Assembly (NCBI GenBank): GCA_900109895.1 | Contig: FOBR01000021.1 | Span: forward strand, 1-64,000 | DNA from: a bacterium A37T11 | Lineage (GTDB): Bacteria > Bacteroidota > Bacteroidia > Sphingobacteriales > Sphingobacteriaceae | Direction of reading: 5' to 3' | Length of the DNA: 64,000 nt | Shown: positions 1 to 64,000 of the stretch, in pieces | How positions within the stretch are numbered: position 1 is the stretch's first letter | How the letters are laid out: every line of letters begins with the position of its first letter | Position numbers and translations under genes: made by a program | Notes under the pieces: generated by a model | The model's database searches: none | What the model saw: the letters and a program-made list of their open reading frames with translations, nothing else | What the model was told of the DNA's origin: nothing

Positions 1-86
1 TATTTTTATTTTATTGGTGAACACTGAAATATTATCAATTTATATAAACTTAGCTTATGCTATTTGGTTTTACCGTTCAAACATAG

Positions 87-938
87 CACCTTTACAACGG
101 GAAAGAGTACCAGAATGGACTGAAGCTCTATGATTATGGCGCGAGGCTGTATGACCCGGTGATTGGGAGGTGGGGAAGCGTGGATCCGTTGGCAGAATTT
201 ATGCGACGCCATTCTGACTATAATTATGCAATGAATAATCCGTTGCGATTTATAGATCCTACAGGTATGGGCCCAGATGATCCTATTAATGGAGGGACAC
301 TGCCTGAAGTGACAATAACTGCCCCTCCTTCGAGCAATTTTAGTGACTTTGGTAATTTCCTATGGGGCGCGGTTGACTACCTTCCCTTTTTGGGAAGTGG
401 AAAACAAATTGGTGTTGGAATATACAACGGAGATTTGGCCGAGGTTGGGTTAGGTTTAGTATTTCTTGGAGTTGATATCTTTACAGCTGGCGAAGGCGGG
501 GAAGCTCTGAGAGTTGCCGAGGCAGCAACTGAGGATATTTTAAAAATAGCAGCAGAAGATGAGATAAAGGAGATTGCAGAGCACGAAGCTGAAGAAATAA
601 CATATCAAACATATACGAAAACTCATCCAGAAACTGGGGAAGTCTATTCCGGAAGAACGAGTGGAAAAGGTATGCCAAACGATAATGTGGCTAAAAGAGA
701 TATTGGGCATCATATGAATGAAAAAGGGTTTGGTCCCGCTGAATTAGATAAGTCCTCGAAATCAAGTGATGCAATCCGTGGACGCGAGCAACAACTGATT
801 GAACATAATGGAGGGGCCAAATCCGGTGGAGGAATATCTGGAAATAAAATAAATGGGATAAGCCCAAAAAATCCAAAAATAGAACGATATTTGAAAGCTG
901 CAAGGGATACATTTGGAGAAATACCAAAAAAACAATAG
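87..938 (+). CDS. Orphan RHS C-terminal tail with GIY-YIG/URI-like toxin domain
   Basis: The frame opens right after a TAG at 84-86 and has no ATG, so this is the 3' end of an RHS gene cut off from its core. It starts with the RHS end motif ([16 protein letters not shown], then [12 protein letters not shown]), followed by a small glycine-rich hydrophobic pre-toxin region. The last ~110 residues carry YSGRTSG, a downstream R..IGHH, then RGREQQLIE and [12 protein letters not shown]. The order Y-x-G-R-T, R..H, E, N resembles a GIY-YIG (URI) nuclease, a known polymorphic toxin fold; that assignment is from motifs only. An Imm26-like gene begins 3 bp after the stop, which supports a toxin/immunity pair. 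Without a start codon, expression may require recombination onto a full RHS core. Confidence 0.7.
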
Positions 939-941
939 AAT

Positions 942-1397
942 ATGGCGATTAAAACTGATGGTAAATTTTTTGAAATATCACTTCCTAATGGAAAGTTTGC
1001 TTATGGGCGTATACTTCGGAATTCTGCTTGTGCATTTTACAATATTTATTCCGAACATCGTATCACAGATATTTACCTAATATCGAAGGCTGAAGTAATT
1101 TTTATTGTGACAGTCCATAAAAGCGCTTTTGGGAAAAATAAATGGAAGAAAATTGGATATTTGGATCTAGATAGAAATTTAAGTGTTTTACCTTTAGAAT
1201 TTATTGAAGATGGACTTATTCCAGGAAATTTTGAGATTTACAATCCTAATAATGGAGAAATTACCCCAACCACAAAGGACAAGTGCATTGGTTTAGAAAG
1301 AGCCGCTGTATGGGAGCCGGGACATATCGAGGATCGACTAATTGATTATTTTGAGGGGCGACCAAACAAGTGGGTTGAGCAGTTGAAACTAAAGTAG
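942..1397 (+). CDS. Immunity protein, Imm26-like
   Basis: This 151-residue protein has no signal peptide and so is probably cytoplasmic. The N-terminus (FFEISLPNGKFAYGRIL) and the central beta-rich part with GxLDLDRN-type segments resemble the Imm26 family, whose members open with a similar 'plpdGkyayGrvl' strand. It starts 3 bp downstream of the orphan toxin tail on the same strand, the usual arrangement for a protective partner of an RHS toxin. The inferred role is to bind and neutralise the URI-like nuclease. The family call is from recall of the motif; the immunity role follows from position. Confidence 0.6.
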   Translation: MAIKTDGKFFEISLPNGKFAYGRILRNSACAFYNIYSEHRITDIYLISKAEVIFIVTVHKSAFGKNKWKKIGYLDLDRNLSVLPLEFIEDGLIPGNFEIYNPNNGEITPTTKDKCIGLERAAVWEPGHIEDRLIDYFEGRPNKWVEQLKLK

Positions 1398-1406
1398 TAT
1401 TATTAA

Positions 1407-1946
1407 ATGAACTTAAAAAAAGGTGGATTAATCATTACTATTTTAATAGTCTACGGGTATTCTTATGGTCAAATTAAAAGCTGCCCAAGCAATGCTATAA
1501 TTAATAATATTCATAAGCAATCCCAAGAAATGAGTGATGCATTCCTAAAAGGAGATTATCAAAAGTTCACTAAGTATACCTACCATCGAATATTGAAATC
1601 AATCGGAGGAGAAAGTCGGATGATTGTGGCATTACAGAATGGCAAGAATTCCCTTAAATTAAAAGGAATGTCCATGGAAAAGATTTCACTAGACACACCG
1701 TCGAAAATTATTAAAAGTAATGGGGAATTGCAATGTACCCTTCAGGAACATATTACTTTCAAAATGAATAAGGGTAAATTAATTACAACATCAACCTTAA
1801 TAGCTTTTTCTGAAGACGAAGGTAAGAATTGGACCTTCCTGGATACTTCCAATAAGGATGAAGCAACCCTTCGGAAATTTCTACCCAATTTAAGTCAATC
1901 TATAGTGATTCCGCTGCAACAGAAGCCAGAGTTTCGAAGTTTTTAA
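1407..1946 (+). CDS. Secreted protein of unknown function
   Basis: A 179-residue protein with a signal peptide (MNLKKGGLIITILIVYGYSYG, cleavage near residue 21). The mature part looks like a small alpha/beta domain: a helix containing MSDAFLKGDYQKFTKYTY, then strands. This layout resembles NTF2-like/SnoaL-type secreted proteins of Bacteroidota, but I cannot confirm the fold. It begins 9 bp after the Imm26-like gene and is probably co-transcribed with it. AT-rich like the immunity gene. It could be a second cargo gene of the toxin cassette or an unrelated neighbour. Confidence 0.6.
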   Translation: MNLKKGGLIITILIVYGYSYGQIKSCPSNAIINNIHKQSQEMSDAFLKGDYQKFTKYTYHRILKSIGGESRMIVALQNGKNSLKLKGMSMEKISLDTPSKIIKSNGELQCTLQEHITFKMNKGKLITTSTLIAFSEDEGKNWTFLDTSNKDEATLRKFLPNLSQSIVIPLQQKPEFRSF

Positions 1947-2192
1947 TGACTATAACTTAGCATACACGTTCCTGATCTTAATTGTTGGAAGGTGAATTGG
2001 TCATCATATAGTCTTTAACGGTGCCAGAAAGTAGACCTGGCAAATAAAGGACATTTGAAATGGTATTCGTTTAAAAACTATTGTAATTAAAATTCGTAAG
2101 AAAAAAATAGATGTAGCCTATAAATTTTATAGTTAGGGCCTATTAAAATTATAGTCAAAAACGGATTTTTTCCAACAAAATTGCGATAAATT

Positions 2193-2200
2193 TACTTTTG
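2193..2200 (+). promoter_or_regulatory. Possible -7 box (TACTTTTG)
   Basis: TACTTTTG fits the Bacteroidota -7 consensus TAnnTTTG and lies 33 bp upstream of the ATG at 2234. No convincing -33 TTTG at 19-21 bp spacing is visible, so this is weak. The rest of 1947-2233 shows no gene. Confidence 0.3.
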
Positions 2201-2233
2201 AATTATTGTTGAACATTTTTAAAGTTTTAAGTT

Positions 2234-2605
2234 ATGCAGAACGCAAAAAAAATTTTAGTAGGTAGTTTTATTTTTGTTATAATGACCTGCTTCTCTATGG
2301 CCTACTCACAGACTAGTCAACCAGATACGTTGAAAGCACACAGGGCCAAGATGATTGTGCAGGATTTGGGAATTAGCCTTGGAGATGCTCAAGCATTGGT
2401 CAACATTATTGATGCCAGTGGTGCTGAGTTTAAAAAACTAGTCCAGTCAAAGTTACTTTCCGCTGCACAATTGACATCACAGCATAAGGCAATTGAAAAG
2501 AAGCGAGATCTGGAAATCGATAAATTATTAGATCCTGAGATTGCCGTGCGGGTAAAATCTAAACTAAATTTGAAATTTGATGTCCCTGCTGCTGCCGCTA
2601 AATGA
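2234..2605 (+). CDS. Small secreted helical protein
   Basis: 123 residues with a clear signal peptide ending near SMAYSQ. The mature part is predicted mostly helical and charged (HRAKMIVQDLGISLGDAQALVNIIDASGAEFKKLV ... HKAIEKKRDLEIDKLLDPE), reminiscent in length and pattern of the Spy/CpxP-like or 'DUF3826-like' small periplasmic helical proteins. I do not recognise a specific family. It is followed by a short membrane protein and an HTH protein on the same strand, which may form one unit. Confidence 0.65.
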   Translation: MQNAKKILVGSFIFVIMTCFSMAYSQTSQPDTLKAHRAKMIVQDLGISLGDAQALVNIIDASGAEFKKLVQSKLLSAAQLTSQHKAIEKKRDLEIDKLLDPEIAVRVKSKLNLKFDVPAAAAK

Positions 2606-2629
2606 TAGCAGAGTCATCAATAAATAAAA

Positions 2630-2869
2630 TTGGATACGAATCGATATTTAGATCGGTTATTTTACCTAGTTATTATTGGGATACCGGTTTTACTGGTGAT
2701 TTCAAATTTGATGCATCTTATAACAAGAGCTAAAACCACTGAAGCAAAACTACAAATTCAACATGTTCACACGCTGGAGAAATATTTCTTTTACTTACAG
2801 TCTATTTATAGTGATGATTTAGAACAGTTGGTTTACGAGCATGAAAGGCTGTACACGGAAGGAGGATGA
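2630..2869 (+). CDS. Small single-pass membrane protein
   Basis: A 79-residue frame beginning with TTG (no ATG at the expected place; the first ATG is ~27 codons in). It has one hydrophobic segment at residues ~10-28 (LFYLVIIGIPVLLVISNLM) followed by a charged helical tail that could form a coiled coil. No recognisable family. It sits 24 bp after the secreted helical protein. The frame is uninterrupted and codon use is natural, but the non-ATG start leaves the call tentative. Confidence 0.4.
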   Translation: MDTNRYLDRLFYLVIIGIPVLLVISNLMHLITRAKTTEAKLQIQHVHTLEKYFFYLQSIYSDDLEQLVYEHERLYTEGG

Positions 2870-2955
2870 ATAAAATTTAACATTTATTTACATTTATTTT
2901 TTTAAGAGTTGAATTTCCTATATTTGTTAGGTAAATGGAAGATAAAATATAACCG

Positions 2956-3621
2956 ATGATGATAAATAAAATTAGACAGAATATTAGTTCTAATCTTGTT
3001 AAATTAAGAAATCTAAATCGTTATTCCCAGGATCAAATTGCTGCTGTATTATCAATTAAACAACCATCATATTGTGAGATGGAGTCTTCGGTCACAAAAA
3101 TAAGAGCCGAACAACTGTACATATTGGCTAATTTTTATAAGATCAGTATTGAAAGTTTTTTTTGTGACGGTAATGATTTTCAAAGTTTACATTGCAGTCA
3201 AGACAAAACACTAAAGCTTGAGTCAGAGTTGGCTAATAGTAAGGTTATTAATAATATATTGATTGCTAGAAATCTTGAATTAGAGGATAAAGTTAAAAGG
3301 AAAGATGCAAAAATTGAAAGTTTAATAGATGAGTTAACGAAGTCTGGAATTAAACAGGGATTAAAAACAAAAGAGGTTGTGCATTTTTCCTCTACCTTAA
3401 AAGCCTCGGCGATGTCAAGGGTACTTTTTGTTTCGATCATTATTTTCTCAATCTTAATATCCGTTTTTCTTTTGTCTCAACAACTCTCCCAATCGTCACA
3501 GCACGTATTAAGGAAAAAAATGTTGGAGGCTAATTCGATTTCTGACTTGAATGTATTAATGAGTGAAAAAGATTTTCAAAATGATTCTGTCACAAATATG
3601 GGTTTAATTTATAACAGGTAA
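2956..3621 (+). CDS. Membrane-anchored XRE-family HTH protein
   Basis: 221 residues. Positions ~5-68 form an XRE-type helix-turn-helix (NLVKLRNLNRYSQDQIAAVLSI.QPSYCEMES, then LANFYKISIESFF). Residues ~78-125 are charged and heptad-like, probably a coiled coil. A hydrophobic stretch at ~152-173 (RVLFVSIIIFSILISVFLLS) is a likely transmembrane segment, leaving a short C-terminus. A DNA-binding domain fixed to the membrane suggests a one-component sensor; the ligand is unknown. Two adjacent ATG codons at 2956 and 2959 are both possible starts. Confidence 0.75.
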   Translation: MMINKIRQNISSNLVKLRNLNRYSQDQIAAVLSIKQPSYCEMESSVTKIRAEQLYILANFYKISIESFFCDGNDFQSLHCSQDKTLKLESELANSKVINNILIARNLELEDKVKRKDAKIESLIDELTKSGIKQGLKTKEVVHFSSTLKASAMSRVLFVSIIIFSILISVFLLSQQLSQSSQHVLRKKMLEANSISDLNVLMSEKDFQNDSVTNMGLIYNR

Positions 3622-3712
3622 TGTTAAAATTTCTCAAGCTGATATATATAAGAAGGACGTATATTAGGGGGTAAATTTTAGTGATGCTGAGGATGATGAT
3701 TTAAAATTCTTT

Positions 3713-4996
3713 TTAGTTGTATACCCATTTCACCACTGTTCCCTTCCTCGCATTTCCCAACAACCTGGATCCGGCATAGAATGGTGAGCGGGCTTTAAAG
3801 TCCATGACCGCATTGAGCACAAAGTTCTCATAGAGGGAGGAGGGTGTCTGCAGGATAAAACGGCGGCAGGCCGTGCTTCCCTGCACGGTGCCTTTAAGTT
3901 CCAGCCAACCATCTGCATAGACCTGGCCGTAGACCAGCGCATCCTGGGCTATTTTCAGTATTGCCATGTCCTGGTCACGGCCGGGCGCATAGGTAAAAAC
4001 CGTTCCTTTGACAATGCTGGCACTGTCTACGCGCAGTAGAGGCTGTATGGTGTTGACCACCTTAGCAGTATCTATATTAAGTAACCCCAATGCAGAAGGG
4101 TAGTCCAGCCGGCACTCCCTGCCCACTATCAGCGTGTCGCTGGCAAACAGCTGCAGCCTGCCTGAAAAACCATCTTCTACACGGATCACCGGTGCAAACA
4201 CCAGGATGTCTTCCAGATTAGCATCGGCAGCAATCGTTACCGGCGCCGTACTGTGCACGATCAGGTTCCCACGCAAAGCCATACCACTCATATATACCGA
4301 ATCGGTTAGTGAGAGCAACAGGGCAGGAGGCACAAAAGAACGTAGCAACGAATCTCCCGGGGGAGGCAAAGAAATTAGCTCCAATGAATCAGGAACAATT
4401 TCCAGATCATGCAACAAATGCGTAATGATATCAGGCTGTAAGGGTGGAAGCGAGGCTTCACTATCATGGGTGGTACCCTGCACGGGTTTGCCACCCTCAT
4501 AAGCCGTACCTTCTATATAGGCGATGCGCACACCAGCAGGAGGGAGGTAGGCATCTCCGTTGATCACTGTACGTCCAGACAACGAAACAGGACGGTCTTC
4601 ATTGGCCAGGTAGAGCGCATAGCATTCATTAGGTTCAGCCTTTACCCCCATAAGGCCTGCCTGCCGTAACGTATCCCCTTGCTCAAAGGTGGCTACCAAT
4701 CCCAGCTGAAAAATACCCCAGGGCCTTTTTTCCAGCCATACCGAGTCGCCCGGTACCGTATCTCCATAGAGGCTCATAGCTAACCGGCTTCCTTCGGGTA
4801 TGAACGCATCGGCTAAGAGCAAGTTCAACCCGGAGGTAACATTATTTTCCAGACGCTGTGCCCTATTACCCTGCAAGAAATAACCGCGGCTGTACTGCTG
4901 CATGAGCATCAGCGAACTCAGGATGACCAGGATGATCACCGACATCGCGATCACCAGCAACAACGCCCCCCCTTTGAGTTTTCCAGCATTTCCCAT
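3713..4996 (-). CDS. Pilin-like/PilX-like N-terminal membrane protein
   Basis: 427 residues. The N-terminus (KGGALLLVIAMSVIILVILSSLMLM, residues 9-33) looks like the hydrophobic helix of type IV pilin-associated PilX-type or pseudopilin proteins: a short basic leader, one long helix, then an extracytoplasmic domain. The rest is rich in beta strands with repeated short turns, reminiscent of polymer-forming (bactofilin-like) folds (LRGNLIVHSTAPVTIAADANLEDILVFAP ... GQVYADGWLELKGTVQGS). No catalytic motif seen. A truncated, rearranged copy is at 15512-15845 and a shorter 5'-flank relic near 6000-6150. Function unknown. Confidence 0.7.
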   Translation of the reverse strand: MGNAGKLKGGALLLVIAMSVIILVILSSLMLMQQYSRGYFLQGNRAQRLENNVTSGLNLLLADAFIPEGSRLAMSLYGDTVPGDSVWLEKRPWGIFQLGLVATFEQGDTLRQAGLMGVKAEPNECYALYLANEDRPVSLSGRTVINGDAYLPPAGVRIAYIEGTAYEGGKPVQGTTHDSEASLPPLQPDIITHLLHDLEIVPDSLELISLPPPGDSLLRSFVPPALLLSLTDSVYMSGMALRGNLIVHSTAPVTIAADANLEDILVFAPVIRVEDGFSGRLQLFASDTLIVGRECRLDYPSALGLLNIDTAKVVNTIQPLLRVDSASIVKGTVFTYAPGRDQDMAILKIAQDALVYGQVYADGWLELKGTVQGSTACRRFILQTPSSLYENFVLNAVMDFKARSPFYAGSRLLGNARKGTVVKWVYN

Positions 4997-5006
4997 GAGG
5001 CCAAGT

Positions 5007-5092
5007 TACCTGTCTGTTTTTCATATTCACCACGGAAAACAGCCTGTTCACCACGAAAAAATGCCTGTTGGCGTAAATATGGTTATTTATAG
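5007..5092. repeat. Dispersed repeat R1, copy 1
   Basis: The ~85 bp upstream of the pilin-like gene contain two near-identical ~21-bp units (TTCACCACG-GAAAA-GCCTG) and the tail GGTTATTTATAG. The same text recurs at 6081-6145 with a single unit and at 15859-15928 with two. It is the 5' flank of the gene, carried along with the decayed copies. Confidence 0.75.
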
Positions 5093-5198
5093 CACCCATA
5101 TAGCACTAGCTTCCCTGAAAGTAAGTATGTGTTAAAAAAAGGAGCGGAGATAGGGTGGAAGTTGAGGGGATAATATTAGGCCCAAATAACATATTTAG

Positions 5199-5704
5199 TT
5201 AATTTTTACTGTAACCATCAACTAAGTCTGTAAAATGCGCTATGATTGTTAACAGATTCGGATTAGAATCTTTTAATATTAACGTTATCGGAAATCGCTC
5301 ACCATTTTTATCTGAAATGACTTTGTCTATTTTTAGGTAATCGGTCGATTTGAAAAATTCGAACCAAATATTAAATTTCCTATTTCTTATCAACTGCCTG
5401 CCATCAGAAGAGTCACATATATAAATAATCAGATACTGATCGCTTCTGGTGTAGAAATCCTCAATAATGGCTGCTATCGTATAAGAGACAGCGGTATCAT
5501 AAATTGGCTCTTTACCAGTGGGATTTATGCGTAGAACAATAGAAAATTCAAATATATATAATCAGCAAATTTCAAATCTTCACCAAATAAATAAGGTGTA
5601 GCGGTAAACCTTATCTCGTAGACCAGATTGGCTTTTGTAATAAAAACATACGAGTTTTTATGACCGCCAAGATTTTCGAAATCATACCGGAATGATCCCG
5701 CCAT
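5199..5704 (-). pseudogene. DUF6169-family gene, frameshifted
   Basis: Two adjoining minus-strand frames make one DUF6169-like protein. The 5' part (5704 to 5525, starting MAGSFRYDFENLGGHKNSYVF) reads a typical beta-rich N-terminus. The 3' part (to 5199) reads EFSIVLRINPTGKEP, YLIIYICDSSDGRQL, NRKFNIWFEFF and NPNLLTIIAHF, matching the 'IYVCSD..R.F..W' and 'NP' landmarks I associate with DUF6169. The switch of frame lies around 5545-5565 in an AT dinucleotide run, so a one-base indel explains it. The start overlaps the end of the small upstream gene by 23 bp. The function of the family is unknown. Confidence 0.6.
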
Positions 5705-5885
5705 GGTGTGACCTACGCTCTTTAAGCTTTTTTAATGCTTCCTGAACTTCTGAACTTTGAAGAAAAAGATCTCCTTCGTCCTCAATCTTATGAACACGAT
5801 CTTTCCAGTGGGCTATTAAAGAATCAATGTTGTTTTGACGCTCCTGCTTACTTAAATTGTCTTTTGCGCGATTCATACTAAACAT
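5682..5885 (-). CDS. Small charged protein upstream of the DUF6169 gene
   Basis: A 67-residue, highly charged, probably helical protein (NRAKDNLSKQERQNNIDSLIAHWKDRVHKIEDEGDLFLQSSEVQEALKKLKERR). No family recognised. Its 3' end overlaps the start of the DUF6169 reading frame, so the two are probably translated from one message. The size and overlap resemble the first gene of a toxin/antitoxin-like pair, but nothing else supports that. Two in-frame ATGs (5885 and 5876) are possible starts. Confidence 0.5.
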   Translation of the reverse strand: MFSMNRAKDNLSKQERQNNIDSLIAHWKDRVHKIEDEGDLFLQSSEVQEALKKLKERRSHHGGIIPV

Positions 5886-6080
5886 TTTTATATTGTCAAA
5901 GATAAGAAAAATATTTTAGTATGTATCAAATCAGTATTTAATTATTCTTTTTTCTCCACATATTGCAATCGGATGCCTGCTGTCCGCATTCTTTTCAGTC
6001 AACCGCCATTTTTTCCCTTTACGGTCAGAGTGGGCAGAACGCAGGATGACCAGGGTGATCACCGACATCGCGGTTACCTA

Positions 6081-6145
6081 TCTGTTTTTCAAATTCACCT
6101 CGGAAAAATGCCTGTTGGCAAAAATATGGTTATTTATAGTAAGCA
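6081..6145. repeat. Dispersed repeat R1, copy 2 (one 21-bp unit)
   Basis: TCTGTTTTTCAAATTCACC followed by one CCTCGGAAAAATGCCTG unit and the GGTTATTTATAG tail, as upstream of the pilin-like gene but with one of the two tandem units missing. Just before it (6036-6075) a short piece of the pilin-like 5' coding end survives in scrambled form. Confidence 0.6.
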
Positions 6146-6162
6146 TATAATATAAAAAGGGA

Positions 6163-6310
6163 AAGCGGCACAAACCTCGTAAAGTCAGTTATATAAAGAT
6201 GATGGTCATCGATGATTTGAAAGCAGAAACAGTAGACAGCTATGTGAAGGAGCATTTTACATCCGATTTCACTGTGGATTCAGACGACTCCACATCCTAC
6301 AGAAAAATGG
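6163..6310 (+). pseudogene. IS1595/ISXO2-like transposase fragment
   Basis: About 50 codons in one open frame read GKRHKPRKVSYIKMMVIDDL followed by KAETVDSYVKEHFTSDFTVDSDDSTSY. This matches the central DDE part of ISXO2-like transposases (IS1595 family), where 'DlkaeTi' and 'sDdstsY' are landmarks. No N-terminus, no remaining catalytic part and no inverted repeats are visible. The frame then runs into the opposite-strand IS3 relic, so this is a remnant only. Confidence 0.55.
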
Positions 6311-6900
6311 CAGAAAGTATAGCCGCACTCGGCAAGGTGTATTGGCTGCCTTGGTCAGTATTAACGATATCCGGCGCACCGCACAGCTCGAAGGCCTCCC
6401 GGATCACCCGGGTGCACCAAGTCGCATCCATCGTGTTGGATATGCTCCAGTGCACGATATAGCGGCTGTGGACGGCAATGACGGCCATCATGTACATGAA
6501 CCCCTTCTTCATCGGGATGTAGGTGATCGTTTCCCAAACTTGGTTGTTCCGGTTTATCGCCATGTCCTTGAGCAGGTACGGGTATTTGCGGTGGCCCTTG
6601 TCCGGTATGCTCAACCTTTTGATCGGATATATCGCCATAAGCCGAATTAGGCGGCGTATACGCTTCACGTTGACCACATCCCCTCCGTCATGCACAGGTA
6701 GGCACACATGGACACGACGCCCAAGTGGCTCAAGGAAGAAACGGTCAATCGTTCCCATCAATTCCAGGTTCAGGGCACTTTACCCTTGGGAAACGTAATA
6801 GAACCCCGAACGGTGGATGCCCAAAAGCGAGCATTGTTCCCTAATACACACTGGGGTTTCCTTTTCCACCATCATACGCCTGTCCAAAACGCTGAAGCTC
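6310..6900 (-). pseudogene. IS3-family transposase (OrfB) remnant
   Basis: The minus strand reads VCIREQCSLLGIHRSGFYY, a stop (TAA), then SALNLELMGTIDRFF, RRLIRLMAIYPI, HRKYPYLLKDMAINRNNQVW and NTDQGSQYT, the order of the IS3/IS2 OrfB HTH_21 plus rve integrase core. It is dead three ways. A nonsense codon sits in the linker. The first catalytic Asp, usual in 'viD.ySRy', is Ala (AVIAVHSRYI). Everything after DQGSQYT, including the catalytic Glu, is missing. The 5' side joins the 3' end of the RHS gene at ~6899, so an insertion here probably removed that gene's toxin tail. Confidence 0.75.
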
Positions 6901-7300
6901 ACTGTAACTTTTTTTTTAACCAGTCGTTCTCCATCTGAAGCTTAGTTTCCGGCGGAGCCACATTTTGAGGACTCATAGGGGGATCGATCAAAGCTTCGTT
7001 TATATCAGTGGTATCACGACCAAATAAGTCTATGTATAATAATGGATTATCGTACACATATGCATATGGAGTCCAATCAAAATGATTATCTTCAATAGCA
7101 GGATCCACCGCATTCCACCTCCCAATCACCGGGTCATACATACGGGCCCCATAGTCATATAGCTCCAGCCCGTGCATATGATCCAGCTCCTTGCCGTTGT
7201 ACTGATATGGTTGTTCCTCCCGGTTCGTGCTTTCGGCAAAGGTGGCGCCGAAAGGGTAGTAATGGTTTTTTTGTACCACCACACCGTTGGCATCGGCCAC
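6899..7300 (-). pseudogene. Detached RHS core end of the 7.3-11.5 kb RHS gene
   Basis: The frame reads [52 protein letters not shown] and NPLLYIDLFGRD, the classic RHS-associated core end. It belongs to the gene that stops at 7326 but is in another frame. The DNA between holds a run of eight G, and the ~15-20 residues normally linking 'ALKRVL' to 'DHLGNNR' in such proteins are absent. A small deletion plus frameshift is the simplest reading. After DLFGRD only ~35 unrelated residues remain before the IS3 relic, so no toxin domain is left. Confidence 0.75.
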
Positions 7301-7325
7301 TACCCGGTTATTGCCATGGGGGGGG

Positions 7326-10300
7326 CTACAGTACCCTTTTCAGGGCCCCGTCCTCATAGATTATGTTCCCTGCATAATCCGTGGTCCTGGTCATTGTCAA
7401 AGAACCTGCATTGATGGCTGACCCCATTACCGGTGTAGTCGAATAATTGGGGTTCCACCGCTGTACCACTTTGAGCTTCCGGCCATCCGCCGAATACGTA
7501 TATTCCTTGCGTGCTTCTGCCCCGGGGCTCTTGATGTCCAGTTGCCGGGGTAAATCTAATGAATTATATTCAGTTAATGAAATACCTTTGTTCAGATCCT
7601 TGATCATCGATCCGTTCTTGTTGTACGTATACTCGGTTGCCACATTGCTGTAGTTCTTAAAGCCGGCTGATCCGGCGGCATCTTCGGCCTTTGTCAGCTG
7701 GTTTCCCGAATGGGTCATGGTCAGGTTGTCCATCAGGCCATAGGTGGTCGTGTTTATCAGACCATAACGCTGCTGGGTGAGCATATTGCCTTGTTTATCG
7801 TAAGTATAGGATGTTTTATAGTGGTCATTGACCGTGGCATCCTGCAGATAGGCAGACGCTGTCAGCCTCGACAGCGGGTCATAAGTAAAGGCATAACCCC
7901 GGGTGAAACTTTCATCCGTATGTTTCCAGCTTATGGCTGATATGTTGCCGTTATAGCGCTTGGCGCTGCCCCCATAGGATTCATTATAATACAGTATCTC
8001 ATTAAACAGTGGTGCCGTGATCGATTTCGTCCATGAACGTATATTATAGGCATAGTTGGTGGTCAGCTTCGCTTGGCTATTCTTTGCAAGAGTCTGTAGT
8101 CTTCCCAGATCGTCATAACTGTTTGCCGCTAAAGTAACCTGCGGTTTTACCGTGGTACCGTCCGTCAGTTGGTGGGTGGTCTTTAGTGACCTTCCGGTTT
8201 GGTCGTAAGTATAGGTAACCACTTCGGTCTGGGTGTTCCTGCCCGTGGCAGCGTGTACATGCTTGCGCTTTACGGGTTGACCAGCGAAGTTGTAGGCGGT
8301 GTATTCTTTTTCCGTACCGCCCGGCAGGTGATTGTTCGAATTGGTTTGTATAAGCCTGCCACGGTTGTCGTAGTACAAGACCGAATAAAGATACGTAGAG
8401 CCGATTGTTCCGTTTGCATTCAGCTGGGCAGTCAGTGTACCAGTCAGCAGGCCTTTTACATTTTGTGAGGGAATACCGAAATTAGTTCCGGAAGTATCCC
8501 CTGCTGAAGCACCCGTAATAACCGCACGAAAGTTTGAACCAACCGGTACATGGAACCCATTCTGAAGGGTAATGCTCGCGGTGGCCGCAACATAGGCATC
8601 CTCATAGGCGTGGAGTACAATGTCTACTTCCGCATCACCAGCTATTCCGTTTGTATTTACAAACGTATAGCCATCGTAGTAGTTGACCGTTAATAACTGC
8701 GGACCAGCCAGCGTAACACCCGAAACGGTGTATCCCTTCATCGCATTCGTTCCGCCTGCATAACTGGCTTTCACCAGTACATTTGCCAGGGGATTAGCCT
8801 GGTAGGCGAGGTTGTTTGTGCATTTTCCGGTCAGCGCGGTACGCCCGAAAGCATCCGGAATGGTAAAGGTCCATTCAGGTGTGGTTTTGGCTCGTTGTTC
8901 ACCATCTTGGGTATAGATTAGCCTATCGGCTTTGTCATATACATAATAAACAGCTTCGCAGCCTGGTAGTTTCTTCCAAATACAACGGTTGTAGGTATCA
9001 TAGTGATAAATATACGCGTAATTCTCAACCGCAGCAGTTGATTCTTTCCACGTTGTATTAGTTGCTGTCAGCGCATCAGCGGCGAGCGGCGGAAGCACGA
9101 AACTCAGGTTACCGTAGTTGTCATAAATATAGTAGGTGTCATACGGCACTGATCCGCTTATCTTACGGGAAAGTACCATACGTCCAGCTTTGTCTTTAAA
9201 TTCATAACTGATGTTATTATCCTCGTCTGTCGTGCGTGTTACATAGAGTTCGTAATCGGCATAAAATCCGTTCTTTTTGAAGGTCGGCACAGCAGAAGTT
9301 CCATTGAGCACATATTGCGCGCACGCTAATACGCCTGAACTACCGAAATTAGCCATCCGGTCAGTTTTAACGGAACGGCTATTGGTATACCAATCATTAC
9401 CCGGTCCATACTGCTCCACTACCAGGTCCAGTGGAGAGTCATCATAAACCGTTTGACTGTATGGCCGCTGGTCACTTCCGTACAGTGTTGTTGCCTTGGC
9501 TTTCGTTTTGATCAGTTGGGGTGCTGGGTACAATCCCCCGCTTGTATTTATAGCAACAGGTAACCAGCTGTTTGATTTCCTGGAAAAGCCATCGTTTTCC
9601 TGCAGCGTCACTAAGTCGCCTCCAAGCGGAGAAAAGTCAAGTTGTACGTTCACCGACGGATTCCCAAAGGAATCAAAATACTGAATGTTCCGCTGCATTT
9701 TATCTGCAGTAAGGTTTTCCAGCTTATCGGTTTCAACCGTTGGAGTGACAGAAATAATATGCGGTTGCCCCCTGGAGGTATTGATGTTGCCAAAGGCGCT
9801 CCTGGCTTCGATGGAAGTGGTAATACTACCATTCTGCGTATTTCCTTCCGAGACCACATAGTAGGTTCCCGCGGGCAATTGTGTCACTTTTATCAATGCA
9901 TTCCCTGTGTTGCTACACTTGCCCTCCCCGCTATAATTGTCGTTGGAATAGATCATGGTACCACTTTCATTTAACAGGCTCATATAGGTATCAGTCACCG
10001 CAGATCCGCAATGGCTCACCGTGATATCCATCGGGTTGGTGAGCTTAAATTTATAGAATACATCGTTGGTAGATTTTCCTGTAAACTGATTGGTGAATGC
10101 AGAAGCAGTATTTTTCGTATCGGTAAAAATAAAGCCCACTTCATGTGTCCCTGCATCAATGGCTGTAGACAATTTGTCACCCACAGGGCCAATAGTGGTT
10201 CCTTTCAAAGTAGTGGTAATATTGCCGTTCTGTTCTCCGTCTGATACGATATAATAGGTCCCTGGCAATAGTGCCGGAACTTTGAGGTATGCATTTTGCG

Positions 10301-11492
10301 TATTTGCACACGCACCAGTTCCGGTATACGCGTCATTGGCATATAATTGATGTTGGTCTGCGGATAGTACCTGCAGATAGGTATCCGTAACGCCAGAGCC
10401 ACAGTTGTCGACTGTTATTTCCATCGGAACGGTCAGGGTAAATTTGTAGAATGCTTCATTTCCTGATTTTGTATCCACCCTGCTTTTACTGAACAAACTG
10501 GTATTTTGAGTATGGCTATAGGTGAAATTTGCCGATTTGCTTCCTATGTTTACGGGATTGGATAAAGATGAACCCACCAATTGTTCTTTTCCTGTCACGT
10601 TAAGCACATATTTAGCATCACTGTATTGCTCCATGCTGAATTTTGAAAAGACGTAATAGGTACCGGGAGGCAGTTCGTAATTGATTTTTTGGGTAGAAAG
10701 GTTTTTATTTTGAATAGATACTTCCGCGATTGTATCCATCGACGCAGAAAGGATGTGCAGGTATAAGGTCTGCATCGATTCGATCCTTGCCGATCCGGTA
10801 TTGTCCAGGCTAATATCCATCGGTTTGGTAATCGTAAATTGGTGCACCAGGTCACGCCTATCACTTTCAGCGTCTAACTCAGAACCATTTTTGAAATCAC
10901 ATTTATAATATTTTAAATCATCAATATTTATTGTATGAGAGGTATTGAATCCAGCACTGAATGTACCCAGTATCGCCGGATAGAAAAAGTCTTCCCCCGT
11001 TCTCCTGGCTACACCTTCTACGTTGGTCTGCATTGAACCGATATCGCTCGGACTTCCCTCATAAGTCAAAGCTTCGGTAACGATATAATAGGTTCCCGGT
11101 TGCAGGGAATAAATAAACGTTTGATAACTCGAATTATAAGGTTCACCGTAAGCTATCTCCTGACCGGTTGCATCGAGTATATATATCCGCGTTCCATTGG
11201 AAAATGAGCTCCCATAGTCGTTGATCTTGAGTTGCATCGACTTGCCCGTGATGGTTAGTTTATAAAATACATCGCGGGCTGGAGGTTCGGTATAATATCC
11301 ATCTGTATAAGGATCATAGAACCGGTGAGTATAATCATCTGTATAGGCACTTGTATTTTTCGTGTCCGAGTAGGTAAAGAAGTCTGAATGAACACCCATG
11401 TCGATAGCGGTCGTCATTCTTGGACGGTACGTCTGGGCAAACAAGCCAGGAGTGCATACACTCAGCAGCAGGATATATAGGTATGTTCTCAT
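7326..11492 (-). CDS. Secreted PPC-repeat/DUF6443/RHS protein (C-terminus lost)
   Basis: 1388 residues with a signal peptide (MRTYLYILLLSVCTPGLFAQ). Residues ~25-560 hold about four PPC-type beta domains, each with a 'NPMDITV..CGS.VTDTYL' strand and an 'LPAGTYYVVSEG' ending. Next comes a DUF6443-like region (QYFDSFGNPSVNVQLDFSP, RPYSQTVYDDSPLDLVVEQYGPG), then YD/RHS repeats (YDDLGRLQTLAKN, YDPLSRLTAS, YTYNKNGSMIKDLNKGI). The protein stops at ALKRVL, where the hyperconserved core should begin; that piece is at 6899-7300 out of frame. The start overlaps the stop of the upstream 1038-aa gene by 4 bp (ATGA), so translation is coupled. Probable delivery shell of a polymorphic toxin, now without its payload. 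Confidence 0.85.
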   Translation of the reverse strand: MRTYLYILLLSVCTPGLFAQTYRPRMTTAIDMGVHSDFFTYSDTKNTSAYTDDYTHRFYDPYTDGYYTEPPARDVFYKLTITGKSMQLKINDYGSSFSNGTRIYILDATGQEIAYGEPYNSSYQTFIYSLQPGTYYIVTEALTYEGSPSDIGSMQTNVEGVARRTGEDFFYPAILGTFSAGFNTSHTINIDDLKYYKCDFKNGSELDAESDRRDLVHQFTITKPMDISLDNTGSARIESMQTLYLHILSASMDTIAEVSIQNKNLSTQKINYELPPGTYYVFSKFSMEQYSDAKYVLNVTGKEQLVGSSLSNPVNIGSKSANFTYSHTQNTSLFSKSRVDTKSGNEAFYKFTLTVPMEITVDNCGSGVTDTYLQVLSADQHQLYANDAYTGTGACANTQNAYLKVPALLPGTYYIVSDGEQNGNITTTLKGTTIGPVGDKLSTAIDAGTHEVGFIFTDTKNTASAFTNQFTGKSTNDVFYKFKLTNPMDITVSHCGSAVTDTYMSLLNESGTMIYSNDNYSGEGKCSNTGNALIKVTQLPAGTYYVVSEGNTQNGSITTSIEARSAFGNINTSRGQPHIISVTPTVETDKLENLTADKMQRNIQYFDSFGNPSVNVQLDFSPLGGDLVTLQENDGFSRKSNSWLPVAINTSGGLYPAPQLIKTKAKATTLYGSDQRPYSQTVYDDSPLDLVVEQYGPGNDWYTNSRSVKTDRMANFGSSGVLACAQYVLNGTSAVPTFKKNGFYADYELYVTRTTDEDNNISYEFKDKAGRMVLSRKISGSVPYDTYYIYDNYGNLSFVLPPLAADALTATNTTWKESTAAVENYAYIYHYDTYNRCIWKKLPGCEAVYYVYDKADRLIYTQDGEQRAKTTPEWTFTIPDAFGRTALTGKCTNNLAYQANPLANVLVKASYAGGTNAMKGYTVSGVTLAGPQLLTVNYYDGYTFVNTNGIAGDAEVDIVLHAYEDAYVAATASITLQNGFHVPVGSNFRAVITGASAGDTSGTNFGIPSQNVKGLLTGTLTAQLNANGTIGSTYLYSVLYYDNRGRLIQTNSNNHLPGGTEKEYTAYNFAGQPVKRKHVHAATGRNTQTEVVTYTYDQTGRSLKTTHQLTDGTTVKPQVTLAANSYDDLGRLQTLAKNSQAKLTTNYAYNIRSWTKSITAPLFNEILYYNESYGGSAKRYNGNISAISWKHTDESFTRGYAFTYDPLSRLTASAYLQDATVNDHYKTSYTYDKQGNMLTQQRYGLINTTTYGLMDNLTMTHSGNQLTKAEDAAGSAGFKNYSNVATEYTYNKNGSMIKDLNKGISLTEYNSLDLPRQLDIKSPGAEARKEYTYSADGRKLKVVQRWNPNYSTTPVMGSAINAGSLTMTRTTDYAGNIIYEDGALKRVL

Positions 11493-14400
11493 TTTCCCAA
11501 TTGGTATATATATTTCTGAAGCATTGCTTTCCGGATGTCTGATGGGGATTTTACATCCAGAAAATAGCTGTCTGTAAGCCTGCCGTAACGATCATAATCA
11601 AACTTGGTTGTCAAGTTGTTCGGATCAGTCATGGAAACTACACCCTGTAAGGGCTTGTATTCGAATTTGGTGATCCGGGCATTGGGAAGTTCTGTGCGCA
11701 GCTGCTCTATCCTGGACCATAAGGCAACAGGGGGCTCGGCATAGGCCGCCCAACCTTCAAAAACATTTGTACCATTATATACCTGCTGAATGGTAGCGTT
11801 TTCGATTTTAGCCACAGGGAACTGCGCCTGATACCCCCAGATGAAACTGATTGGAATGCCATCTTTTCCCATGATCTCTGTCGCATTGCCATAGGAATCG
11901 TACGCATTATATTTTACTTCATCCCTGAAAATAGATGTCTGATCGGTTCTGGACTGTACCTTTTCGGCAAGAGAACTATTAGCTTTAAATAAAATCCGGC
12001 TTTCTTTCCAGCTGTTGTTTTCCATATGCTTATAACGTGATAAAATAGCCGGATAACCCAACAGATAGTCCATACTATCAAGGATGACCGTGTGATCGCT
12101 GTTGGTCGTTTGGATCTGTCGGGGTTTCAGTGACGACCCAGGATTTGTCATATCAAACTGATAGTTATAAGTTTTTTGAGTAGTGACCACATCTTCCCTG
12201 CCATCCACAGCGTAATAAGTACTTTCAGTTTCTTTATCCAGCGCCCTGTACATTTCAGTATCCAGGTAATAAGTGGTTTGCACCTCTCCAGAATTTTCAG
12301 GGAACAAATAGTTTCCGGTTAAAAAGACATCATTGACTGTTAAACCTTCGGTATTTCCTGTAATGAGCCTATGTGGCACATCCACGGCAATGTTGGTTCC
12401 CCAGACCCGTACTGTTTTATAGGTGTAGTCAGTACGGGAAGCCAGCTTATTGTTTCGGAAGCGGTCTGTACGAATGAGAGCTCCATATAACTGATTAGTA
12501 AATGCGTAATGTTTTACATAGTCATCATTTGGTCTATGGGGATGGTCAGGTAATACCCGGGCAATTTGCTGGAGGACAGTTTCCGGCTGCTCCCTCAAAA
12601 ATGTCTGGATAGAACCGGCAGGATCTGCATCATCCCAATGCAGTATATCTTCAAAATTATGCGTTTTTACATTATAACAGTAATTTGATTTCATGGTGAT
12701 ATTATCGGTTGAATTGGTGATTTCCTCGGTCACCATATTGTACATCACAGCACTGCCTCCATTAAAGCTGATATCAGACTCGGGCATGGAACCGTATGTA
12801 AGTATATGACTAACTGTATTATTATCATCATCATAATGTGTTACCGATGAAACATAATCCCGGATGGTGACAATGTGATTAATAGCCCCTCCGCCCCATA
12901 CGGGTACAAAATTTGCCACCTCTGGGCGGGTCAAACCATAGGTATAGTTTTTATAGAACCCTTTTCTGGTTTGGGGATCCAGCGTTTCTATACGCTTTAC
13001 CCGCAGGCCGCCGACAGGATATAGATAGTCCTTGTCATGCGACCTGCTATTATCCCGGAAAGCAGCGAAATTTCCTTCATAAGCAAACGTAGTGGTGATG
13101 CCTTGCGGGTCAGTCACTTTAGTCAGTACTCCAGATTTGGTCCATTCATGGTCCGGCTCGCGGTATGCGCCAGCAAAATTTAATATAAGGGCTTTACTAA
13201 TCCCGCCATTGACATCTGGAAGAATTATACCTTTCTTAAAACTGGGTACGGTTGATCCGCTCTGACTTATACTACCATTACAGAATCCCCAGTGATCTAC
13301 CGCTACGGTATATATGGAAGGAACATTCCACGGATTGTTATAATTAAAGGAATACTTTTTGGGCTCCACCCCTGGAGCCGATATAACGACAGAATCCAAT
13401 TTGGTCAATGCTGTGTTTGAATTATAAGGTGTGATATAAAACTTGATACTTCTTACAACAATTCCGGTTTGATCCTTCACTTCAATGTCATCGAGTACAT
13501 CGCTGTTATTGGGAACAATACCTACGGATTTGTAGCTTACATACATTTTATTTCCCAGGAAATTGACTTCATGCAGGCGTGTTACCGTCATGTTATCGGG
13601 GATATATCTGTTTATTGTTGGGTAATTTACCCCGGCCTGTGTTGCTGAAATGGGCGTTAATTGTGCGTCTGGAGTTCCATTAGTCATTCCAGAAGGATAG
13701 TTTATAGAATAGTGTACATTTTGATTGTTGGTCTGTACCGTAAATGTATTTTTAATGGTATTTCCATTTTTAGAATAATTGACGACAACTTTATTATCAA
13801 GGTTATAATAATGGCCTTGAGAAAATACATTGGCGATCTTTGTGTATGAAAAATTAATCAATGCATTATTTGGATTATTTGGTGACCAGATCGATTTACA
13901 CATCCAGCGCATGACGTTGTTCTCTACGATCTCCTGTTCCCCATCGAACAAATATTTCATACCCCGGGTATCCGTAATACTTATTCCGCTCGCATTATGG
14001 TATTCCACTTTATCATTGTTCCGGGGTATGGATAAAAAATTAATGCCGTCTATAAAATAGCCGCTACCACCTCCATTTGGTAGTTTGTAGCTGAACTTAT
14101 CCGGCTGGGTATCCCGTTCATTGTCTACCAGTTCGTTGTAATATTTAATTTTAGCGGCTTCTCCAGCGGTAGCCGGATTATAACCGCTGGCCGGGTTATT
14201 AAGCCATCCGTAGGGATATTCATCGTCGGCCAAACCACATACCTGCCTGCTAACAGATGGTTCCAAGTTCAATGTCCATCCGGTACCTGCAGGCGTACTC
14301 GCCTCTTTGGGTTTCAAACCTGAGGCATGATAGGACAGGTTCACCGGTATGGAAACTTCTCCGGCCACAATCTCGTATAAAGGTATTGTAATGCTTGGAA

Positions 14401-14605
14401 CGCCGGTAGAATGATCTACCGGATACGACTGGTATTTTTCCATAGCTGCCGCCGTAGGAGAAATTGGGACGACACGAGGTACATCCAGCGAAATACTCGT
14501 TTGGGCATGACTTTTCATGATGGATGCCATAAACAGTATATTGCTGCTTATTAATAAAGCCGCCAGAAAAACATAATTTTTTATCATTTGGTTTTTTATG
14601 AACAC
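11489..14605 (-). CDS. Secreted RHS companion protein
   Basis: 1038 residues with a signal peptide; the better start may be Met7 (MIKNYVFLAALLISSNILFM). The mature N-terminus reads VPISPTAAAMEKYQSYPVDH then STGVPSITIPLYEI and VNLSYHASGLKPKEASTPAG, the SpvB/TcdB-like opening that Bacteroidota proteins upstream of RHS genes share. YD-like repeats appear toward the C-terminus (YNAYDSYGNATEIMGKDGIP, TTKFDYDRYGRL). Such proteins are thought to build part of the shell around the RHS toxin. It is the second gene of the operon, 4-bp overlap with the next, ~176 bp after the tail-fibre-like gene. Uninterrupted. Confidence 0.8.
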   Translation of the reverse strand: MFIKNQMIKNYVFLAALLISSNILFMASIMKSHAQTSISLDVPRVVPISPTAAAMEKYQSYPVDHSTGVPSITIPLYEIVAGEVSIPVNLSYHASGLKPKEASTPAGTGWTLNLEPSVSRQVCGLADDEYPYGWLNNPASGYNPATAGEAAKIKYYNELVDNERDTQPDKFSYKLPNGGGSGYFIDGINFLSIPRNNDKVEYHNASGISITDTRGMKYLFDGEQEIVENNVMRWMCKSIWSPNNPNNALINFSYTKIANVFSQGHYYNLDNKVVVNYSKNGNTIKNTFTVQTNNQNVHYSINYPSGMTNGTPDAQLTPISATQAGVNYPTINRYIPDNMTVTRLHEVNFLGNKMYVSYKSVGIVPNNSDVLDDIEVKDQTGIVVRSIKFYITPYNSNTALTKLDSVVISAPGVEPKKYSFNYNNPWNVPSIYTVAVDHWGFCNGSISQSGSTVPSFKKGIILPDVNGGISKALILNFAGAYREPDHEWTKSGVLTKVTDPQGITTTFAYEGNFAAFRDNSRSHDKDYLYPVGGLRVKRIETLDPQTRKGFYKNYTYGLTRPEVANFVPVWGGGAINHIVTIRDYVSSVTHYDDDNNTVSHILTYGSMPESDISFNGGSAVMYNMVTEEITNSTDNITMKSNYCYNVKTHNFEDILHWDDADPAGSIQTFLREQPETVLQQIARVLPDHPHRPNDDYVKHYAFTNQLYGALIRTDRFRNNKLASRTDYTYKTVRVWGTNIAVDVPHRLITGNTEGLTVNDVFLTGNYLFPENSGEVQTTYYLDTEMYRALDKETESTYYAVDGREDVVTTQKTYNYQFDMTNPGSSLKPRQIQTTNSDHTVILDSMDYLLGYPAILSRYKHMENNSWKESRILFKANSSLAEKVQSRTDQTSIFRDEVKYNAYDSYGNATEIMGKDGIPISFIWGYQAQFPVAKIENATIQQVYNGTNVFEGWAAYAEPPVALWSRIEQLRTELPNARITKFEYKPLQGVVSMTDPNNLTTKFDYDRYGRLTDSYFLDVKSPSDIRKAMLQKYIYQLGK

Positions 14606-14690
14606 GATTCTAAATGTGTTGTATTTTGTGTAATTTTTATAATTGGTATATAATTCCTGCCTACATTATCTATTCAGATATCTTGGGGAA

Positions 14691-14776
14691 ATATTTTACA
14701 AAGCTACACACCCCATAAAAAATCCGTCCCCTATTTATGCATAAATTTCATGCATATATGCATAAATTTTAAGCAG
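14691..14776 (-). promoter_or_regulatory. Promoter/operator block upstream of the 1038-aa gene (copy A)
   Basis: An ~85-bp block nearly identical to 15424-15511. On the minus strand it contains TAGCTTTG (14699-14706), which fits the Bacteroidota -7 box. Upstream of that are two perfect palindromes, TTATGCATAA (14735-14744) and ATGCATATATGCAT (14750-14763). It lies between the stop of the tail-fibre gene and the start of the 1038-aa gene. The conserved palindromes suggest a shared operator; the regulator is unknown. Confidence 0.6.
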
Positions 14777-14781
14777 CTTTT

Positions 14782-15408
14782 CTAAAGTTTATTTTCCAAC
14801 GCCATTAACCGAACCAATATCCCATCATACGATTCCTGTATAGTTTTTATATCTTTCTCTTTGGCTATTAGATGCAGCGTAAGCTCCTCTACCTTTTTTA
14901 ATAGCAGTAAATTCATCGCTGCCAGGTCAAGGCCATCCTGTTTCACTTCAACTGCGGATTGGACTTCTGGAAGATGTCCGTTTCGGTTTATATATTCGGC
15001 TATTTCTTCCAGCGACGGAAGTTTATAATCAGCTTTAAACACATAATCAGGAACACTTATATCTGTTTTTATTTTAATCTCTTTAGCCAGGATATTGCCA
15101 TTAACGGAAAGCTTAGCCTGAGGGGATGCGGTACCGATACCGACTTTCCCGTTTCCATCATTTAGAATGAGATTTCCGGTGTTGGTAGTTCCTGCAAGGG
15201 TACTGCGTATATATAAATCTCCAGAGGTAAAGGTATGTTCTATAATAGTAGCATATAATGGGGTACTTGTTCGAATTTGCATATAGCCAAAGCTGGTAGT
15301 GCCATCTCGTGATATGGATGAAGTGGTATTTTTAGTTCCGGTCCAAAACTCTTGAGCAAAAAGATGGAAAGGCAAGGAGAGTAGAAATGCAATGAATACT
15401 GTTTTCAT
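14782..15408 (-). CDS. Secreted tail-fibre-like protein with C-terminal coiled coil
   Basis: 208 residues with a signal peptide (MKTVFIAFLLSLPFHLFAQ). The middle reads NDGNGKVGIGTASPQAKLSV then NGNILAKEIKIKTDISVPDYVF and NRNGHLPEVQSAVEV, the phage tail-fibre-like motif (resembling the region before an S74 endosialidase domain) very common in Bacteroidota next to RHS genes. The last ~60 residues (LLLLKKVEELTLHLIAKEKDIKTIQES) form a heptad pattern. It lacks a complete S74 protease. As first gene of the RHS operon it may help assemble or surface-attach the complex. Confidence 0.8.
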   Translation of the reverse strand: MKTVFIAFLLSLPFHLFAQEFWTGTKNTTSSISRDGTTSFGYMQIRTSTPLYATIIEHTFTSGDLYIRSTLAGTTNTGNLILNDGNGKVGIGTASPQAKLSVNGNILAKEIKIKTDISVPDYVFKADYKLPSLEEIAEYINRNGHLPEVQSAVEVKQDGLDLAAMNLLLLKKVEELTLHLIAKEKDIKTIQESYDGILVRLMALENKL

Positions 15409-15423
15409 AATTTCATAACTTTA

Positions 15424-15511
15424 ATATTTTACAAATCTACACACCCCACAAAAAATCCGTTCCCTATTTATGCATAATTTTCATGCATATATGCATAAAT
15501 ATTTAAGTAGC
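15424..15511 (-). promoter_or_regulatory. Promoter/operator block upstream of the tail-fibre gene (copy B)
   Basis: Second copy of the ~85-bp block. TAGATTTG (15432-15439, minus) fits TAnnTTTG and ends 23 bp before the ATG at 15408. TTATGCATAA (15468-15477) and ATGCATATATGCAT (15483-15496) keep the same spacing as in copy A. Conservation of both palindromes and the -7 box, while flanks differ, points to function. Confidence 0.65.
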
Positions 15512-15845
15512 TAGGTAAAACCGTTCCTATGATCGTTCTGGTATTGTCGATGCGCAGTAGAGGCTTTATGGTGGTGACTACCTTGCCAGTATCCAGCAGG
15601 AGGGAGAAAAGCATCTCCGTTGATCACCGTACGTCTAGACAACGAAATGGGGCTGTCTTCATCCGCGAGGAGCAAGTTCAAAGCGGAGGCAGCATTATGT
15701 TCCAGACGCTGTGCCCTATTACCCTGCAAGAAATAACCGCGACTGTACTGCTGAGCATCAGCGAACTCAGGATGACCAGGATGATCACCGACATCGCGAT
15801 CACCAGCAACAACGCCCCTCCTTTGAGTTTTCCAGCATTTCCCAT
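15512..15845 (-). pseudogene. Decayed copy of the pilin-like gene
   Basis: The start region (ATG at 15845) and N-terminal helix match the gene at 3713-4996. The copy then loses 4 bp near the 'LMLMQQYSRGY' codons (frameshift). The pieces QYSRGYFLQGNRAQRLEHN, ADEDSPISLSRRTVINGDAF and the codons around the 'TVFT' region are joined by internal deletions. About 330 bp remain of 1284. It is followed upstream by repeat R1 copy 3. Confidence 0.75.
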
Positions 15846-15858
15846 GAGGCCAAGTTAC

Positions 15859-15928
15859 CTGTCTGTTTTTCAAATTCACCACGGAAAACAGCCTGTTCAC
15901 CACGAAAAAATGCCTGTTGGCATAAATA
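15859..15928. repeat. Dispersed repeat R1, copy 3
   Basis: Same 5' flank as upstream of the pilin-like gene, with both tandem ~21-bp units, ending in GCCTGTTGGCATAAATAT; the GGTTATTTATAG tail is lost. Confidence 0.7.
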
Positions 15929-15947
15929 TCCCGTCAACAACCCCTCA

Positions 15948-16441
15948 AAAAACCCATTTGGGTTTTTCCCGGACCCATATCGGTTTACGTGGAATGGGAA
16001 AGGGAACGCGGCATACCCCTATAAAATCCCCGTAAACTAGTCTGGGTTGATGGTTCACCCAGACCGGTGCACACAGCTCTCTGCTGGTCCAGCGGTAAAC
16101 ACTAATGGGTTCACCGTGACACGGTATGGGTACGCGGCTTATTTAAATGAGTTTACCGTGTACCCATATCGTTGTTATATTATACCGAAACGGGTTCCCT
16201 TCGTACTTATATGAGTGTGCGGTGAACCCATATGGGTTCGCGGTAAACTGGTATCGGTATGCCTCGAACCGATAACCTTTTGCATACAACCGAAAAGGGT
16301 ATACGGTATACCCACACGAATATACCGCATACCCAAACAAAACAGCGGCGGCCCGGTTATGGGTCGCCGCTATTGGGTGTAGGTTTGCTGTAAAACCATT
16401 CCGGTTTAACGTGTAGGCATATGGGTATGATGAATACCCAT
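15948..16441. repeat. Palindrome-rich stretch
   Basis: About 500 bp with no convincing gene but many short perfect inverted repeats sharing the words ACCC/GGGT, GTATAC and CGGTAAAC. Seen directly: AAAAACCC-4-GGGTTTTT (15948-15967), GTCTGGGT-9-ACCCAGAC (16040-16064), ACCGTGACACGGT (16113-16125), GAACCCATATGGGTTC (16224-16239), GGGTATACGGTATACCC (16297-16313), a ~10-bp GC-rich stem at 16344-16371 and ATGGGTAT-5-ATACCCAT (16421-16441). The first could act as a bidirectional terminator. The rest look like a field of operators or hairpins of unknown use. Confidence 0.6.
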
Positions 16442-16447
16442 ACCGGT

Positions 16448-16942
16448 TTAGGGCCAAAATCGCTTTCGGAGTAACCAAGCCAAGGAAGCCACGAGTATCA
16501 CCGACAGACCTACGATCCACCAGGACCAGCCCGTACTGACAGCGACCGACCGATTGGTTGCTTCGCTTCGTTTGTCAATATGGCTGCTATCAGTCAACGC
16601 GATAGACACCTTGGAAACCAGCCGGCTGCCGGAAAACTGCAACGAATCTTCCTGCATGGCTTTTTGGCGATACACGACTACCTGGCTGGCCTTACCAATA
16701 AAGCCCGAGTCCGGATGGTAACGAAATGCCCCCACCGGGGAGAGGACCAAAGCCTCCTGCAGGTCGTAATTCCGGTGCAGCCACATTTCCTTCAGCGTGT
16801 CCAACTGCGTTAAGTCCACTTTTCTTTGAACGGAACTATGCATTTCGCTTTGTTGGGAAGCATCGCTTTTCAACTGGCGTTTGGTACTGCAAGAAATGCT
16901 CCATAGCACGACTGTAATGAGCATGACACTTAAGCGTTTCAT
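16448..16942 (-). CDS. Lipoprotein with C-terminal transmembrane helix
   Basis: I chose the ATG at 16942 because it gives a clean lipoprotein signal (MKRLSVMLITVVLWSISC, lipobox SISC); a longer frame starts at 16975 but would overlap the FN3 gene. The mature protein of ~147 residues is polar (KRQLKSDASQQSEMHSSVQRKVD) and ends with a single hydrophobic helix (WWIVGLSVILVASLAWLL) and a basic tail. A lipid anchor plus a C-terminal helix would span the periplasm between two membranes. No family recognised. It is the last gene of the CHAP operon and lies 14 bp after the FN3 gene. Confidence 0.65.
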   Translation of the reverse strand: MKRLSVMLITVVLWSISCSTKRQLKSDASQQSEMHSSVQRKVDLTQLDTLKEMWLHRNYDLQEALVLSPVGAFRYHPDSGFIGKASQVVVYRQKAMQEDSLQFSGSRLVSKVSIALTDSSHIDKRSEATNRSVAVSTGWSWWIVGLSVILVASLAWLLRKRFWP

Positions 16943-16955
16943 ATCAACTGCATCC

Positions 16956-17597
16956 TTAAGCATCCACCTGGGCAATCAGGGAAGAAACAGGGCTCCAGCC
17001 ACTAATGCCACGCTTGTTACGCGCACGTACCCGGAAATAGTACCGTACACCGTCTTGCACCGGTGAATAGAAGTTGCCGCGTGAGTTTGAGTTGCTGCCC
17101 GCAGACTTCCATATCAACTGGTTCTGCTCATCGTTTTCCCAGGCAATCTGCATCTCGTAGTCGTAAGCCTCCCTCACGGCCGGAAACTCCAGCAGGATTT
17201 CGGCTGGCCTCGATGAAAGACGCAGACGACTCCATGCCGGAGCCGATGGGCTGCCCAGGCTCTTCGGGTCTGCGACGGGAAGGAAACCAGAACTTAACTG
17301 TACGGAGCTCACATCCGTAAAGTTATTGATGTAACTGCTCACCCTGCGCATCATAATGATGAGTACTTCGCGGGCCTCATCCTTTTCTTTCTTTTGCTGC
17401 GCGCTGGCATTCCGGTTGGCGGTGATGCCCTGCTTGGCGATATAGTCAAGTGCCGCTGCTTCATAATCAGCAAACGGAGGGTTCAGGTTCGGAAAATTGG
17501 TATTCGTGCGCAGTGCATCCGCAGAGCGTGTGGCTAAAGAAGCGAGGTCAGCGTCGCTTAAATACTTGTAATTACTGATTAATTTGGGAGTTCTCAT
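16956..17597 (-). CDS. Fibronectin type III domain protein
   Basis: 213 residues without signal peptide. Residues ~1-110 are helical (DADLASLATRSADALRTN, AQQKKEKDEAREVLIIMMRR). Residues ~115-212 look like one fibronectin type III domain (SPSAPAWSRLRLS, YDYEMQIAWEN, GVRYYFRVRARNKRGISGWS). Proteins with this layout are frequent in Bacteroidota, often near phage-like or cell-wall genes, with no assigned function. Third gene of the minus-strand operon after the 4-TM protein and the CHAP hydrolase. Confidence 0.75.
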   Translation of the reverse strand: MRTPKLISNYKYLSDADLASLATRSADALRTNTNFPNLNPPFADYEAAALDYIAKQGITANRNASAQQKKEKDEAREVLIIMMRRVSSYINNFTDVSSVQLSSGFLPVADPKSLGSPSAPAWSRLRLSSRPAEILLEFPAVREAYDYEMQIAWENDEQNQLIWKSAGSNSNSRGNFYSPVQDGVRYYFRVRARNKRGISGWSPVSSLIAQVDA

Positions 17598-17656
17598 TGT
17601 TTTTGTTTTTGTTTTTAATTTTTATGTATTCAATTATTTAATAGAATTTCTTAGAA

Positions 17657-17696
17657 CGTCATCCGGAGCGAACGAAGTGAGTCGAAGGATCTCTGC
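17657..17696. repeat. REP-like intergenic repeat
   Basis: CGTCATCCGGAGCGAACGAA followed by GTGAGTCGAAGGATCTCTGC. This 'GTCAT.C.GAGCGAA...CGA(A)GGATCT' text is a dispersed intergenic repeat familiar from many genomes. It sits in the gap between the FN3 and CHAP genes. Confidence 0.5.
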
Positions 17697-17727
17697 TATT
17701 TCCGTTGTACTTCGTTCAACATGCCGA

Positions 17728-18408
17728 TTATTTTGAGATCCAATCAGCGACTTTGTAAATCGTTTTGATCAGTCTCTTTTTTCGGTATACGCCTTCTCCA
17801 GGGCCTGCACGGATAGGGTGGGAGGGATCGTCTGCGGGTGCAATGGCACCGGTATTGTTGGTATTGGCTTCGACTGTGATGCACCAAATTCCATCCCAAC
17901 TGTCTACAAATCCGCAATGGCCAATGCGTTTTAGTTCGGAGAAGTATAAGCCGAATACGTCGCCGGCTAAGGGAGTTGTACGTTGTAAGTTATACGTTGT
18001 AAGTCCCTGCATGGCGCCAATTGGCTTCTGTTGCTTCTTTTCCCAAACAACACGTTTCGCCGGAAACAATGCCGGTGCCCAGCCGTTCTTTGGATTGCCA
18101 ATACCGGCTTCGTGTAAACACCAGCACACGTAGGCAGCACAATAAGAATAGCCTTTTGTAAGACCAATGTACTTTAAGTATTTCTCAACCTCCGGCCCGT
18201 CGTTCTTAACAGTTGCCTCCCGAACCCCAATTTCGGCGGTGTAAATGTGGCGGAGGGTTTGGCGTTGTGATGAGGTCTGTAGCGATCCAGAACCCATCGG
18301 CGTCGCTACATCCTTATTTGGTTTGTTTACAACAAAACCAAAAATACCGCACAGCACAACAAAACCAATCCGGAAAAAATACCTGTCAAAATCTTTGCTT
18401 CTAAACAT
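17728..18408 (-). CDS. CHAP-domain peptidoglycan hydrolase (NlpC/P60-like)
   Basis: 226 residues. Residues ~10-28 (YFFRIGFVVLCGIFGFVV) form a signal anchor. The domain at ~55-215 has the CHAP landmarks: Cys in YSYCAAYVCW, His in IGHCGFVDSW and Asn in VEANTNN, the expected Cys-His-Asn order. Such enzymes cut peptide cross-links or act as amidases on peptidoglycan. A Shine-Dalgarno-like AAAGGAAT lies 4-5 bp before the ATG, supporting this start even though it overlaps the 4-TM gene by 82 bp. The codons for the short TTYNLQRTT stretch hold a 12-bp tandem duplication. The context suggests a cell-wall-acting unit controlled by the upstream RteC/LytTR genes. Confidence 0.8.
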   Translation of the reverse strand: MFRSKDFDRYFFRIGFVVLCGIFGFVVNKPNKDVATPMGSGSLQTSSQRQTLRHIYTAEIGVREATVKNDGPEVEKYLKYIGLTKGYSYCAAYVCWCLHEAGIGNPKNGWAPALFPAKRVVWEKKQQKPIGAMQGLTTYNLQRTTPLAGDVFGLYFSELKRIGHCGFVDSWDGIWCITVEANTNNTGAIAPADDPSHPIRAGPGEGVYRKKRLIKTIYKVADWISK

Positions 18409-18791
18409 GACGTGATTCCTTTCTTTAAATAATCGTGTTCATCATCCCATTCATAAAATTCCGTGAGGGTAGGGCGTACCATTCGCAGCAGAAGCCAGGC
18501 TGATACCACAAAAGCATCGACCATAAGGATAGCGAGAAGAACCGCGCTCAGCACCCCAATATCCAGAGCTGCTGCACTGGGGTCTATCAGTCTCAGTAAA
18601 GGCCCGCTGTATACAAACAACCCTAGTAAAATAAGTACCTGCCCCACTGCAATCAAAGCCTTCCAACCCAGCCAATGCCAGAAATTGAATCCATTCAGTT
18701 CCCGTTCCCAGGCCATTTCCTCCGCTAAGTCGGCTTCACTAAGCGGGTAACCATTTATCCCGATTACCGGGATCTCTTTTTGTTTTTGCAT
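18327..18791 (-). CDS. Four-TM membrane protein
   Basis: 154 residues with about four hydrophobic helices (WLGWKALIAVGQVLILLGLFVY; DIGVLSAVLLAILMVDAFVVSAW; ... GIFSGLVLLCCAVFLVLL). The N-terminal 35 residues are cytoplasmic-like and polar. A strong ribosome binding site (AAAGGAGT) precedes the ATG. Its last 27 codons overlap the start of the CHAP gene in another frame. First gene after the twin palindromes, so probably the direct target of their regulator. Size and position are holin-like, but I cannot assign a family. Confidence 0.7.
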   Translation of the reverse strand: MQKQKEIPVIGINGYPLSEADLAEEMAWERELNGFNFWHWLGWKALIAVGQVLILLGLFVYSGPLLRLIDPSAAALDIGVLSAVLLAILMVDAFVVSAWLLLRMVRPTLTEFYEWDDEHDYLKKGITSCLEAKILTGIFSGLVLLCCAVFLVLL

Positions 18792-18846
18792 TTTTTACTC
18801 CTTTCTTTTTAATAATAAGGCAAAGGTGTCAAGGTTCAGAAACTGT

Positions 18847-18984
18847 TTATCACAAGTTGAACCGTATACGGTGTTTTTTTTAAAAAGAAATAGATAGGGG
18901 ATTTAATGAGGTTTCATCGGTTGTTTTTTGGGTATCACAATAGGTTTAGGAGGTTATCACAAGTTGAACCGTATACGGTGTTTT
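18847..18984. promoter_or_regulatory. Two direct repeats with ACCGTATACGGT palindrome (candidate RteC operators)
   Basis: An exact 31-bp direct repeat occurs at 18847-18877 and 18954-18984, 107 bp apart. Each copy contains the perfect palindrome ACCGTATACGGT (18861-18872, 18968-18979). The upstream copy ends in the stop codon of the RteC-like gene; the other lies 56 bp before the ATG of the 4-TM gene. The position between a regulator and the next operon, and the ~10-turn spacing, suggest cooperative binding. That RteC binds here is inference. Confidence 0.55.
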
Positions 18985-19831
18985 ATTCATCGGCATCATC
19001 CATGCGATTATTCAGGGCGTCAAGAAGTTCATCCAAAAAAACGGTGCGACCCTTTTTCCGGATGCGCAGTTCCTGAAACACGCGGTAAATATTGCCCAGG
19101 TCAATGAAAAATACACATTCAAAGTAGTCGCTGATCTGTTTGAGATCAGCCTGCCCATTGTTGAATACATGCCGGGATTCCAACGCATAGATCAATTCGG
19201 TTAACGCAGCCTTGGGAGCTGTCCAACGCATCGGAGACAACTGACCGGGCAATTGCAGGCTAAAGTCCATCTTTCCGGGTTTACTCAACGCTTCCAGCGC
19301 ATCGGTGAGATAGAGGCGCAACAGCTCATTAGCCATCATCTCAGCCACACGGTAGTCGTGGCTGCTGCTGAAGCGGTGGTCTGAGTCGGCATAATGGTTG
19401 TCAAGCCCCAGTCGGAAATCGTACTGGCCCCGCCTGAAAAATTTTTCATCCAAGTAAGTCATTCCCGAGCGGTAATATCGGTAGAATTCCAGATTTTGTT
19501 TATAATACTGGTTAATATGGTCCTGTGCTTTCTGCAAATACCGGCGCATGGCCTTGTCATTTCCACCGGGTTTATTGACCTCCAGGCTGTAAAGCGCCTG
19601 ATGGTAGATCAGCTTGCTGTAAATAGTCGGTTTGATCTCTTTAAAAAACAAGATCTCTTCGGCAGGATCGATAAAATGATACTCAACAATAAATTGTTTT
19701 AGCGACTGTAAACCAACATCCAGTACGTGGAGTGATAGCTCTGATCGTTTGATGGGATGGTCGACTTCCAAGGCAATATTACCCAGGTCCTCCTGTATCC
19801 GGGCTTCGAGTTGTTTGCAAAATGTTTTCAT
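18983..19831 (-). CDS. rteC: RteC-family regulator
   Basis: 282 residues, the usual length of RteC. Landmarks are FIVEYHFIDPAEEILFFKEI, YRYYRSGMTYLDEKFFRRGQ, SSSHDYRVAEMMANELLRLYL and a C-terminal helical part with a winged-helix-like stretch (LTELIYALESRHVFNNGQADLKQISDYFECVF, then FQELRIRKKGRTVFLDELLDALNNRM). In CTnDOT, RteC is the DNA-binding protein that activates excision genes; here no integrase or excision gene is visible. It lies 20 bp after the LytTR gene and upstream of the twin palindromes. A role as activator of the CHAP operon is inferred. Confidence 0.85.
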   Translation of the reverse strand: MKTFCKQLEARIQEDLGNIALEVDHPIKRSELSLHVLDVGLQSLKQFIVEYHFIDPAEEILFFKEIKPTIYSKLIYHQALYSLEVNKPGGNDKAMRRYLQKAQDHINQYYKQNLEFYRYYRSGMTYLDEKFFRRGQYDFRLGLDNHYADSDHRFSSSHDYRVAEMMANELLRLYLTDALEALSKPGKMDFSLQLPGQLSPMRWTAPKAALTELIYALESRHVFNNGQADLKQISDYFECVFFIDLGNIYRVFQELRIRKKGRTVFLDELLDALNNRMDDADE

Positions 19832-19851
19832 AGGTCATGCAGATTGGTTGA

Positions 19852-20727
19852 TTAAACTATACGTGGTGTGGCCCAGGCTATGACCGCTGCCGCATTTTCA
19901 CGTCCTACATGGATTGTCAGGTTTAATTTATCCAGAAGCTTTAGTTCCAATGATCGGTTGGGTTTATTGGACCAGCTGGCGATGCTGGAGATACATACAA
20001 TATACTGCCGTGATACCTTATGAAACCAATCCGGATTCATGTATTTGGATAATTCCTCCACCGGGTATGGGTTTAAATAACTACGTCCATCACGCATGAC
20101 GACCGTGTGTCCTTCATCCTTGAAACTAAAATAAGCAATATCACAGACCCAAATAGTCATCTCCTTATAACCGTTGCGCATGCGCAATTGGTGAGGACGT
20201 TCCGTCGAGCGCTTAAATTTCGTAGCCCATTCAGCCAATTTATGGATCACCTTCAGATAAGTAAAAGCCTGTGATAGAGAATAGATGAGAATATATAGCA
20301 CATTTAGCGAAAAAAGAAATAGGGCTCCTATTTTAAATTCGTTGCTTAGATAGGCCAGTATACGTTCAGATACTCCCAGTACGGAATAAATAAACCAAAA
20401 GACTATCGAGGGAAGTAACAGTGGAAGAAAGTAACAAAAGATCAGCTGTTTTTTGAGTCGTTCCCGAAGATCAGTGACCCACGGCCACTTCCTGTCAAGC
20501 CTTCTGGTCATCCAGTGGTTAAATTCTAATACGATGAAAGTAACAAGGCAGCTTAGAACGAGCGCCAACCAATAGGATGGACTGCGGAAATGAGTGATCA
20601 GATCATCCGCTTCTTTAATAACCATCACCTGATGGCCGATAAAAATACTCAGCAGGAGCCGGAGCCATAGTGGCAAATACCTTAATTGGCTAGGGGGAAG
20701 GGTCCCCTGACGTAAAATTGTTTCCAT
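19852..20727 (-). CDS. Membrane-bound LytTR-domain regulator
   Basis: 291 residues. Four hydrophobic helices in the first ~160 residues (LWLRLLLSIFIGHQVMVI; WLALVLSCLVTFIVLEF; IFCYFLPLLLPSIVFWFIYS; ALFLFSLNVLYILIYSLS). The C-terminal ~100 residues are a LytTR DNA-binding domain (VCDIAYFSFKDEGHTVVMRD, then DWFHKVSRQYIVCISSI). There is no receiver domain, so it would be a membrane one-component regulator. It starts the minus-strand unit with the RteC gene. A promoter-like TTG-N19-TATTTTTG is found 43 bp upstream. Confidence 0.85.
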   Translation of the reverse strand: METILRQGTLPPSQLRYLPLWLRLLLSIFIGHQVMVIKEADDLITHFRSPSYWLALVLSCLVTFIVLEFNHWMTRRLDRKWPWVTDLRERLKKQLIFCYFLPLLLPSIVFWFIYSVLGVSERILAYLSNEFKIGALFLFSLNVLYILIYSLSQAFTYLKVIHKLAEWATKFKRSTERPHQLRMRNGYKEMTIWVCDIAYFSFKDEGHTVVMRDGRSYLNPYPVEELSKYMNPDWFHKVSRQYIVCISSIASWSNKPNRSLELKLLDKLNLTIHVGRENAAAVIAWATPRIV

Positions 20728-20769
20728 ATATTAGTCTACATAATGTGAAGAATGGTAGTTATTTATTCA

Positions 20770-20799
20770 CAAAAATACAGCTTAAGCTCTCATTGGCAA
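20770..20799 (-). promoter_or_regulatory. Bacteroidota-type promoter (TTG-N19-TATTTTTG)
   Basis: On the minus strand TTG (20797-20799) and TATTTTTG (20770-20777) are separated by 19 bp, matching the -33/-7 pattern with TAnnTTTG. It lies 43 bp before the ATG of the LytTR gene at 20727. The only one in the window with both elements at good spacing. Confidence 0.55.
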
Positions 20800-20948
20800 T
20801 ATGCCATGTACCGAAATCTCTGCGAAGTGTACATAGAAATTACAAAAAATGCCCTAAAATAGTGTTAAAATAACTTTTTTAGCATAAAAAAATCTGGCCA
20901 ACTGTCAAAAATTTCCTTCATGTGCACTTGCCCATTCGGTAAAAAACT

Positions 20949-23900
20949 TCACTTAAAACTTGGATTTACGTACACTTCGCCCAATAATTGATTTTTATCT
21001 GCCCCCATCGAAGCAATACCCGCTCTTGAATCTCTGATTTCACTACGTGCGTTAGCTATGTTATTTCTTTTTTCAGCGAGATCAGCCACCTTGTCGATTT
21101 TGCCTTTATTTAATGCCTTTCCTATCTTGTTATTTAGTCTTTGTTCTTGCTTTCTTAATTGATTTTCTCTATTTTTTAATTGAGCATCAATTCGGTCCGC
21201 CTTCTTTTTGTCTTTTGGGTCTTCCCATTCCTTCCCGTTTTGGTCTATCAAACGAACCGGATTATTTGCAACATAAACGTAAGACGACATTGAATAATAC
21301 TTCTCCGCCAACGGATCCACCGCATTCCACCTCCCTATCACCGGATCATATGACCGCGCGCCATAGTCATAAAGATTACTGCCATCCTGCAGTTCTTTAC
21401 CGTTGTAAAAGTAGCGGTTCTTGGGCGTAGTTATAACACCCTGGCCGTAACTTAACCCAAATGGATAATAATTACTCACAAACTTGGCCGTAGTTTGGCT
21501 GTTAGCAGCAAAACCAGACCGGGTATTGCCTAGGTGATCCTTTAGGAAGTACTCATAGGCATAGCCATTACTGGTGGTATTGACCGCCCTGCCTTCCTCT
21601 GTCTGGATAAAGTTCAGTTTGGTGTCTTCCCATTCAATGCCGTCAATGTAATCGGTAGCAGTCGTACCAAACACCGTTCTTAGCTTCCTACCCGAGGCAT
21701 CATAGGTATAGGTCAGTTGCCCGGCAGGGGTTTTAACAATCCGTGGCAGGTTGATGGAATTGTAGGTAATTGTATCCAGGTTATTGGCCGTATTACTGGC
21801 CAGCGTATTCTTCCGCTTGATTAGGTTACCATTGCCGTCATAAGTGTAGTTCACCGTACCGGGGGAGTGGTATCCCACCGTGGCATCCGTACTCAGATCG
21901 GTCACCGCTGTCAGTTTGTTATAGCTGTACGTATAATTCAGCGAATCGGTATGTACGGTACTGCTGACCGCCCTGCGTAGCGTCTCAATATTACCCATGG
22001 TGGTGTAGCTTATCGTCTCGCGGTAAGCACCCGTGCTCAACGCACCCCGTGTGAGCCGGTTAATAGCGTCATACTGGTAGCCATAGGTCTGGATACCAGC
22101 GGTAGGTCCTTGGCGGTACTGCTGATAGACAATGTTTCCATTATACTGCTTGCTGGTACCTTCGGTATAGAGCAGCCGCTGGTAAAACAAACTGCTGGAA
22201 TCTGAGCTGAGCCAACCCCGGGGGTTGTACTTATACGCCACTGTCTGCTGGTAGTTGATGCTGTCGGTACTATGCACCCGCTTTTGGTAGAGCTGGCCTA
22301 TTTCGTTGTAGACATTATGGGCCATTAGCGTGCGGGTTGGAGCAGGAGTGGCCGAAGCCGGTGTCACCGTCTTCCAGGTATCCAGCAGCCTTTCCTGGTG
22401 GTCGTAGTCATATTCCGTGGCTACCGTAGCCTGCAGCACCGTTGCCGTACCAGCTGTATTGGCCGTATAATGTTTTCTAGTGCTCTTTTTAGGTTTCCCG
22501 GTAAAGGTATAACTGGTGGAGACATCATCGTAGTTCAGCGGGCTGACCACCCCACCTTTATAGTGCTGGCTGAACTGGCGGGTCACCTGACCCTTGTTAT
22601 CGTAGTAAAAGACCGTTATCAACCGATTGGTGGTACCCGTCGTGCCATCCATCACCTTGGTCACCGTCACTGTCGGCAAGCTCTGCGTCATGGAGCTGTA
22701 GCCAGTTGGGCGGTAATTAACCGGCAATGCCAGCAAAGTAGCCACATTGTAGTCATCATAATAGTTTACCAGCAGATTGGTTACCACGTTAGTTGTAGGC
22801 CAGCTGCGATTACTCCAGGTCGTACTGGCACGTTCTTCCCACAGCACAGCCGTTTGGTTGGAGACCAGCGCCTGCAGATCCGTCCAGGAGATTGCCACCC
22901 CGCCATTATTCCAGACTCCGGTGAGCACCACCCGCCCCAGACCATCATACTTGGTAATCATCCATTCCTTCCGGGCCCGTTGCAGCAAATCCTGGGTAGC
23001 CACCACCTGGTCCAGCTTATTATACACCATGTATTCCACCCCCTTACCAGGCAGCTGTTTGCGGATCATGCGGTTGCGCTCGTCATATTGGTACTGGTAG
23101 CCATATCCCGCTATTTCATTGGCCGAAGGCAGCGTACTCCCCCGGTCGGGATTAATACCCGGGGGCAAGACATAGGTCAGGTTGCCAAAGTCATCATACA
23201 CATAATAGGTGCTCAGGATCTCCTGGGTAGACCCTTTCAGGTTAAACGTCCGTTTTAACACCACCTTTCCTTCCTTGTCTTTGTACTCCTCCGTAGTATG
23301 CAGCCTAAGGTTAAACCCGGTGGCCGTACTGTCCCAGTTCTCATCCTTGCTGATGGTAACATAGAGTTCATTATTGGCATAGCTGATACCACTGCCAATG
23401 CTCAACGTGGGCACCCCAGTTGAAGAAAGACTCACTTGGTAGAGGATTACTTTTCTGGTCGTGGCCACTGTGGCAAATAAGTCGTTGTTATTAGTGGCGT
23501 ATTCTGTGCGGGCTGTATGACCACTACCTGAAATAGCTGTGTTCTTAGGCTGCCAGGCAGCCCCGGGAAACCCCTGCTGCTCCACGCGGTTCAAGGGTGA
23601 AGGCTCATAGACCGTCTGAGAATAAGGGTAAGCATTCTTAGCCTGTCCTGCTGGAGGGATGTTGTTGTAATAATAAGCCTGGGAGGTCAGCCCAGTGGTT
23701 TTATAGGCTCCGCCCACCAAAGAGGTGGAGGCATAAGGCAGGTATTGTTTATCCTCTCGGCCATAGGCATCATACGTAATGGGGATGACAATGTCTTTTG
23801 TAGCAGCTGGGGTAGCTTTCACCTGTACCGTCTGCATGGGCCTGCCTAACCCGTCGAAGTACTGCACCTGTTGCATAGCATCGGTCACAGCCGGGTTGGT

Positions 23901-24459
23901 AGGGGCTGAGCTAAAAGGCTTCAGGTAAGTGGTGGTATGGATGCAGTTATGATCGGAGCTTAAAGTACTACCGCCAACCGAAAAACTCACGGTAGTGGTA
24001 CCTGTACCACCAGCATTATATGCCTTTATGGTATAGGTCGTCAGTGGGGTGCCTGTAGTTGGGGTTCCCGTAATAGCCCCAGTGGTTTTGTTGAAACTCA
24101 TCCCTGCCGGCAATGCAGGGCTAATGCTATACCCCTGCCCCGTGCCCATTTTCCTTACCTTGTTGTTATAGCAATCAGCAATATAGATCGTGCCATCTGC
24201 CCCCACATGAATACCTGTTATAAAATTGAAGCTGGCCGAAAGCGGGGAGCCATTGTCCGCACCGGTGGCCCCGCTGCCAGCAACGGTGGTAACCACCCCC
24301 GATGGGGTCATTTTGCGGATCCGGTTGCTCATTTCGGCAATGTAGATATTGCCGGCGGCATCCTTGCCCATGGCCAGCGGACGGTAAAAACTGGCGCCGG
24401 TGCCTGTGCCGTCGGTGGTGGCTGTGCTTCCGGAACCGGCAAAGGTAGTCACCACGCCC
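20949..24459 (-). pseudogene. 5'-truncated NHL-repeat/DUF6443/RHS protein
   Basis: About 1170 codons stay open, but the 5' end is cut at the edge of the 1.28-kb duplicated block, leaving only a TTG start and no signal peptide. Residues ~1-110 carry NHL-type repeats ([36 protein letters not shown]), then an Ig-like/putative cadherin-like stretch. Next is DUF6443-like ([40 protein letters not shown]), YD repeats and the core ([43 protein letters not shown]). The tail (~75 residues after [13 protein letters not shown]) is a lysine-rich coiled coil that ends quickly, so the toxin is probably missing. No immunity gene lies downstream. Confidence 0.75.
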
Positions 24460-24552
24460 AAATTTTAAATGGTGAAATGATTACAAATTATATTCCGGCA
24501 AAATACTGATATTTATGTGTGGTTTTAATTTTTTCTTGTTGATTTTAAATTT

Positions 24553-24560
24553 TAACTTTG
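24553..24560 (+). promoter_or_regulatory. Possible -7 box TAACTTTG directly before an ATG
   Basis: TAACTTTG fits TAnnTTTG and ends 5 bp before the ATG at 24566, which would put the transcription start at or next to the start codon (leaderless message). The same box precedes copy 2 at 46795-46802. No good -33 box is seen. Confidence 0.35.
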
Positions 24561-24565
24561 CAATG

Positions 24566-25252
24566 ATGGAATACGAAGTACTGGACTGGCCGGTGGCCAG
24601 GGACTTAGTTGAAAAAAACGATGCCCATTGCATTGAATTAATTGACTACAATCAGGGTCAAGTTTATCAGTTAAAAGATTCTTCATATGTGGTCATGCCC
24701 GTTATGCCCTTTGCGAAATGCCTGCGGGTGTATCATCGGCAGCTTTTGGACGAATGGATAAGAAACTCTTTTTTTCCAACAGGCGAGCATTTCAGCGATT
24801 TTTATTATAAGCATAAAGCAATCATGGACAATTTTCCGCAATATACAGACAAGTTGCGGGAGGAATTGATCACCTATATTCAGAAAAAGCCGGGGAATAC
24901 AGGCCATGTGCCTGATTCAGACGATATAGACCTGATTTATAAAACGCTGCGTAAGAGAAAGAAATTCAGTACTTACCGGCTTCATTTTTATGCGCTCCTG
25001 GGTAGCTATATTATAAAAATATGTCCGGAAGAACATTTCAAGTGGGGATTATTGCAGAATAAGCAAATGCTGGATCCGCCGGTGAGCCTGGTTCTCCTAA
25101 AAAAACAGGATAACGCATGGCGGTATTTTGATTTAGAAGATTGTGTTGAAGGAAAATTTGGTTATCTAAGTGTTCAGTATGTTTTAAGTTCACCCACAAG
25201 ATTCAATAGAAGATTTAATGAAATAGAATCATTGCTGAGGGTAATGGATTAA
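24566..25252 (+). CDS. Immunity candidate for the PD-(D/E)xK toxin, copy 1
   Basis: 229 residues from the ATG at 24566 (MEYEVLDWPVARDLVEKND); an alternative ATG lies 3 bp upstream. The longer frame from 24515 has a hydrophobic lead that also encodes the toxin's flank, so I do not use it. The protein is cytoplasmic and acidic-aromatic, with no family I recognise. It has the size and place of an immunity gene: 54 bp after the end of the toxin frame in copy 2. In copy 1 only the last codons of that toxin remain, so this copy is an orphan immunity gene that could still protect. Confidence 0.6.
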   Translation: MEYEVLDWPVARDLVEKNDAHCIELIDYNQGQVYQLKDSSYVVMPVMPFAKCLRVYHRQLLDEWIRNSFFPTGEHFSDFYYKHKAIMDNFPQYTDKLREELITYIQKKPGNTGHVPDSDDIDLIYKTLRKRKKFSTYRLHFYALLGSYIIKICPEEHFKWGLLQNKQMLDPPVSLVLLKKQDNAWRYFDLEDCVEGKFGYLSVQYVLSSPTRFNRRFNEIESLLRVMD

Positions 25253-25308
25253 TTTAATAAGATAAATGACATTACTGGCATAGTAGGTAGAGAAATAACA
25301 TTACTAAT

Positions 25309-26576
25309 TCTATAAGTTCGACGGCAACGGAAACCTGAAGAGCCGGCTGAACACAGTAAATGACGCGGCCCATAACAAGAACAACCTGACGGCGGTCACC
25401 TATAATTACCTGAATCTGCCTCAAAGTATCACCGCCCCGGGCGGTAATGTAAGCTATGTCTACGATGCCAGCGGCCGTAAGCTGCGCAGCACGAACGGTA
25501 TTATGGGGCAGACCCGCGACTACGTGGACGGCATTGAGTATGCAGGCGGGACGATGGAGCTGATCACGACGGAAGAGGGCCGGATACTGCGAAGCGGCAG
25601 CACGTATACCTATGAATACTACCTGCGGGACCATCTGGGTAATAATAGGGTGGGTTTCAGCCAGGGCACGAACGTCACTACGCCCAACTTCACGGCAGAC
25701 TTTTATCCCTTTGGTTTGCAATACCAGCAGTATATACGTACAGGTAATCCAAAAAATAATTACCTTTATGGCGGTAAAGAACTGCAGGATGGCCTGCAGC
25801 TTTACGACTACGGCGCGCGGCTGTATGACCCTGTGACAGGGAGATGGGGAGTGGTGGATCCGATGGCTGAAAAAAGCCGCAGGTGGTCTCCTTATACGTA
25901 TGGGCTGGATAATCCCATTCGGTTTATTGACCCGGATGGGATGGAGACAAGTGACCCGAATGCGATTGCGGGGCTATTGGCCTGGGCCCGGATGGATGCT
26001 TCGATGAAGGAAGCGGATGAGCGGATGGATCGATTATTTGATGAGAATAAGAAGCTTATCAATAGAAATGAAAATGGAAGTATTGATGAACAGTTAACGT
26101 CAAACATATATGATCCAGGCAAATGGGACTTATTAAGTGAAAAATCATTTAATTTTTCCAAAGTGACAGGAAGTTATTGGGGAGCGAGAACAAAAGGTTT
26201 TGTTTTAATTATAGAGGATTTAGAAGGAGATGTTCTATACAAAAATAAGTTTACGATAGAAGTCGGGGTTCCTATAAAAGGAAATGATGGAAAAAAGTAT
26301 TCCAAAAATGATGCAATTCATTATACAACTCTAGTAGCTAACTCAGTGGCAACTCAAATAACAGCCGTTTCCTTTTTTATTGGCCCAGGAGGAAGAAGAA
26401 TGGCTTTAAACAATTCCACTTTGCCTTATTACTTTGCAGGTGAGATGGAGAGAAAATTAAATAATTACATCCCCGGCTCAAAAGTTACTGCAAATACATA
26501 TGGTTATAAAAAAGTTAAGGAGAGAGAGGCTGAGTATACTAATTTTTTTAAAGGTTTATTAGAAAGGCTATTTTGA
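25309..26576 (+). CDS. RHS core end plus unclassified toxin tail
   Basis: The frame opens after a TAA near 25306, without an ATG; the first usable starts are inside the core (25503 is ATG). It reads [83 protein letters not shown] and NPIRFIDPDGMET. The ~215-residue tail (KEADERMDRLFDENKKLINR, GKWDLLSEKSFNFSKVTGSY, then FFIGPGGRRMALNN) matches no toxin family I know. An N-terminally anchored protein follows 11 bp later, the probable immunity partner. The 5' ~425 bp belong to the duplicated block. Confidence 0.75.
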
Positions 26577-26587
26577 ATATTATTAAT

Positions 26588-27283
26588 ATGAGGAATAAGG
26601 CAATAATTCTTATTTTTGTGATTATATCTTTGACCACAATAGTGTATATGAAAATTAATAATAATACTACTGGGAAAATTGAAGGCAAGTTAGATGGGAA
26701 TTGGATGCTTGAGCGAGAATCAGATTCCCCGTGGAATACTAAAATTTTGCCTGTATTTCTTTTTTTTGATCGAAATTTTGTGCTGACTAGAGGTTACGGG
26801 GAAGAGAGTACATTGAAATACATATTTAAAATTGAAGATGAACATCTTATGCTCGGAGATAAAATAAATTTCAAGATAGAAGATATTTCAGATTCAAAAT
26901 TGGTGTTGGAAATTAAGGGTAATAAGTATAGTTACTATCGTCTTATAAATAATGTTCCATCGTCGGCTTTAAACGAAAAATCTATTCACAAAATGTTGCT
27001 TAAATATAAATGGAAACTTAACAGCAGACAATATAATTTTATAGGAGGTCCTGGTATAAACGGGATAGAAAACTCTTATTCTCTTGAATCCATAAAAGAT
27101 AGTAAAAAATTTTTCGGATCTTATTCTGTTTTTAATTATAATGAGAATCAGAAATTTTTAATGTTGCTAACGGATGACATGTATCAGGAACTAGTATATA
27201 AAATTGTCGATATTGAAAGTAATTATATTTTGCTGGAACAAGCAGATGGAAAGCGTGATAAGTTGGAAGTGGATGGAAGATAG
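26588..27283 (+). CDS. Membrane-anchored immunity candidate
   Basis: 231 residues from the ATG at 26588; a TTG-started frame begins 15 bp earlier inside the toxin stop region. One N-terminal helix (AIILIFVIISLTTIVYM) followed by an extracytoplasmic beta-rich domain (LDGNWMLERESDSPWN, KYIFKIEDEHLMLGDKINFK). Two similar halves may be present (residues ~35-110 and ~130-225), each starting with a lipocalin-like 'W' strand. It follows the RHS tail by 11 bp and is AT-rich like other immunity genes. A membrane position implies the toxin acts in the periplasm or on the membrane; that is inference. Confidence 0.6.
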   Translation: MRNKAIILIFVIISLTTIVYMKINNNTTGKIEGKLDGNWMLERESDSPWNTKILPVFLFFDRNFVLTRGYGEESTLKYIFKIEDEHLMLGDKINFKIEDISDSKLVLEIKGNKYSYYRLINNVPSSALNEKSIHKMLLKYKWKLNSRQYNFIGGPGINGIENSYSLESIKDSKKFFGSYSVFNYNENQKFLMLLTDDMYQELVYKIVDIESNYILLEQADGKRDKLEVDGR

Positions 27284-27658
27284 ATAATACGGGACTTTCT
27301 TTACTAAGTTAGCTCAATTGTTAACTAGCTAGGTATTTGCATGCAAACATGACTTGGGTTATATCATTACGTTTTCGATTTGTACACCACCATGTTATTT
27401 GTTACGTGCTATGCCAGAAAGAAAATATGATTAGATTATGAACAATATTTAGTTAAAAATTCACATAGTTATGCGGCCTTAGTGCCATATAAAATAAGTT
27501 CTTTGACATGTTTTTGATTTTTCATCATTATTATTTGGTTTTTAAGGGAGTGTAATTTGAACTGTCGTACATTTGAATAAATAAAAAAAACGCATGGAAT
27601 AAAGCCGATGAACTGTTGGTAGCAAATACCGTATGACACGTTCTGCTCCCATGCGTTT
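27284..27658. other. Intergenic scar with a long inverted repeat
   Basis: About 375 bp without a convincing gene. AAAAACGCATGG (27586-27597) and CCATGCGTTTTT (27649-27660) form a 12-bp inverted repeat around 51 bp, with a small inner GGTA/TACC stem. It closes the truncated GH78 gene, so it could be a terminator-like structure or a MITE end. Confidence 0.4.
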
Positions 27659-28711
27659 TTACATCTCAAAACTGGATAGTTCGTTAGGCTGCGAGCCTGT
27701 GTCAAGCTGTCGTTTAGCCACTGGCCACAAACTTTGGGCGGTAGCAATATCTCCGGTGGCTTCAAAATAATTACGCAAAGCTACGTTGTATAATAAAGCG
27801 TAGTCCCATAGTAAATTCCCAACTTGCTCATGCGGCGTCGGCGATTCAAAAACAGATCCATGTAAATAACCATCTTTATTTACCAGCGCAGCAAATAAAA
27901 AAAGGTATCTTTTAGTCAGTGCTTGTTGTTTAAAAGATTGACCATTTGCCAGGGATTCCAGGTACATATCTCCAACCCAGAGTCTCCGGTCACGTTTAGG
28001 GCCATCCTCAAACACCGTTTGCATACATTCTTTTAATGTATTCAAACCAATTGAATCTATAGATTTCAGCAGGGGAGAGGTACCTGCTTTCAGGGAATCA
28101 GGCTGTGCAGTGACTGATGTTGATGCCAATAAATTTAGTTGACTTATCTTGAAATCGAAGCCAACACCAGTACCCATCAATTCGATTTTTACATACCGAA
28201 ATGCCAATCTGCGCGGTATTTGTATAATAGCGGGCACTTCACTAACTATCACAACTTCATCTTGCAACCAAGCCCGGCTTAATCCACCAGGATAGGGATC
28301 AAAAGCTACCGCTACTTCCGATGGAACTTCCCCAAAAGTAAATTTTAATCGAATTGGTGCATCGGGTGTTTTTTTATAAGGAGCAATGTGTACCGTAACA
28401 AAACCTGTATAGTGTTTGCCAAAATCAATCACTACTTGCTTTTGTTCTTTCATTCCCCTGGAATAAAAACTGTCTACAGGTCCAACTTGAACAGCCTTCC
28501 AGCCTTGAAACGAACTGCTATCTTTTTCTAAACGGATCAACTGCAACGGAACTATTTCCTGATGAACCAGTACTGGTTTGGCCTTATCAGCTTCGGCCAA
28601 CCAATCAAGTCTGTGGCCAAAATAATCCTTCTCAACTAATTCATCCTTATTTTGTGCAATTACTGATAATGATATCGTCATTAACAGTAATTGCATAACA
28701 TATAGCTTCAT
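27659..28711 (-). pseudogene. Truncated GH78-like alpha-L-rhamnosidase
   Basis: 350 residues with a signal peptide (MKLYVMQLLLMTISLSVIAQ). After an N-terminal beta domain (VVIDFGKHYTGFVTVHIAPY, RLKFTFGEVP, RYVKIELMGTG) the six-hairpin part begins with NTLKECMQTVFEDGPKRDRRLW, where the 'DGP.RDR..W.GD' stretch carries the general-acid region of GH78-like enzymes. The frame ends soon after LWPVAKRQLD, about half the normal length, so the rest of the barrel and the catalytic base are gone. The break coincides with the inverted repeat at 27586-27660. Last gene of the utilisation locus, beside the toxin region, so it was probably clipped by rearrangement. Confidence 0.7.
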
Positions 28712-28742
28712 TTTTTTTATATGCCGATTAGTTACTTATGTC

Positions 28743-30488
28743 CTAATATGGTTTTCCAGTTCCTTGAATAAGCCACATTTTTGACCATTGTTCATTCGTT
28801 GCTGGATCTAATCTTGAAATCGCAATATTTGTATTTGCCGTGTTATAATTTAGTTCACTGCTACCATACATAAACCTGACGGGGATTTGTTCACCTCGGG
28901 GCCCATTAATTAAATTTTTCCCCAGGCTGGGGTACCCAGTTCTCCGCCAGTCGAACCATCCATCAGTAGTTCCAAACTCAGCTGCCCACTTTTGATGGAT
29001 AATTACAGCTAATGGATCTGCGGCGTTTTCATAGTCAGCTGTTAGTCTTTTTTGAAATACAGATTTATCATAAGAAACGGTCTGATGTGTGGTTGAATTA
29101 TATACTGCAACATCACCATCAGTTATATTATATTGATCTAAAGAAGCAAAGACCCCATTAAGATAATAAGTTAATCCATTGCCACTAATCCATCCTTTAT
29201 ATGCTGCTTCAGCTAAGGTAAAATTTACTTCAGATGCCGAGATAAAAATACTTTTAACCAAAGGGTTTGTGTCGGCTCTGAATATTAAAGATAAATAAGA
29301 CACAAACGGATTGGTAGCTCCACCGCTATAGAACGTATTATCTAAAGCAAAGGCTAAAGACCGTTGGCTTGATACATTATTATTGTAACCATCAGGATCT
29401 GTTAATGATATTCCTAAACCAACATACAACGAAGTATCTATGCCAAGATTATTTGTTTTTAGGTATCGTTTTACAACCCCCTTATTATCCTTTTCAATGA
29501 CTACATCACTCCCCTTATCCCTAACCAACGTTTGTACATCAACTGGCCTAAACCAACATGTTAATCTGGGATCATTGTGTTCTTTTAAAAAATTTATAAT
29601 GGGTGCCCCAGGCTTTTTCCTGTAAAATTCAGATATAGAAGGCCGATTAAGGGCACCCATAGGCCATGAATCAGAGGTTTTTGTTCCAGGAAATGACATA
29701 GATGCATTATCGCTACTGCTTGTTATGATTGGATAGGTAGCAGGATCGGCAACGATTTTATTAAACGCATCCTTCACATCGATTCCTATGGCTTTCATTT
29801 CGGAAGTTTTTTCGGACAACCTCATCAAAAAACGTAGTTTTAAGGAATTAGCAAATTGCCGCCATTTTAATACATCACCTTTATAAAGTAAATCACCGGA
29901 AATTAAAGTAGATGAATTTATAGTTGATATCCTCATAAAGCAGTCATTTGCGGTCTCCAACGTATTCAATATACCTGCGAAAACATCTATTTGGTTGTCA
30001 TAAACCGGCTCCAAAACATTTTCACCTGCACTAAATGCTTCGCTATAAGGTATATCTCCCCATGCACAAGTATAAAATCCGAACCATAAGGACTGCATTA
30101 CCAATGATGTGCCCTTTATAAATAGTGAGTCAACGTTATTGTTTGCACGTGTTCCCAAATAACTTGCATTGGAAAGAGGCAAATATAAGCCCCTGTAATC
30201 AACCGATAGTGCATTCCAAACAAAGTTATTTGTTAAATTATAACCAGAAAAATCCTGCTGGATATATTGCATTGCAGCAGGTATAATACATAGCGTGGTA
30301 TTACCAGTGAGAGATAGATCCGCATATTTAGAAGCTGTGCCCGTTAGAACACTCGTTAAGATATAACCTGGACTAACGTTTTCATCAGTTAATGCATTTG
30401 GATTTTCATTTGTTTCGGTAAGGTTCTTACAGGAAAACAAACAGGAAAACATAAGGAGTATATAGTAATATTTTTTTATAGTTTTCAT
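28743..30488 (-). CDS. SusD/RagB-family outer-membrane lipoprotein
   Basis: 581 residues from the ATG at 30488 (MKTIKKYYYILLMFSCLFSC, lipobox LFSC); a longer frame from 30566 runs into SusC. It has SusD-like features: TNENPNALTDENVSPGYIL, LWFGFYTCAWGDIPYSEAF, LKWRQFANSLKLRFLMRLSE and AEFGTTDGWFDWRRTGYP. These proteins cap the SusC barrel and bind the glycan. It starts 12 bp after the SusC stop in the usual SusC-SusD order. Intact, length normal. Confidence 0.93.
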   Translation of the reverse strand: MKTIKKYYYILLMFSCLFSCKNLTETNENPNALTDENVSPGYILTSVLTGTASKYADLSLTGNTTLCIIPAAMQYIQQDFSGYNLTNNFVWNALSVDYRGLYLPLSNASYLGTRANNNVDSLFIKGTSLVMQSLWFGFYTCAWGDIPYSEAFSAGENVLEPVYDNQIDVFAGILNTLETANDCFMRISTINSSTLISGDLLYKGDVLKWRQFANSLKLRFLMRLSEKTSEMKAIGIDVKDAFNKIVADPATYPIITSSSDNASMSFPGTKTSDSWPMGALNRPSISEFYRKKPGAPIINFLKEHNDPRLTCWFRPVDVQTLVRDKGSDVVIEKDNKGVVKRYLKTNNLGIDTSLYVGLGISLTDPDGYNNNVSSQRSLAFALDNTFYSGGATNPFVSYLSLIFRADTNPLVKSIFISASEVNFTLAEAAYKGWISGNGLTYYLNGVFASLDQYNITDGDVAVYNSTTHQTVSYDKSVFQKRLTADYENAADPLAVIIHQKWAAEFGTTDGWFDWRRTGYPSLGKNLINGPRGEQIPVRFMYGSSELNYNTANTNIAISRLDPATNEQWSKMWLIQGTGKPY

Positions 30489-30499
30489 ATGAATTAAGT

Positions 30500-33400
30500 C
30501 TAAAATAATACATTTACTTTTATGCCCATAGTCATTGACCATGGATAAAAAGAGGCCCGATCCCATCCCAAATTATAATTAGTTTCAGGTGTAAACTGGT
30601 CAGAACTATTCATCATAGTTGACTCCGGATCTATGTTATTCTTGGCTTTTGTCCAAATCAGTATATTTTTTAAGAAATAGGATATGTTTAATCCTTTCGA
30701 TCCAATTTTTTGCGCTATTTGATCTGGAAGTTTATAGGCTATGGCAACTTCTCGCAATTTTACAAACGACGCATCATATATCCATGTTTGTACACCTCTA
30801 TCCCAATAGGTATCTGGAGCCAGTTCAGCAGAAAAATATTGTGTTCCTGTATTTCCAAAATTTTCGACATACCCGCCATTCCCATCTGAAATGACGCCCG
30901 GAAAGAATATCCCATCGGCAACATTGCCACCGTAATCAAACCCTCCATATTCACTTGTTCTTCCACCAATGTAGGTTAATCCATTCATGGCATTATATTT
31001 TTGGGGGTTAGCCCTTATTTCTTCAGCAAGCTGCGAATTGTCTCCATTATAGGAATTGTTGCTTAAAATACCGGTAAAAGTACTTGATCCTGCACCCTTA
31101 TACCACTTCTCAGCCCGTCCATCGCGAACTAGCCGTTTCATACTTTCAGAATAATAGTCTCCCCCATGTCGCCAGTCAATACTAGCAGATAGTGTGAGCC
31201 GCTTGTAAGAAAAATTAGTTTGAAAACCAATGGTGAAGTCGGGCATTACATTACCCAATTTTTTATACTCAGTATTTGCTTGTACATATCCATTTCCATC
31301 CAATAAAGGCCAGCCAGCATATTTTCCCTCCGTTACCCGCAAAACATCAGGCCCCCATAAATCACCTACTGTACCATTTAATTTTGTCTGGTTATATACA
31401 TCATTTCTTTCCCAGAACTGATAATTGCTTACTCCGTTGGGTAATTCGGTGAGTTTACTTTTTTCTTTAGTAAAATTAAAGGTTACATCCCAATTAATAT
31501 TTTTACTTTTAACAGGAACAGCATGTAATGATGCCTCGATCCCTTTGTTTACAACAGTCCCGGCATTTACATTGGCTCCGGTGTAACCAGTAAAGCCATT
31601 TATAGATACACTTGTAATTTGGTTTTTATCTTCTATCTTATAGTAGGTAAAATTTAGGCCTAAACGATTTTGGAATAAAGATAAGTCGAAACCAGCTTCC
31701 GATGAAATAATACTTTCAGGCAACAAATTATTAGAAGGTGTAACGGAAGGCACAGAATACTGTGAATGATCGCCCCACGTACTCTGATCCAATGACATAG
31801 TTAATTTATACGGATCAGTATCTTTCCCGACTTTCGCCCATCCACCCCTCAATTTAAGCAATGATATTGATTCAGGTAACATGAATAATTCCGAAACTAA
31901 TGCACTTAATGACACTGAAGGATAAAAATAAGATCTGTTATTTAACGGTAATGTGCTTGACCAATCTTTTCTACCCGACAAATCTACGTAAATAGCATCT
32001 TTAAACCCGATTGAAGCCATCCCGTATACACTATTGATACGTTTATTAGCTTTTTCTGTAGAATAAATGACTGAAGCATTGTCAATATTACTGGCAGTAT
32101 ACAAGCCTGGCAATAATAGTTGATTTCCACTAATAATGGTAGTTTCTCCGTTTTTAAAAAGTAAGTTACCACCAGCCGATACATCAAATGAGAATTGGCG
32201 AATATTTTCTTTATAATTTAGCAATACATCAGCATTGATTTCTTGATTATCTCTTGATAAATGTGCGTAACTACCGTTTGGCTGGCTTTTCTCACTTAGT
32301 GCAGTACGATTTTCAGTTGTATAGTTTTCATTAAAACCACCAATTCGAACCATTACGCTAAATTCCTTATTAATGTTCCAATCGATTTTAGCATTTCCAT
32401 AAGGACGAACTTTACGGAACGAATTCAAATTTTCATTAACGGTAAACCAAGGATTGTTAAAATCACTTGACCAGACATTTTGTTGCTCATCTTTTATTGA
32501 CCAATAATCTTTTAAATCATTTATATCTAACCAATTGGGTGTAAAGTATAAATCTTCATAAGGATAATTGTCATATGATTGGCCCCTGTAGTTTCCTGAC
32601 CCAGAATTCAAATAATTAAAATTTCCACTTACTTTTAAATTATCCAGTATTTTGTAGGATGCAGAAAAGGAAACCGCATCTTTGTGTACTTTACTATCCG
32701 GATAAATACCGGTTGCCCTTGAATCAGAAATGGAAAAATTAAAATCAAAATTATCATTCGCCTTATAAAATGAGACATTGTTAATGTAACTTCCCCCAAC
32801 GTTAACAAAATCTTTTACATTATCAGGATGCGGTTTTAAAGGTGTAGCAACCCCATCCGTACCAAACCGGGCTACCGATGTGCCCATTTCTGGCCCCCAC
32901 CACAAGTTACTTGATTCATCAAAGTTTCCTTTCACACCTGTAGCAAAACGCTGTTGTAACGGAACATATTTATAGGGTATATCTGCACTATAGGATGTGT
33001 TAAAATTTATCCCTAAGTCCTTACTTTTATTTCCTGATTTTGTAGTTACCAGCAAAACCCCACTACCCGCCCTTGAACCATATAATGCAGCTGCGCTTGG
33101 ACCTTTTAGCACGTTTACACTTTCTACATTATCAGGGCTTATATCTGATAATACACTTATATCGTTGCCCGTTGGAAGGCCATCAACTACGACCAATGGT
33201 GAATTGCCACCAGAAAGTGAGGTAAAACCTCTAATCATCACAATTGGGTCACTATTGATATCGGATGTCGTATTGATAACCCTAATCCCTGCTACCCTGC
33301 CATTCAAACTATTTATTAAATTTTCCTGTGGCACTTTAGTTAGGTCTTCGCTCTTTACTTCACCTACTGAATATCCCAATGATTTAGCTGATCGCTTTAT

Positions 33401-33724
33401 ACCAAGTGCCGTAACTACTACCTCATCTAGTACTTTTACCTCCGGTTCAAGCGAAATTACCTGCTGGTCTGTTGTTTCAATGAGAACCTCTTTGGTTTGA
33501 AAACCAATAAATTTAATGATGATGGTACTTCCTACGGCAGCGCTTATTGAAAATGTTCCTTTAGCATCCGTTGCCGTTGTATGTGTGCCTCCTTTTAAAA
33601 TGATAGAGGATCCCACTATTGGGCTACCATCACGTGATGATATCACCTTTCCCGATATTATTTGCTGAGAAAAGGATGGTATCCAAAAAAAAGTTGAAAT
33701 GAATAATAAAATAAAAACTCTCAT
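30500..33724 (-). CDS. SusC/RagA-family TonB-dependent receptor
   Basis: 1074 residues. Signal peptide, then a carboxypeptidase-D regulatory-like domain (VISSRDGSPIVGSSIILKGG), the TonB-box-to-plug region (VLDEVVVTALGIKRSAKSLG) with NSLNGRVAGIRV, VDGLPTGNDI and NVLKGPSAAALYGSRAGSGV, and a 22-stranded barrel ending in an aromatic strand (WSMTMGIKVNVLF). It moves glycan fragments across the outer membrane with energy from TonB/ExbBD. There is no N-terminal STN domain, so no sigma/anti-sigma loop is expected. First gene of the SusCD pair; the 328 bp upstream (33725-34052) hold no gene and probably its promoter. Confidence 0.95.
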   Translation of the reverse strand: MRVFILLFISTFFWIPSFSQQIISGKVISSRDGSPIVGSSIILKGGTHTTATDAKGTFSISAAVGSTIIIKFIGFQTKEVLIETTDQQVISLEPEVKVLDEVVVTALGIKRSAKSLGYSVGEVKSEDLTKVPQENLINSLNGRVAGIRVINTTSDINSDPIVMIRGFTSLSGGNSPLVVVDGLPTGNDISVLSDISPDNVESVNVLKGPSAAALYGSRAGSGVLLVTTKSGNKSKDLGINFNTSYSADIPYKYVPLQQRFATGVKGNFDESSNLWWGPEMGTSVARFGTDGVATPLKPHPDNVKDFVNVGGSYINNVSFYKANDNFDFNFSISDSRATGIYPDSKVHKDAVSFSASYKILDNLKVSGNFNYLNSGSGNYRGQSYDNYPYEDLYFTPNWLDINDLKDYWSIKDEQQNVWSSDFNNPWFTVNENLNSFRKVRPYGNAKIDWNINKEFSVMVRIGGFNENYTTENRTALSEKSQPNGSYAHLSRDNQEINADVLLNYKENIRQFSFDVSAGGNLLFKNGETTIISGNQLLLPGLYTASNIDNASVIYSTEKANKRINSVYGMASIGFKDAIYVDLSGRKDWSSTLPLNNRSYFYPSVSLSALVSELFMLPESISLLKLRGGWAKVGKDTDPYKLTMSLDQSTWGDHSQYSVPSVTPSNNLLPESIISSEAGFDLSLFQNRLGLNFTYYKIEDKNQITSVSINGFTGYTGANVNAGTVVNKGIEASLHAVPVKSKNINWDVTFNFTKEKSKLTELPNGVSNYQFWERNDVYNQTKLNGTVGDLWGPDVLRVTEGKYAGWPLLDGNGYVQANTEYKKLGNVMPDFTIGFQTNFSYKRLTLSASIDWRHGGDYYSESMKRLVRDGRAEKWYKGAGSSTFTGILSNNSYNGDNSQLAEEIRANPQKYNAMNGLTYIGGRTSEYGGFDYGGNVADGIFFPGVISDGNGGYVENFGNTGTQYFSAELAPDTYWDRGVQTWIYDASFVKLREVAIAYKLPDQIAQKIGSKGLNISYFLKNILIWTKAKNNIDPESTMMNSSDQFTPETNYNLGWDRASFYPWSMTMGIKVNVLF

Positions 33725-34052
33725 TTGTTCATATAATTAGGGTTAGAAATTTAATAAAACAACACAAATATTATAATTTGGTAAAGATTAATAACGTTTA
33801 CACTATAGAAAAACACCAGACATTTCCGTTGAAATTTTGCATCACCTCTTACTGACAAAAATAGACCAAATAAGAACAGTGATATATTATATACTTTTTA
33901 ACAAAAAGTTACATCTATTGTTGTTGAATCAATTATCATCTAATGATCTTGTATAACAAAAGTAGTTCAGATGATTTGTCTGTTCATATATTATATCATC
34001 GGTTTATTGTACAAATTTATCTTCATTTTCTCCTTATAGAAAATCCTACTTA

Positions 34053-35141
34053 TTACTTCCATGTGAAGTATTTTTCTGCGTTTAGCCTGTATATTTTGTC
34101 AATGACCTTTCGTGGCAATTTCAACCCTTTAAAAGTTCCTTCAAATGCGGCAGACTCCATCACTTCCGATGTAGTAAAAAATTTCCAATCATTTACCCAG
34201 CTTTTCGTTACGCGTTCCTCCATTTGCTTATCTTCACCCTGTTCATCTATGATCCGATCCGTTCCGTACAGTAGCCGATCCTGATATTTTATAATGAACT
34301 CACGTGTTTTTTTCCAATTCATTTTTGCGTGTAATTCGAGGTGAGAGAGGCGGGCTGCCATATCTAATGCATCATTAGGAAATCTATCCAAATGCTTTGA
34401 CATCTCCTCCAAGCTCCATTCCAAACTGCCTAGATGAGCGCCAACAAATTTTAACTCCGGATGCTTTATCAGCATCGCGTCCCTGGCTTTTAACTGATCT
34501 TCATAAGCAGGATATTCGGAGTGCAAATACATGTGATACTCAGGATGGCGGCTGAAGTATCTTTTGTCACTGTTTATTGACATTTCATCAATAGGCAACC
34601 AACAATTTCTTGGTTCTCCTAGATGTCCAATAATGGTTTTTTTCTGACTTGTTATATAGTTAATTACACTGTCGAATCTGGGATTGTCTATCATCACATG
34701 ATTGCCATTCTTATCTCTCAGTTCCATTCCAATATTCTTGTAGACTTTTACAGCGGCTGCTCCTTCCGAAAAAGACTGTTTCAATTTTAGTATAGCTCTG
34801 CTCTGCCAATCATCAGCCGTCCATTCGTTTACAGAAAATGTAGTTGCATATGCCAGTATATCAGGAAAAAGTTTCATCTGATGTCTTGCATAGTCATTTT
34901 GATTATCTATCCCTGGCGGTTCATCCGTAGTTATGGTCAATAAACGGAAATTACATTTTCTGGACAGGAGAAGAAACGCGGGATCATTTGTTCTCACATG
35001 AACGTGCGCATCTATTTTTTTTACCGTCCAAAAATCATTCAGGTTATAATATACGGTATCAGGTAGTCGCTGGGCTGACAAAACCTGTAGCATAGAAAGT
35101 TTGCAAAACAAGAAGAATAGTTTTGACGGTTTACACAACAT
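34053..35141 (-). CDS. Secreted amidohydrolase (amidohydrolase_2 family)
   Basis: 362 residues with a hydrophobic N-terminus ending at VLSAQ. The TIM-barrel metal motifs are HxH in KKIDAHVHVR, His in TIIGHLGEP and FVGAHLGSLEW, and Asp in RLLYGTDRII, as in amidohydrolase_2 enzymes that act on lactones, orotate-like rings or carboxylates. The usual carboxylated Lys is not required in this subgroup. Its start overlaps the MFS gene end by 11 bp, so the two are one transcript. In this locus it may open a sugar lactone; the substrate is not known. Confidence 0.8.
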   Translation of the reverse strand: MLCKPSKLFFLFCKLSMLQVLSAQRLPDTVYYNLNDFWTVKKIDAHVHVRTNDPAFLLLSRKCNFRLLTITTDEPPGIDNQNDYARHQMKLFPDILAYATTFSVNEWTADDWQSRAILKLKQSFSEGAAAVKVYKNIGMELRDKNGNHVMIDNPRFDSVINYITSQKKTIIGHLGEPRNCWLPIDEMSINSDKRYFSRHPEYHMYLHSEYPAYEDQLKARDAMLIKHPELKFVGAHLGSLEWSLEEMSKHLDRFPNDALDMAARLSHLELHAKMNWKKTREFIIKYQDRLLYGTDRIIDEQGEDKQMEERVTKSWVNDWKFFTTSEVMESAAFEGTFKGLKLPRKVIDKIYRLNAEKYFTWK

Positions 35142-36405
35142 TTTTCTTTTTTAAATTCAGGTAATAGAATAGACCAGCAAAGCAAACAATTAACATTAGT
35201 GGAATAAATAGGGTAGTCCCCAATATTTCCGGCCCAGCCAAACTTTTGGCATTTTCTAATTGCCTACTCATCCAAGTGCCGGGTTTCGCCTGCATATAAT
35301 CAGCTAGTTTTGCGCCAACAGGTAGCTCTTTAAGGATTAAATGGTCATACATATCACCCATAAACAAGGTATAAAACGAAACGGCAACCATTCCTGCCCC
35401 GCTCATCAAATTTAATCCAAAAGCACCAGATTCTGGAATTTGGTCAGAAATAATACCCAGCAAAGTCGGTAAAAAGTAACAGACTCCCATACCAAAAATA
35501 ACAGCTGAAAACAATAGCCAATGCCCGTTCACTGTACTTAGTAAATATAATCCCAATGTTGCCACCATTGCAGAAATCAATAACACGGATTGGGGAGAAA
35601 ACTGACGCATTACCGGTCCCGCTATCCCACGTCCAATGACCATTACCCCCGAAGTAAGTGTAAGAATTAAAATAGAATTATTAGTGATATTTTTAAGCAA
35701 AATAACAATCCATTGGCTCGTGAACATCTCTGTAGTTGCCGTCCCAAGCATACATATGAAAATAAAAATGTACAGAGGTGAAGTAATTGACTTATACATG
35801 TGTGCCGTTGAGATGCCGGCAGAAACTCTTTGCGTTACGGGAAATGTTAATTTAGAGAATAAATACCCATAAATTAGCGTAGGTATGAACATACACGCAA
35901 CTTGAAATTTCCAGTTAAGCCCCAGAAACGTAAACATCACGACAACTAGGGTGCCAATCACAATCCCTCCGGGAAACCACAGATGGAAGTAATTAAGTCG
36001 TTTAACTTTATCTTCAGGATATAATGTAGCTATCATTGGGTTACATACAGCCTCTACTGTTCCGTTGGCAATGCCGATCAACAAAGTAGAGGCAAATAAG
36101 GTCCAGTATCCCTGAGCAAAAATAGTCAACAGGATTCCACACAGGTGAAAAGCAAATGCCAGTACCAATAATCGTTTCATGCCAATGCTATCCACAAGCG
36201 TTCCTCCAATAATTACGGCTAAAGGAAATCCCCAAAATGAGGTTGCTGTAATGGCTCCCAGTTGCTTACCGTTTAACTGGAAACTTACGCTTAACTCATT
36301 CAATATACCTGCGCGTATCCCAAAAGATAAGGAAGTAACCACCAGGGCAAGACAAGCTGCAAAAAATAATTTATGACGATTGATATCCTGCATATTTACC
36401 TCCAT
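35131..36405 (-). CDS. MFS permease
   Basis: 424 residues with about 12 hydrophobic segments in the 6+6 pattern. The loop between helices 2 and 3 reads GGTLVDSIGMKRLLVLAF, an MFS 'G-D-x-G-r-r' equivalent. It resembles nucleoside/sugar MFS permeases of Bacteroidota. The frame begins 10 bp inside the MBL gene end (ATG at 36405) with a further Met at 36393. Probably moves a sugar or sugar acid over the inner membrane. Part of the minus-strand operon with the MBL and amidohydrolase genes. Confidence 0.85.
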   Translation of the reverse strand: MEVNMQDINRHKLFFAACLALVVTSLSFGIRAGILNELSVSFQLNGKQLGAITATSFWGFPLAVIIGGTLVDSIGMKRLLVLAFAFHLCGILLTIFAQGYWTLFASTLLIGIANGTVEAVCNPMIATLYPEDKVKRLNYFHLWFPGGIVIGTLVVVMFTFLGLNWKFQVACMFIPTLIYGYLFSKLTFPVTQRVSAGISTAHMYKSITSPLYIFIFICMLGTATTEMFTSQWIVILLKNITNNSILILTLTSGVMVIGRGIAGPVMRQFSPQSVLLISAMVATLGLYLLSTVNGHWLLFSAVIFGMGVCYFLPTLLGIISDQIPESGAFGLNLMSGAGMVAVSFYTLFMGDMYDHLILKELPVGAKLADYMQAKPGTWMSRQLENAKSLAGPEILGTTLFIPLMLIVCFAGLFYYLNLKKKNVV

Positions 36406-37109
36406 TGCATCAAAGCCGCATTAAGCGATTCTTCTACCCTGTATCGTGGGTTGTGAAACTGGCACAACCCATGCCCGGGTAGCATAATATCCATCGTTTC
36501 TTTAGCAAACTTTTTTAAAGATTCAATATAGCATTTTTTATCAAAGTCAATGGATCCATCCCAACCAAAATCTCCACCTAATAAGGTTCCAATAACGTCC
36601 CCACTAACAATAACTCGTTTTTGATCATGTAAAAATGAATATGCGGTGCAACCCATACTATGTCCCGGTAAATGGATCACTTGCATCTCAACACCCAATA
36701 GATTTAGCACCTGCCCATCATGCACCATTTCATCAATTTCTGTAGGAACAAATGTTTTATGGTATAAGTAACCACAACACCGTTCGTCCCCTACAGCAAT
36801 TCCCGAAGCCGCTTCACGGCTTGATAACAATTTTATTCCTTTCTTCTTTAATAAATGGGCCCCACCAGCATGATCAAAATGGGAGTGAGTTAACAAACAA
36901 AATTTTACGTGATCCATAGACAACCCCCAATATGACATGTTGCTCACTATTTGGGTCATTGTATCACCGCACCCGCAGTCGAACATGAGCAAACCACTGG
37001 GCGTTTCTAACACATATGAATTGCCATCGTTCCATTTAGCCCCTTCCTTATCAAAGGTAATACCGTTCAAATCCCCACCAACCTGATATAGACCTCTTAA
37101 TATTTGCAT
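36396..37109 (-). CDS. MBL-fold metallohydrolase
   Basis: 237 residues, no signal peptide. The metallo-beta-lactamase fold motifs are all visible: LLTHSHFDHAGGAH (HxHxDH), LPGHSMGC (His), VSGDVIG (Asp) and MLPGHGLC (His). These coordinate two metals for hydrolysis of esters, thioesters or lactones. The cytoplasmic enzyme sits between the oxidoreductase and the permease in one operon, so hydrolysis of a sugar lactone or acyl ester is a reasonable guess. Substrate unknown. Confidence 0.85.
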   Translation of the reverse strand: MQILRGLYQVGGDLNGITFDKEGAKWNDGNSYVLETPSGLLMFDCGCGDTMTQIVSNMSYWGLSMDHVKFCLLTHSHFDHAGGAHLLKKKGIKLLSSREAASGIAVGDERCCGYLYHKTFVPTEIDEMVHDGQVLNLLGVEMQVIHLPGHSMGCTAYSFLHDQKRVIVSGDVIGTLLGGDFGWDGSIDFDKKCYIESLKKFAKETMDIMLPGHGLCQFHNPRYRVEESLNAALMQWR

Positions 37110-37133
37110 GACCTTTTTATATTTTTTGCCATT

Positions 37134-38600
37134 TTATAATGAAAGACTTTCCCAACCTTTTCTGTATTCGCGTTTAACAAATTCATTGGCTGCATCGAAA
37201 TTTGTCACTTGCATATTTTGATGATCCCACAGCAATTTTGTATTGCTTCCCGGGTAATCAAATCCTTTTCCGTTGGTCTTGGGTTTTGGCACATCGGCGA
37301 TGCGGATGGCCAAGTTGGCCATTAACACGGCTTCTGTGAGAGGTCCGGCTAATGAAAAAGGAGAACTTAGTACCTTATTACCATAGCCTGCTATTGCTCC
37401 TTCAACCCATTGCGCATAATGGCCCTCAGCACTCCCTGGAACACGTGGCAACGTTTCGGATACTTGCACTTCTTGATTTCGGGATAGTGGTAAAAGACGA
37501 GGATTTGCCCCATATTCACTCGCCATCATCTTTCCTTTGGTTCCAACAAACAAGATCCCGCTATTGCCATCCCCAAATAACTCATCAGGCCCAAGATCCT
37601 CCGGACGCTGCGGCTTAATGCCTCCATCCATCCAGTGGATGGTAACATCTTCTGTTGTTTTATTGGTTTTCGGGAATGTCAGGGTGGCATGACTTGCCGG
37701 AGGACAGCTATCGGGATAATACGCCCTTTCGCCAAAATCAGTATATACCGCACTTACGCTAGCCTGAACATCTTTGGCATAGGTCAAATTCAATACACTA
37801 AAAGGAGCTTCCATCAAGTGGCACCCCAAATCTCCTAATGCTCCGGTTCCAAAGTCCCACCACCCTCTCCAACTACCCGGTATTAATTTATCCACATAAT
37901 CCTTTTGTGGCGAAGTTCCTAACCATAAGTCCCAATTAAGCTCTTTAGGAACATGAGGCTTAGCAGCAGGCCATGGAATGCCCTGTGGCCACACTGGCCT
38001 GTTTGTCCAGAGATAAACAGTATGCACATTGCCGATAATCCCTGCATCATACCATTCCCGTAATATTCTGACCCCATCACCTGAAGATCCCTGGTTACCC
38101 ATTTGCGTTACCACACCATATTGTTCAGCAGCTTTTGTGAGAACTCTGGCTTCATAAATATCGTGCGTCATTGGTTTCTGAACATAAACATGCTTCTTTA
38201 ATTGCATTGCCCCAAGTGCTATAATAGCATGGTTATGGTCGGGCGTTGATACTGAAACAGCATCAAAACTCTTTGATTCTTTGTGAAACAGCTCACGCCA
38301 GTCCGTATAGTATATAGCTTTTGGAAATTTTTTCCTGGACTTTACAGACATCCTATCATCCACATCGCATAAAAATCCAATTTCTGCCTTTCCACTTTTA
38401 TAAAAATAATTAATATCTGAATTACCTTTCCCACCTACCCCTATACTGGCAATTACTAAACGGTCGCTGGGTGCTAAAAATCCCATTCCGCCCAATACAT
38501 GCCGAGGAACAATAGAAAATCCCATTGCAGACACCGTGGCCATTTTTAAAAAATCTCTACGAGATGGGCCTTCTTTTTTTTCTTGATTATTCATTTTCAT
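37134..38600 (-). CDS. Gfo/Idh/MocA oxidoreductase with Tat signal
   Basis: 488 residues from the ATG at 38600 (MKMNNQEKKEG); the frame is open to 38651 but that start would precede a twin-arginine signal by an unlikely distance. SRRDFLKMATVSAMGFS is a Tat signal. The Rossmann motif is IASIGVGGKGNSD, followed by HNHAIIALGAMQLKKHVYVQ-KP (the 'EKP' element appears as QKP) and a C-terminal beta domain with GDLGCHLMEA. Such periplasmic enzymes act on sugars with tightly held NAD(P), for example in glycoside oxidation-elimination. Substrate not known. Confidence 0.88.
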   Translation of the reverse strand: MKMNNQEKKEGPSRRDFLKMATVSAMGFSIVPRHVLGGMGFLAPSDRLVIASIGVGGKGNSDINYFYKSGKAEIGFLCDVDDRMSVKSRKKFPKAIYYTDWRELFHKESKSFDAVSVSTPDHNHAIIALGAMQLKKHVYVQKPMTHDIYEARVLTKAAEQYGVVTQMGNQGSSGDGVRILREWYDAGIIGNVHTVYLWTNRPVWPQGIPWPAAKPHVPKELNWDLWLGTSPQKDYVDKLIPGSWRGWWDFGTGALGDLGCHLMEAPFSVLNLTYAKDVQASVSAVYTDFGERAYYPDSCPPASHATLTFPKTNKTTEDVTIHWMDGGIKPQRPEDLGPDELFGDGNSGILFVGTKGKMMASEYGANPRLLPLSRNQEVQVSETLPRVPGSAEGHYAQWVEGAIAGYGNKVLSSPFSLAGPLTEAVLMANLAIRIADVPKPKTNGKGFDYPGSNTKLLWDHQNMQVTNFDAANEFVKREYRKGWESLSL

Positions 38601-38691
38601 GGCTAAACTTATTTTGAACGATATATTCTTACTCAACCGCCGGTACACCATCCCAATATCCTGACGTAATTTTTACACTTGTTTGGTGAGG

Positions 38692-39900
38692 TTATATTTT
38701 TAGAAATATTTTCTTTTTAAACATCCAGTATAAAATTAGCCATTCAAATAGCAATACCAGGGCGCCTGAAATTAAAGTAGTATATGCGGGTCCTACGATC
38801 TGATCATAATTTGAACCTAAATGGATATAAAGTGATTTGGATATCCATACCTTGATTCCTGCATCAGCGATTATATAAGCAGCAATGGAATTTATTCCAA
38901 TTACTTTCAACACAAACAATGTCCATCCTTTATCAGAAACATCAATGATATAATAAAAAAAGGCTAAAAACCAATAGCATAGACCTCCACTAAATAATAC
39001 CCATGCCGGTGTCCAAATACGTTTCACAATAGGGTTAATACCCAGAATATGCGCTATTAAACCCGACAAACACAACGTTAACCCCAAGATTATAAGTTGC
39101 CTTAATTTCTTATTTTTAGGTTTTGTATTCTTTAATATATGACCAGCAAAAAGCCCCAAAATCATGGTGCCTAAAGTAGGTATGAAATTTAAGGTTGTAT
39201 ATCCTCCACGATTAAATAAAAATGTTGACTCACGTGGAAACAGATTTAAAAACCAGGTATCAAAAGCCCATGCCACATTTGTATTCTTGTTCCAATGAGC
39301 CCAGAATCCTTTGTAATTAAACGCCCAGTTGGGTTCCATTCCCACAAGGGAGTAATTAAAGTCAGTTCCTGGCAATGGATACAGGGCAAAGAGCAGCCCA
39401 TACATTAATAATATACTAATCAGTATACCAACTTGGATATGGTAATTGGTAAAACTTATTAATACCAGAAACGTATAACCTAAACCGATCTGTGTTAAGG
39501 TATCTTCAAATGTGAAATTCGTTTGAGCGGAATTAGTAGAACGCAAAAAAATTCCAAGGCAAATTAAAATGAATGATCTTTTAAGAGTATGGATTAATAT
39601 AGTTAGCACGGATTCACCGCTTTGTATTCTTCCCGCTATTGAATAGGGTAAAACTACACCCACTAACATGGTGAAAGAGGGTTGGATGATATCATGTAAA
39701 CTGAAACCCGCCCATTCGACATGCCTCTGGTTATACGACAGAAATTTCCAAATAATATTATCTGGTAACCTATTAGACACTGTTTTAAAAGATAGCACTT
39801 CTGCCATCATTAACAGCATTACAAATCCTCTGTATACGTCAATAGAAGATATCCGCTCTTTAACTATTAAAGACGCTTTTGGTAAGTCTTGCCCTGACAC
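38692..39900 (-). CDS. DUF5009/HGSNAT-like membrane acyltransferase
   Basis: 402 residues with ~10-11 transmembrane helices. The N-terminal helix starts SSIDVYRGFVMLLMMAEVLS, where the 'D.yRG..m' motif is shared by heparan-alpha-glucosaminide N-acetyltransferase-like (DUF5009) proteins. A His-containing loop QRHVEWAGFSLHDIIQPSF follows, the proposed acyl-transfer region. Members transfer acetyl groups across the membrane to sugars. It lies between the phosphatase and the oxidoreductase with 2 bp and ~90 bp spacing. In this locus it could acetylate or de-cap a sugar; not proven. Confidence 0.8.
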   Translation of the reverse strand: MSGQDLPKASLIVKERISSIDVYRGFVMLLMMAEVLSFKTVSNRLPDNIIWKFLSYNQRHVEWAGFSLHDIIQPSFTMLVGVVLPYSIAGRIQSGESVLTILIHTLKRSFILICLGIFLRSTNSAQTNFTFEDTLTQIGLGYTFLVLISFTNYHIQVGILISILLMYGLLFALYPLPGTDFNYSLVGMEPNWAFNYKGFWAHWNKNTNVAWAFDTWFLNLFPRESTFLFNRGGYTTLNFIPTLGTMILGLFAGHILKNTKPKNKKLRQLIILGLTLCLSGLIAHILGINPIVKRIWTPAWVLFSGGLCYWFLAFFYYIIDVSDKGWTLFVLKVIGINSIAAYIIADAGIKVWISKSLYIHLGSNYDQIVGPAYTTLISGALVLLFEWLILYWMFKKKIFLKI

Positions 39901-39902
39901 GG

Positions 39903-41216
39903 CTATTTGTATTTTTCTGGAACACCTTTTGGAATCTTGTTAACAAGTTTATTGATCTTGTTTTTTTGCTTTATTAAATCAAATGCATCGTACAGTTCAC
40001 CGGTTGCAGTGTAAGCCTTGAACTCCATTTTATTGTTAGAAACCTTAATAACCTGAAATAATTGCATATAAATGGCAGACCGATCCATCCAAAATTTCTT
40101 TTCAACTGCATTATCTGTCATTTTGGGCCCACTTACAGAAACCACATACATGGTTCCTGATTTCTCATTCTTGCCATTCATGGGAATTTTCTCCATCCCG
40201 CGGGCATAGGTATGATCATGGCCTTGCAAAACCAAGTCCACTTTATACTTATCAAAAAGCGGCTTAAATGTTTCCCGCATCCGTTTATTATCTCGCGTAC
40301 CTTTGGAAGAATAAATAGGATGATGAAAGGTAATGCACGTCCAAAAATTTTCATTATTTTTCAGTACGCTGTCCAACCATACCCGCTGCTTTTCAAGATA
40401 TTCATCAGACACTTCTACCTGATCAGAATTAAGAGAAATAAATCTTGTGCCTTGTATGTCTGAAAAATAACAAGTTTCTTCTAATCCCCCGGGACCATTC
40501 TTTGGCAAATTAAATTGCGGCCGCCAATACAATGAAGTAGCATTTTTACCATTTGTCAAGTCAAAATGATCATGATTTCCTGGTGTAGGAAAACCGGGGA
40601 TCATGCTATGAATAAAGCCCCCTGCTTCAAACCAATCACCCCATTCTGCATTCTGATTTGCGCGGTTAATTAAATCACCGGCATACATCATTAGCCGGGC
40701 ATCTGGTGCTTTGGCAAATGCCTCACGCACCACACGTGACCACATTGCATGTATATTTACTTGCACATCACCAAAATATATAAAAGAAAAAGGTTCATTT
40801 ATCTTACCGGCAGTCTTAAAATGAAACCACTCGCTCCAGTGATCTCCTTCTCCCACACGATATGCATATTTGGTGTCAGGAACAAGGTTGTCAAAAACAA
40901 TTGAAAAATAATTGGCCGAAACAGAGTCACCTATATTTACTATTTCTTTAGCTGCCTCTATACGTTTTGCCTGGCTAATAAAACGTGGATCTGCATCTGC
41001 AATGGCTATTTCGGCAAAATTCTCTTTCACTGAGCTTGCAGTCCTCCAATTTACCGCCATGGATTTGGAGGGATTTTCGGTTACATTTAAAATAATACGA
41101 TCTGGTGTTAACGTGGGTGGATTTATATCTTCCGCCCGCGCTATTTGGTGCATTCCTAAAACAAGGAAAACTGTGACAATTAAACACAATTTCTTCTTAA
41201 TAAAACTATTGGTCAT
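39903..41216 (-). CDS. Secreted metallophosphoesterase, purple-acid-phosphatase-like
   Basis: 437 residues with a signal peptide ending near QIARA. Residues ~35-130 are an Ig/FN3-like N-terminal domain (RIILNVTENPSKSMAVNWRT). The catalytic domain carries FIYFGDVQ, MYAGDLINR, TPGNHDHF, TFHHPIYSS and LQGHDHTYARG, the five metallophosphoesterase blocks of purple acid phosphatases. It would remove phosphate from periplasmic sugar phosphates or phospho-glycans. Two bp separate it from the acyltransferase start. Confidence 0.88.
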   Translation of the reverse strand: MTNSFIKKKLCLIVTVFLVLGMHQIARAEDINPPTLTPDRIILNVTENPSKSMAVNWRTASSVKENFAEIAIADADPRFISQAKRIEAAKEIVNIGDSVSANYFSIVFDNLVPDTKYAYRVGEGDHWSEWFHFKTAGKINEPFSFIYFGDVQVNIHAMWSRVVREAFAKAPDARLMMYAGDLINRANQNAEWGDWFEAGGFIHSMIPGFPTPGNHDHFDLTNGKNATSLYWRPQFNLPKNGPGGLEETCYFSDIQGTRFISLNSDQVEVSDEYLEKQRVWLDSVLKNNENFWTCITFHHPIYSSKGTRDNKRMRETFKPLFDKYKVDLVLQGHDHTYARGMEKIPMNGKNEKSGTMYVVSVSGPKMTDNAVEKKFWMDRSAIYMQLFQVIKVSNNKMEFKAYTATGELYDAFDLIKQKNKINKLVNKIPKGVPEKYK

Positions 41217-41263
41217 GGTTTTTCTAATTAAAATTTAAAGGAACAGGATAAAAATATTGATTG

Positions 41264-42403
41264 CTATAGCTTTTCAGGATCTATAAGGACATGCTTTATA
41301 GATCGTCTGTTATATGTATAAGTAATGTGTACTTTCCCATCGTTTGACTGAATGATGGCTGGATAAGCATACCCATCTTTTATTGGCTCATTTTCCAGCG
41401 TTATAACCGGCTTCCAATGTGTGCCGTCGGTTGATATTGCGAGGTTCAAAATATTTCTGCCCTTGGGCTCTTTTCCTTTTTTAGTACTGTGATTGTATAT
41501 AAGTAATTGTCTACCATCTTTTAATGTAACCGCATCTATTCCTGAATTGGGATTTGGCAAATCCAAGGCAGTCATTGGGCTCCAGGTTAGTCCCTTATCA
41601 GCTGACCAACTTTGGGCTAAGACATCCTGCCCTGTACGGCAAATAATTTGTAATTTACCATTTTTATACGTCAATATGCTTGGCTGTATGGCATCAAACT
41701 CCTTACCATCATTTATGGGACCTATTACTTTCCAGGTTTTGCCCAAGTCTTTACTAATCTCAAAGTAAACCTGCCAATTTTGTTCTTTTGTATTTGAAGG
41801 GTATTCAATACTAGTTGGACAAATGATCCAACCATTTTCTAATTGAATGGGCTTATTTTTTATAGGCCCAAGTAAGTGGCCTACTTTCTGGTCGTATCCC
41901 AGTTTACGGGGAACAGACCAAGTGTTTCCATCATCATTTGAGGTTATCAGCATCCCCCACCACGACCGTGGATCGGGTCCCACCTTATAAAACAGCATCA
42001 AAGGGCCTCCTTTTGGCCGGAACAAAACGGGATTCCAGCAGGGATACCGCAGTGTATCATTCACTATTCCATTAGCCACTTCTGCCGGCCAGCTCCAATT
42101 GCCGTTTGTTAAACGGGAAACACGGATCCCCACGTCGGGATGACTTTCATGCGTGCCCGCAAAAAAAGCAGCCACAATACCCAAAGGTGTTTCCACAATA
42201 GTAGAGGCATGGCATTGTGGAGTTGGTCCATTAGCTAACGGGTAGATAAGCTCTGATTTTATATAAGCCCCTTCTCCGTCTGAGGATAGCGATGGAATCT
42301 GGTATTTGCTGTCTTTTGGATGCGACAGCTTCTGACCATTCAAGTTACCAACATGAAGGAAGATCAGCAAAATCCCTACACCAAGCGAATAGTAAACTTT
42401 CAT
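41264..42403 (-). CDS. Secreted sialidase-like BNR-repeat protein
   Basis: 379 residues with a signal peptide (MKVYYSLGVGILLIFLHVGN). Four Asp-boxes are visible: SNDDGNTW, SKDLGKTW, SADKGLTW and a degenerate STDGTHW, typical of a six-bladed propeller of the sialidase superfamily (BNR_2). The N-terminal ETPLGIVAAFFAGTHESHPD and RYPCWNPVLFRPKGGPLMLF also match. I do not see the Arg triad and Tyr/Glu clearly enough to call it a GH33 sialidase; other propeller hydrolases or lyases of sugar acids look the same. Its neighbours, the lyase and symporter, favour sialic-acid-like substrates. Confidence 0.8.
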   Translation of the reverse strand: MKVYYSLGVGILLIFLHVGNLNGQKLSHPKDSKYQIPSLSSDGEGAYIKSELIYPLANGPTPQCHASTIVETPLGIVAAFFAGTHESHPDVGIRVSRLTNGNWSWPAEVANGIVNDTLRYPCWNPVLFRPKGGPLMLFYKVGPDPRSWWGMLITSNDDGNTWSVPRKLGYDQKVGHLLGPIKNKPIQLENGWIICPTSIEYPSNTKEQNWQVYFEISKDLGKTWKVIGPINDGKEFDAIQPSILTYKNGKLQIICRTGQDVLAQSWSADKGLTWSPMTALDLPNPNSGIDAVTLKDGRQLLIYNHSTKKGKEPKGRNILNLAISTDGTHWKPVITLENEPIKDGYAYPAIIQSNDGKVHITYTYNRRSIKHVLIDPEKL

Positions 42404-42449
42404 TTTAATTTCATTTTTATAAATTTCATGTTTTAAGCCTTATTTGTTG

Positions 42450-43388
42450 TCAGCTATTTTTCTGCAGTCCTATTATATTTAAAAGATCACTATAATCAGC
42501 ATATAATTGATCTATTGTTTGTTTAGTTAAATTATCAAATAAACCCACAAATCTCCGTGTAAAGGTTGTTATTTCAAGCCCTCTTTTTTGAAGAAAGTAC
42601 TTAGCTACTATTGGATATACTTGATGCATAACGTCCATATGACTTATAAAAAATTTTTGCACGGCGATTACTTGTTCCTGCATGTCTGCGTCGTCATAAT
42701 GTCTGCACAACCACACGACAAGCTCTGGATAATAGTTTCCCTGAATGCACGATAAACCTGCCGAACCAGCTTTCAATGATTCAACGGCATGCACCATATA
42801 GGCATCGTACAAGCCAAAACCAGATGCCTGCTTAGTTTGTGACAGCTTCTCCCTCACCAAATTAATATCCAGGCAGGTATCCTTGTGGTAAATAAATCGT
42901 CCGGTTTGGACAAAAAAACCCAGTTGCACTGCTGTAAGCACACGCTTAAAAGGATCAGGACATTCGTAAAATCCAAGAGGAATGCGTTGCGTGTGATCCA
43001 TTAGTTGAAATACACGATCATTAAACAGCTCATCACTCTCTCCCTTACCTGCGAGCATATTACTGAGCACGATGACCGATTCAACCCCGGTATCGTAAAT
43101 CCGTTTTACGAAATCGGCCTGTGTTGAGATGGCTCCCCCAAACGTACCCGAAGCAACCACTGGCACTGATCCACCGGCCACTTCAACCACATGTTTCGTT
43201 ACGGCCAATCGCTCCTCTTCTGTGAGTTCAAACATTTCGCTGGATTGGCAATTGGCAAAAAGCCCAGCAGCTCCAGCTGCGATATAAAATTCAGTCAATT
43301 TGGTTAGGCCGTCGTAATCCACCACTCCATTTTCTTTAAAAGGTGTTAGCATAACCGGGATAAATCCTTTATTTCCTTTGTTCATCAA
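42450..43388 (-). CDS. DHDPS/N-acetylneuraminate-lyase family aldolase
   Basis: 312 residues, full length for the family. It starts KGFIPVMLTPFKENGVVDYD, has the turn GAAGLFANCQSSEMFELTEE (the 'G..G..GE' region with a changed sequence), a FYECPDP element where the catalytic Tyr is expected, and the Schiff-base Lys in FIYHKDTC. These class I aldolases split 2-keto-3-deoxy sugar acids to pyruvate (NanA, KDG aldolase) or make dipicolinate. Placement beside a BNR protein and sodium symporter favours a catabolic role on a sialic-acid-like or keto-sugar acid. Confidence 0.82.
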   Translation of the reverse strand: MMNKGNKGFIPVMLTPFKENGVVDYDGLTKLTEFYIAAGAAGLFANCQSSEMFELTEEERLAVTKHVVEVAGGSVPVVASGTFGGAISTQADFVKRIYDTGVESVIVLSNMLAGKGESDELFNDRVFQLMDHTQRIPLGFYECPDPFKRVLTAVQLGFFVQTGRFIYHKDTCLDINLVREKLSQTKQASGFGLYDAYMVHAVESLKAGSAGLSCIQGNYYPELVVWLCRHYDDADMQEQVIAVQKFFISHMDVMHQVYPIVAKYFLQKRGLEITTFTRRFVGLFDNLTKQTIDQLYADYSDLLNIIGLQKNS

Positions 43389-43491
43389 AGAATGTGTTTT
43401 TTTGTTTTTATAATAAGCAAATGTATGGTTGTTATGGGCGCATTAAATATAAAATGTTGGCTGCTGATTATAGGATATTAGCGGATAGTAA

Positions 43492-45039
43492 TTACTTCCT
43501 TAACCTGGTGATGACCCTGCCAGATAAAAATATGCTGAGTGTCCCAATTACGATAACCATATTAGCATTAAGCGGATTACGTAAAGATGCGTAGGGGTCG
43601 GGCAGCAAGTATGAAAACGACATCCAGATTATTACACATATCCCGATGATGGTAGCTGCCAGGGCCTCGGTATTTCCTGACCGCTTACTGATAAAGCCAA
43701 GCAGGAACAACCCCAGCATTCCCCCGGCAAAGATGCCGGATAGTTGCCACCAGATATCTAGCACGCTTTTCACGCCTATAATGGCCACTCCGACAAGCAT
43801 CCCCATGATGCCAATGAGGGTGGTGGTTATATATAATAGGCGTAGCTTTTGCTTTTCTCCTATATTGGGGTTGATATAGCGCTTGTAAATATCTTCTGAA
43901 AATACCGTGGCCGATGCATTCATGCCCGAACTTATGGTACTCATGGCTGCAGACAGAATAGCCGATACGATGAGGCCTAATAACCCAGTCGGGATGTTGG
44001 TCACCATAAAATGCGGCATCACCTTATCGCCATAATCTTCAGGGTTGAGCGTGGCTGCCAGGCTAGAGATTTCACCAGCAGATGCCGATGCGGAGAGTCT
44101 TTCAGCAGCTGCTTTAAACTTTGTAGGCTCAATAAGATCAGGATTGACCTGGTAAAAGGCATACAGGCACACACCAATGATAAAAAACAGCAATGATGCC
44201 GGCAAATAGATCCATACACACAGCCAAACCGATTTGGAGGCTTCCTTTCCAGAGATGGCCGTATGATAGCGCTGCACATAGTTCTGATCCATCCCAAAAT
44301 TGTTAAGGTTGATAAAAAAACCATAAAGCAAGATGACCCAAAAGGAAGCATGCGTAAAATCAGGTGCCATGGTACCCAGGCTGAATTTGTGGTCTGCCTT
44401 ACCTATCTCTATAATCTTGGAGACCCCGCCCGGCATATGGATTACAACCAAGTAAATAATAATGACAGCTCCAATCGTTTTAATGATCCCCTGCACGACT
44501 TCCGTCCAGATCACGGCTTCTATACCTCCCATCACGGTATAAATAATAATGCTAATGCCTGTCACCAACATAATGATTTCCATGGAGTAACCGGTGAGGG
44601 CCTGCAAACTTAAAGCTATGCCGAAAAAAATAGATCCCATTCGGGCCAATTGGGTAAGCAAAAAACAAGTGACGGCATAGCTGCGTGCCCACGGCCCAAA
44701 GCGTTTTTCCAGATTGGTATAAGCAGAAACTTCTCCTGTAGCCCTATAGAATGGTACAAAGTATTTCACTGCTACCCATGCTGCCAGTGGCATGGATATA
44801 CTAAATACAAAAGCATTCCAATTGCCGCCAAATGCTTTGCCGGGTATCCCCAAAAACGTATTGCTACTTAGAAATGTTGCGTAGATAGACATACCAATGG
44901 CCCAGCCGGGTATCGATCCAGCTGCTTTAGTAAATTGATCCGCACTTTTATTTTTTCGGGAAAACCAAGCGCCCACCATCACCATAGCCAGCAGGTACAC
45001 GATAATTACGGTAATATCCAGTAGGGGGAGACTTTTCAT
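43492..45039 (-). CDS. Sodium:solute symporter (SSS family)
   Basis: 515 residues from the ATG at 45039 (MKSLPLLDITVIIVYLLAMV); the longer frame from 45093 has no better site. About 13 hydrophobic helices. SSS landmarks are ADQFTKAAGSIPGWAIGMSI then YATFLSSNTFLGIPGKAFGG, and IVSAILSAAMSTISSGMNAS in helix 9, the sodium-site region. Likely imports a sugar acid such as sialate with sodium. It is the first minus-strand gene of the locus beside the divergent AraC gene. Confidence 0.9.
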   Translation of the reverse strand: MKSLPLLDITVIIVYLLAMVMVGAWFSRKNKSADQFTKAAGSIPGWAIGMSIYATFLSSNTFLGIPGKAFGGNWNAFVFSISMPLAAWVAVKYFVPFYRATGEVSAYTNLEKRFGPWARSYAVTCFLLTQLARMGSIFFGIALSLQALTGYSMEIIMLVTGISIIIYTVMGGIEAVIWTEVVQGIIKTIGAVIIIYLVVIHMPGGVSKIIEIGKADHKFSLGTMAPDFTHASFWVILLYGFFINLNNFGMDQNYVQRYHTAISGKEASKSVWLCVWIYLPASLLFFIIGVCLYAFYQVNPDLIEPTKFKAAAERLSASASAGEISSLAATLNPEDYGDKVMPHFMVTNIPTGLLGLIVSAILSAAMSTISSGMNASATVFSEDIYKRYINPNIGEKQKLRLLYITTTLIGIMGMLVGVAIIGVKSVLDIWWQLSGIFAGGMLGLFLLGFISKRSGNTEALAATIIGICVIIWMSFSYLLPDPYASLRNPLNANMVIVIGTLSIFLSGRVITRLRK

Positions 45040-45245
45040 GTTTAGACAAAATTGCAAGAATGTTAAATGAAATTTTTGAATATTATTAGCCACTTGTTAT
45101 ACAATCTTATCAATAGTTTGGAATTAAATATTATTTTAGTACTTTAGTTAACCGAAAGTAAACGCTAACTATTTTAATTGAACTAATGTATTAAACCGGG
45201 GATTGGTTGTTTAAAAAATTAACTTCAAATTAAAAATGGAAGAGT

Positions 45246-46130
45246 ATGAAGCCGCTATTTCACAAAGTTCCCACCCAGTTACAATCATCCTTTAGCATTA
45301 GGCATGATGTACAAAATAATTTTGGTTCAATCTGGCATTATCATCCCGAATTGGAACTCCACCATGTGATCCATGGTGAAGGAGTTAGGTTTATTGGTGA
45401 TAATATTAGCAATTTTTCTTCTGGCGAAATTATCTTAATAGGCAGTAACTTGCCTCATACATGGCGTTGTAATGAAGAGTATTTATTACGCGAATCAGGA
45501 GGCCTTGCAGAAGCAATTGTTATCCATTTTCTACCTCAATGCCTGGGTCGCGATTTTCTGGACCTTCCGGAAGCTTACCGTGTTTCTCCCATGTTCGATA
45601 AAGCAAAAAAAGGCTTAGTTTTAAAAGGTGAGACGCGAAGAAAGCTGTCTGGTTTGATGCGGGATGCCGTTGGAGCTTTTGATATGGACCGCCTCATTAT
45701 TTTTCTTTCCATCTTAAAAATATTGGCCGAAACGGATGAATATGATTCTATTACGTCTGCTTATGCATTTAACCAATCGAGTGAATGTGATGTAAGACGA
45801 CTAAACAGGATCTCGACATATACCCTCACCCACTATAAAAAGGACATAACACTTGAGGAAATTTCCTCGATAAGCAATCTAAGTGTAACGTCATTTTGCA
45901 GGTATTTTAAAATGATGACGAATAAGACCTACTACGACTTTTTGATCGAAATACGGATTAGCCATGCCTGCCGGATGCTTGTGGAAGATAAATTGCCCAC
46001 CGAAATGATCTGTTTTGAATGTGGATTTAACAACGTTTCAAATTTTTACCGACATTTTAAGAAGGTGAAGTTTATTACTCCGCTCAACTATAAACGTAAG
46101 TACTTAAAAAATATTCAAGTATTGCAATAA
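45246..46130 (+). CDS. AraC-family transcriptional regulator
   Basis: 294 residues. Residues ~25-90 form an AraC-type cupin (WHYHPELELHHVIHGEGVRF, GEIILIGSNLPHTW). Residues ~190-290 carry the double HTH (DITLEEISSISNLSVTSFCR-YFK and PTEMICFECGFNNVSNFYRH-FKK). It is divergent from the symporter with ~206 bp between, the natural place for operators, so it probably activates the utilisation locus on sensing a sugar. Confidence 0.9.
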   Translation: MKPLFHKVPTQLQSSFSIRHDVQNNFGSIWHYHPELELHHVIHGEGVRFIGDNISNFSSGEIILIGSNLPHTWRCNEEYLLRESGGLAEAIVIHFLPQCLGRDFLDLPEAYRVSPMFDKAKKGLVLKGETRRKLSGLMRDAVGAFDMDRLIIFLSILKILAETDEYDSITSAYAFNQSSECDVRRLNRISTYTLTHYKKDITLEEISSISNLSVTSFCRYFKMMTNKTYYDFLIEIRISHACRMLVEDKLPTEMICFECGFNNVSNFYRHFKKVKFITPLNYKRKYLKNIQVLQ

Positions 46131-46355
46131 TCGGAGTATGCATGGTGTAGATGCTGGCTCGTAGTTATTGACTTTTCCTTGATGCTTTTCATAGGTGGCC
46201 GCAAAGTTGTTACCTAAATTGACGATCTCATCACCAAACGTTTTAACATTCTGAACTCCGCCATCAGTAAGAGTGAGGAGTATAGCTATTTCAGACCCGC
46301 CTTCCTCACCACTAATGTCTGTTGCTGTTTCTAACTTAGCTAGGCAAATTTCAAT

Positions 46356-46751
46356 ATGGATAATTTGAGAGTTATGAAGAATAAGAGCAAATTTCAAGGA
46401 TTTTTAGATTATACAGTACCAGATTTTTTGGGAATTTTATATTATACCGATCTTTCCAAAGTAGTTATGAAGCCGCATTCCTTTTATGAAATAGAAAATT
46501 TTATCGAATTAAAAGCTACTAAGAATAATTTGCGATTGAGTTCCTTTGACAACCAGCTAAAAATCCAAATACAAGCTGCGAAGGTGGCCAAGGTTTCTGA
46601 ATTAATCTTTGTAACAACATATGGTGTAAAGGTGGGAAAATCACTATCTAATTACGCTAGGGAAAATGGCGTACCGATAACTCACTATTGGACTCAATAC
46701 CAAATTTTAAATGGTGAAATGATTACAAATTATATTCCGGCAAAATACTGA
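46356..46751 (+). CDS. Orphan PD-(D/E)xK nuclease toxin tail
   Basis: 131 codons; Met7 (MKNKSKFQGFLDYTVPDFLG) may be the true start. The PD-(D/E)xK landmarks are literal: PD at residues 22-23 in TVPDFLG, E51-x-K53 in NFIELKAT, QL at 67-68, then ELIFVTTYGVKVGKSL. This is the pattern of restriction-endonuclease-fold toxin tails (Tox-REase-7-like), normally fused to RHS. Here no core remains upstream. The 229-aa immunity candidate starts ~57 bp downstream. The last ~18 codons are in the duplicated block and reappear at 24458. Confidence 0.65.
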   Translation: MDNLRVMKNKSKFQGFLDYTVPDFLGILYYTDLSKVVMKPHSFYEIENFIELKATKNNLRLSSFDNQLKIQIQAAKVAKVSELIFVTTYGVKVGKSLSNYARENGVPITHYWTQYQILNGEMITNYIPAKY

Positions 46752-47976
46752 TATTTATGTGTGGTTTTAATTTTTTCTTGTTGATTTTAAATTTTAACTT
46801 TGCAACGATGGAATACGAAGTACTGGACTGGCCGGTGGCCAGGGACTTAGTTGAAAAAAACGATGCCCATTGCATTGAATTAATTGACTACAATCAGGGT
46901 CAAGTTTATCAGTTAAAAGATTCTTCATATGTGGTCATGCCCGTTATGCCCTTTGCGAAATGCCTGCGGGTGTATCATCGGCAGCTTTTGGACGAATGGA
47001 TAAGAAACTCTTTTTTTCCAACAGGCGAGCATTTCAGCGATTTTTATTATAAGCATAAAGCAATCATGGACAATTTTCCGCAATATACAGACAAGTTGCG
47101 GGAGGAATTGATCACCTATATTCAGAAAAAGCCGGGGAATACAGGCCATGTGCCTGATTCAGACGATATAGACCTGATTTATAAAACGCTGCGTAAGAGA
47201 AAGAAATTCAGTACTTACCGGCTTCATTTTTATGCGCTCCTGGGTAGCTATATTATAAAAATATGTCCGGAAGAACATTTCAAGTGGGGATTATTGCAGA
47301 ATAAGCAAATGCTGGATCCGCCGGTGAGCCTGGTTCTCCTAAAAAAACAGGATAACGCATGGCGGTATTTTGATTTAGAAGATTGTGTTGAAGGAAAATT
47401 TGGTTATCTAAGTGTTCAGTATGTTTTAAGTTCACCCACAAGATTCAATAGAAGATTTAATGAAATAGAATCATTGCTGAGGGTAATGGATTAATTTAAT
47501 AAGATAAATGACATTACTGGCATAGTAGGTAGAGAAATAACATTACTAATTCTATAAGTTCGACGGCAACGGAAACCTGAAGAGCCGGCTGAACACAGTA
47601 AATGACGCGGCCCATAACAAGAACAACCTGACGGCGGTCACCTATAATTACCTGAATCTGCCTCAAAGTATCACCGCCCCGGGCGGTAATGTAAGCTATG
47701 TCTACGATGCCAGCGGCCGTAAGCTGCGCAGCACGAACGGTATTATGGGGCAGACCCGCGACTACGTGGACGGCATTGAGTATGCAGGCGGGACGATGGA
47801 GCTGATCACGACGGAAGAGGGCCGGATACTGCGAAGCGGCAGCACGTATACCTATGAATACTACCTGCGGGACCATCTGGGTAATAATAGGGTGGGTTTC
47901 AGCCAGGGCACGAACGTCACTACGCCCAACTTCACGGCAGACTTTTATCCCTTTGGTTTGCAATACCAGCAGTATA
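46700..47976 (+). repeat. 1277-bp direct repeat, copy 2
   Basis: Pair of 24458-25734. Here the toxin frame on the left is complete, so this copy is probably closer to the source for that side. On the right the RHS frame breaks off within ~40 bp, whereas copy 1 continues. Same strand as copy 1, with the utilisation locus between them. Confidence 0.9.
46808..47494 (+). CDS. Immunity candidate for the PD-(D/E)xK toxin, copy 2
   Basis: 229 residues, identical in translation to the gene at 24566 from the shared ATG. Only one start is possible here because T at 24564 is C in this copy. It lies ~57 bp after the toxin tail stop on the same strand, with the TAACTTTG box 5 bp before the ATG. Unrecognised family with several aromatic-acidic patches (AWRYFDLEDCVEGKFGY), a common feature of nuclease inhibitors. 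Confidence 0.65.
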   Translation: MEYEVLDWPVARDLVEKNDAHCIELIDYNQGQVYQLKDSSYVVMPVMPFAKCLRVYHRQLLDEWIRNSFFPTGEHFSDFYYKHKAIMDNFPQYTDKLREELITYIQKKPGNTGHVPDSDDIDLIYKTLRKRKKFSTYRLHFYALLGSYIIKICPEEHFKWGLLQNKQMLDPPVSLVLLKKQDNAWRYFDLEDCVEGKFGYLSVQYVLSSPTRFNRRFNEIESLLRVMD

Positions 47977-48017
47977 AGCGCCCCGGGAATCCAAAAAATA
48001 ACTATCTTCTATGTTGA
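47552..48017 (+). pseudogene. RHS core fragment, truncated at both ends
   Basis: Same core as at 25309 (FDGNGNLKSRLNTVND ... YYLRDHLGNNRVGFS) but it stops at PKNNYLLC just before the 'GGKELQDG' motif. No start codon upstream (TAA at the same place) and no tail. The following 48018-48395 (378 bp) holds no convincing gene. Confidence 0.75.
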
Positions 48018-48395
48018 AATCCAAATTTTTTAAGCTAAAATTTTATTTTTTTCTTTGATTAGCCCCTATCTGTCCATTCAGGGCATTTTTTTCTATTCCT
48101 GTATAATTTAAAGTTGCGATCAGCCTAAACCTAAAAACCCCGAACCATGCCTAATAAACCTTTTTAATCAATCTTCTATCAGCGATCGGTATTGTATCGT
48201 CGCAGTGTGTTTTTCATGTTAAAAAGGAAGGGGACGTAGTCTTTACAAAGCGGTCATCCCAGCGGATGCCGCAGGTAGTTATTTTCGTTTAGTCCCCGCT
48301 CCGATTCTCGAAGGTCATTCGGCATCAGCCAGTCATTTCATTACGCCCAGTTCATATTTGGTGCGGTTAATGAGTACATACCTGATACGGTAGTA
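48018..48395. other. Gap between RHS fragments, nothing recognised
   Basis: 378 bp with stops in all frames of useful length. A short minus-strand reading (RIRYVLINRTKYELGVMK then stop, ~48340-48395) may be the end of a lost gene, but I cannot assign it. Confidence 0.3.
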
Positions 48396-48396
48396 C

Positions 48397-50043
48397 AATG
48401 GCAACATCAGCGGCCAGAGCTGGTTCAGCAAGAAACCGGCCTCGGTGACCGGGCTGGACGCCACGGTGATGAACACCTACAAATACGACAATAAATACCA
48501 GTTTCAGCAAAATGGCTGGGGCACGCCCAACTTCACGGCCAATACCTATACCGAAACGGCCAATGTGAACAAAGAGTTCGGGCTGACCTATGACAGCAAC
48601 GGCAATATCCAGGCGCTGAAACGGAACAACAGTACCGGGGCCGTCGCCGCAAATTATACCTATACCTACACGGCCAACACCAACAAACTAGCCTCGGTAT
48701 CGGGCTACGCCAGCTACACCTATGATGCCATCGGCCGGATGGCGAGTGTCACCAAGGGGGGTGTAACGCTCTATCTGGTATATGACGTAAGCGGAAAAGT
48801 CACAAAAATTTGTACAGATGCTGCAAAGACGCAAATAAAATATAGCTTTGCATACAATGAGTCTGGCCAGCGGATTAATAAGCAAGACCACACGAACAAT
48901 GCGGTCACGTGGTATGTGTATGATGCTGGTGGGCAGCTCATGTCGGTCTTTGACAATGGGGATGGCACCCTAAAGCTTCGGGAGCAGCCTGTCTATGCAG
49001 CCAGCCGTATCGGTGTTTACTTCAAGCAGGGAAATAACTACCAGTACGAGCTAAGTGACCATTTAGGGACTGTACGGGCAGTGATCAGCCGCACGAAGCT
49101 AAGCAACGGTCAGGCAGATGTGGTGTACTATGCGGATTATTATCCGTATGGACAGGTAATGCGTTCAGCAGGCACGGGTTGGCGCTATGGCTACCAGGGG
49201 CAGTATGCGGAGAAGGATAACGAGACTGGATGGAATGCCTTTGAGGCCCGGAACTATGATGCAGCGATAGGCCGGTGGTTGAATACGGACCCGGCAGGAC
49301 AGTATAACAGCCCATATGTCGGGATGGGTAATAACCCGGTGATTGGGGTGGATCCGGATGGGCGCTATAGTATCTGGGAAGCAATTGGAAAATGGGTAGG
49401 AAGTGGCCTTAAAGGTGGGATTGGCTATCGAAGCGGTCATGAGGACACAGGTGGATACTACGTAGGTCACAACGAGGTATTTACTGATGCAGACGGTGTC
49501 GGCGGCGTATCATATCAAATGGATTTTGGTATTGACAAAGCGGGACAGGCGATACAAAATCAACTCAACACCTCTTATAAAATAGGAGAATATAATCCTT
49601 CTACCGGAAGAATAACTGGTAGTGGTGCAATTGATCCTTCATATATAGAGTTCGATATTGCACTTACAGCCTTTACTTCTGGTGCATACCTAGGGGAGCG
49701 AATGGCGGCTGGGGTAGCCGCTAAGGAGGGAAGTACCTTATTAAGTGCAGGAGATGCTTTACGAATTGAGAATGCTGCAACGAGAATAGGTAAGCCAATA
49801 ACTGTTGTAGGTAGTCGTGCAACACCAGGGAGAGTTTCCAATGGTGTAAATACATTAACAGGAAATATTTCTGATTGGGATTACATAATTCAAGGAGGAC
49901 TTAAGAATAGTAGAGAGTGGTCAAAAATTAAAAACTCTTTACCAGGAGCTAAATCAGTAATAGATAATACTCCTAGTCTGATAGACATTCATAAGGGGCC
50001 CGTTTGGCCAGGATATCCATCAATAACAATTTATCCACGATAA
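48397..50043 (+). CDS. RHS core with nucleotidyltransferase-like toxin tail
   Basis: The core opens right after a TAG at 48394-48396 (YNGNISGQSWFSKKP); the first usable starts are GTG 48445 or ATG ~48466. It reads YTYDAIGRMASVTKGGVTLY, NESGQRINKQDHTNNAVTWY, YELSDHLGTVRAVISRTKLS, NAFEARNYDAAIGRWLNTDP and NPVIGVDPDGRY. Then comes pre-toxin module A (SIWEAIGKWVGSGLKGGIGY ... IALTAFTSGAYLGE) and the linker AAGVAAKEGS. The tail has GSRATPG ... SDWDYII, the GS-x(n)-DxD signature of a minimal nucleotidyltransferase, then SLPGAKSVIDNTPSLIDIHK. A toxin that modifies RNA or protein with a nucleotide is possible. Best preserved unit of the array; a DUF5958 gene follows 10 bp later. Confidence 0.78.
   Translation, partial: NGNISGQSWFSKKPASVTGLDATVMNTYKYDNKYQFQQNGWGTPNFTANTYTETANVNKEFGLTYDSNGNIQALKRNNSTGAVAANYTYTYTANTNKLASVSGYASYTYDAIGRMASVTKGGVTLYLVYDVSGKVTKICTDAAKTQIKYSFAYNESGQRINKQDHTNNAVTWYVYDAGGQLMSVFDNGDGTLKLREQPVYAASRIGVYFKQGNNYQYELSDHLGTVRAVISRTKLSNGQADVVYYADYYPYGQVMRSAGTGWRYGYQGQYAEKDNETGWNAFEARNYDAAIGRWLNTDPAGQYNSPYVGMGNNPVIGVDPDGRYSIWEAIGKWVGSGLKGGIGYRSGHEDTGGYYVGHNEVFTDADGVGGVSYQMDFGIDKAGQAIQNQLNTSYKIGEYNPSTGRITGSGAIDPSYIEFDIALTAFTSGAYLGERMAAGVAAKEGSTLLSAGDALRIENAATRIGKPITVVGSRATPGRVSNGVNTLTGNISDWDYIIQGGLKNSREWSKIKNSLPGAKSVIDNTPSLIDIHKGPVWPGYPSITIYPR
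48843..48850 (+). promoter_or_regulatory. Internal TAGCTTTG box in the RHS core
   Basis: TAGCTTTG fits TAnnTTTG within the coding sequence for KYSFAYNESG. In the other units an ~80-bp insert replaces this exact point and supplies TAAGTTTG instead. A chance match is possible. Confidence 0.3.
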
Positions 50044-50053
50044 TCATTTCAAT

Positions 50054-50500
50054 ATGTTGAAAATAAAAGATACAATACTAATTAATGAATATGGACAGGG
50101 AATAACTGATATCTCTCCCATTCTAAGTCTATTTAAAAATTTTAGCATAGAGGAAAAAAGAGATTATCTTGAAGAAATAGCATCTCTTATTTTACAATCT
50201 AAGCCAAACAATAATGATATAGAGACAGCAATAAAAGAAAGTCAATTAAGGGTAACTTATACGCCATGTGTTTTACTTAGAAAAGGAGTTGAAAATCATA
50301 ATTTAAAAAAAATAATCACTTTGCCAGAGGCTGAATTAGAAAAGGTTTTGATGTTACTCATGAGTTTATTTAAAATAGCTTACCAGAGAAGATTCATTGA
50401 AGAGAAAAATAATCCTGGTAAATGGTGGTATTGGGATTTATCTGATAAAAATAATATTCTTAAGATAGAAAGTATGATTAAGAATAGCAGTTGCCGCTAA
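50054..50500 (+). CDS. DUF5958-family immunity candidate
   Basis: 148 residues, no signal peptide. INEYGQGITDISPILSLFKN, SIEEKRDYLEEIASLILQSK, YTPCVLLRKG, LPEAELEKVLMLLMSLFKIA and KWWYWDL match the DUF5958 pattern I know from Bacteroidota. It starts 10 bp after the nucleotidyltransferase tail. Its last residues (SSCR) and its stop codon are made by the GCCGCTAAGGGGGGA junction with the next toxin fragment, so the natural C-terminus was probably lost or replaced. Confidence 0.7.
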   Translation: MLKIKDTILINEYGQGITDISPILSLFKNFSIEEKRDYLEEIASLILQSKPNNNDIETAIKESQLRVTYTPCVLLRKGVENHNLKKIITLPEAELEKVLMLLMSLFKIAYQRRFIEEKNNPGKWWYWDLSDKNNILKIESMIKNSSCR

Positions 50501-50687
50501 GGGGGGAACAACGGTATTTAGAGCTGATATAGAAGTAATTAATGGGAGTAAAATTTTAGGGGGTATTGAAACAAAGGTTGGAAACTCTCGATATACACCA
50601 TTACAAAGATTAAAAGATATCTGGATAGATTTAAATACCCCTGGTGGTTACCCAATTCAATTAGTTCGAAAGCCTAATGGATGGTAA
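50490..50687 (+). pseudogene. Toxin tail fragment (PD-(D/E)xK-like)
   Basis: 66 codons, overlapping the end of the DUF5958 gene in another frame. It begins at the shared linker VAAKGG, then TVFRADIEVINGSKILGGIE and TKVGNSRYTPLQRLKDIW. The D..IETKVG...Q..KD order looks like the end of a restriction-endonuclease-fold toxin. It has no start and was joined here by recombination at the VAAKGG codons. Confidence 0.55.
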
Positions 50688-50697
50688 TTTTATTTTT

Positions 50698-50817
50698 ATG
50701 AATAGTTATAAATTGTTATTAGGCAAAGTTAATAGTTTTCTAAAGCCTTTCGGATATAAAAAAAACGGCGTGACTTCTGTAGTTCAAGCACAACTATACT
50801 TTCGGCACTGTCTTTGA
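50698..50817 (+). pseudogene. DUF4304-like immunity gene fragment
   Basis: Opens MNSYKLLLGKVNSFLKPFGY then KKNG, the start of DUF4304-like proteins, then turns to unrelated codons and stops. The opposite strand at ~50768-50827 reads GGWFKDSAESIVVLELQKS, which looks like the next part of the same family. A ~60-bp inversion inside the gene would explain this. Confidence 0.45.
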
Positions 50818-50831
50818 ACCAACCGCCATAA

Positions 50832-50975
50832 GCAGCATACGGAAGACTAAGAATCAATACTGTCGATGTATTAAAAGATGGATTAACTCCTACCGCTAGA
50901 GAGCTCAGAAATGCTGTAAGAATAAGACAACAAATAGGACAAGGAGAGCATCTTTTATTAATCCCCAAACAATAA
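50832..50975 (+). pseudogene. C-terminal fragment of a toxin tail
   Basis: 48 codons open after TAA at 50829: LRINTVDVLKDGLTPTAREL then RNAVRIRQQIGQGEHLLLIP. No start. It ends 4 bp before the next immunity gene, so it is probably the last remnant of the toxin that gene once followed. Domain type cannot be told from this piece. Confidence 0.45.
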
Positions 50976-50979
50976 TAAA

Positions 50980-51528
50980 ATGATTAGAAGCAAGCAAATA
51001 ACATTTTTTGCAACTAGAAGCGATATTACCATTGTCATGGAAAAAATTGAACTTGAATTTGAAATTGAGTATATAGAAATGGGAATATTTGATACAATCG
51101 AGCATTTTAGATATAGTTCAATAAAAGATATTTCGAGTATCGGAACCACAAATTATGGTAATTGGATTTCGCTGGATAATAGATTTATGATCGTGAATAA
51201 AAATATGAATGTAAATTTCAGAGAAGTTATTCAGCAAAAAGGAGGAACGAGATATGCTGTTGATCCTATGCTGAATCTCAAATCTGTGGAGCTGAGTACA
51301 GGTGGAATTTATGCCAAGAAAAATGATGTGTTAATAGCGGGAAGATTAGCAACTGTGAATGATAACGACTTTTCGACTCCGCTTTATAAAGCTATATTGG
51401 CAGTGATAAAAAAAGAATCTAAAAAAGTAAATACAGTATTCATTGGCCATGAAGCAGAAAAGAAATGGAAAGATGGATGGCGATTAGTAACTAGCGAAAC
51501 GTCTGCAAGCGTATATGATATAACTTAG
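50980..51528 (+). CDS. Immunity candidate, unclassified
   Basis: 182 residues, cytoplasmic, AT-rich. Beta-strand-rich N-terminus (KQITFFATRSDITIVMEKIE, LEFEIEYIEMGIFDTI) and a central GGTRYAVDPMLNLKSVELST. No family recognised. Two in-frame ATGs (50980 and 51037) are possible. It follows a toxin C-terminal fragment by 4 bp, the usual immunity position; the toxin itself is gone. Confidence 0.6.
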   Translation: MIRSKQITFFATRSDITIVMEKIELEFEIEYIEMGIFDTIEHFRYSSIKDISSIGTTNYGNWISLDNRFMIVNKNMNVNFREVIQQKGGTRYAVDPMLNLKSVELSTGGIYAKKNDVLIAGRLATVNDNDFSTPLYKAILAVIKKESKKVNTVFIGHEAEKKWKDGWRLVTSETSASVYDIT

Positions 51529-51582
51529 AATTAAGGATAAACCTTTACCTCGGGCAATGACAATATTCCACCTGTTTTACTG

Positions 51583-51664
51583 GATTTAGTGTTTTCAGTG
51601 GCCGGTAAGAGAACGATAAAATATGCTATTAAAGCCGGAGTATTTTACCTAAGTTTGCATACAA
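51583..51664. repeat. Junction repeat J1, copy 1 (with TAAGTTTG box)
   Basis: Contains TAAGTTTG at 51650-51657, followed by CATACAATGAG. The upstream ~50 bp (GGCCGGTAAGAGAACG and ATTAAAGCCGGAGTATTTTA) matches copies 2 and 3 with some changes. The left end is not preserved. Confidence 0.6.
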
Positions 51665-51696
51665 TGAGTTTATGACTCAAAATCAGTGGACGGACT

Positions 51697-51812
51697 AGAA
51701 TGGTGGCTGACAAGGCGCGCGAAATGAGAATAAGCAAGTCCGCCTAAGGAGGATGAGCATTTTTCGAACGAGCGCAACGCAGCCAGACGACATTATAGCC
51801 GGCCACGAATGA
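51697..51812. repeat. Junction repeat J2, copy 1
   Basis: About 115 bp matching 55449-55563: AGAATGGTGGCTGACAAGGC, then GAGCATTTTTCGAA, GCGCAACGCAGCCAGACGAC and GCCGGCCACGAATGAGTCC. Its left part encodes MVADKAREMR, an apparent protein end shared with the fragment at 55398-55499. Its right edge joins the RHS core at the NESGQR codons. Confidence 0.65.
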
Positions 51813-51813
51813 G

Positions 51814-52194
51814 TCCGGCCAGCGGATTAACAAGCAAGACCACACGAACAATGCGGTCACGTGGTATGTGTATGATGCTGGCGAGCAGCTCATGTCGGTC
51901 TTTGACAATGGGGATGGCAGTCTAAAGCTTCGGGAGCAGCCTGTATATGCGGCTAGCCGTATCGGTGTTTACTTTAAACAAGGCAATAACTACCAGTACG
52001 AACTGAGCGACTATCTAGGGACTGTACGGGCAGTGATCAACCGCACGAAGCTAAGCAACGGGCAAGCGGATGTGGTGTACTATGTGGATTATTATCCGTA
52101 TGGTCAGGTACTGCGTTCAGCAGGTACGGGTTGGCGCTATGGATACCAGGGGCAGTATGCGGAGAAGGACGGTGAATCCGCTTGCGGATCATGA
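51814..52194 (+). pseudogene. RHS core fragment, unit 4, broken by a 50-bp insertion
   Basis: Begins at the same core position as other units (SGQRINKQDHTNNAVTWYVY), with GTG 51868 as possible start, reads YELSDYLGTVRAVINRTKLS and YGYQGQYAEKDGE, then stops at a TGA brought in by the inserted hairpin sequence at 52176-52225. The rest of the unit continues at 52226 in the correct reading. Confidence 0.75.
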
Positions 52195-52225
52195 GGGCAA
52201 TGAAAAACAAGCGCTTGCCGAATAA
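52176..52225. repeat. 50-bp hairpin-forming insertion
   Basis: Compared with the same core in the other units, 50 bp replace one base between GACGGTGA and ACTGGATGG. It holds TCCGCTTGCGGA (52177-52188) and a GGCAA...TTGCC pair (52196-52219). Net +49 bp shifts the frame and adds a stop. Confidence 0.65.
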
Positions 52226-53035
52226 ACTGGATGGAATGCCTTTGAGGCCCGGAACTACGATGCAGTGATAGGCCGGTGGTTGAGTACGGACCCGGCAGGG
52301 CAGTATAACAGCCCATATGTCGGGATGGGCAATAACCCGGTGATGGGGGTGGATCCGGATGGGCGCTATAGTATCTGGGAAGCAATTGGAAAATGGGTAG
52401 GAAGTGGCTTTAAAGGTGGGATTGGCTATCGAAGCGGTCATGAGGACACAGGTGGATACTACGTGGGTCACAACGAGGTCTTTACTGATGCAGACGGTGT
52501 CGGCGGCGTATCATATCAAATGGATTTTGGTATTGACAAAGCGGGACAGGCGATACAAAATCAACTCAACACCTCATATAAAATAGGAGAATATAATCCT
52601 TCTACCGGAAGAATAACTGGTAGTGGTGCAATTGATCCTTCATATGTTGAGTTTGAAATAGCACTTACAGCCTATACTGCTGGAGCATACCTAGAGGAGC
52701 GAATGGCGCCTAGTGCAGTAGCCGAGGTGGGAGGGCGTGTTTTTTGGTCAGGAGAAGGAGCTCTGGATGATGAAATGAACTATGCTAAGTCAACTGGTGG
52801 AACAACTTTAGAAATGACAAGAGCAGGTCAAAATCTTCAGAAGCTAATTCAAACAAAAAATATTCCTTGGTCAGAGGCAAGACCTATGTGGAAGAGGTTG
52901 TCAACAAAATTTGCACAAGGTGCAGATGGCGCGGTTCACTTTTTTCCAGGAAAATCAGTCCGTCCAACTAGTATTTGGTTAGAAACCGAAAGACCTATCT
53001 TGCTAAATAATGGGGTTAATATTATTACACATTAA
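52226..53035 (+). CDS. RHS core end with pre-toxin A and 'RVFWSG' toxin tail
   Basis: 270 codons after the hairpin insertion, first start-like codon at 52265. Core end NAFEARNYDAVIGRWLSTDP, then pre-toxin module A nearly identical to unit 2 up to PSYVEFEIALTAYTAGAYLE. The tail reads VGGRVFWSGEGALDDEMNYA, STGGTTLEMTRAGQNLQKLI, MWKRLSTKFAQGADGAVHFF and IWLETERPILLNNGV. I know this RVFWSG...TLEMT...FA.GA pattern from other polymorphic toxin tails but cannot name its enzyme activity. A cytoplasmic protein follows 12 bp later. Without a core start, expression is doubtful. Confidence 0.68.
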   Translation, partial: TGWNAFEARNYDAVIGRWLSTDPAGQYNSPYVGMGNNPVMGVDPDGRYSIWEAIGKWVGSGFKGGIGYRSGHEDTGGYYVGHNEVFTDADGVGGVSYQMDFGIDKAGQAIQNQLNTSYKIGEYNPSTGRITGSGAIDPSYVEFEIALTAYTAGAYLEERMAPSAVAEVGGRVFWSGEGALDDEMNYAKSTGGTTLEMTRAGQNLQKLIQTKNIPWSEARPMWKRLSTKFAQGADGAVHFFPGKSVRPTSIWLETERPILLNNGVNIITH

Positions 53036-53047
53036 AAATGTTGAAAA

Positions 53048-53521
53048 ATGATTAAGAAACTGAATATAGAAAATCTTATAATTATCCTTATAACTGAGGG
53101 CGAGAATGTGCATGTAAAATCAGATAATGAGGATGTTTTGCTTGCAAATCAAAATATTGATAATATAGCCGAACTTATCAATCATAATTTTAAAATTGTA
53201 AAGAATCATTATGAAAAGCTTCTCCATAACACCATAAATTTAATTAACATAAAAGATATTTATTGTTTAATTCTTTCTATTGTGATGCATTATTTATATC
53301 TATACAATTCTTGGAAAATGATGTATAAATATCAGCAAAATGGGACTTTGATTTTTGATGAAAAAGATTTTGATAATCCAACTACTCATGATATTATATT
53401 TAATTATTTAAAGTTAGTATATCCAGATAGTTGGAAAACTAAGGGTGCTATTTTATTGGATATGGGATTGGACGAGTTGGAAGTCTATTACAAAACAAGA
53501 GAGGATTTTTACAAAAAGTAG
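53048..53521 (+). CDS. Immunity candidate, unclassified
   Basis: 157 residues, cytoplasmic, AT-rich, helix-rich (NIAELINHNFKIVKNHYEKL, IKDIYCLILSIVMHYLYLYN). No known family. It begins 12 bp after the RVFWSG tail, so it is its likely inhibitor. Behind it, 53524-53575 is another short RHS-core scrap (VTSGSLTQTTYYNG). Confidence 0.6.
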   Translation: MIKKLNIENLIIILITEGENVHVKSDNEDVLLANQNIDNIAELINHNFKIVKNHYEKLLHNTINLINIKDIYCLILSIVMHYLYLYNSWKMMYKYQQNGTLIFDEKDFDNPTTHDIIFNYLKLVYPDSWKTKGAILLDMGLDELEVYYKTREDFYKK

Positions 53522-53662
53522 AAGGTGACCTCGGGCAGTTTAACACAGACCACCTATTATAATGGGGGGTAGAGTATTACAAAAGGACCTAAAGTCGTTG
53601 TTTCGGATTGAACAATTGCAAAAAAGAATGCACAAATGCTGCAAAGACGAAAATAAAATATA

Positions 53663-53750
53663 GGTTTCACCGGATTAATTTGTTTTTAAAGGCCGGTGAG
53701 AGAACGGTTAAATACGCTTTTAAAGTCGGCGTATTTTACCTAAGTTTGCA
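53663..53750. repeat. Junction repeat J1, copy 2 (with TAAGTTTG box)
   Basis: An ~80-bp insert between the codons AAAATATAG and TTTGCATACAATGAG of the RHS core (uninterrupted at 48836-48858). Key pieces: GGCCGGTGAGAGAACGGT, ATACGCTTTTAAAGTCGGCG and TTTTACCTAAGTTTGCAT, with TAAGTTTG at 53741-53748. Best-defined copy because both core edges are present. Confidence 0.7.
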
Positions 53751-53752
53751 TA

Positions 53753-54908
53753 CAATGAGTCCGGCCAGCGGATCAAGAAACAAGACCACACGAACAATTC
53801 GGTCACGTGGTATGTGTATGATGCTGGCGAGCAGCTCATGTCGGTCTTTGACAATGGGGATGGCAGTCTAAAGCTTCGGGAGCAGCCTGTCTATGCATCC
53901 AGCCGCATCGGTGTTTACTTCAAGCAGGGAAATAACTACTAGTCCTAGCTAAGTGACCATTTAGGGACTGTACGGGCAGTGATCAACCGGACGAAGCTAA
54001 GCAACGGTCAGGCAGATGTGGTTTACTATGCGGATTATTATCCGTATGGTCAGGTATTACGTTCAGCAGGCACGGGTTGGCGCTATGGATACCAGGGCCA
54101 GTATGCGGAGAAGGACAACGAGACTGGATGGAATGCTTTTGAGGCCCGGAACTACGATGCAGCTATAGGCCGGTGGCTGAGTACTGACCCGGCAGGGCAG
54201 TATAACAGCCCTTATGTCGGGATGGGGAATAACCCGGTGATGGGAGTTGATCCTAGTGGAGAATGGAGCTGGCTTGGGGCAGCCTATAGGTGGTTGGGCG
54301 CTACTGTTAGTGGTGAGAGACCCTCAGACCTTTACAAAAGCGGTGATGAATGGGGCTTTAATACAACGAGTGGCGACGGTGTTATAAGCGGCAGATTTAA
54401 GGGCGAGGGGGATCTGGGTAAGGATTTTGTTAATGGCATACCAGTAGTAGGTTATGGGTTAAGTAGCGGAGACAAGTTAAATCATGGGAACTATTTAGGG
54501 GCCACAGCTGATTTTTTGAATAGCACTACAGAGGCACTAACCTTGGGCTATGGTTCAAGGATTGTAGAATTTGGGATCAATTTATTTGATCGTTTTTTGG
54601 CCCGAAGTACTGCTGATGTATTTGTTGAGGAGGTTGCCGCTAAGGGGGGAATTAAGCTTTTAGGAAAAGATGTAGTAACGACTACAACCCGTATTGGAAG
54701 AGATGGCAAGGCTGTTGAAGTAATATTCAAAGACGGGAGTAAAATTGATATTAACGCAGCCCGTGTAAAACAATGGACACCAAATACACATCCTAATGCA
54801 CCTGCGGGAACATTACAGAAAGTAAAGTTTGATAACTCCTTACCGGGTTCAAAAGGTTATAAGCGTACACCTACTCAAAGCGAGTTGGATTTTCTCAATG
54901 GTTTATAA
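53753..54908 (+). CDS. RHS core end with pre-toxin B and 'PGSKGYKR' toxin tail
   Basis: Core from NESGQR, broken at 53940-53948 where the usual QYE codons read TAG-TCC-TAG; the open part is 53949-54908. It reads NAFEARNYDAAIGRWLSTDP, NPVMGVDPSGEWSW, then pre-toxin B (WLGAAYRWLGATVSGERPSD, DEWGFNTTSGDGVISGRFKG) and the linker EEVAAKGGIKLLGKD. The tail ends RIGRDGKAVEVIFKDGSKID, THPNAPAGTLQKVKF and PGSKGYKRTPTQSELDFL, a motif I know from polymorphic toxin ends without a firm activity. The immunity candidate starts 7 bp later. The core mutations make the unit a silent cassette unless recombined. Confidence 0.7.
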
Positions 54909-54915
54909 AAGAATT

Positions 54916-55392
54916 ATGGACATAGATAAAGCTATAAGAATATTTTCAGATTTTTTAAATAACAGTTGGAAAATAGTATCTCAATTGTTGCTTAATAGAG
55001 ATTATACCTCAAATGAAGATTCAATTAACGATTGGCTGCAAGCCAACTGGGAACTACTTGTTGAGCGAAAAGTTCTTAAAGTAAATGAATACTTGGAGAT
55101 ATATGGTGAGGGTGCGGATTATAATGGCTCGAGCAGTAGAATAGTCGATCCAGAAGCATTGCCAAATTTCAAAGTAGTTATTAAGTCAAGAAGCGGTAAT
55201 AAGATTCTTGATATATTGAATGATGAACAAGTAGTGCTGGAAAATTTAACCTTCGAGAAAATTGTAGGATTTAAAAACGGATTTTATACATTCGAACCAG
55301 AATTTAAATATGTGTTACTTACAGATGATAATTTAGGACTGGAAAGGGTTATAGTATTAGACGATGTTGTGTTTGAGTTGGAGAGATTATAG
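54916..55392 (+). CDS. Immunity candidate, unclassified
   Basis: 158 residues from ATG 54916 (MDIDKAIRIFSDFLNNSWKI); the longer frame from 54829 overlaps the toxin tail and is unlikely. Helical N-terminus (INDWLQANWELLVERKVLKV) then a beta half with GEGADYNGSSSRIVDP. No family recognised. It starts 7 bp after the PGSKGYKR tail stop. Confidence 0.62.
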   Translation: MDIDKAIRIFSDFLNNSWKIVSQLLLNRDYTSNEDSINDWLQANWELLVERKVLKVNEYLEIYGEGADYNGSSSRIVDPEALPNFKVVIKSRSGNKILDILNDEQVVLENLTFEKIVGFKNGFYTFEPEFKYVLLTDDNLGLERVIVLDDVVFELERL

Positions 55393-55397
55393 GAAAA

Positions 55398-55499
55398 GCC
55401 GCTAAGGGAAGTACTAAGCTAATCAGCCAATTTTCTACACGTTCTATTAGAATGGAGGCTGACAAGGCGCGCGAAATGAGAAAAAGCGGAGTTTACTAA
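55398..55499 (+). pseudogene. Toxin tail fragment starting at the AAKG linker
   Basis: 34 codons starting AAKGSTKLISQFSTRSIRME and ending ADKAREMRKSGVY. It begins at the linker where toxins attach, 5 bp after the immunity gene, and its end is the left part of junction repeat J2. Probably the two ends of a lost toxin fused by deletion. Confidence 0.4.
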
Positions 55500-55563
55500 A
55501 GGTAAATGAGCATTTTTCGAATAAGCGCAACGCAGCCAGACGACATTATAGCCGGCCACGAAT
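55449..55563. repeat. Junction repeat J2, copy 2
   Basis: Matches 51697-51812 (AGAATGGAGGCTGACAAGGC, AGCGCAACGCAGCCAGACGA, GCCGGCCACGAATGAGTCC). The right edge again joins the RHS core at NESGQR. Confidence 0.65.
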
Positions 55564-56745
55564 GAGTCCGGCCAGCGGATTAACAAGCAAGACCACACGA
55601 ACAATGCGGTCACGTGGTATGTGTATGATGCTGGCGGGCAACTCATGTCGGTCTTTGACAATGGGGATGGCACCCTAAAGCTTCGGGAGAAGCCTGTCTA
55701 TGCAGCCAGCCGTATCGGTGTTTACTTCAAGCAGGGAAATAACTACCAGTACGAGCTAAGTGACCATTTAGGGACTGTACGGGCAGTGATCAACCTCACG
55801 AAGCTAAGCAACGGTCAGGCAGATGTGGTTTACTATGCGGATTATTATCCGTATGGTCAGGTATTACGTTCAGCAGGCACGGGTTGGCGCTATGGATACC
55901 AGGGGCAGTATGCGGAGAAGGACGGTGAGACTGGATGGAATGCTTTTGAGGCCCGGAACTACGATGCAGCTATAGGCCGGTGGCTGAGCACGGACCCGGC
56001 AGGGCAGTATAACAGCCCATATGTCGGGATGGGCAATAACCCGGTGATTGGGGTGGATCCGGATGGGCAATGGAGTTGGCTTGGAGCATGGTTACATCGA
56101 ACTTCATCATTTTTATTGGGTAAAAATCCTGGCGAAATATATAATTCTGGAAGAGATTGGGGCTTTAATACTATTGGTGATGGGGTAGTCACTGGACATT
56201 TCGGTCAAGTAAATTCTGCCAATGTCACACCATTTAGACTTGGTTGGGAGTGGATGAATGGAATAGGTCCTCAATCTAGAGAATTTAAAGACGGAGATTT
56301 TTTCACTAAATTGTATAAGAATCATGAATTTGTCGAAGACGTTAGGAATAAAGCAATAATTCAGCTTAGAATAAGTAACGGACAGAACACGCAGCAGGAT
56401 GGCATGACTTATAATCTTGGAGGAATTAAAGGGGTCGGTAAGTATATTAAAGATTATTTAACATTAGCTACTGGTGGTGAAACAGGAAATTTAGCTTTTA
56501 CTTATTTAGGCTCTCATAGATTAAATTATGTTATTTCAGATGTTGATGTATCAAATAAATTGGCTAGAATAACGTTTTTAATGCATAATACTTCTACTAT
56601 TCAATCAGCTCTGCGTCCACCCGTGATCGGTTATCTCCCGGCTTGGCGTAATACAGTTGGTAAGACATTGAATGAGCAGTTTAAAACTGGGGTATTTTCA
56701 GAAACCCAACAATCGATACAATGGTCAGAAATAATCCGATGGTAA
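55561..56745 (+). CDS. RHS core end with pre-toxin B and unclassified toxin tail
   Basis: 395 codons from NESGQR; GTG 55621 is the first likely start (VYDAGGQLMSVFDNGDGTLK). Core motifs are intact (YELSDHLGTVRAVINLTKLS, NAFEARNYDAAIGRWLSTDP, NPVIGVDPDGQW), then pre-toxin B (SWLGAWLHRTSSFLLGKNPG, RDWGFNTIGDGVVTGHFGQ). The tail of ~190 residues includes LGGIKGVGKYIKDYL, NLAFTYLGSHRLNYVISDVD and PPVIGYLPAWRNTVGKTLNE. I recall similar Bacteroidota tails but no activity. The next gene, a lipoprotein, overlaps its stop by 7 bp, so the pair is coupled and the target may be outside the cytoplasm. Confidence 0.75.
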   Translation, partial: NESGQRINKQDHTNNAVTWYVYDAGGQLMSVFDNGDGTLKLREKPVYAASRIGVYFKQGNNYQYELSDHLGTVRAVINLTKLSNGQADVVYYADYYPYGQVLRSAGTGWRYGYQGQYAEKDGETGWNAFEARNYDAAIGRWLSTDPAGQYNSPYVGMGNNPVIGVDPDGQWSWLGAWLHRTSSFLLGKNPGEIYNSGRDWGFNTIGDGVVTGHFGQVNSANVTPFRLGWEWMNGIGPQSREFKDGDFFTKLYKNHEFVEDVRNKAIIQLRISNGQNTQQDGMTYNLGGIKGVGKYIKDYLTLATGGETGNLAFTYLGSHRLNYVISDVDVSNKLARITFLMHNTSTIQSALRPPVIGYLPAWRNTVGKTLNEQFKTGVFSETQQSIQWSEIIRW

Positions 56746-57254
56746 ATAGAGCAATAATAAATTTCATTTTAGTATTTTGTTTTTCATCCTGTCATAAGGT
56801 AATGCCAGCAGGTTTTTGGAATAATTTTCAAAAGAAATTTTTAATTAAGACTGTTAATGATCAGGGCACAAATGGAGGGCATATTGCTATGTATTGGAAA
56901 ACGGAAAAACCAGGATTTTTTAATTCAAAAGAAGTTATAGCTTTTGCTGTAAAGAATGGCTGGGAATTAAAAGATAGTTTGGACATTCAGCTGGATAATT
57001 TAAAAACTTGGCGTTATAATAATGTCCCAATTTTTCCACTCTCTTACACGGGATTTTCTATTGTACCAAAGATTAGAGATTCCGAATATGAGAATTTCCC
57101 AAGATGGATACATGCAAATTTAAAAATTTATGAGTTTACAACAGGTTGGCTAACTTATGATCCGGGTACTGACAACTCATTTGAAATTAATGGTTTTGTA
57201 GTTGTAAATACGGAAGAGAATGAAATGTCTGTATATCATTTATGGGGTGAGTAA
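56739..57254 (+). CDS. Lipoprotein immunity candidate
   Basis: 171 residues from ATG 56739 (MVNRAIINFILVFCFSSC, lipobox FSSC), overlapping the toxin stop by 7 bp. Mature domain with GGHIAMYWKTEKPGFFNSKE, VIAFAVKNGWELKDSLDI and a beta-rich C-terminus. No family recognised. Lipid attachment suggests it meets the toxin in the periplasm or at the outer membrane. Confidence 0.65.
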   Translation: MVNRAIINFILVFCFSSCHKVMPAGFWNNFQKKFLIKTVNDQGTNGGHIAMYWKTEKPGFFNSKEVIAFAVKNGWELKDSLDIQLDNLKTWRYNNVPIFPLSYTGFSIVPKIRDSEYENFPRWIHANLKIYEFTTGWLTYDPGTDNSFEINGFVVVNTEENEMSVYHLWGE

Positions 57255-57381
57255 AATAAATAAATTGACATTATGTCAATTACAACAGGTGGATTGACCT
57301 ACTGTTAAATGTGGCCAATAAGTAAGTTGTATTCGGAGGAAAGTCACAAACAGATGCTGCAAAAACGCAAATAAAATATAG

Positions 57382-57469
57382 GTTTCAACGGATTTTATTT
57401 GGTTTTAACGGCTGGTGAGAGAACGGTAATATACGCTTTTAAAGTCGGCGTATTTTACCTAAGTTTGCA
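57382..57469. repeat. Junction repeat J1, copy 3 (promoter of the 210-aa lipoprotein gene)
   Basis: Preceded by a core scrap (CAGATGCTGCAAAAACGC at 57351-57368). TAAGTTTG lies at 57460-57467 and the ATG of the next gene at 57491, so here the repeat is in the right place to act as promoter. Beyond TTTGCAT the sequence leaves the RHS core. Confidence 0.65.
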
Positions 57470-57490
57470 TAAATCATTAATATATAATAT

Positions 57491-58123
57491 ATGAAGAATA
57501 CAAGTTTACTAAGAATCATTGCGGTTTCAATTATTTTTTCAGGTTGTGCCTCGGGTTATAAAACCCTGATGCCAGAGCAGATGAGTTACTTATCCGGCGG
57601 TGCGAAAGACGGGATTTCCATAGATTATAAATACGGAGTGCTGGATAAAAAATATGCAAAGAAAGAGGCAAAAAATTTTGTCAAGTTGGTATCGGTGAAA
57701 TTGATTAACCAGACAGACAAAGATTTAGTATTTGGCCAAAACATCAAACTGCGCTATTCGGGAGGGAGCGAAGCAACCCTCATGAATATGGATGAGGTCT
57801 ATCGGTCGCTGCGACAACATCCGGCCACTTATTTGTGGTATTTAGCGCTGACGCCATTAAACCTCTATGTAAACAAAAGCGAAAGCAATAGTTCGGGCTA
57901 TAGCCAAAGCAAGACGAGCACTACGCCGATCGGCCTGATACTAGGGCCCGGTATAGCCGGAGGCAACATGATCGCAGCGAGTAACGCGAACAAAAAATTC
58001 AGGGCTGATCTGGAAATGTACAACCTGATTGGCCGCTCAATAAAAAAAGGGGAGACAGTTTATGGTCTGGTCGGCATCAGATCGGGCACCTATGAAGCAT
58101 TGAATGCAACGATAAATCCATAG
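57491..58123 (+). CDS. Lipoprotein, unknown function
   Basis: 210 residues with a lipobox (IIAVSIIFSGC, residues ~9-19). The domain reads YKTLMPEQMSYLSGGAKDGI, KNFVKLVSVKLINQTDKDLV and a glycine-rich hydrophobic stretch PIGLILGPGIAGGNMIAASN that may be membrane-embedded. Higher GC than the immunity genes, so it may not be a cassette member but the original neighbour of the array. Promoter-like TAAGTTTG 23 bp upstream lies in J1 copy 3. Confidence 0.7.
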   Translation: MKNTSLLRIIAVSIIFSGCASGYKTLMPEQMSYLSGGAKDGISIDYKYGVLDKKYAKKEAKNFVKLVSVKLINQTDKDLVFGQNIKLRYSGGSEATLMNMDEVYRSLRQHPATYLWYLALTPLNLYVNKSESNSSGYSQSKTSTTPIGLILGPGIAGGNMIAASNANKKFRADLEMYNLIGRSIKKGETVYGLVGIRSGTYEALNATINP

Positions 58124-58291
58124 GTATTTAACATTTATTTCCTTGTATTCTGTCCGGGCCACGACCAGCCCGGACAGAATGAGATTCGGATTATCTAAGT
58201 CCAATTGGCGACAAGTGGTATTTGGATTCAGGGAATATAGCATTGTTGGATCGAGGCACTGCTGATACCAAATCCATTACAGTTCACAACA

Positions 58292-61200
58292 TTACTCCAC
58301 ACTCACCCATTTACCTGTATTGATCGCCTGTATCCGGTTATCATACATGGCCTCGCAACTCACAGAAGGCAAGAAATAACGGCCTACGTAGGAAGCGTTC
58401 AGCAAAATTCTATACGTGAGTGTTTCTTGTGATCTGATATTAAAATAGGTCAGCACCCGGTCATCCCGAATATCCTGATAGGTAAAAGGCGATGAACGGT
58501 TGGCATTTTCATTGTCAGCAAGGCGCGTGTTAATAATTTCCCAGCCCGAAGGAAAGATTTGTGCTAAGGCCATATTTTCATACGTGCCCATATTAGCCGT
58601 GTTTTTGATGGTAACCACCGCAACAAAATCGGTACCCTGCGACAGGTGGGTAGGATCGATAGCTACCCCTTTGGCGTTGGTATACTGTACCTGCATATTC
58701 AGCAGTTCCGGGTGATTTATCTCAGGGGCATTTTCACCAGCAGGCATTTGTCCAGACCGTATTACACGGATAAAAATCTTGCCGCTTCCATGATTCGTTA
58801 CCTTGAGTGATGACGGCCCATTGTTTATCCCCACCGGAATAGTATACACGTACTGATCAGATTTAATGGTGTACGATTTTCCTCCCAGCACATAACTAAC
58901 CTCCAGTTTATGGTTTAAATTAGTACTCTCTGCATATTTGGCTACGGCCAGCAATGCATACGCAGTAGATTGAGTGCTATACCAGCTTTCGCTTCCCAAA
59001 GCATTGGCTACACTTTGCAATACAGATACGGCATTTTGTTTTTTACCCAGAATGATCATTGTTTCAAGAATCATGGCACGGTCACGTAAATCTGAACCAA
59101 ACGTTGACCCTGCCTTGTCATAAGGTTTTGGATCCGTACTTAACCCTTTGATCAACTGGTTAGCCACGATAGGCTGGCCTGCCAATTGATAGGCGGCTGC
59201 GAGCCTCCATTTTGCTTCATCAGAAAGGTATGAAAATTCACGCAGGCGATTCATAGCACCTATTTCAGGTGCTTTGGCCAATGCCAGCAGGTATAAGCGA
59301 TAAGATTGAATCAGGTCGCCACCCCGAAAATTGTAATTGTTTGGAGCCCAATTCAGAGCCATTTTCCGTTCATACCGTTTCCAGGATGACAGAAAACCTG
59401 CAGGCAGTTTGAACCCTTTAGCTTCAGCCTCCAGCATAAAATGACCAGCGTAATTGGTGCCCCATTCATCCGCGCTGGTGGCACCTGGCCAATAGCCAAT
59501 ACCCCCATCAGGCAGCTGGAAACCTACCAACCGGTTAATGCCTGATTTGATGTTACGGTCAATTGCCGCTTTTTGGCTTTCAGTCAATACCGTAAGGTGG
59601 TTAAGTGATAATTGTGGAAACACACTGGAAGTGGTTTGCTCCACACAGCCATAAGGATATTGAATTAAATAATCGAGTCGTTTATTCAGGTTAATGGGAG
59701 GTAAGGCAGATAACTCCACACTGCCCTTATTATTATTGCCACTACTTAAAGGATCTATTTGTTGTTCCCACACGGCCCCTCCGGACAATTCCGCATTACT
59801 GACCGAAGTAATGTATGGGTTAGGGTTACGAATGTCAATTTCCACGGAGTAATCTGCCACCTTGCCTCCACTGCGGGCCGTTATTTTTAATTGACCAATA
59901 CCCGTATTTTTTCCCGATTTAATGGTGGCATACACCAGTTTTTCACCAGGCTGATCAAAATGGATGGTTTGTTTGGCATCCAGGGCTACCAGGCCTGAGG
60001 AAGCTGAAACATCCAAGCTTACGTCTTTGATGCTATTATCCATGGCAAATACAGTAACAGGCAGCCTGAAACTTTCATCCGGACCAATCACCCGCGGTAA
60101 AGTAGCCAGCAACATCAGCGGTTTCTTTACCGCTACTGCTTTTTCCGCAAATCCATAAGCACCATCCTGTCCGGCAATAACCATGGCTCTTATAGAACCA
60201 ACATACCGCGGAAGTGTAAAACTATGAGTTGCCTTACTGCCACCCTTCAATGTAAAAGGCCCCATGAATTTTACCACTGGTTCAAACCGGTTGGCTTTTG
60301 CCGGGTTAATGTTTTGATTAGCATCCGCATCGCCCCCAATACTTAGCAAGCGTTCCAGATCGCCACCCCAGGCACCCAATACCTGGTCAAAAAGATCCCA
60401 GCTTTTTACCCCCAGCGCTTCTCGGGCATAAAAACTGCTATGCGGATCAGGAGTTTTAAACCGCGTCAAATCAAGCAAACCCTCATCCACCAGCGCAATG
60501 GTATAAGTCATCGGTTTCCCGGTCGATTCTGATACGGTAATGGCCGACTTACTTTCAGGCTTCAAAACGGCAGGCATCGTAATAACCGGCTTTAAAAGTG
60601 TCTTCGGATTATCCACCAGCAATGGGATCACACCATACATGCGTATAGGAAGGTCATTGGCTGTTTGGGCATGCGGCTGGAGCAAAGAAATATTCACAAA
60701 AACATTTGGAGCCATTTCATCTGTCACTTTAAAACGATAGATGGTCTGACTTTTCTTCGTGTCAATCCAGGATGCATCCAATACGCGGCTACCATTTTCA
60801 ATGCTGATCAATCCACGGCCTCCATCCGAAGATGGGATGGTCAACGTGACTTCGTCGCCCACCTTGTATTGTTTTTTATCGGAAGTAAATGACAGCATGG
60901 ACGCTTCCGTCGGATTATTCTGCTGCTCACGCTGAGCCCAGCCAGGCCAGTCAATATACATGGTTTTACCGGTAGCATGGCCGCTTTGCAGGTCAGTAAC
61001 ACGGATCAGATACCGCCCCCAATCCGGGTAGTTTACCCGAATAGTCCATTCACCCCGCCCATCCTGCAAGGTTACCATTTCCTTTTTGAGGAGTTTATTA
61101 TATTTGTCTTGCGTAAAATTTCCCAGATTTTCCGCTTGTTGATCCCACCACCATTGCCACTGGATCTTATAAAATTCAACCTGCACCTGGCGCTTTCCTG

Positions 61201-63898
61201 CTAAGGGCTTCCCTGCGGCACTCAAATCTACCAGCTGTACCTTTTGATCATGATCTGTCAAAAGCATACCCGAAAGCTTATCTCCCGGCGGTATTTTTAC
61301 GCCTACATAACTGCTAAAAGGGCTATAAGGCATGGTCACATTGTCTATACTAAAGTTGCCGCCCGGTTCAAACACCCTGGTCGCGAAATTGGCACGAAGC
61401 ATACCGGGCGCATTATTTGTCTGATCAAGCGCGGCGGTGAACGTTGCCACACCCTGCCCGTCCAGATTACCGTCAAATAACACCTGCGTCTCTGCCGAAA
61501 AATTGCGCGTAGGATCATCAAAGGTATAGTCCCCGAAATTGGGAAAAGTCGTTTTAATAGGAGAGAGGGAAGCTTCTACCTTCGCTTTTAACCCTTGTAC
61601 AGAGGCGCCAAATAACCACCTGGAAGATAATTTGATTGTATTTTGGCCCCCTTTACCCAGTGTTTTTTGACCAGCAAAGTCCAAGTCTATTTTTAAGCGG
61701 TTGGGCATCACGGTTTCAATCTTCAATGTTTTTTGAAAAACCGCGCCTCCGGCCATCACTTTCGCAATCCAGTTACCGGTAGGAGCACTGGCGTCGGTTT
61801 TTAACCTAAAAGTATAAAAGCCGTTCAATGCTTTATGCTGCACCAATCGGGTATTGAGTTGCCCTTTGGGATTATACAGTTCAAGGGTTACCGGGTGATC
61901 AGGCGGTAGCTTAGCCTGCTTATCTTCCAAAATGAACCCTACATAAATAGAATCACCAGGTCGCCATACGCCTCGTTCGCCATAAATAAATCCCTTCATG
62001 CCCTTTTGCACCACATCTCCATCCACGTCAAAGCGGCTTAAAGGCAGGGATGAACCATCGTCCATGCGGAGGTAACCTCGTTCTTCATTTTTTGAGGCCA
62101 TCAATAAATACGGTGTACGCTGAACGTTCAAGTCTGCAAATCCATTGGCATCTGTTACGGCTTTTTGCAAAACCTGCTGCTGATAATCCAAGATGGATAC
62201 CGTAACACCTTCCATTGGTGCAGCGGTCAGAATGCTGGTGGCAATTACTTTAATGCTGTTATCCGTACCGCGTTTAGCCATTAGGCCAATATTTGACGCT
62301 AACAAGTCACGTGAAGCCCACCGATCGCGCGTGTAGTAGGAATTACTGCATGGATCTTCTCTTTCATCCCAATTATAATCCTCGGGGTAATAGTTGTTAT
62401 ACCGATCCCAGAACGCATCATCCTCGTCAAGCGATTGCGATCGGCCCCAATAGCTGTAGCCTTCGTAATATGCTTCGTTGATGCCGCTCTCCCTATCTTT
62501 GCTATCCCCTAAACTATCCGTACATGTATAAAGCGAATAACTTTTTCTAAAACCAATGGTTACGCGATAAATAGCTCCAGGTTCGGTGCGCAGCAGCTGA
62601 TCGATGTCCAGCGAAAAGCGGTTTTTCTTATGCAGGTTAATGCTTTTATCATCCGTTAATGAAATCGTTTTTTGAATAACCGGTCGGCCCACACGCCGCA
62701 ATTCATAAGAGCCGCCATCCTCGCCCGTTTGGAGATACTGGGCAATGTTATTTTCAAAGATCTTAATAATCGTTACATCCACCGCCCTTAAATTGACTGC
62801 ATCAAAGGGCATGGTTAATTTACCAGAGCCTGGCAAAATGGTACCCTTACCCGGAATGGTGACAGCCGGGAGGCGGTTCTCAAAGTTGACATTGGCCGTA
62901 ACAGATTTTCTTATTTTAACGGCGTTTATATTTTCCACGCCCTCATTCACCACTATACTATAATTCCCTTCCAGCCGGTCTGGCGCATACACTTTAACTT
63001 CACTGCCATCTATACTGAATCGAACATCACTCACATTACTAATGCCTATGAGCCCATTCAGGTCTTGGGCAACCAATATTGGATCAGAAAACTGCACCAA
63101 TACATATTGTTCATCATCTTGGACAGCACGGATGTCAAGCACCTTAAAGTTACCTTTTGCTGGTACCTCTATATCTAGTTTATCCTTCTTTTTCGAAGAA
63201 ATGGGGCTACCATTCCAGGCAAGCTCCAATTTATTCGCATTGGCTGTGCGCACAATAGAGTCAATGGTAAAAGCAGAAATATGGGTTTCTGTATTGTGCT
63301 TCCATTTTATCGAAAGCGTTTTTCCTAAATACCGCGCCGTTAAAATCTTTTCCGTATTTTCCGGGGTCTCCGCATCCGCCAGGCTTATGCTGCCAGTTAG
63401 TTTCATCAAATCCAGGGACTGACTGTTTTGTGATTTCAACCCTTCTGATAGCACTTCAAATGCTGGTTCCGTTACTTTAAACGCAAAATTGAACGAACTG
63501 AGGCTATCTGGCACTTTGGTTATTTTGCCTAACGCAAAACTTACCTTGTACTCTTCACCGGGTGTAAGGTCATTATCTGGTTTAAAAGTAACCGTGCGCG
63601 CATCAACCCAGACTGTTTTGCCCTTAATGGAAGGAGAAACACGAAACAATCCGCTGTTATCTTCCTCTTTATTTTGAACGGTATTAACTTCAGATGCCAG
63701 TCTTATCGTAATACTGCTTTGCCGGGAAACAGTTCCCGTGGTATAGCCTTCTATGTAGCGCGCAAAGGCAGCATTTCCCGAATTTACTGCATTATTTCCA
63801 GTAAATTTCCAAATAACAAAAACAAGTAAGCACAGTAAAACTATCCCAGTAACGGCTATATAAATTGTTTTGCGTGCAGAAAGATCCAGTTTTTTCAC
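58292..63898 (-). CDS. Bacterial alpha-2-macroglobulin (large periplasmic protease trap)
   Basis: 1868 residues with an N-terminal membrane helix (IYIAVTGIVLLCLLVFVIWKF) rather than a lipobox. MG-type domains follow; the MG2-like region includes RGVWRPGDSIYVGFILED and the A2M core includes PRYVGSIRAMVIAGQDGAYG. The thioester motif is YPYGCVEQTTS around residue 1415-1420, with Cys and EQ preserved (canonical GCGEQ, here GCVEQ). C-terminal helical thioester domain (GYWPGATSADEWGTNYAGHF) and a final receptor-like beta domain. Such proteins trap foreign proteases and often pair with PBP1c; no pbpC is seen in the window. Confidence 0.92.
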   Translation of the reverse strand: MKKLDLSARKTIYIAVTGIVLLCLLVFVIWKFTGNNAVNSGNAAFARYIEGYTTGTVSRQSSITIRLASEVNTVQNKEEDNSGLFRVSPSIKGKTVWVDARTVTFKPDNDLTPGEEYKVSFALGKITKVPDSLSSFNFAFKVTEPAFEVLSEGLKSQNSQSLDLMKLTGSISLADAETPENTEKILTARYLGKTLSIKWKHNTETHISAFTIDSIVRTANANKLELAWNGSPISSKKKDKLDIEVPAKGNFKVLDIRAVQDDEQYVLVQFSDPILVAQDLNGLIGISNVSDVRFSIDGSEVKVYAPDRLEGNYSIVVNEGVENINAVKIRKSVTANVNFENRLPAVTIPGKGTILPGSGKLTMPFDAVNLRAVDVTIIKIFENNIAQYLQTGEDGGSYELRRVGRPVIQKTISLTDDKSINLHKKNRFSLDIDQLLRTEPGAIYRVTIGFRKSYSLYTCTDSLGDSKDRESGINEAYYEGYSYWGRSQSLDEDDAFWDRYNNYYPEDYNWDEREDPCSNSYYTRDRWASRDLLASNIGLMAKRGTDNSIKVIATSILTAAPMEGVTVSILDYQQQVLQKAVTDANGFADLNVQRTPYLLMASKNEERGYLRMDDGSSLPLSRFDVDGDVVQKGMKGFIYGERGVWRPGDSIYVGFILEDKQAKLPPDHPVTLELYNPKGQLNTRLVQHKALNGFYTFRLKTDASAPTGNWIAKVMAGGAVFQKTLKIETVMPNRLKIDLDFAGQKTLGKGGQNTIKLSSRWLFGASVQGLKAKVEASLSPIKTTFPNFGDYTFDDPTRNFSAETQVLFDGNLDGQGVATFTAALDQTNNAPGMLRANFATRVFEPGGNFSIDNVTMPYSPFSSYVGVKIPPGDKLSGMLLTDHDQKVQLVDLSAAGKPLAGKRQVQVEFYKIQWQWWWDQQAENLGNFTQDKYNKLLKKEMVTLQDGRGEWTIRVNYPDWGRYLIRVTDLQSGHATGKTMYIDWPGWAQREQQNNPTEASMLSFTSDKKQYKVGDEVTLTIPSSDGGRGLISIENGSRVLDASWIDTKKSQTIYRFKVTDEMAPNVFVNISLLQPHAQTANDLPIRMYGVIPLLVDNPKTLLKPVITMPAVLKPESKSAITVSESTGKPMTYTIALVDEGLLDLTRFKTPDPHSSFYAREALGVKSWDLFDQVLGAWGGDLERLLSIGGDADANQNINPAKANRFEPVVKFMGPFTLKGGSKATHSFTLPRYVGSIRAMVIAGQDGAYGFAEKAVAVKKPLMLLATLPRVIGPDESFRLPVTVFAMDNSIKDVSLDVSASSGLVALDAKQTIHFDQPGEKLVYATIKSGKNTGIGQLKITARSGGKVADYSVEIDIRNPNPYITSVSNAELSGGAVWEQQIDPLSSGNNNKGSVELSALPPINLNKRLDYLIQYPYGCVEQTTSSVFPQLSLNHLTVLTESQKAAIDRNIKSGINRLVGFQLPDGGIGYWPGATSADEWGTNYAGHFMLEAEAKGFKLPAGFLSSWKRYERKMALNWAPNNYNFRGGDLIQSYRLYLLALAKAPEIGAMNRLREFSYLSDEAKWRLAAAYQLAGQPIVANQLIKGLSTDPKPYDKAGSTFGSDLRDRAMILETMIILGKKQNAVSVLQSVANALGSESWYSTQSTAYALLAVAKYAESTNLNHKLEVSYVLGGKSYTIKSDQYVYTIPVGINNGPSSLKVTNHGSGKIFIRVIRSGQMPAGENAPEINHPELLNMQVQYTNAKGVAIDPTHLSQGTDFVAVVTIKNTANMGTYENMALAQIFPSGWEIINTRLADNENANRSSPFTYQDIRDDRVLTYFNIRSQETLTYRILLNASYVGRYFLPSVSCEAMYDNRIQAINTGKWVSVE

Positions 63899-63928
63899 AG
63901 CTAAATATTTTTAAAAGGAACCAATGAA

Positions 63929-64000
63929 TCAGCCAATCACCACCCCAGGTTTATTTAAAATAGGCACCCTGATCAAGTTATCATCTATGATGCTCTCCGG
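63929..64000 (-). CDS. 3' end of an upstream gene (partial)
   Basis: The minus strand reads PESIIDDNLIRVPILNKPGV then VIG and a TGA at 63929, cut by the window end. Too short to identify. The gap to the macroglobulin start is 30 bp, so the two may share a transcript. Confidence 0.4.
   Translation of the reverse strand, partial: PESIIDDNLIRVPILNKPGVVIG

Follow-up and report, generated by a model that had tools for sequence, protein, structure and literature searches.

Introduction

Located at a promoter or origin, plasmid iterons and LytTR tandem sites consist of a few well-conserved direct repeats that are spaced by about two helical turns and lack dyad symmetry, and the STRR sequences of cyanobacteria are arrays of heptanucleotide (7-bp) direct repeats. 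Heptanucleotide repeats of the TAACTGA type occur in Beggiatoaceae, Cyanobacteria, and Bacteroidetes (PMC4679880). On plasmid pSM19035, ParB/Omega, a ribbon-helix-helix protein, binds the parS heptads (non-palindromic 7-bp repeats, 7–10 per site; PMC9499535). Here, we analyze an intergenic segment within a 64,000-nucleotide stretch of DNA from the bacterium A37T11 of the Sphingobacteriaceae (hereafter, the window). The original prediction described this segment as a field of distinct palindromes that could act as an operator cluster, a structured RNA, or a recombination/transfer site. We find a degenerate array with a 21-bp period, two-fold symmetric units, and a nearly unbroken register, and we compare it with related arrays and with the systems above.

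Results

Autocorrelation, unit segmentation, and a cyclic HMM identified positions 15948–16450 as a noncoding, degenerate tandem array in which a 21-bp unit is repeated about 23 times (no strand assigned), with the dyad-centered consensus ATGGGTTTgCgGtgaACCCAT and a single interior +1 phase shift near 16174. The self-match of the region peaked at 0.44, 0.42, and 0.38 for 21, 42, and 63 bp, respectively, over a background of 0.25, and segmentation yielded units such as GGTTCGCGGTAAACTGGTATC, AGTTTACCGTGTACCCATATC, and GGTATACGGTATACCCACACG. These peaks contradict the original prediction, in which the palindromes were held not to be copies of a single unit. The 21-bp unit is two-fold symmetric. 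In a periodic sequence, one dyad implies a second dyad center in every period; two palindromes therefore fall within each 21 bp, and point mutation makes each copy look distinct. The palindromes are the two dyad centers of one diverged 21-bp unit, and the words ACCC/GGGT, GTATAC, and CGGTAAAC are pieces of that unit.

Both palindromes singled out previously are present and perfect: GAACCCATATGGGTTC at 16224–16239 (no strand assigned), which marks an inter-unit dyad center, and GGGTATACGGTATACCC at 16297–16313. Perfect palindromes with a central loop of 0–1 base numbered eight with arms of at least 4, four with at least 5, three with at least 6, and two with arms of 8. Compared with 500 dinucleotide shuffles, the count was above the shuffled sequence, but only mildly so: four versus a mean of 1.6 for arms of at least 5 (matched in 41/500) and three versus 0.5 for arms of at least 6 (matched in 7/500). 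The periodicity, rather than the bare count, is the real signal. The overall symmetry of the array, in contrast, is far beyond chance; its folding z was −8.1 and −7.9 on the two strands, and its dyad phase score of 0.363 exceeded those of all 200 column-permuted arrays, in which the repeat was retained.

The stop codon of the last gene in a minus-strand operon marks the start of the array. The first operon gene (18327–18791) encodes a small predicted membrane protein, with membrane segments read from the sequence, and is followed by genes for a CHAP-domain, endolysin-like protein recognized by domain match (17728–18408), an Fn3-like protein with a weak match to phage minor tail proteins (16956–17597), and a small lipoprotein with a C-terminal TM segment (16448–16975), which was recognized from its paralogues and had no match in Pfam, PHROG, or NCBIfam. 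The neighboring genes, also on the minus strand, encode an RteC-family protein (18983–19831; PF09357, E=7e-77) and a LytTR DNA-binding protein (19852–20727; PF04397). On the minus strand, a GC-rich hairpin at 16344–16371 followed by GTTTTGTTT is probably the intrinsic terminator of the operon, and hairpins homologous to it stand after a paralogue (C10:32816-33343) and inside a second array (C10:9535-9996). A second terminator-like structure on the minus strand, with a 17-pair stem and TTTTCGG after it, occupies two neighboring units at 16297–16334 and contains GGGTATACGGTATACCC. By sequence and fold, the left edge of the array (15951–15970, no strand assigned) forms the stem AAAAACCC-ATTT-GGGTTTTT, which is made of unit words and is terminator-like in both directions.

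The membrane protein–CHAP–Fn3–lipoprotein operon (16448–18791 in the window) recurs in about 13 copies in this genome and in at least three in genus G003 of the same family, frequently with a small HTH, RteC, or LytTR gene in front of it. It looks like a domesticated phage lysis-type cassette. Five of the approximately 13 copies are directly flanked by arrays, on the 3′ side in the window and at locus L149 and on the 5′ side at L141, L142, and L146, whereas about 8/13 have none; in G003, arrays flank two of the three copies (3′ at L150 and 5′ at L152). In three cases, the 5′ array separates the operon start from a small HTH-like gene, with the HTH_17 match at L152 falling below the Pfam cutoff. 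No transcription-factor gene adjoins the arrays C10, C28b, and L055, and a DUF6364 (RHH-like) gene adjoins the array C28a.

In the region that separates the operon start from the RteC gene, the sequence ATCACAAGTTGAACCGTATACGGTGTTTT occurs twice (18849–18880 and 18956–18985, 107 bp apart). These twin palindromes, noted earlier at 18861 and 18968 for their GTATAC, are real, but they lie off the 21-bp lattice, and neither the core of ATCACAAGTTGAACCGTATACGGTGTTTT nor the full motif was found elsewhere in the approximately 1 Mb of the genome that was fetched. The shared GTATAC is therefore no evidence of kinship with the array, and we reject that relationship; the twins are a separate direct-repeat pair and, plausibly, a candidate operator pair. 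On the other side of the array, the gene at 15530–15929 is a truncated copy of the intact gene at 3713–4996. A 70-bp segment that contains the 21-bp direct repeat TTCACCACGGAAAACAGCCTG occurs at 15860–15929 and 5011–5080 in the window, and also at 6081–6116 and in G000:C17 (79.7–86.0 kb), recurring upstream of duplicated gene starts.

The window array has a full-length homologue in the same genome (G000:C10:9535-9996; 68% identity), which sits between the stop codon of one gene and a neighboring gene; their translations suggest a glycosidase and a SusC-type protein, respectively. The two arrays share the GC-rich hairpin in the same lattice register, and the same hairpin serves as the terminator after the paralogous operon. 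A periodicity scan of the genome, sampled as stretches amounting to about 1 Mb, revealed at least 10 further arrays with periods of 21, 42, or 63 bp outside recognizable genes. These arrays comprise several unrelated base sequences ("dialects"), and by extrapolation, as an estimate and not a count, the genome may hold some 50–70 of them. A weak 7-bp subperiod was detected in the window array (self-match of 0.30, with the 21-bp signal dominating), C10, and C28b, and four other dialects were without it. Away from the operon, the other arrays of this genome occupy unrelated gaps between genes. Several arrays fill whole intergenic gaps, beginning a few bp from a stop codon and extending up to the next gene, and C28a and L141 stand between divergent genes.

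Among relatives, sampled stretches of G003 contained two 21-bp arrays, and 180 kb of that genus sampled away from the operon gave two weak signals only. Sampled stretches of G001, G006, G007, G013, G016, and G028 (same family) contained other periods, heptamers, gene repeats, or nothing, and in G006 the operon is preceded by irregular repeats (11/37 bp). DNA of the window-array type had no match in 59 relatives' genomes. When 84,980 genomes were scanned with two neighboring units of the window array, matches appeared only in three MAGs (Verrucomicrobia, Marinilabiliaceae, and Mycobacterium), so the sequence is close to private; the Verrucomicrobia matches are two 21-bp array contigs, and the Marinilabiliaceae match is short and heptamer-based. 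The unit search of the own genome found one full homologue, with most matches inside a few arrays, and its 22 forward matches were just twofold above the 11 of a reversed-pattern control. As separate observations, the Verrucomicrobia contigs (L042 and L044) carry perfect 21-bp arrays, GGTTTACCGCAAACCGTCCCA, at their ends, with the same architecture in another phylum; L100 (676–1925; G000:C20) holds a regular 66-bp repeat of about 1.2 kb with GGGCAATAACAAC words and CRISPR-like spacing; and L083 (17076–17600; G028) holds a nearly perfect 69-bp tandem repeat.

We assessed symmetry by permuting the 21 columns of each array (200 permutations per array), which retains the repeat and its degeneracy and destroys the dyads. 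The dyad symmetry of 12/16 arrays exceeded all 200 permutations, and two more gave p values of 0.02–0.035; these 14 include both G003 arrays. Symmetry was not beyond the permutations for L149 and L092, with the three phase shifts of L149 blurring its test. Among 10 controls with other periods or located in genes, two gave p = 0.005 and one gave 0.04. In a cyclic 21-state model of 15 arrays spanning several dialects, the period was exactly 21 bp, and each array had 0–4 interior shifts, usually of 1 bp, alongside 58–335 mismatches to its own consensus (28–48%). The window array and C10 differ by 137 substitutions and by a single 22-bp length difference, i.e., one unit plus 1 bp. Bacterial mutation accumulation yields roughly 0.1–0.36 indels per base substitution (PMC4978911). 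With this baseline, which comes from other species, about 14 or more small indels are expected between the two arrays and the probability of one or fewer is about 1.6e-5; the per-array mismatch counts are not independent events.

The information in the unit is mirror-symmetric about the dyad (GT...C.G...AC). Between the window array and C10, positions G2, T3, C7, G9, A13, and C14 (mirrored about position 8) diverge by 0.14–0.20 and most others by 0.3–0.57, with a rank correlation of −0.64 between divergence and information. When only well-aligned units were considered, core positions diverged by 0.14 versus 0.30 for the others (p=0.007), although similarity is uneven along the array and unit turnover may contribute. 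We tentatively attribute this pattern to purifying selection on the motif positions, part of which may stem from unit turnover.

The strong folding was not accompanied by covariation of the unit arms: z was 0.00 over 64 units, and the pooled z was −2.7 over nine arrays. Because complementary arm positions vary independently, the unit hairpins are not selected and the palindromes are not copied arm to arm. A unit-level hairpin RNA or DNA cruciform is rejected on these data, as is hairpin-templated correction of the palindromes, which would also yield covariation. The symmetry is at the DNA level rather than the RNA level because both strands fold equally well. Weak half-sites were not compensated by their dyad partners (combined z +2.3, in the opposite direction).

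Discussion

Our tentative explanation for the array, the best fit among the three roles first offered, is a lattice of protein sites that are two-fold symmetric, in phase with the helix, and would be occupied by a dimeric DNA-binding protein. Building on the observed period, symmetry, register, arm independence, and genomic context, we favor this reading because of the exact 21-bp period with few shifts, the recurring dyads, the mirror-symmetric information, and the arrays beside operon copies; the sites are taken to be read as DNA since their arms lack covariation and both strands fold equally. A symmetric motif at constrained spacing is also what marks operator and iteron arrays, whose motifs are symmetric or directed. 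One dimer would read one symmetric 21-bp unit. Since 21 bp corresponds to two turns of B-DNA, all sites would face the same side and neighboring dimers could polymerize or cooperate. The lattice would work through the spacing and number of its sites, such that poor individual sites are tolerated provided that the spacing is kept. At the window locus, the complex and the terminator stems at 16344–16371 and 16297–16334 would insulate the 3′ end of the operon from the gene beyond it, and at other operon copies a lattice between the small HTH gene and the operon start could control transcription. Several results count against a protein lattice: no candidate protein was picked out, the variety of dialects would call for more than one protein or for a single protein with very loose specificity, three arrays lack an adjacent transcription-factor gene, most operon copies lack an array, and the half-sites are uncompensated.

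The main alternative, possible if somewhat doubtful, is a neutral minisatellite without function: replication slippage would have multiplied a short symmetric sequence until it occupied the gap between the genes, and point mutation would now be eroding it. Symmetric sequences may stall polymerase. Such an origin agrees with the filling of whole gaps to within a few bp of stop codons, the extent to which units differ from their consensus, and the lack of matches to the window-array DNA in the 59 relatives' genomes, and the weak 7-bp subperiod in three arrays is like the heptamer repeats of many bacteria (PMC4679880). Decay without indels is unexpected for a minisatellite, however, and further points against it are the recurrence of dyad symmetry across unrelated dialects, the lower divergence of core positions between the window array and C10, and the recurrence of arrays beside one operon family in two genera.

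We consider it unlikely that the array forms part of a transcript, as a 3′ (or 5′) untranslated region, and acts through its stems as a terminator cluster or mRNA stabilizer. Folding was strong in the six arrays folded (z −4.2 to −9.4), and terminator-like stems for the minus-strand operon do stand inside the array, that at 16344–16371 being common to the paralogous operon and C10. At the level of the unit, the role is disfavored by the independent arms in 64 units and nine arrays and by the equal folding of both strands. The comparison of the window array with C10 gave a mixed covariation signal: the C10 plus-strand fold had 36 broken pairs versus 54 and 11 double changes versus 5.6 in a shuffled control, but no excess of double changes was found for the window-array fold or the minus-strand folds. 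Furthermore, some arrays lie between divergent genes (C28a and L141), and an Rfam search gave no match.

Very improbably, the 21-bp period reflects a seven-residue protein repeat whose frame explains the missing indels. Some arrays are open for 100–160 codons and heptad-like translations appear, but all frames have stops in 7/7 arrays checked, including the window array and C10, the interior shifts are mostly of 1 bp, the divergence between the window array and C10 is flat across the three codon positions, and mirror-symmetric conservation of the unit is not given by codons. A coding heptad repeat is thus largely refuted, and the open frame across the array is, as originally proposed, a by-product of the base pattern. 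Finally, RteC controls conjugative-element excision in Bacteroides and an RteC-family gene lies 2.5 kb away, but a recombination, integration, or transfer site of an RteC-linked mobile element is highly improbable given that the 18 window proteins scanned include no integrase, relaxase, or transfer gene, that plasmid and phage searches gave no match, and that, among the fetched loci, such arrays are also found away from any RteC match.

The phased lattice of protein sites could extend to a genome-wide system, a broader proposal that we regard as rather unlikely. Dozens of roughly 500-bp arrays, different in sequence and alike only in geometry (21 bp, dyad, and almost no indels), would be bound by dimeric proteins that polymerize along one helix face and insulate or silence particular operons, including the phage-lysis-like cassettes. 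Tandem repeats between genes are usually written off as debris of slippage; in the present case, the geometry is apparently kept while the sequence is not, and this holds for many arrays of one genome, for a second genus, and for arrays next to a recurring operon. Were this constraint real, it would point to an unrecognized way for bacteria to organize or insulate DNA and would supply a simple comparative test for any genome, namely the count of indels versus substitutions relative to the register.

A search of open-license papers found no account of 21-bp dyad arrays, and the described systems share only some of their features. A structured RNA of the Rfam type is not supported, as covarying pairs within units and a match to a curated family are both absent. 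Like REP/BIME elements, they are palindromic, intergenic, and often at gene 3′ ends, but REP/BIME elements are dispersed 20–40-bp copies of one sequence and linked to TnpA-REP, whereas these are tandem, fixed at 21 bp, and of several dialects; in the own-genome searches, the window array has one full homologue and most of its unit matches are clustered in a few arrays, rather than being dispersed copies of one palindrome. With STRR and TAACTGA heptamers they have in common short tandem repeats, an intergenic location, occurrence in Bacteroidetes, and, in the family of the window array, a weak 7-bp subperiod (21 = 3 × 7). Those heptamers are near-identical copies in one direction, unlike the two-fold symmetric, diverged, phase-locked 21-bp units in several dialects, and we reject membership in the STRR-type repeats because 21 bp dominates over 7 bp and the copies mismatch by 28–48%. 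With iterons and LytTR sites the arrays share the spacing of about 21 bp, which places sites on one helix face, and a LytTR gene lies near the operon in the window; the LytTR consensus partially resembles the array by eye only and is not clearly present. The pSM19035 parS site differs in having its binding protein, the only such link at the 21-bp arrays being the DUF6364 (RHH-like) gene beside C28a. In parS, contiguous short repeats overlap promoters, and small dimers bind cooperatively with low affinity for a single site. Contiguity there outweighs any one site (PMC9499535), and a protein that may bind the 21-bp arrays would likewise depend on the spacing and number of its sites.

Follow-up and report, generated by a model that had tools for sequence, protein, structure and literature searches.

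RteC is a regulator known from excision control in CTnDOT, where inverted repeats adjoin its target operon. T10SS and phage lysis cassettes combine a holin, an endolysin, and a spanin, as in YenLC of Yersinia entomophaga, and the T10SS precedent involves the lysis of specialized subpopulations (PMC10847048). Non-lytic T10SS secretion has also been reported (PMC13284979). All 58 u-spanins surveyed are reported to lack any cysteine outside the lipobox (PMC6139136).

Here we describe a locus of the Sphingobacteriaceae bacterium A37T11 in which RteC stands before a predicted lysis-like cassette. It lies in the window, which is the whole 64,000-nt stretch of contig FOBR01000021.1 that was analyzed. 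We read it, at about even odds (roughly 0.5), as one copy of a multicopy chromosomal locus type of Bacteroidia whose core, an FN3 protein with a row of phased palindromic operators, is joined to a T10SS-like lysis module, with a stepwise working that includes RteC as a switch. In the literature searched, with most subscription journals outside it, we found no report of this kind of locus as a whole, no paper on DUF6266, and no account of RteC with LytTR, of 21-bp repeats with CHAP, or of palindromic tandem repeats with FN3 in Bacteroidetes.

Organization of the Locus

All six frames are intact and lie on the minus strand at the place first noted, 16448-20727. A membrane LytTR regulator and RteC are followed by twin 34-nt palindromic repeats and then by four genes, which encode a membrane protein, a CHAP hydrolase, an FN3 protein, and a lipoprotein that ends in a helix near its C-terminus (Table 1). 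Every part named in the preliminary description is present and in order, but the second protein to which it assigned four TM segments has three helices by hydropathy. Neither the downstream 21-nt array nor the overlap of the membrane-protein and CHAP frames had been noticed there. The four hydropathy peaks of the LytTR protein fall at residues 19-37, 51-69, 95-113, and 133-151. In Bacteroidota the -7 consensus is TAnnTTTG, and a possible match precedes the cassette. That no mobile-element gene is present, as had been stated, is true of the locus itself; an integrase-core (rve) fragment is found 10 kb from it, at 6297-6761.

Table 1. Features of the RteC-FN3 locus in window coordinates, listed in the direction of transcription
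Feature	Position	Strand	Basis or remark
Membrane LytTR regulator, 291 aa, C-terminal LytTR domain	19852..20727	-	Pfam LytTR PF04397, E 4e-10; four TM
RteC regulator, 282 aa	18983..19831	-	PF09357, E 7e-77
Distal palindromic repeat	18954..18987	.	107 nt from proximal repeat; overlaps rteC stop codon
Proximal palindromic repeat, AACCGTATACGGTG	18847..18880	.	just upstream of putative cassette promoter
Possible -7 box, Bacteroidota type, CACCTTTG	18821..18828	-	putative; 1 mismatch to TAnnTTTG
Small membrane protein, three TM, holin-like position	18327..18791	-	hydropathy; no Pfam family
Frame overlap, membrane protein/CHAP, 82 nt	18327..18408	-	exactly 82 nt in 39/50 pairs (this and other genomes)
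CHAP peptidoglycan hydrolase (predicted), N-terminal membrane anchor	17728..18408	-	PF05257, E 1.4e-7; one N-terminal TM
FN3 protein, 213 aa, without signal or TM	16956..17597	-	three-helix bundle and FN3 domain
Lipoprotein, C-terminal TM, basic end, u-spanin-like topology	16448..16942	-	lipobox SISC
21-nt-period array, ~27 degenerate units	15868..16434	.	directly downstream of cassette; palindromic GGGT...CCG...ACCC-type motif

RteC and the Twin Palindromes

RteC occurs once in the genome and matches positions 2-219 of the 219-position family model; a PDB search with its predicted structure (pLDDT 75.5) returned no significant match. The two 34-nt repeats are 97% identical, and each contains a perfect ACCGTATACGGT. 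A search of the whole genome (5.09 Mb) that tolerated up to 3 mismatches gave no further site for their 26-nt core, so we do not regard the pair as a product of chance.

A sister copy, L094, carries an HTH_17 protein in the place of RteC, and its upstream inverted repeats differ as well. Despite these differences, its downstream array shares its motif with the window array (r 0.86, z 9). LytTR-like proteins also precede the cassette in L094 and in two further sister copies (L104 and L109). Since the upstream palindromes change with the regulator while the array motif is kept, the twin palindromes are probably the sites through which RteC works, and by this route it probably switches the window cassette. 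Control of the cassette by RteC, as first proposed, thus appears plausible, but the association of RteC with these genes lacks conservation: at 29 RteC loci of other genomes, no convincing cassette genes were found in the neighborhood. The full six-gene order, for which a conservation check had been suggested, exists only at the window locus, whereas the four-gene order is conserved. Within a multicopy system, RteC has locally taken the place of one regulator.

A tie between RteC and the 21-nt array was also considered and rejected: the 29 RteC-centered loci of other genomes show no comparable 21- or 22-nt signal, and L094, which lacks RteC, has the same motif. Identity of the twin palindrome with the array motif was set aside too, as the likeness is weak and amounts to a pair of overlapping matches to the array motif, at 2-3 mismatches.

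Lysis-like Proteins

The small membrane protein has a conserved GPLLRLIDPTA-type motif. It has three TM segments, a holin-like position beside CHAP, and a frame that overlaps the hydrolase frame, but it matched no known holin family. CHAP is a hydrolase with an apparently intact active site, as its predicted catalytic residues C90, H164, E180, and N182 are invariant in 28/28 CHAP proteins. A C-terminal TM segment is found in 20 of the 23 lipoprotein family members, and the lipobox pattern is matched in 15 of the 23. In the window lipoprotein, the TM segment ends six residues before the C-terminus, and the lipobox cysteine is the only cysteine. With its N-terminal lipobox and C-terminal TMD, this protein has a u-spanin-like topology.

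The wall-cutting, membrane-spanning device pictured in the preliminary description is therefore borne out in its topology, comprising a three-TM protein, a membrane-anchored CHAP whose catalytic residues are conserved, and a lipoprotein that carries its TM segment at the C-terminus. Topology and residues fit a T10SS-type lysis set and suggest a function in lysis or release.

A Multicopy FN3 Family with Phased Palindromic Arrays

The window copy is one of about 20 related chromosomal loci. The genome contains at least 20 FN3 loci, and at about ten of them the full TM-CHAP-FN3-lipoprotein set recurs in this order; the four genes form a conserved unit. Matches to the membrane protein and to the FN3 protein pair up at many of the genome's loci, and the upstream regulators differ between them. 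The predicted FN3 protein structure is confident (AlphaFold pLDDT 90.6) and matched only FN3 domains in PDB and BFVD; the protein had no match in PLSDB. The family is present in 48/149 genomes of the class, which is roughly one in three of the genera sampled. In other genera, minimal FN3 loci have the array and lack the lysis-like genes, which rules out lysis as the central role of the FN3-array unit. In a sister class of loci, DUF6266 (PF19781) replaces FN3 beside the same set of genes for the membrane protein, CHAP, and the lipoprotein. Several of these carry a 22-nt array, but they are a minority, with 22 as the best period at 6/29.

The window array scores 0.52, compared with 0.29 ± 0.02 (maximum 0.38) in 2000 dinucleotide shuffles. 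Across Bacteroidia, a 21-nt-period array is found at 43/64 FN3 loci; the remaining 21/64 fall below the threshold, including a sister copy (L093) whose FN3 protein is 88% identical. Period 21 was best at 46/58 FN3 loci, and above threshold at 39, versus 0/58 control segments. One control stretch (L249) scored at period 21 but proved to be a simple TTTACGA repeat. In most cases the arrays are palindromic beyond column permutation. Within a unit, the two arms show no covariation (z near 0 for most arrays), and in the majority of arrays all six frames are interrupted by stops. For these reasons the arrays look like DNA operator arrays.

Regulator genes at the array loci were searched for a common family, and none present at every locus was detected. 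Coevolution of the array motif with the FN3 protein was rejected, as motif similarity and FN3 identity show no overall Mantel correlation (rho 0.05, p 0.25). Some close FN3 pairs, and only these, have a motif in common.

Alternative Readings

Of the alternatives, the one that survives best, although we consider it unlikely, is that the FN3-array core serves not as a promoter device but as a nucleoprotein scaffold, similar to a centromere, an iteron set, or an anchoring site. A protein would coat the phased sites, and the envelope around it would be tethered or remodeled by the membrane and wall proteins. The 10 to 33 sites per array are far above ordinary promoter needs and are strictly spaced at two helical turns (20, 21, or 22 nt), but twenty-odd copies per genome with different motifs are unlike a segregation site. 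Neither a Rep, Par, or ATPase gene beside the copies examined nor a Rep initiator gene of the plasmid iteron kind among the neighbors examined was found. An array can sit downstream of its operon, as in the window, yet in most genomes it immediately precedes the FN3 gene, the position expected of a regulatory region.

Next in rank, and also improbable, is a non-lytic device for local wall opening, export, or assembly of large surface proteins (RHS, SusC/D) encoded nearby. Such a device would suit the RHS/DUF6443 proteins flanking the window copy, the SusC/SusD genes that flank many copies, and the reported non-lytic T10SS secretion (PMC13284979). However, 7/12 random 20-kb stretches also contain a SusC-like gene, which leaves the association weak and led us to reject the SusC/SusD link, and no fixed cargo gene accompanies the copies.

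A degenerate prophage or phage-derived lysis remnant, repeated by chance, is very unlikely. CHAP is distantly like phage endolysins, but neither the four-gene cassette nor the FN3 family has a relative in 2.9 million viral contigs, and phage matches to the FN3 protein are limited to its FN3 domain, which resembles those of phage tails. Family searches of the nearest neighbors yielded no phage structural or replication genes, while the intact frames, invariant catalytic residues, and fixed overlap show continuing selection. The CHAP gene, whose occurrence mainly inside prophages would by the preliminary description have spoken against its idea, is not prophage-borne. None of the six proteins matched a PADLOC model.

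We give least credence to the array as a transcribed hairpin RNA or heptad-repeat coding sequence: 21 is divisible by three and some arrays leave one frame open, but periods of 20 and 22 occur at other families of the class, most arrays have the stops noted above, and these degenerate, fixed-period arrays show neither arm covariation, nor the conserved repeat with unique spacers of a CRISPR array, nor an Rfam match.

Proposed Working of the Locus

The anatomy of the locus, its conservation, its multicopy state, the palindromic phasing, and the absence from viral contigs were established. For the preferred reading, an FN3-array core joined to a T10SS-like lysis module, we propose the following sequence of events. 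The membrane LytTR regulator would sense an envelope signal. RteC, in the place of the HTH_17 regulator, would then bind the twin palindromes upstream of the operon promoter and turn the operon on, as its position and the exchange of regulator and operator in L094 suggest. In some of the cells, the three envelope proteins may then cause opening or lysis, or they may form a passage. Either way, the cytosolic FN3 protein made along with them would be released, perhaps with other cargo; this step is suggested by the topology, the catalytic residues, and the precedent of T10SS. The 21-nt array could serve as a cooperative binding platform, with one dimeric site per two helical turns, for all-or-none control. 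Its factor would be common to sister copies; LytTR, the FN3 protein, or a protein encoded elsewhere might play this part.

More tentatively, and with the odds somewhat against it, the FN3-array loci may be a categorically new, Bacteroidia-wide multicopy system. Every copy would have its own rapidly diverging, helically phased row of palindromic sites for protein binding, together with an effector, which is FN3 or, in the sister class, DUF6266. By recruiting a lysis or release module, it could provide many separately addressed cell-opening switches per genome. If so, the chromosomes of free-living Bacteroidota would hold at least ten cassettes for lysis or release, each under separate regulation, and T10SS-type release would reach well past the enterobacterial examples in the papers found, explaining many hypothetical genes. 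The phased palindromic arrays are a distinct, easily detected DNA feature tied to one family, and they make the FN3 and DUF6266 families directly testable.

Comparison with Known Systems

The RteC of the window shares with that of CTnDOT a full-length match to the Pfam family and inverted repeats by the presumed target operon. It differs in its presumed target, a cell-envelope cassette, and in its neighborhood: the genes examined, at ~6-29 kb, include neither an RteA/RteB pair nor any gene for excision or transfer. BldC and excisionase-like wHTH proteins that multimerize on repeats (PMC5859096, PMC11963761) offer a likeness for the arrays, as many copies have next to them an HTH_17 protein of the broad MerR/excisionase-like HTH group and the even spacing would suit cooperative binding. 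BldC sites, however, are direct repeats, whereas the 21-nt units are palindromic, and there are array loci without a detected HTH_17 gene.

Like the unimolecular spanin T1 gp11 (PMC6139136), the window lipoprotein combines an N-terminal lipobox with a C-terminal TMD, has no other periplasmic cysteine, and is encoded downstream of the hydrolase. No shared sequence family was found between the two, and a beta-rich periplasmic domain is predicted for gp11. The cassette as a whole resembles YenLC (PMC10847048) in placing a small membrane protein, a peptidoglycan hydrolase, and a spanin-topology protein side by side, on the chromosome, outside any prophage, with a dedicated regulator and, for the window copy, near RHS-type proteins. 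No sequence similarity of its proteins to known holins or spanins was found, and, unlike that system, it belongs to a family of about ten full copies per genome in which the FN3 protein and the phased array are part of the unit.

Organization of the Multicopy Cassette

The locus is best read as one copy, switched by RteC, of a lysis-like cassette that is present in multiple copies and built around an FN3-array core; its anatomy, conservation, phasing, and multicopy state are established. All six frames reported at 16448-20727 are intact and on the minus strand. Pfam recognizes LytTR (E = 4e-10), full-length RteC (E = 7e-77), and CHAP (E = 1.4e-7), and the FN3 domain, weak by Pfam (0.015), is clear in a structure model of a three-helix bundle plus FN3 (pLDDT 90.6). 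Four hydropathy peaks agree with the 4-TM topology proposed for the LytTR protein. The second membrane protein, also described as 4-TM, shows three instead.

Searches of the same genome found the membrane protein in 12 places and FN3 in at least 10, many co-located as pairs, and a profile search found at least 20 FN3 loci. Across 21 gene maps, the full set (membrane protein, CHAP, FN3, lipoprotein) occurs in ten of these FN3 loci and partial sets in others. The FN3 gene comes first in Sphingobacterium-type relatives (L125, L127, L130). At two loci, the CHAP trio is replaced by a DUF5675-like gene, whose product is perhaps an alternative hydrolase. Minimal loci consist of array and FN3 without lysis genes, which implies a separate function for the core. 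A small helix-rich protein adjoining such loci (no Pfam match for the two members tested) may be an array-binding HTH protein. In the sister class with DUF6266 in place of FN3, several loci have a 22-nt array that is made up of 11-nt half units (TTCGGG/CCCGAA) and reverses its orientation midway.

Locations of cassette-associated features (unprefixed coordinates, window; L-numbers, other loci in the same or related genomes)
Feature	Location	Remarks
DUF5675-type gene	L126:8374-8874; L128:8368-8895	After FN3; CHAP trio missing
DUF6266 (PF19781) loci	L040-L057, L238	Share membrane protein, CHAP, lipoprotein genes
Small helix-rich family	L118:9154-9354; L119:6985-7188; L121:8889-9089; L123:7094-7327; L113:9619-9897	About 66-92 aa; beside minimal FN3-array loci
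RHS/DUF6443 proteins	7326-14605; 20949-26576	Both sides of cassette
Further RHS/DUF6443-related genes	43-58 kb	
Integrase-core (rve) transposase fragment	6297-6761	
Window array	About 16135-16383	Weaker flanks reach 15868 and 16434
Near-perfect 21-nt array	L130:6315-7007	About 30 units (ACAAGTAATCACTTGTCGGTC)
21-nt array, no FN3 gene in view	L237:11914-12536 (= L100:415-1037)	Adjoins ECF sigma/FecR/SusCD locus and sulfatase-like gene
CHAP linker repeat	17974-18060	Short genomic repeat, in frame; AGTTGTACGTTGTA twice in tandem

The 21-nt Array

Repeat spacings at multiples of 21 prompted an autocorrelation test. At periods of 15-30, the sole strong signal in the window was at 21 nt, scoring 0.52 versus 0.29 ± 0.02 in shuffles (maximum 0.38 among 2000). 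The best of 20 periods was 21 at 46 of 58 distinct FN3 loci, and 39 of the 58 passed the threshold compared with none of 58 control segments 4-6 kb away. Twelve random 20-kb stretches of the same genome gave one match, a simple TTTACGA repeat. A wider set of 64 loci contained 43 with an array, which lies upstream of FN3 in 33 and downstream in 13 (a few loci have both), and periods of 20, 21, and 22 occur in other families of the class.

Units in most arrays are palindromic beyond column permutation. Their arms vary independently, with no covariation, which fits predicted DNA operators and argues against RNA hairpins. Stop codons interrupt all six frames of most arrays. The motif varies by locus, being common to the window and its sister copy L094 (r 0.86, z 9) and to some other close pairs, with no overall correlation with FN3 identity. 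The near-perfect L130 array suggests that arrays arise or are renewed through tandem duplication. Which protein would bind the array is the weakest link of the model: a regulator family common to all array loci was not detected, and structure searches with the FN3 model matched FN3 folds only.

Regulator Exchange at the Window Locus

The twin palindromes of the preliminary description were recovered as two 34-nt repeats, each with the perfect palindrome ACCGTATACGGT, at a spacing of 107 nt in the interval that separates rteC from the membrane-protein gene; they have no further occurrence in the genome. The proximal repeat lies just upstream of a putative Bacteroidota -7 box. Regulators ahead of the cassette vary by copy: HTH_17-related proteins, LytTR, RteC, or a LytTR response regulator together with a histidine kinase. 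The closest comparison, L094 (FN3 85% identical), reads LytTR, HTH_17, gap, membrane protein, CHAP, FN3, lipoprotein, array, with HTH_17 in the position of RteC. The two gaps share no meaningful similarity and carry different inverted repeats. Conservation of the RteC-cassette order did not hold, as RteC genes in other genomes are not beside the cassette. Together, these comparisons indicate a local regulator swap and make the palindromes likely RteC sites, at which RteC would bind and switch the cassette.

An RteC relative is encoded on five viral contigs, and genes of this kind may therefore move with other elements. An identity as phage, plasmid, or known defence system is opposed by searches of viral contigs and plasmids, which gave no FN3-family relative, and of PADLOC defence models, which gave no match; phage matches of the FN3 protein were restricted to the FN3 domain. 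Phage matches of CHAP were distant domains only.

Comparison with Lysis Cassettes

The catalytic Cys, His, Glu, and Asn of CHAP are invariant across 28 proteins, and nearly all CHAP proteins shown have a single N-terminal TM. Sister CHAP genes have the window linker or other repeat-derived ones (GLTTYNLQRTTPL, VETQDLASL); intergenic repeats seem to have been inserted in frame. In 39 of 50 pairs, drawn from both the FN3 and the DUF6266 class, the membrane-protein and CHAP frames share exactly 82 nt; this fixed layout is under selection. The lipobox of the window lipoprotein reads SISC, and its C-terminal TM ends in RKRFWP. In topology the protein matches a u-spanin (unimolecular spanin), combining a lipobox with a C-terminal TMD and lacking any other periplasmic cysteine (PMC6139136). 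With these features, the three envelope genes have the anatomy of a type 10 secretion system (T10SS) lysis cassette, and their products would lyse cells or release contents. In Yersinia entomophaga, such a cassette lyses specialised cells and releases a toxin complex (PMC10847048).
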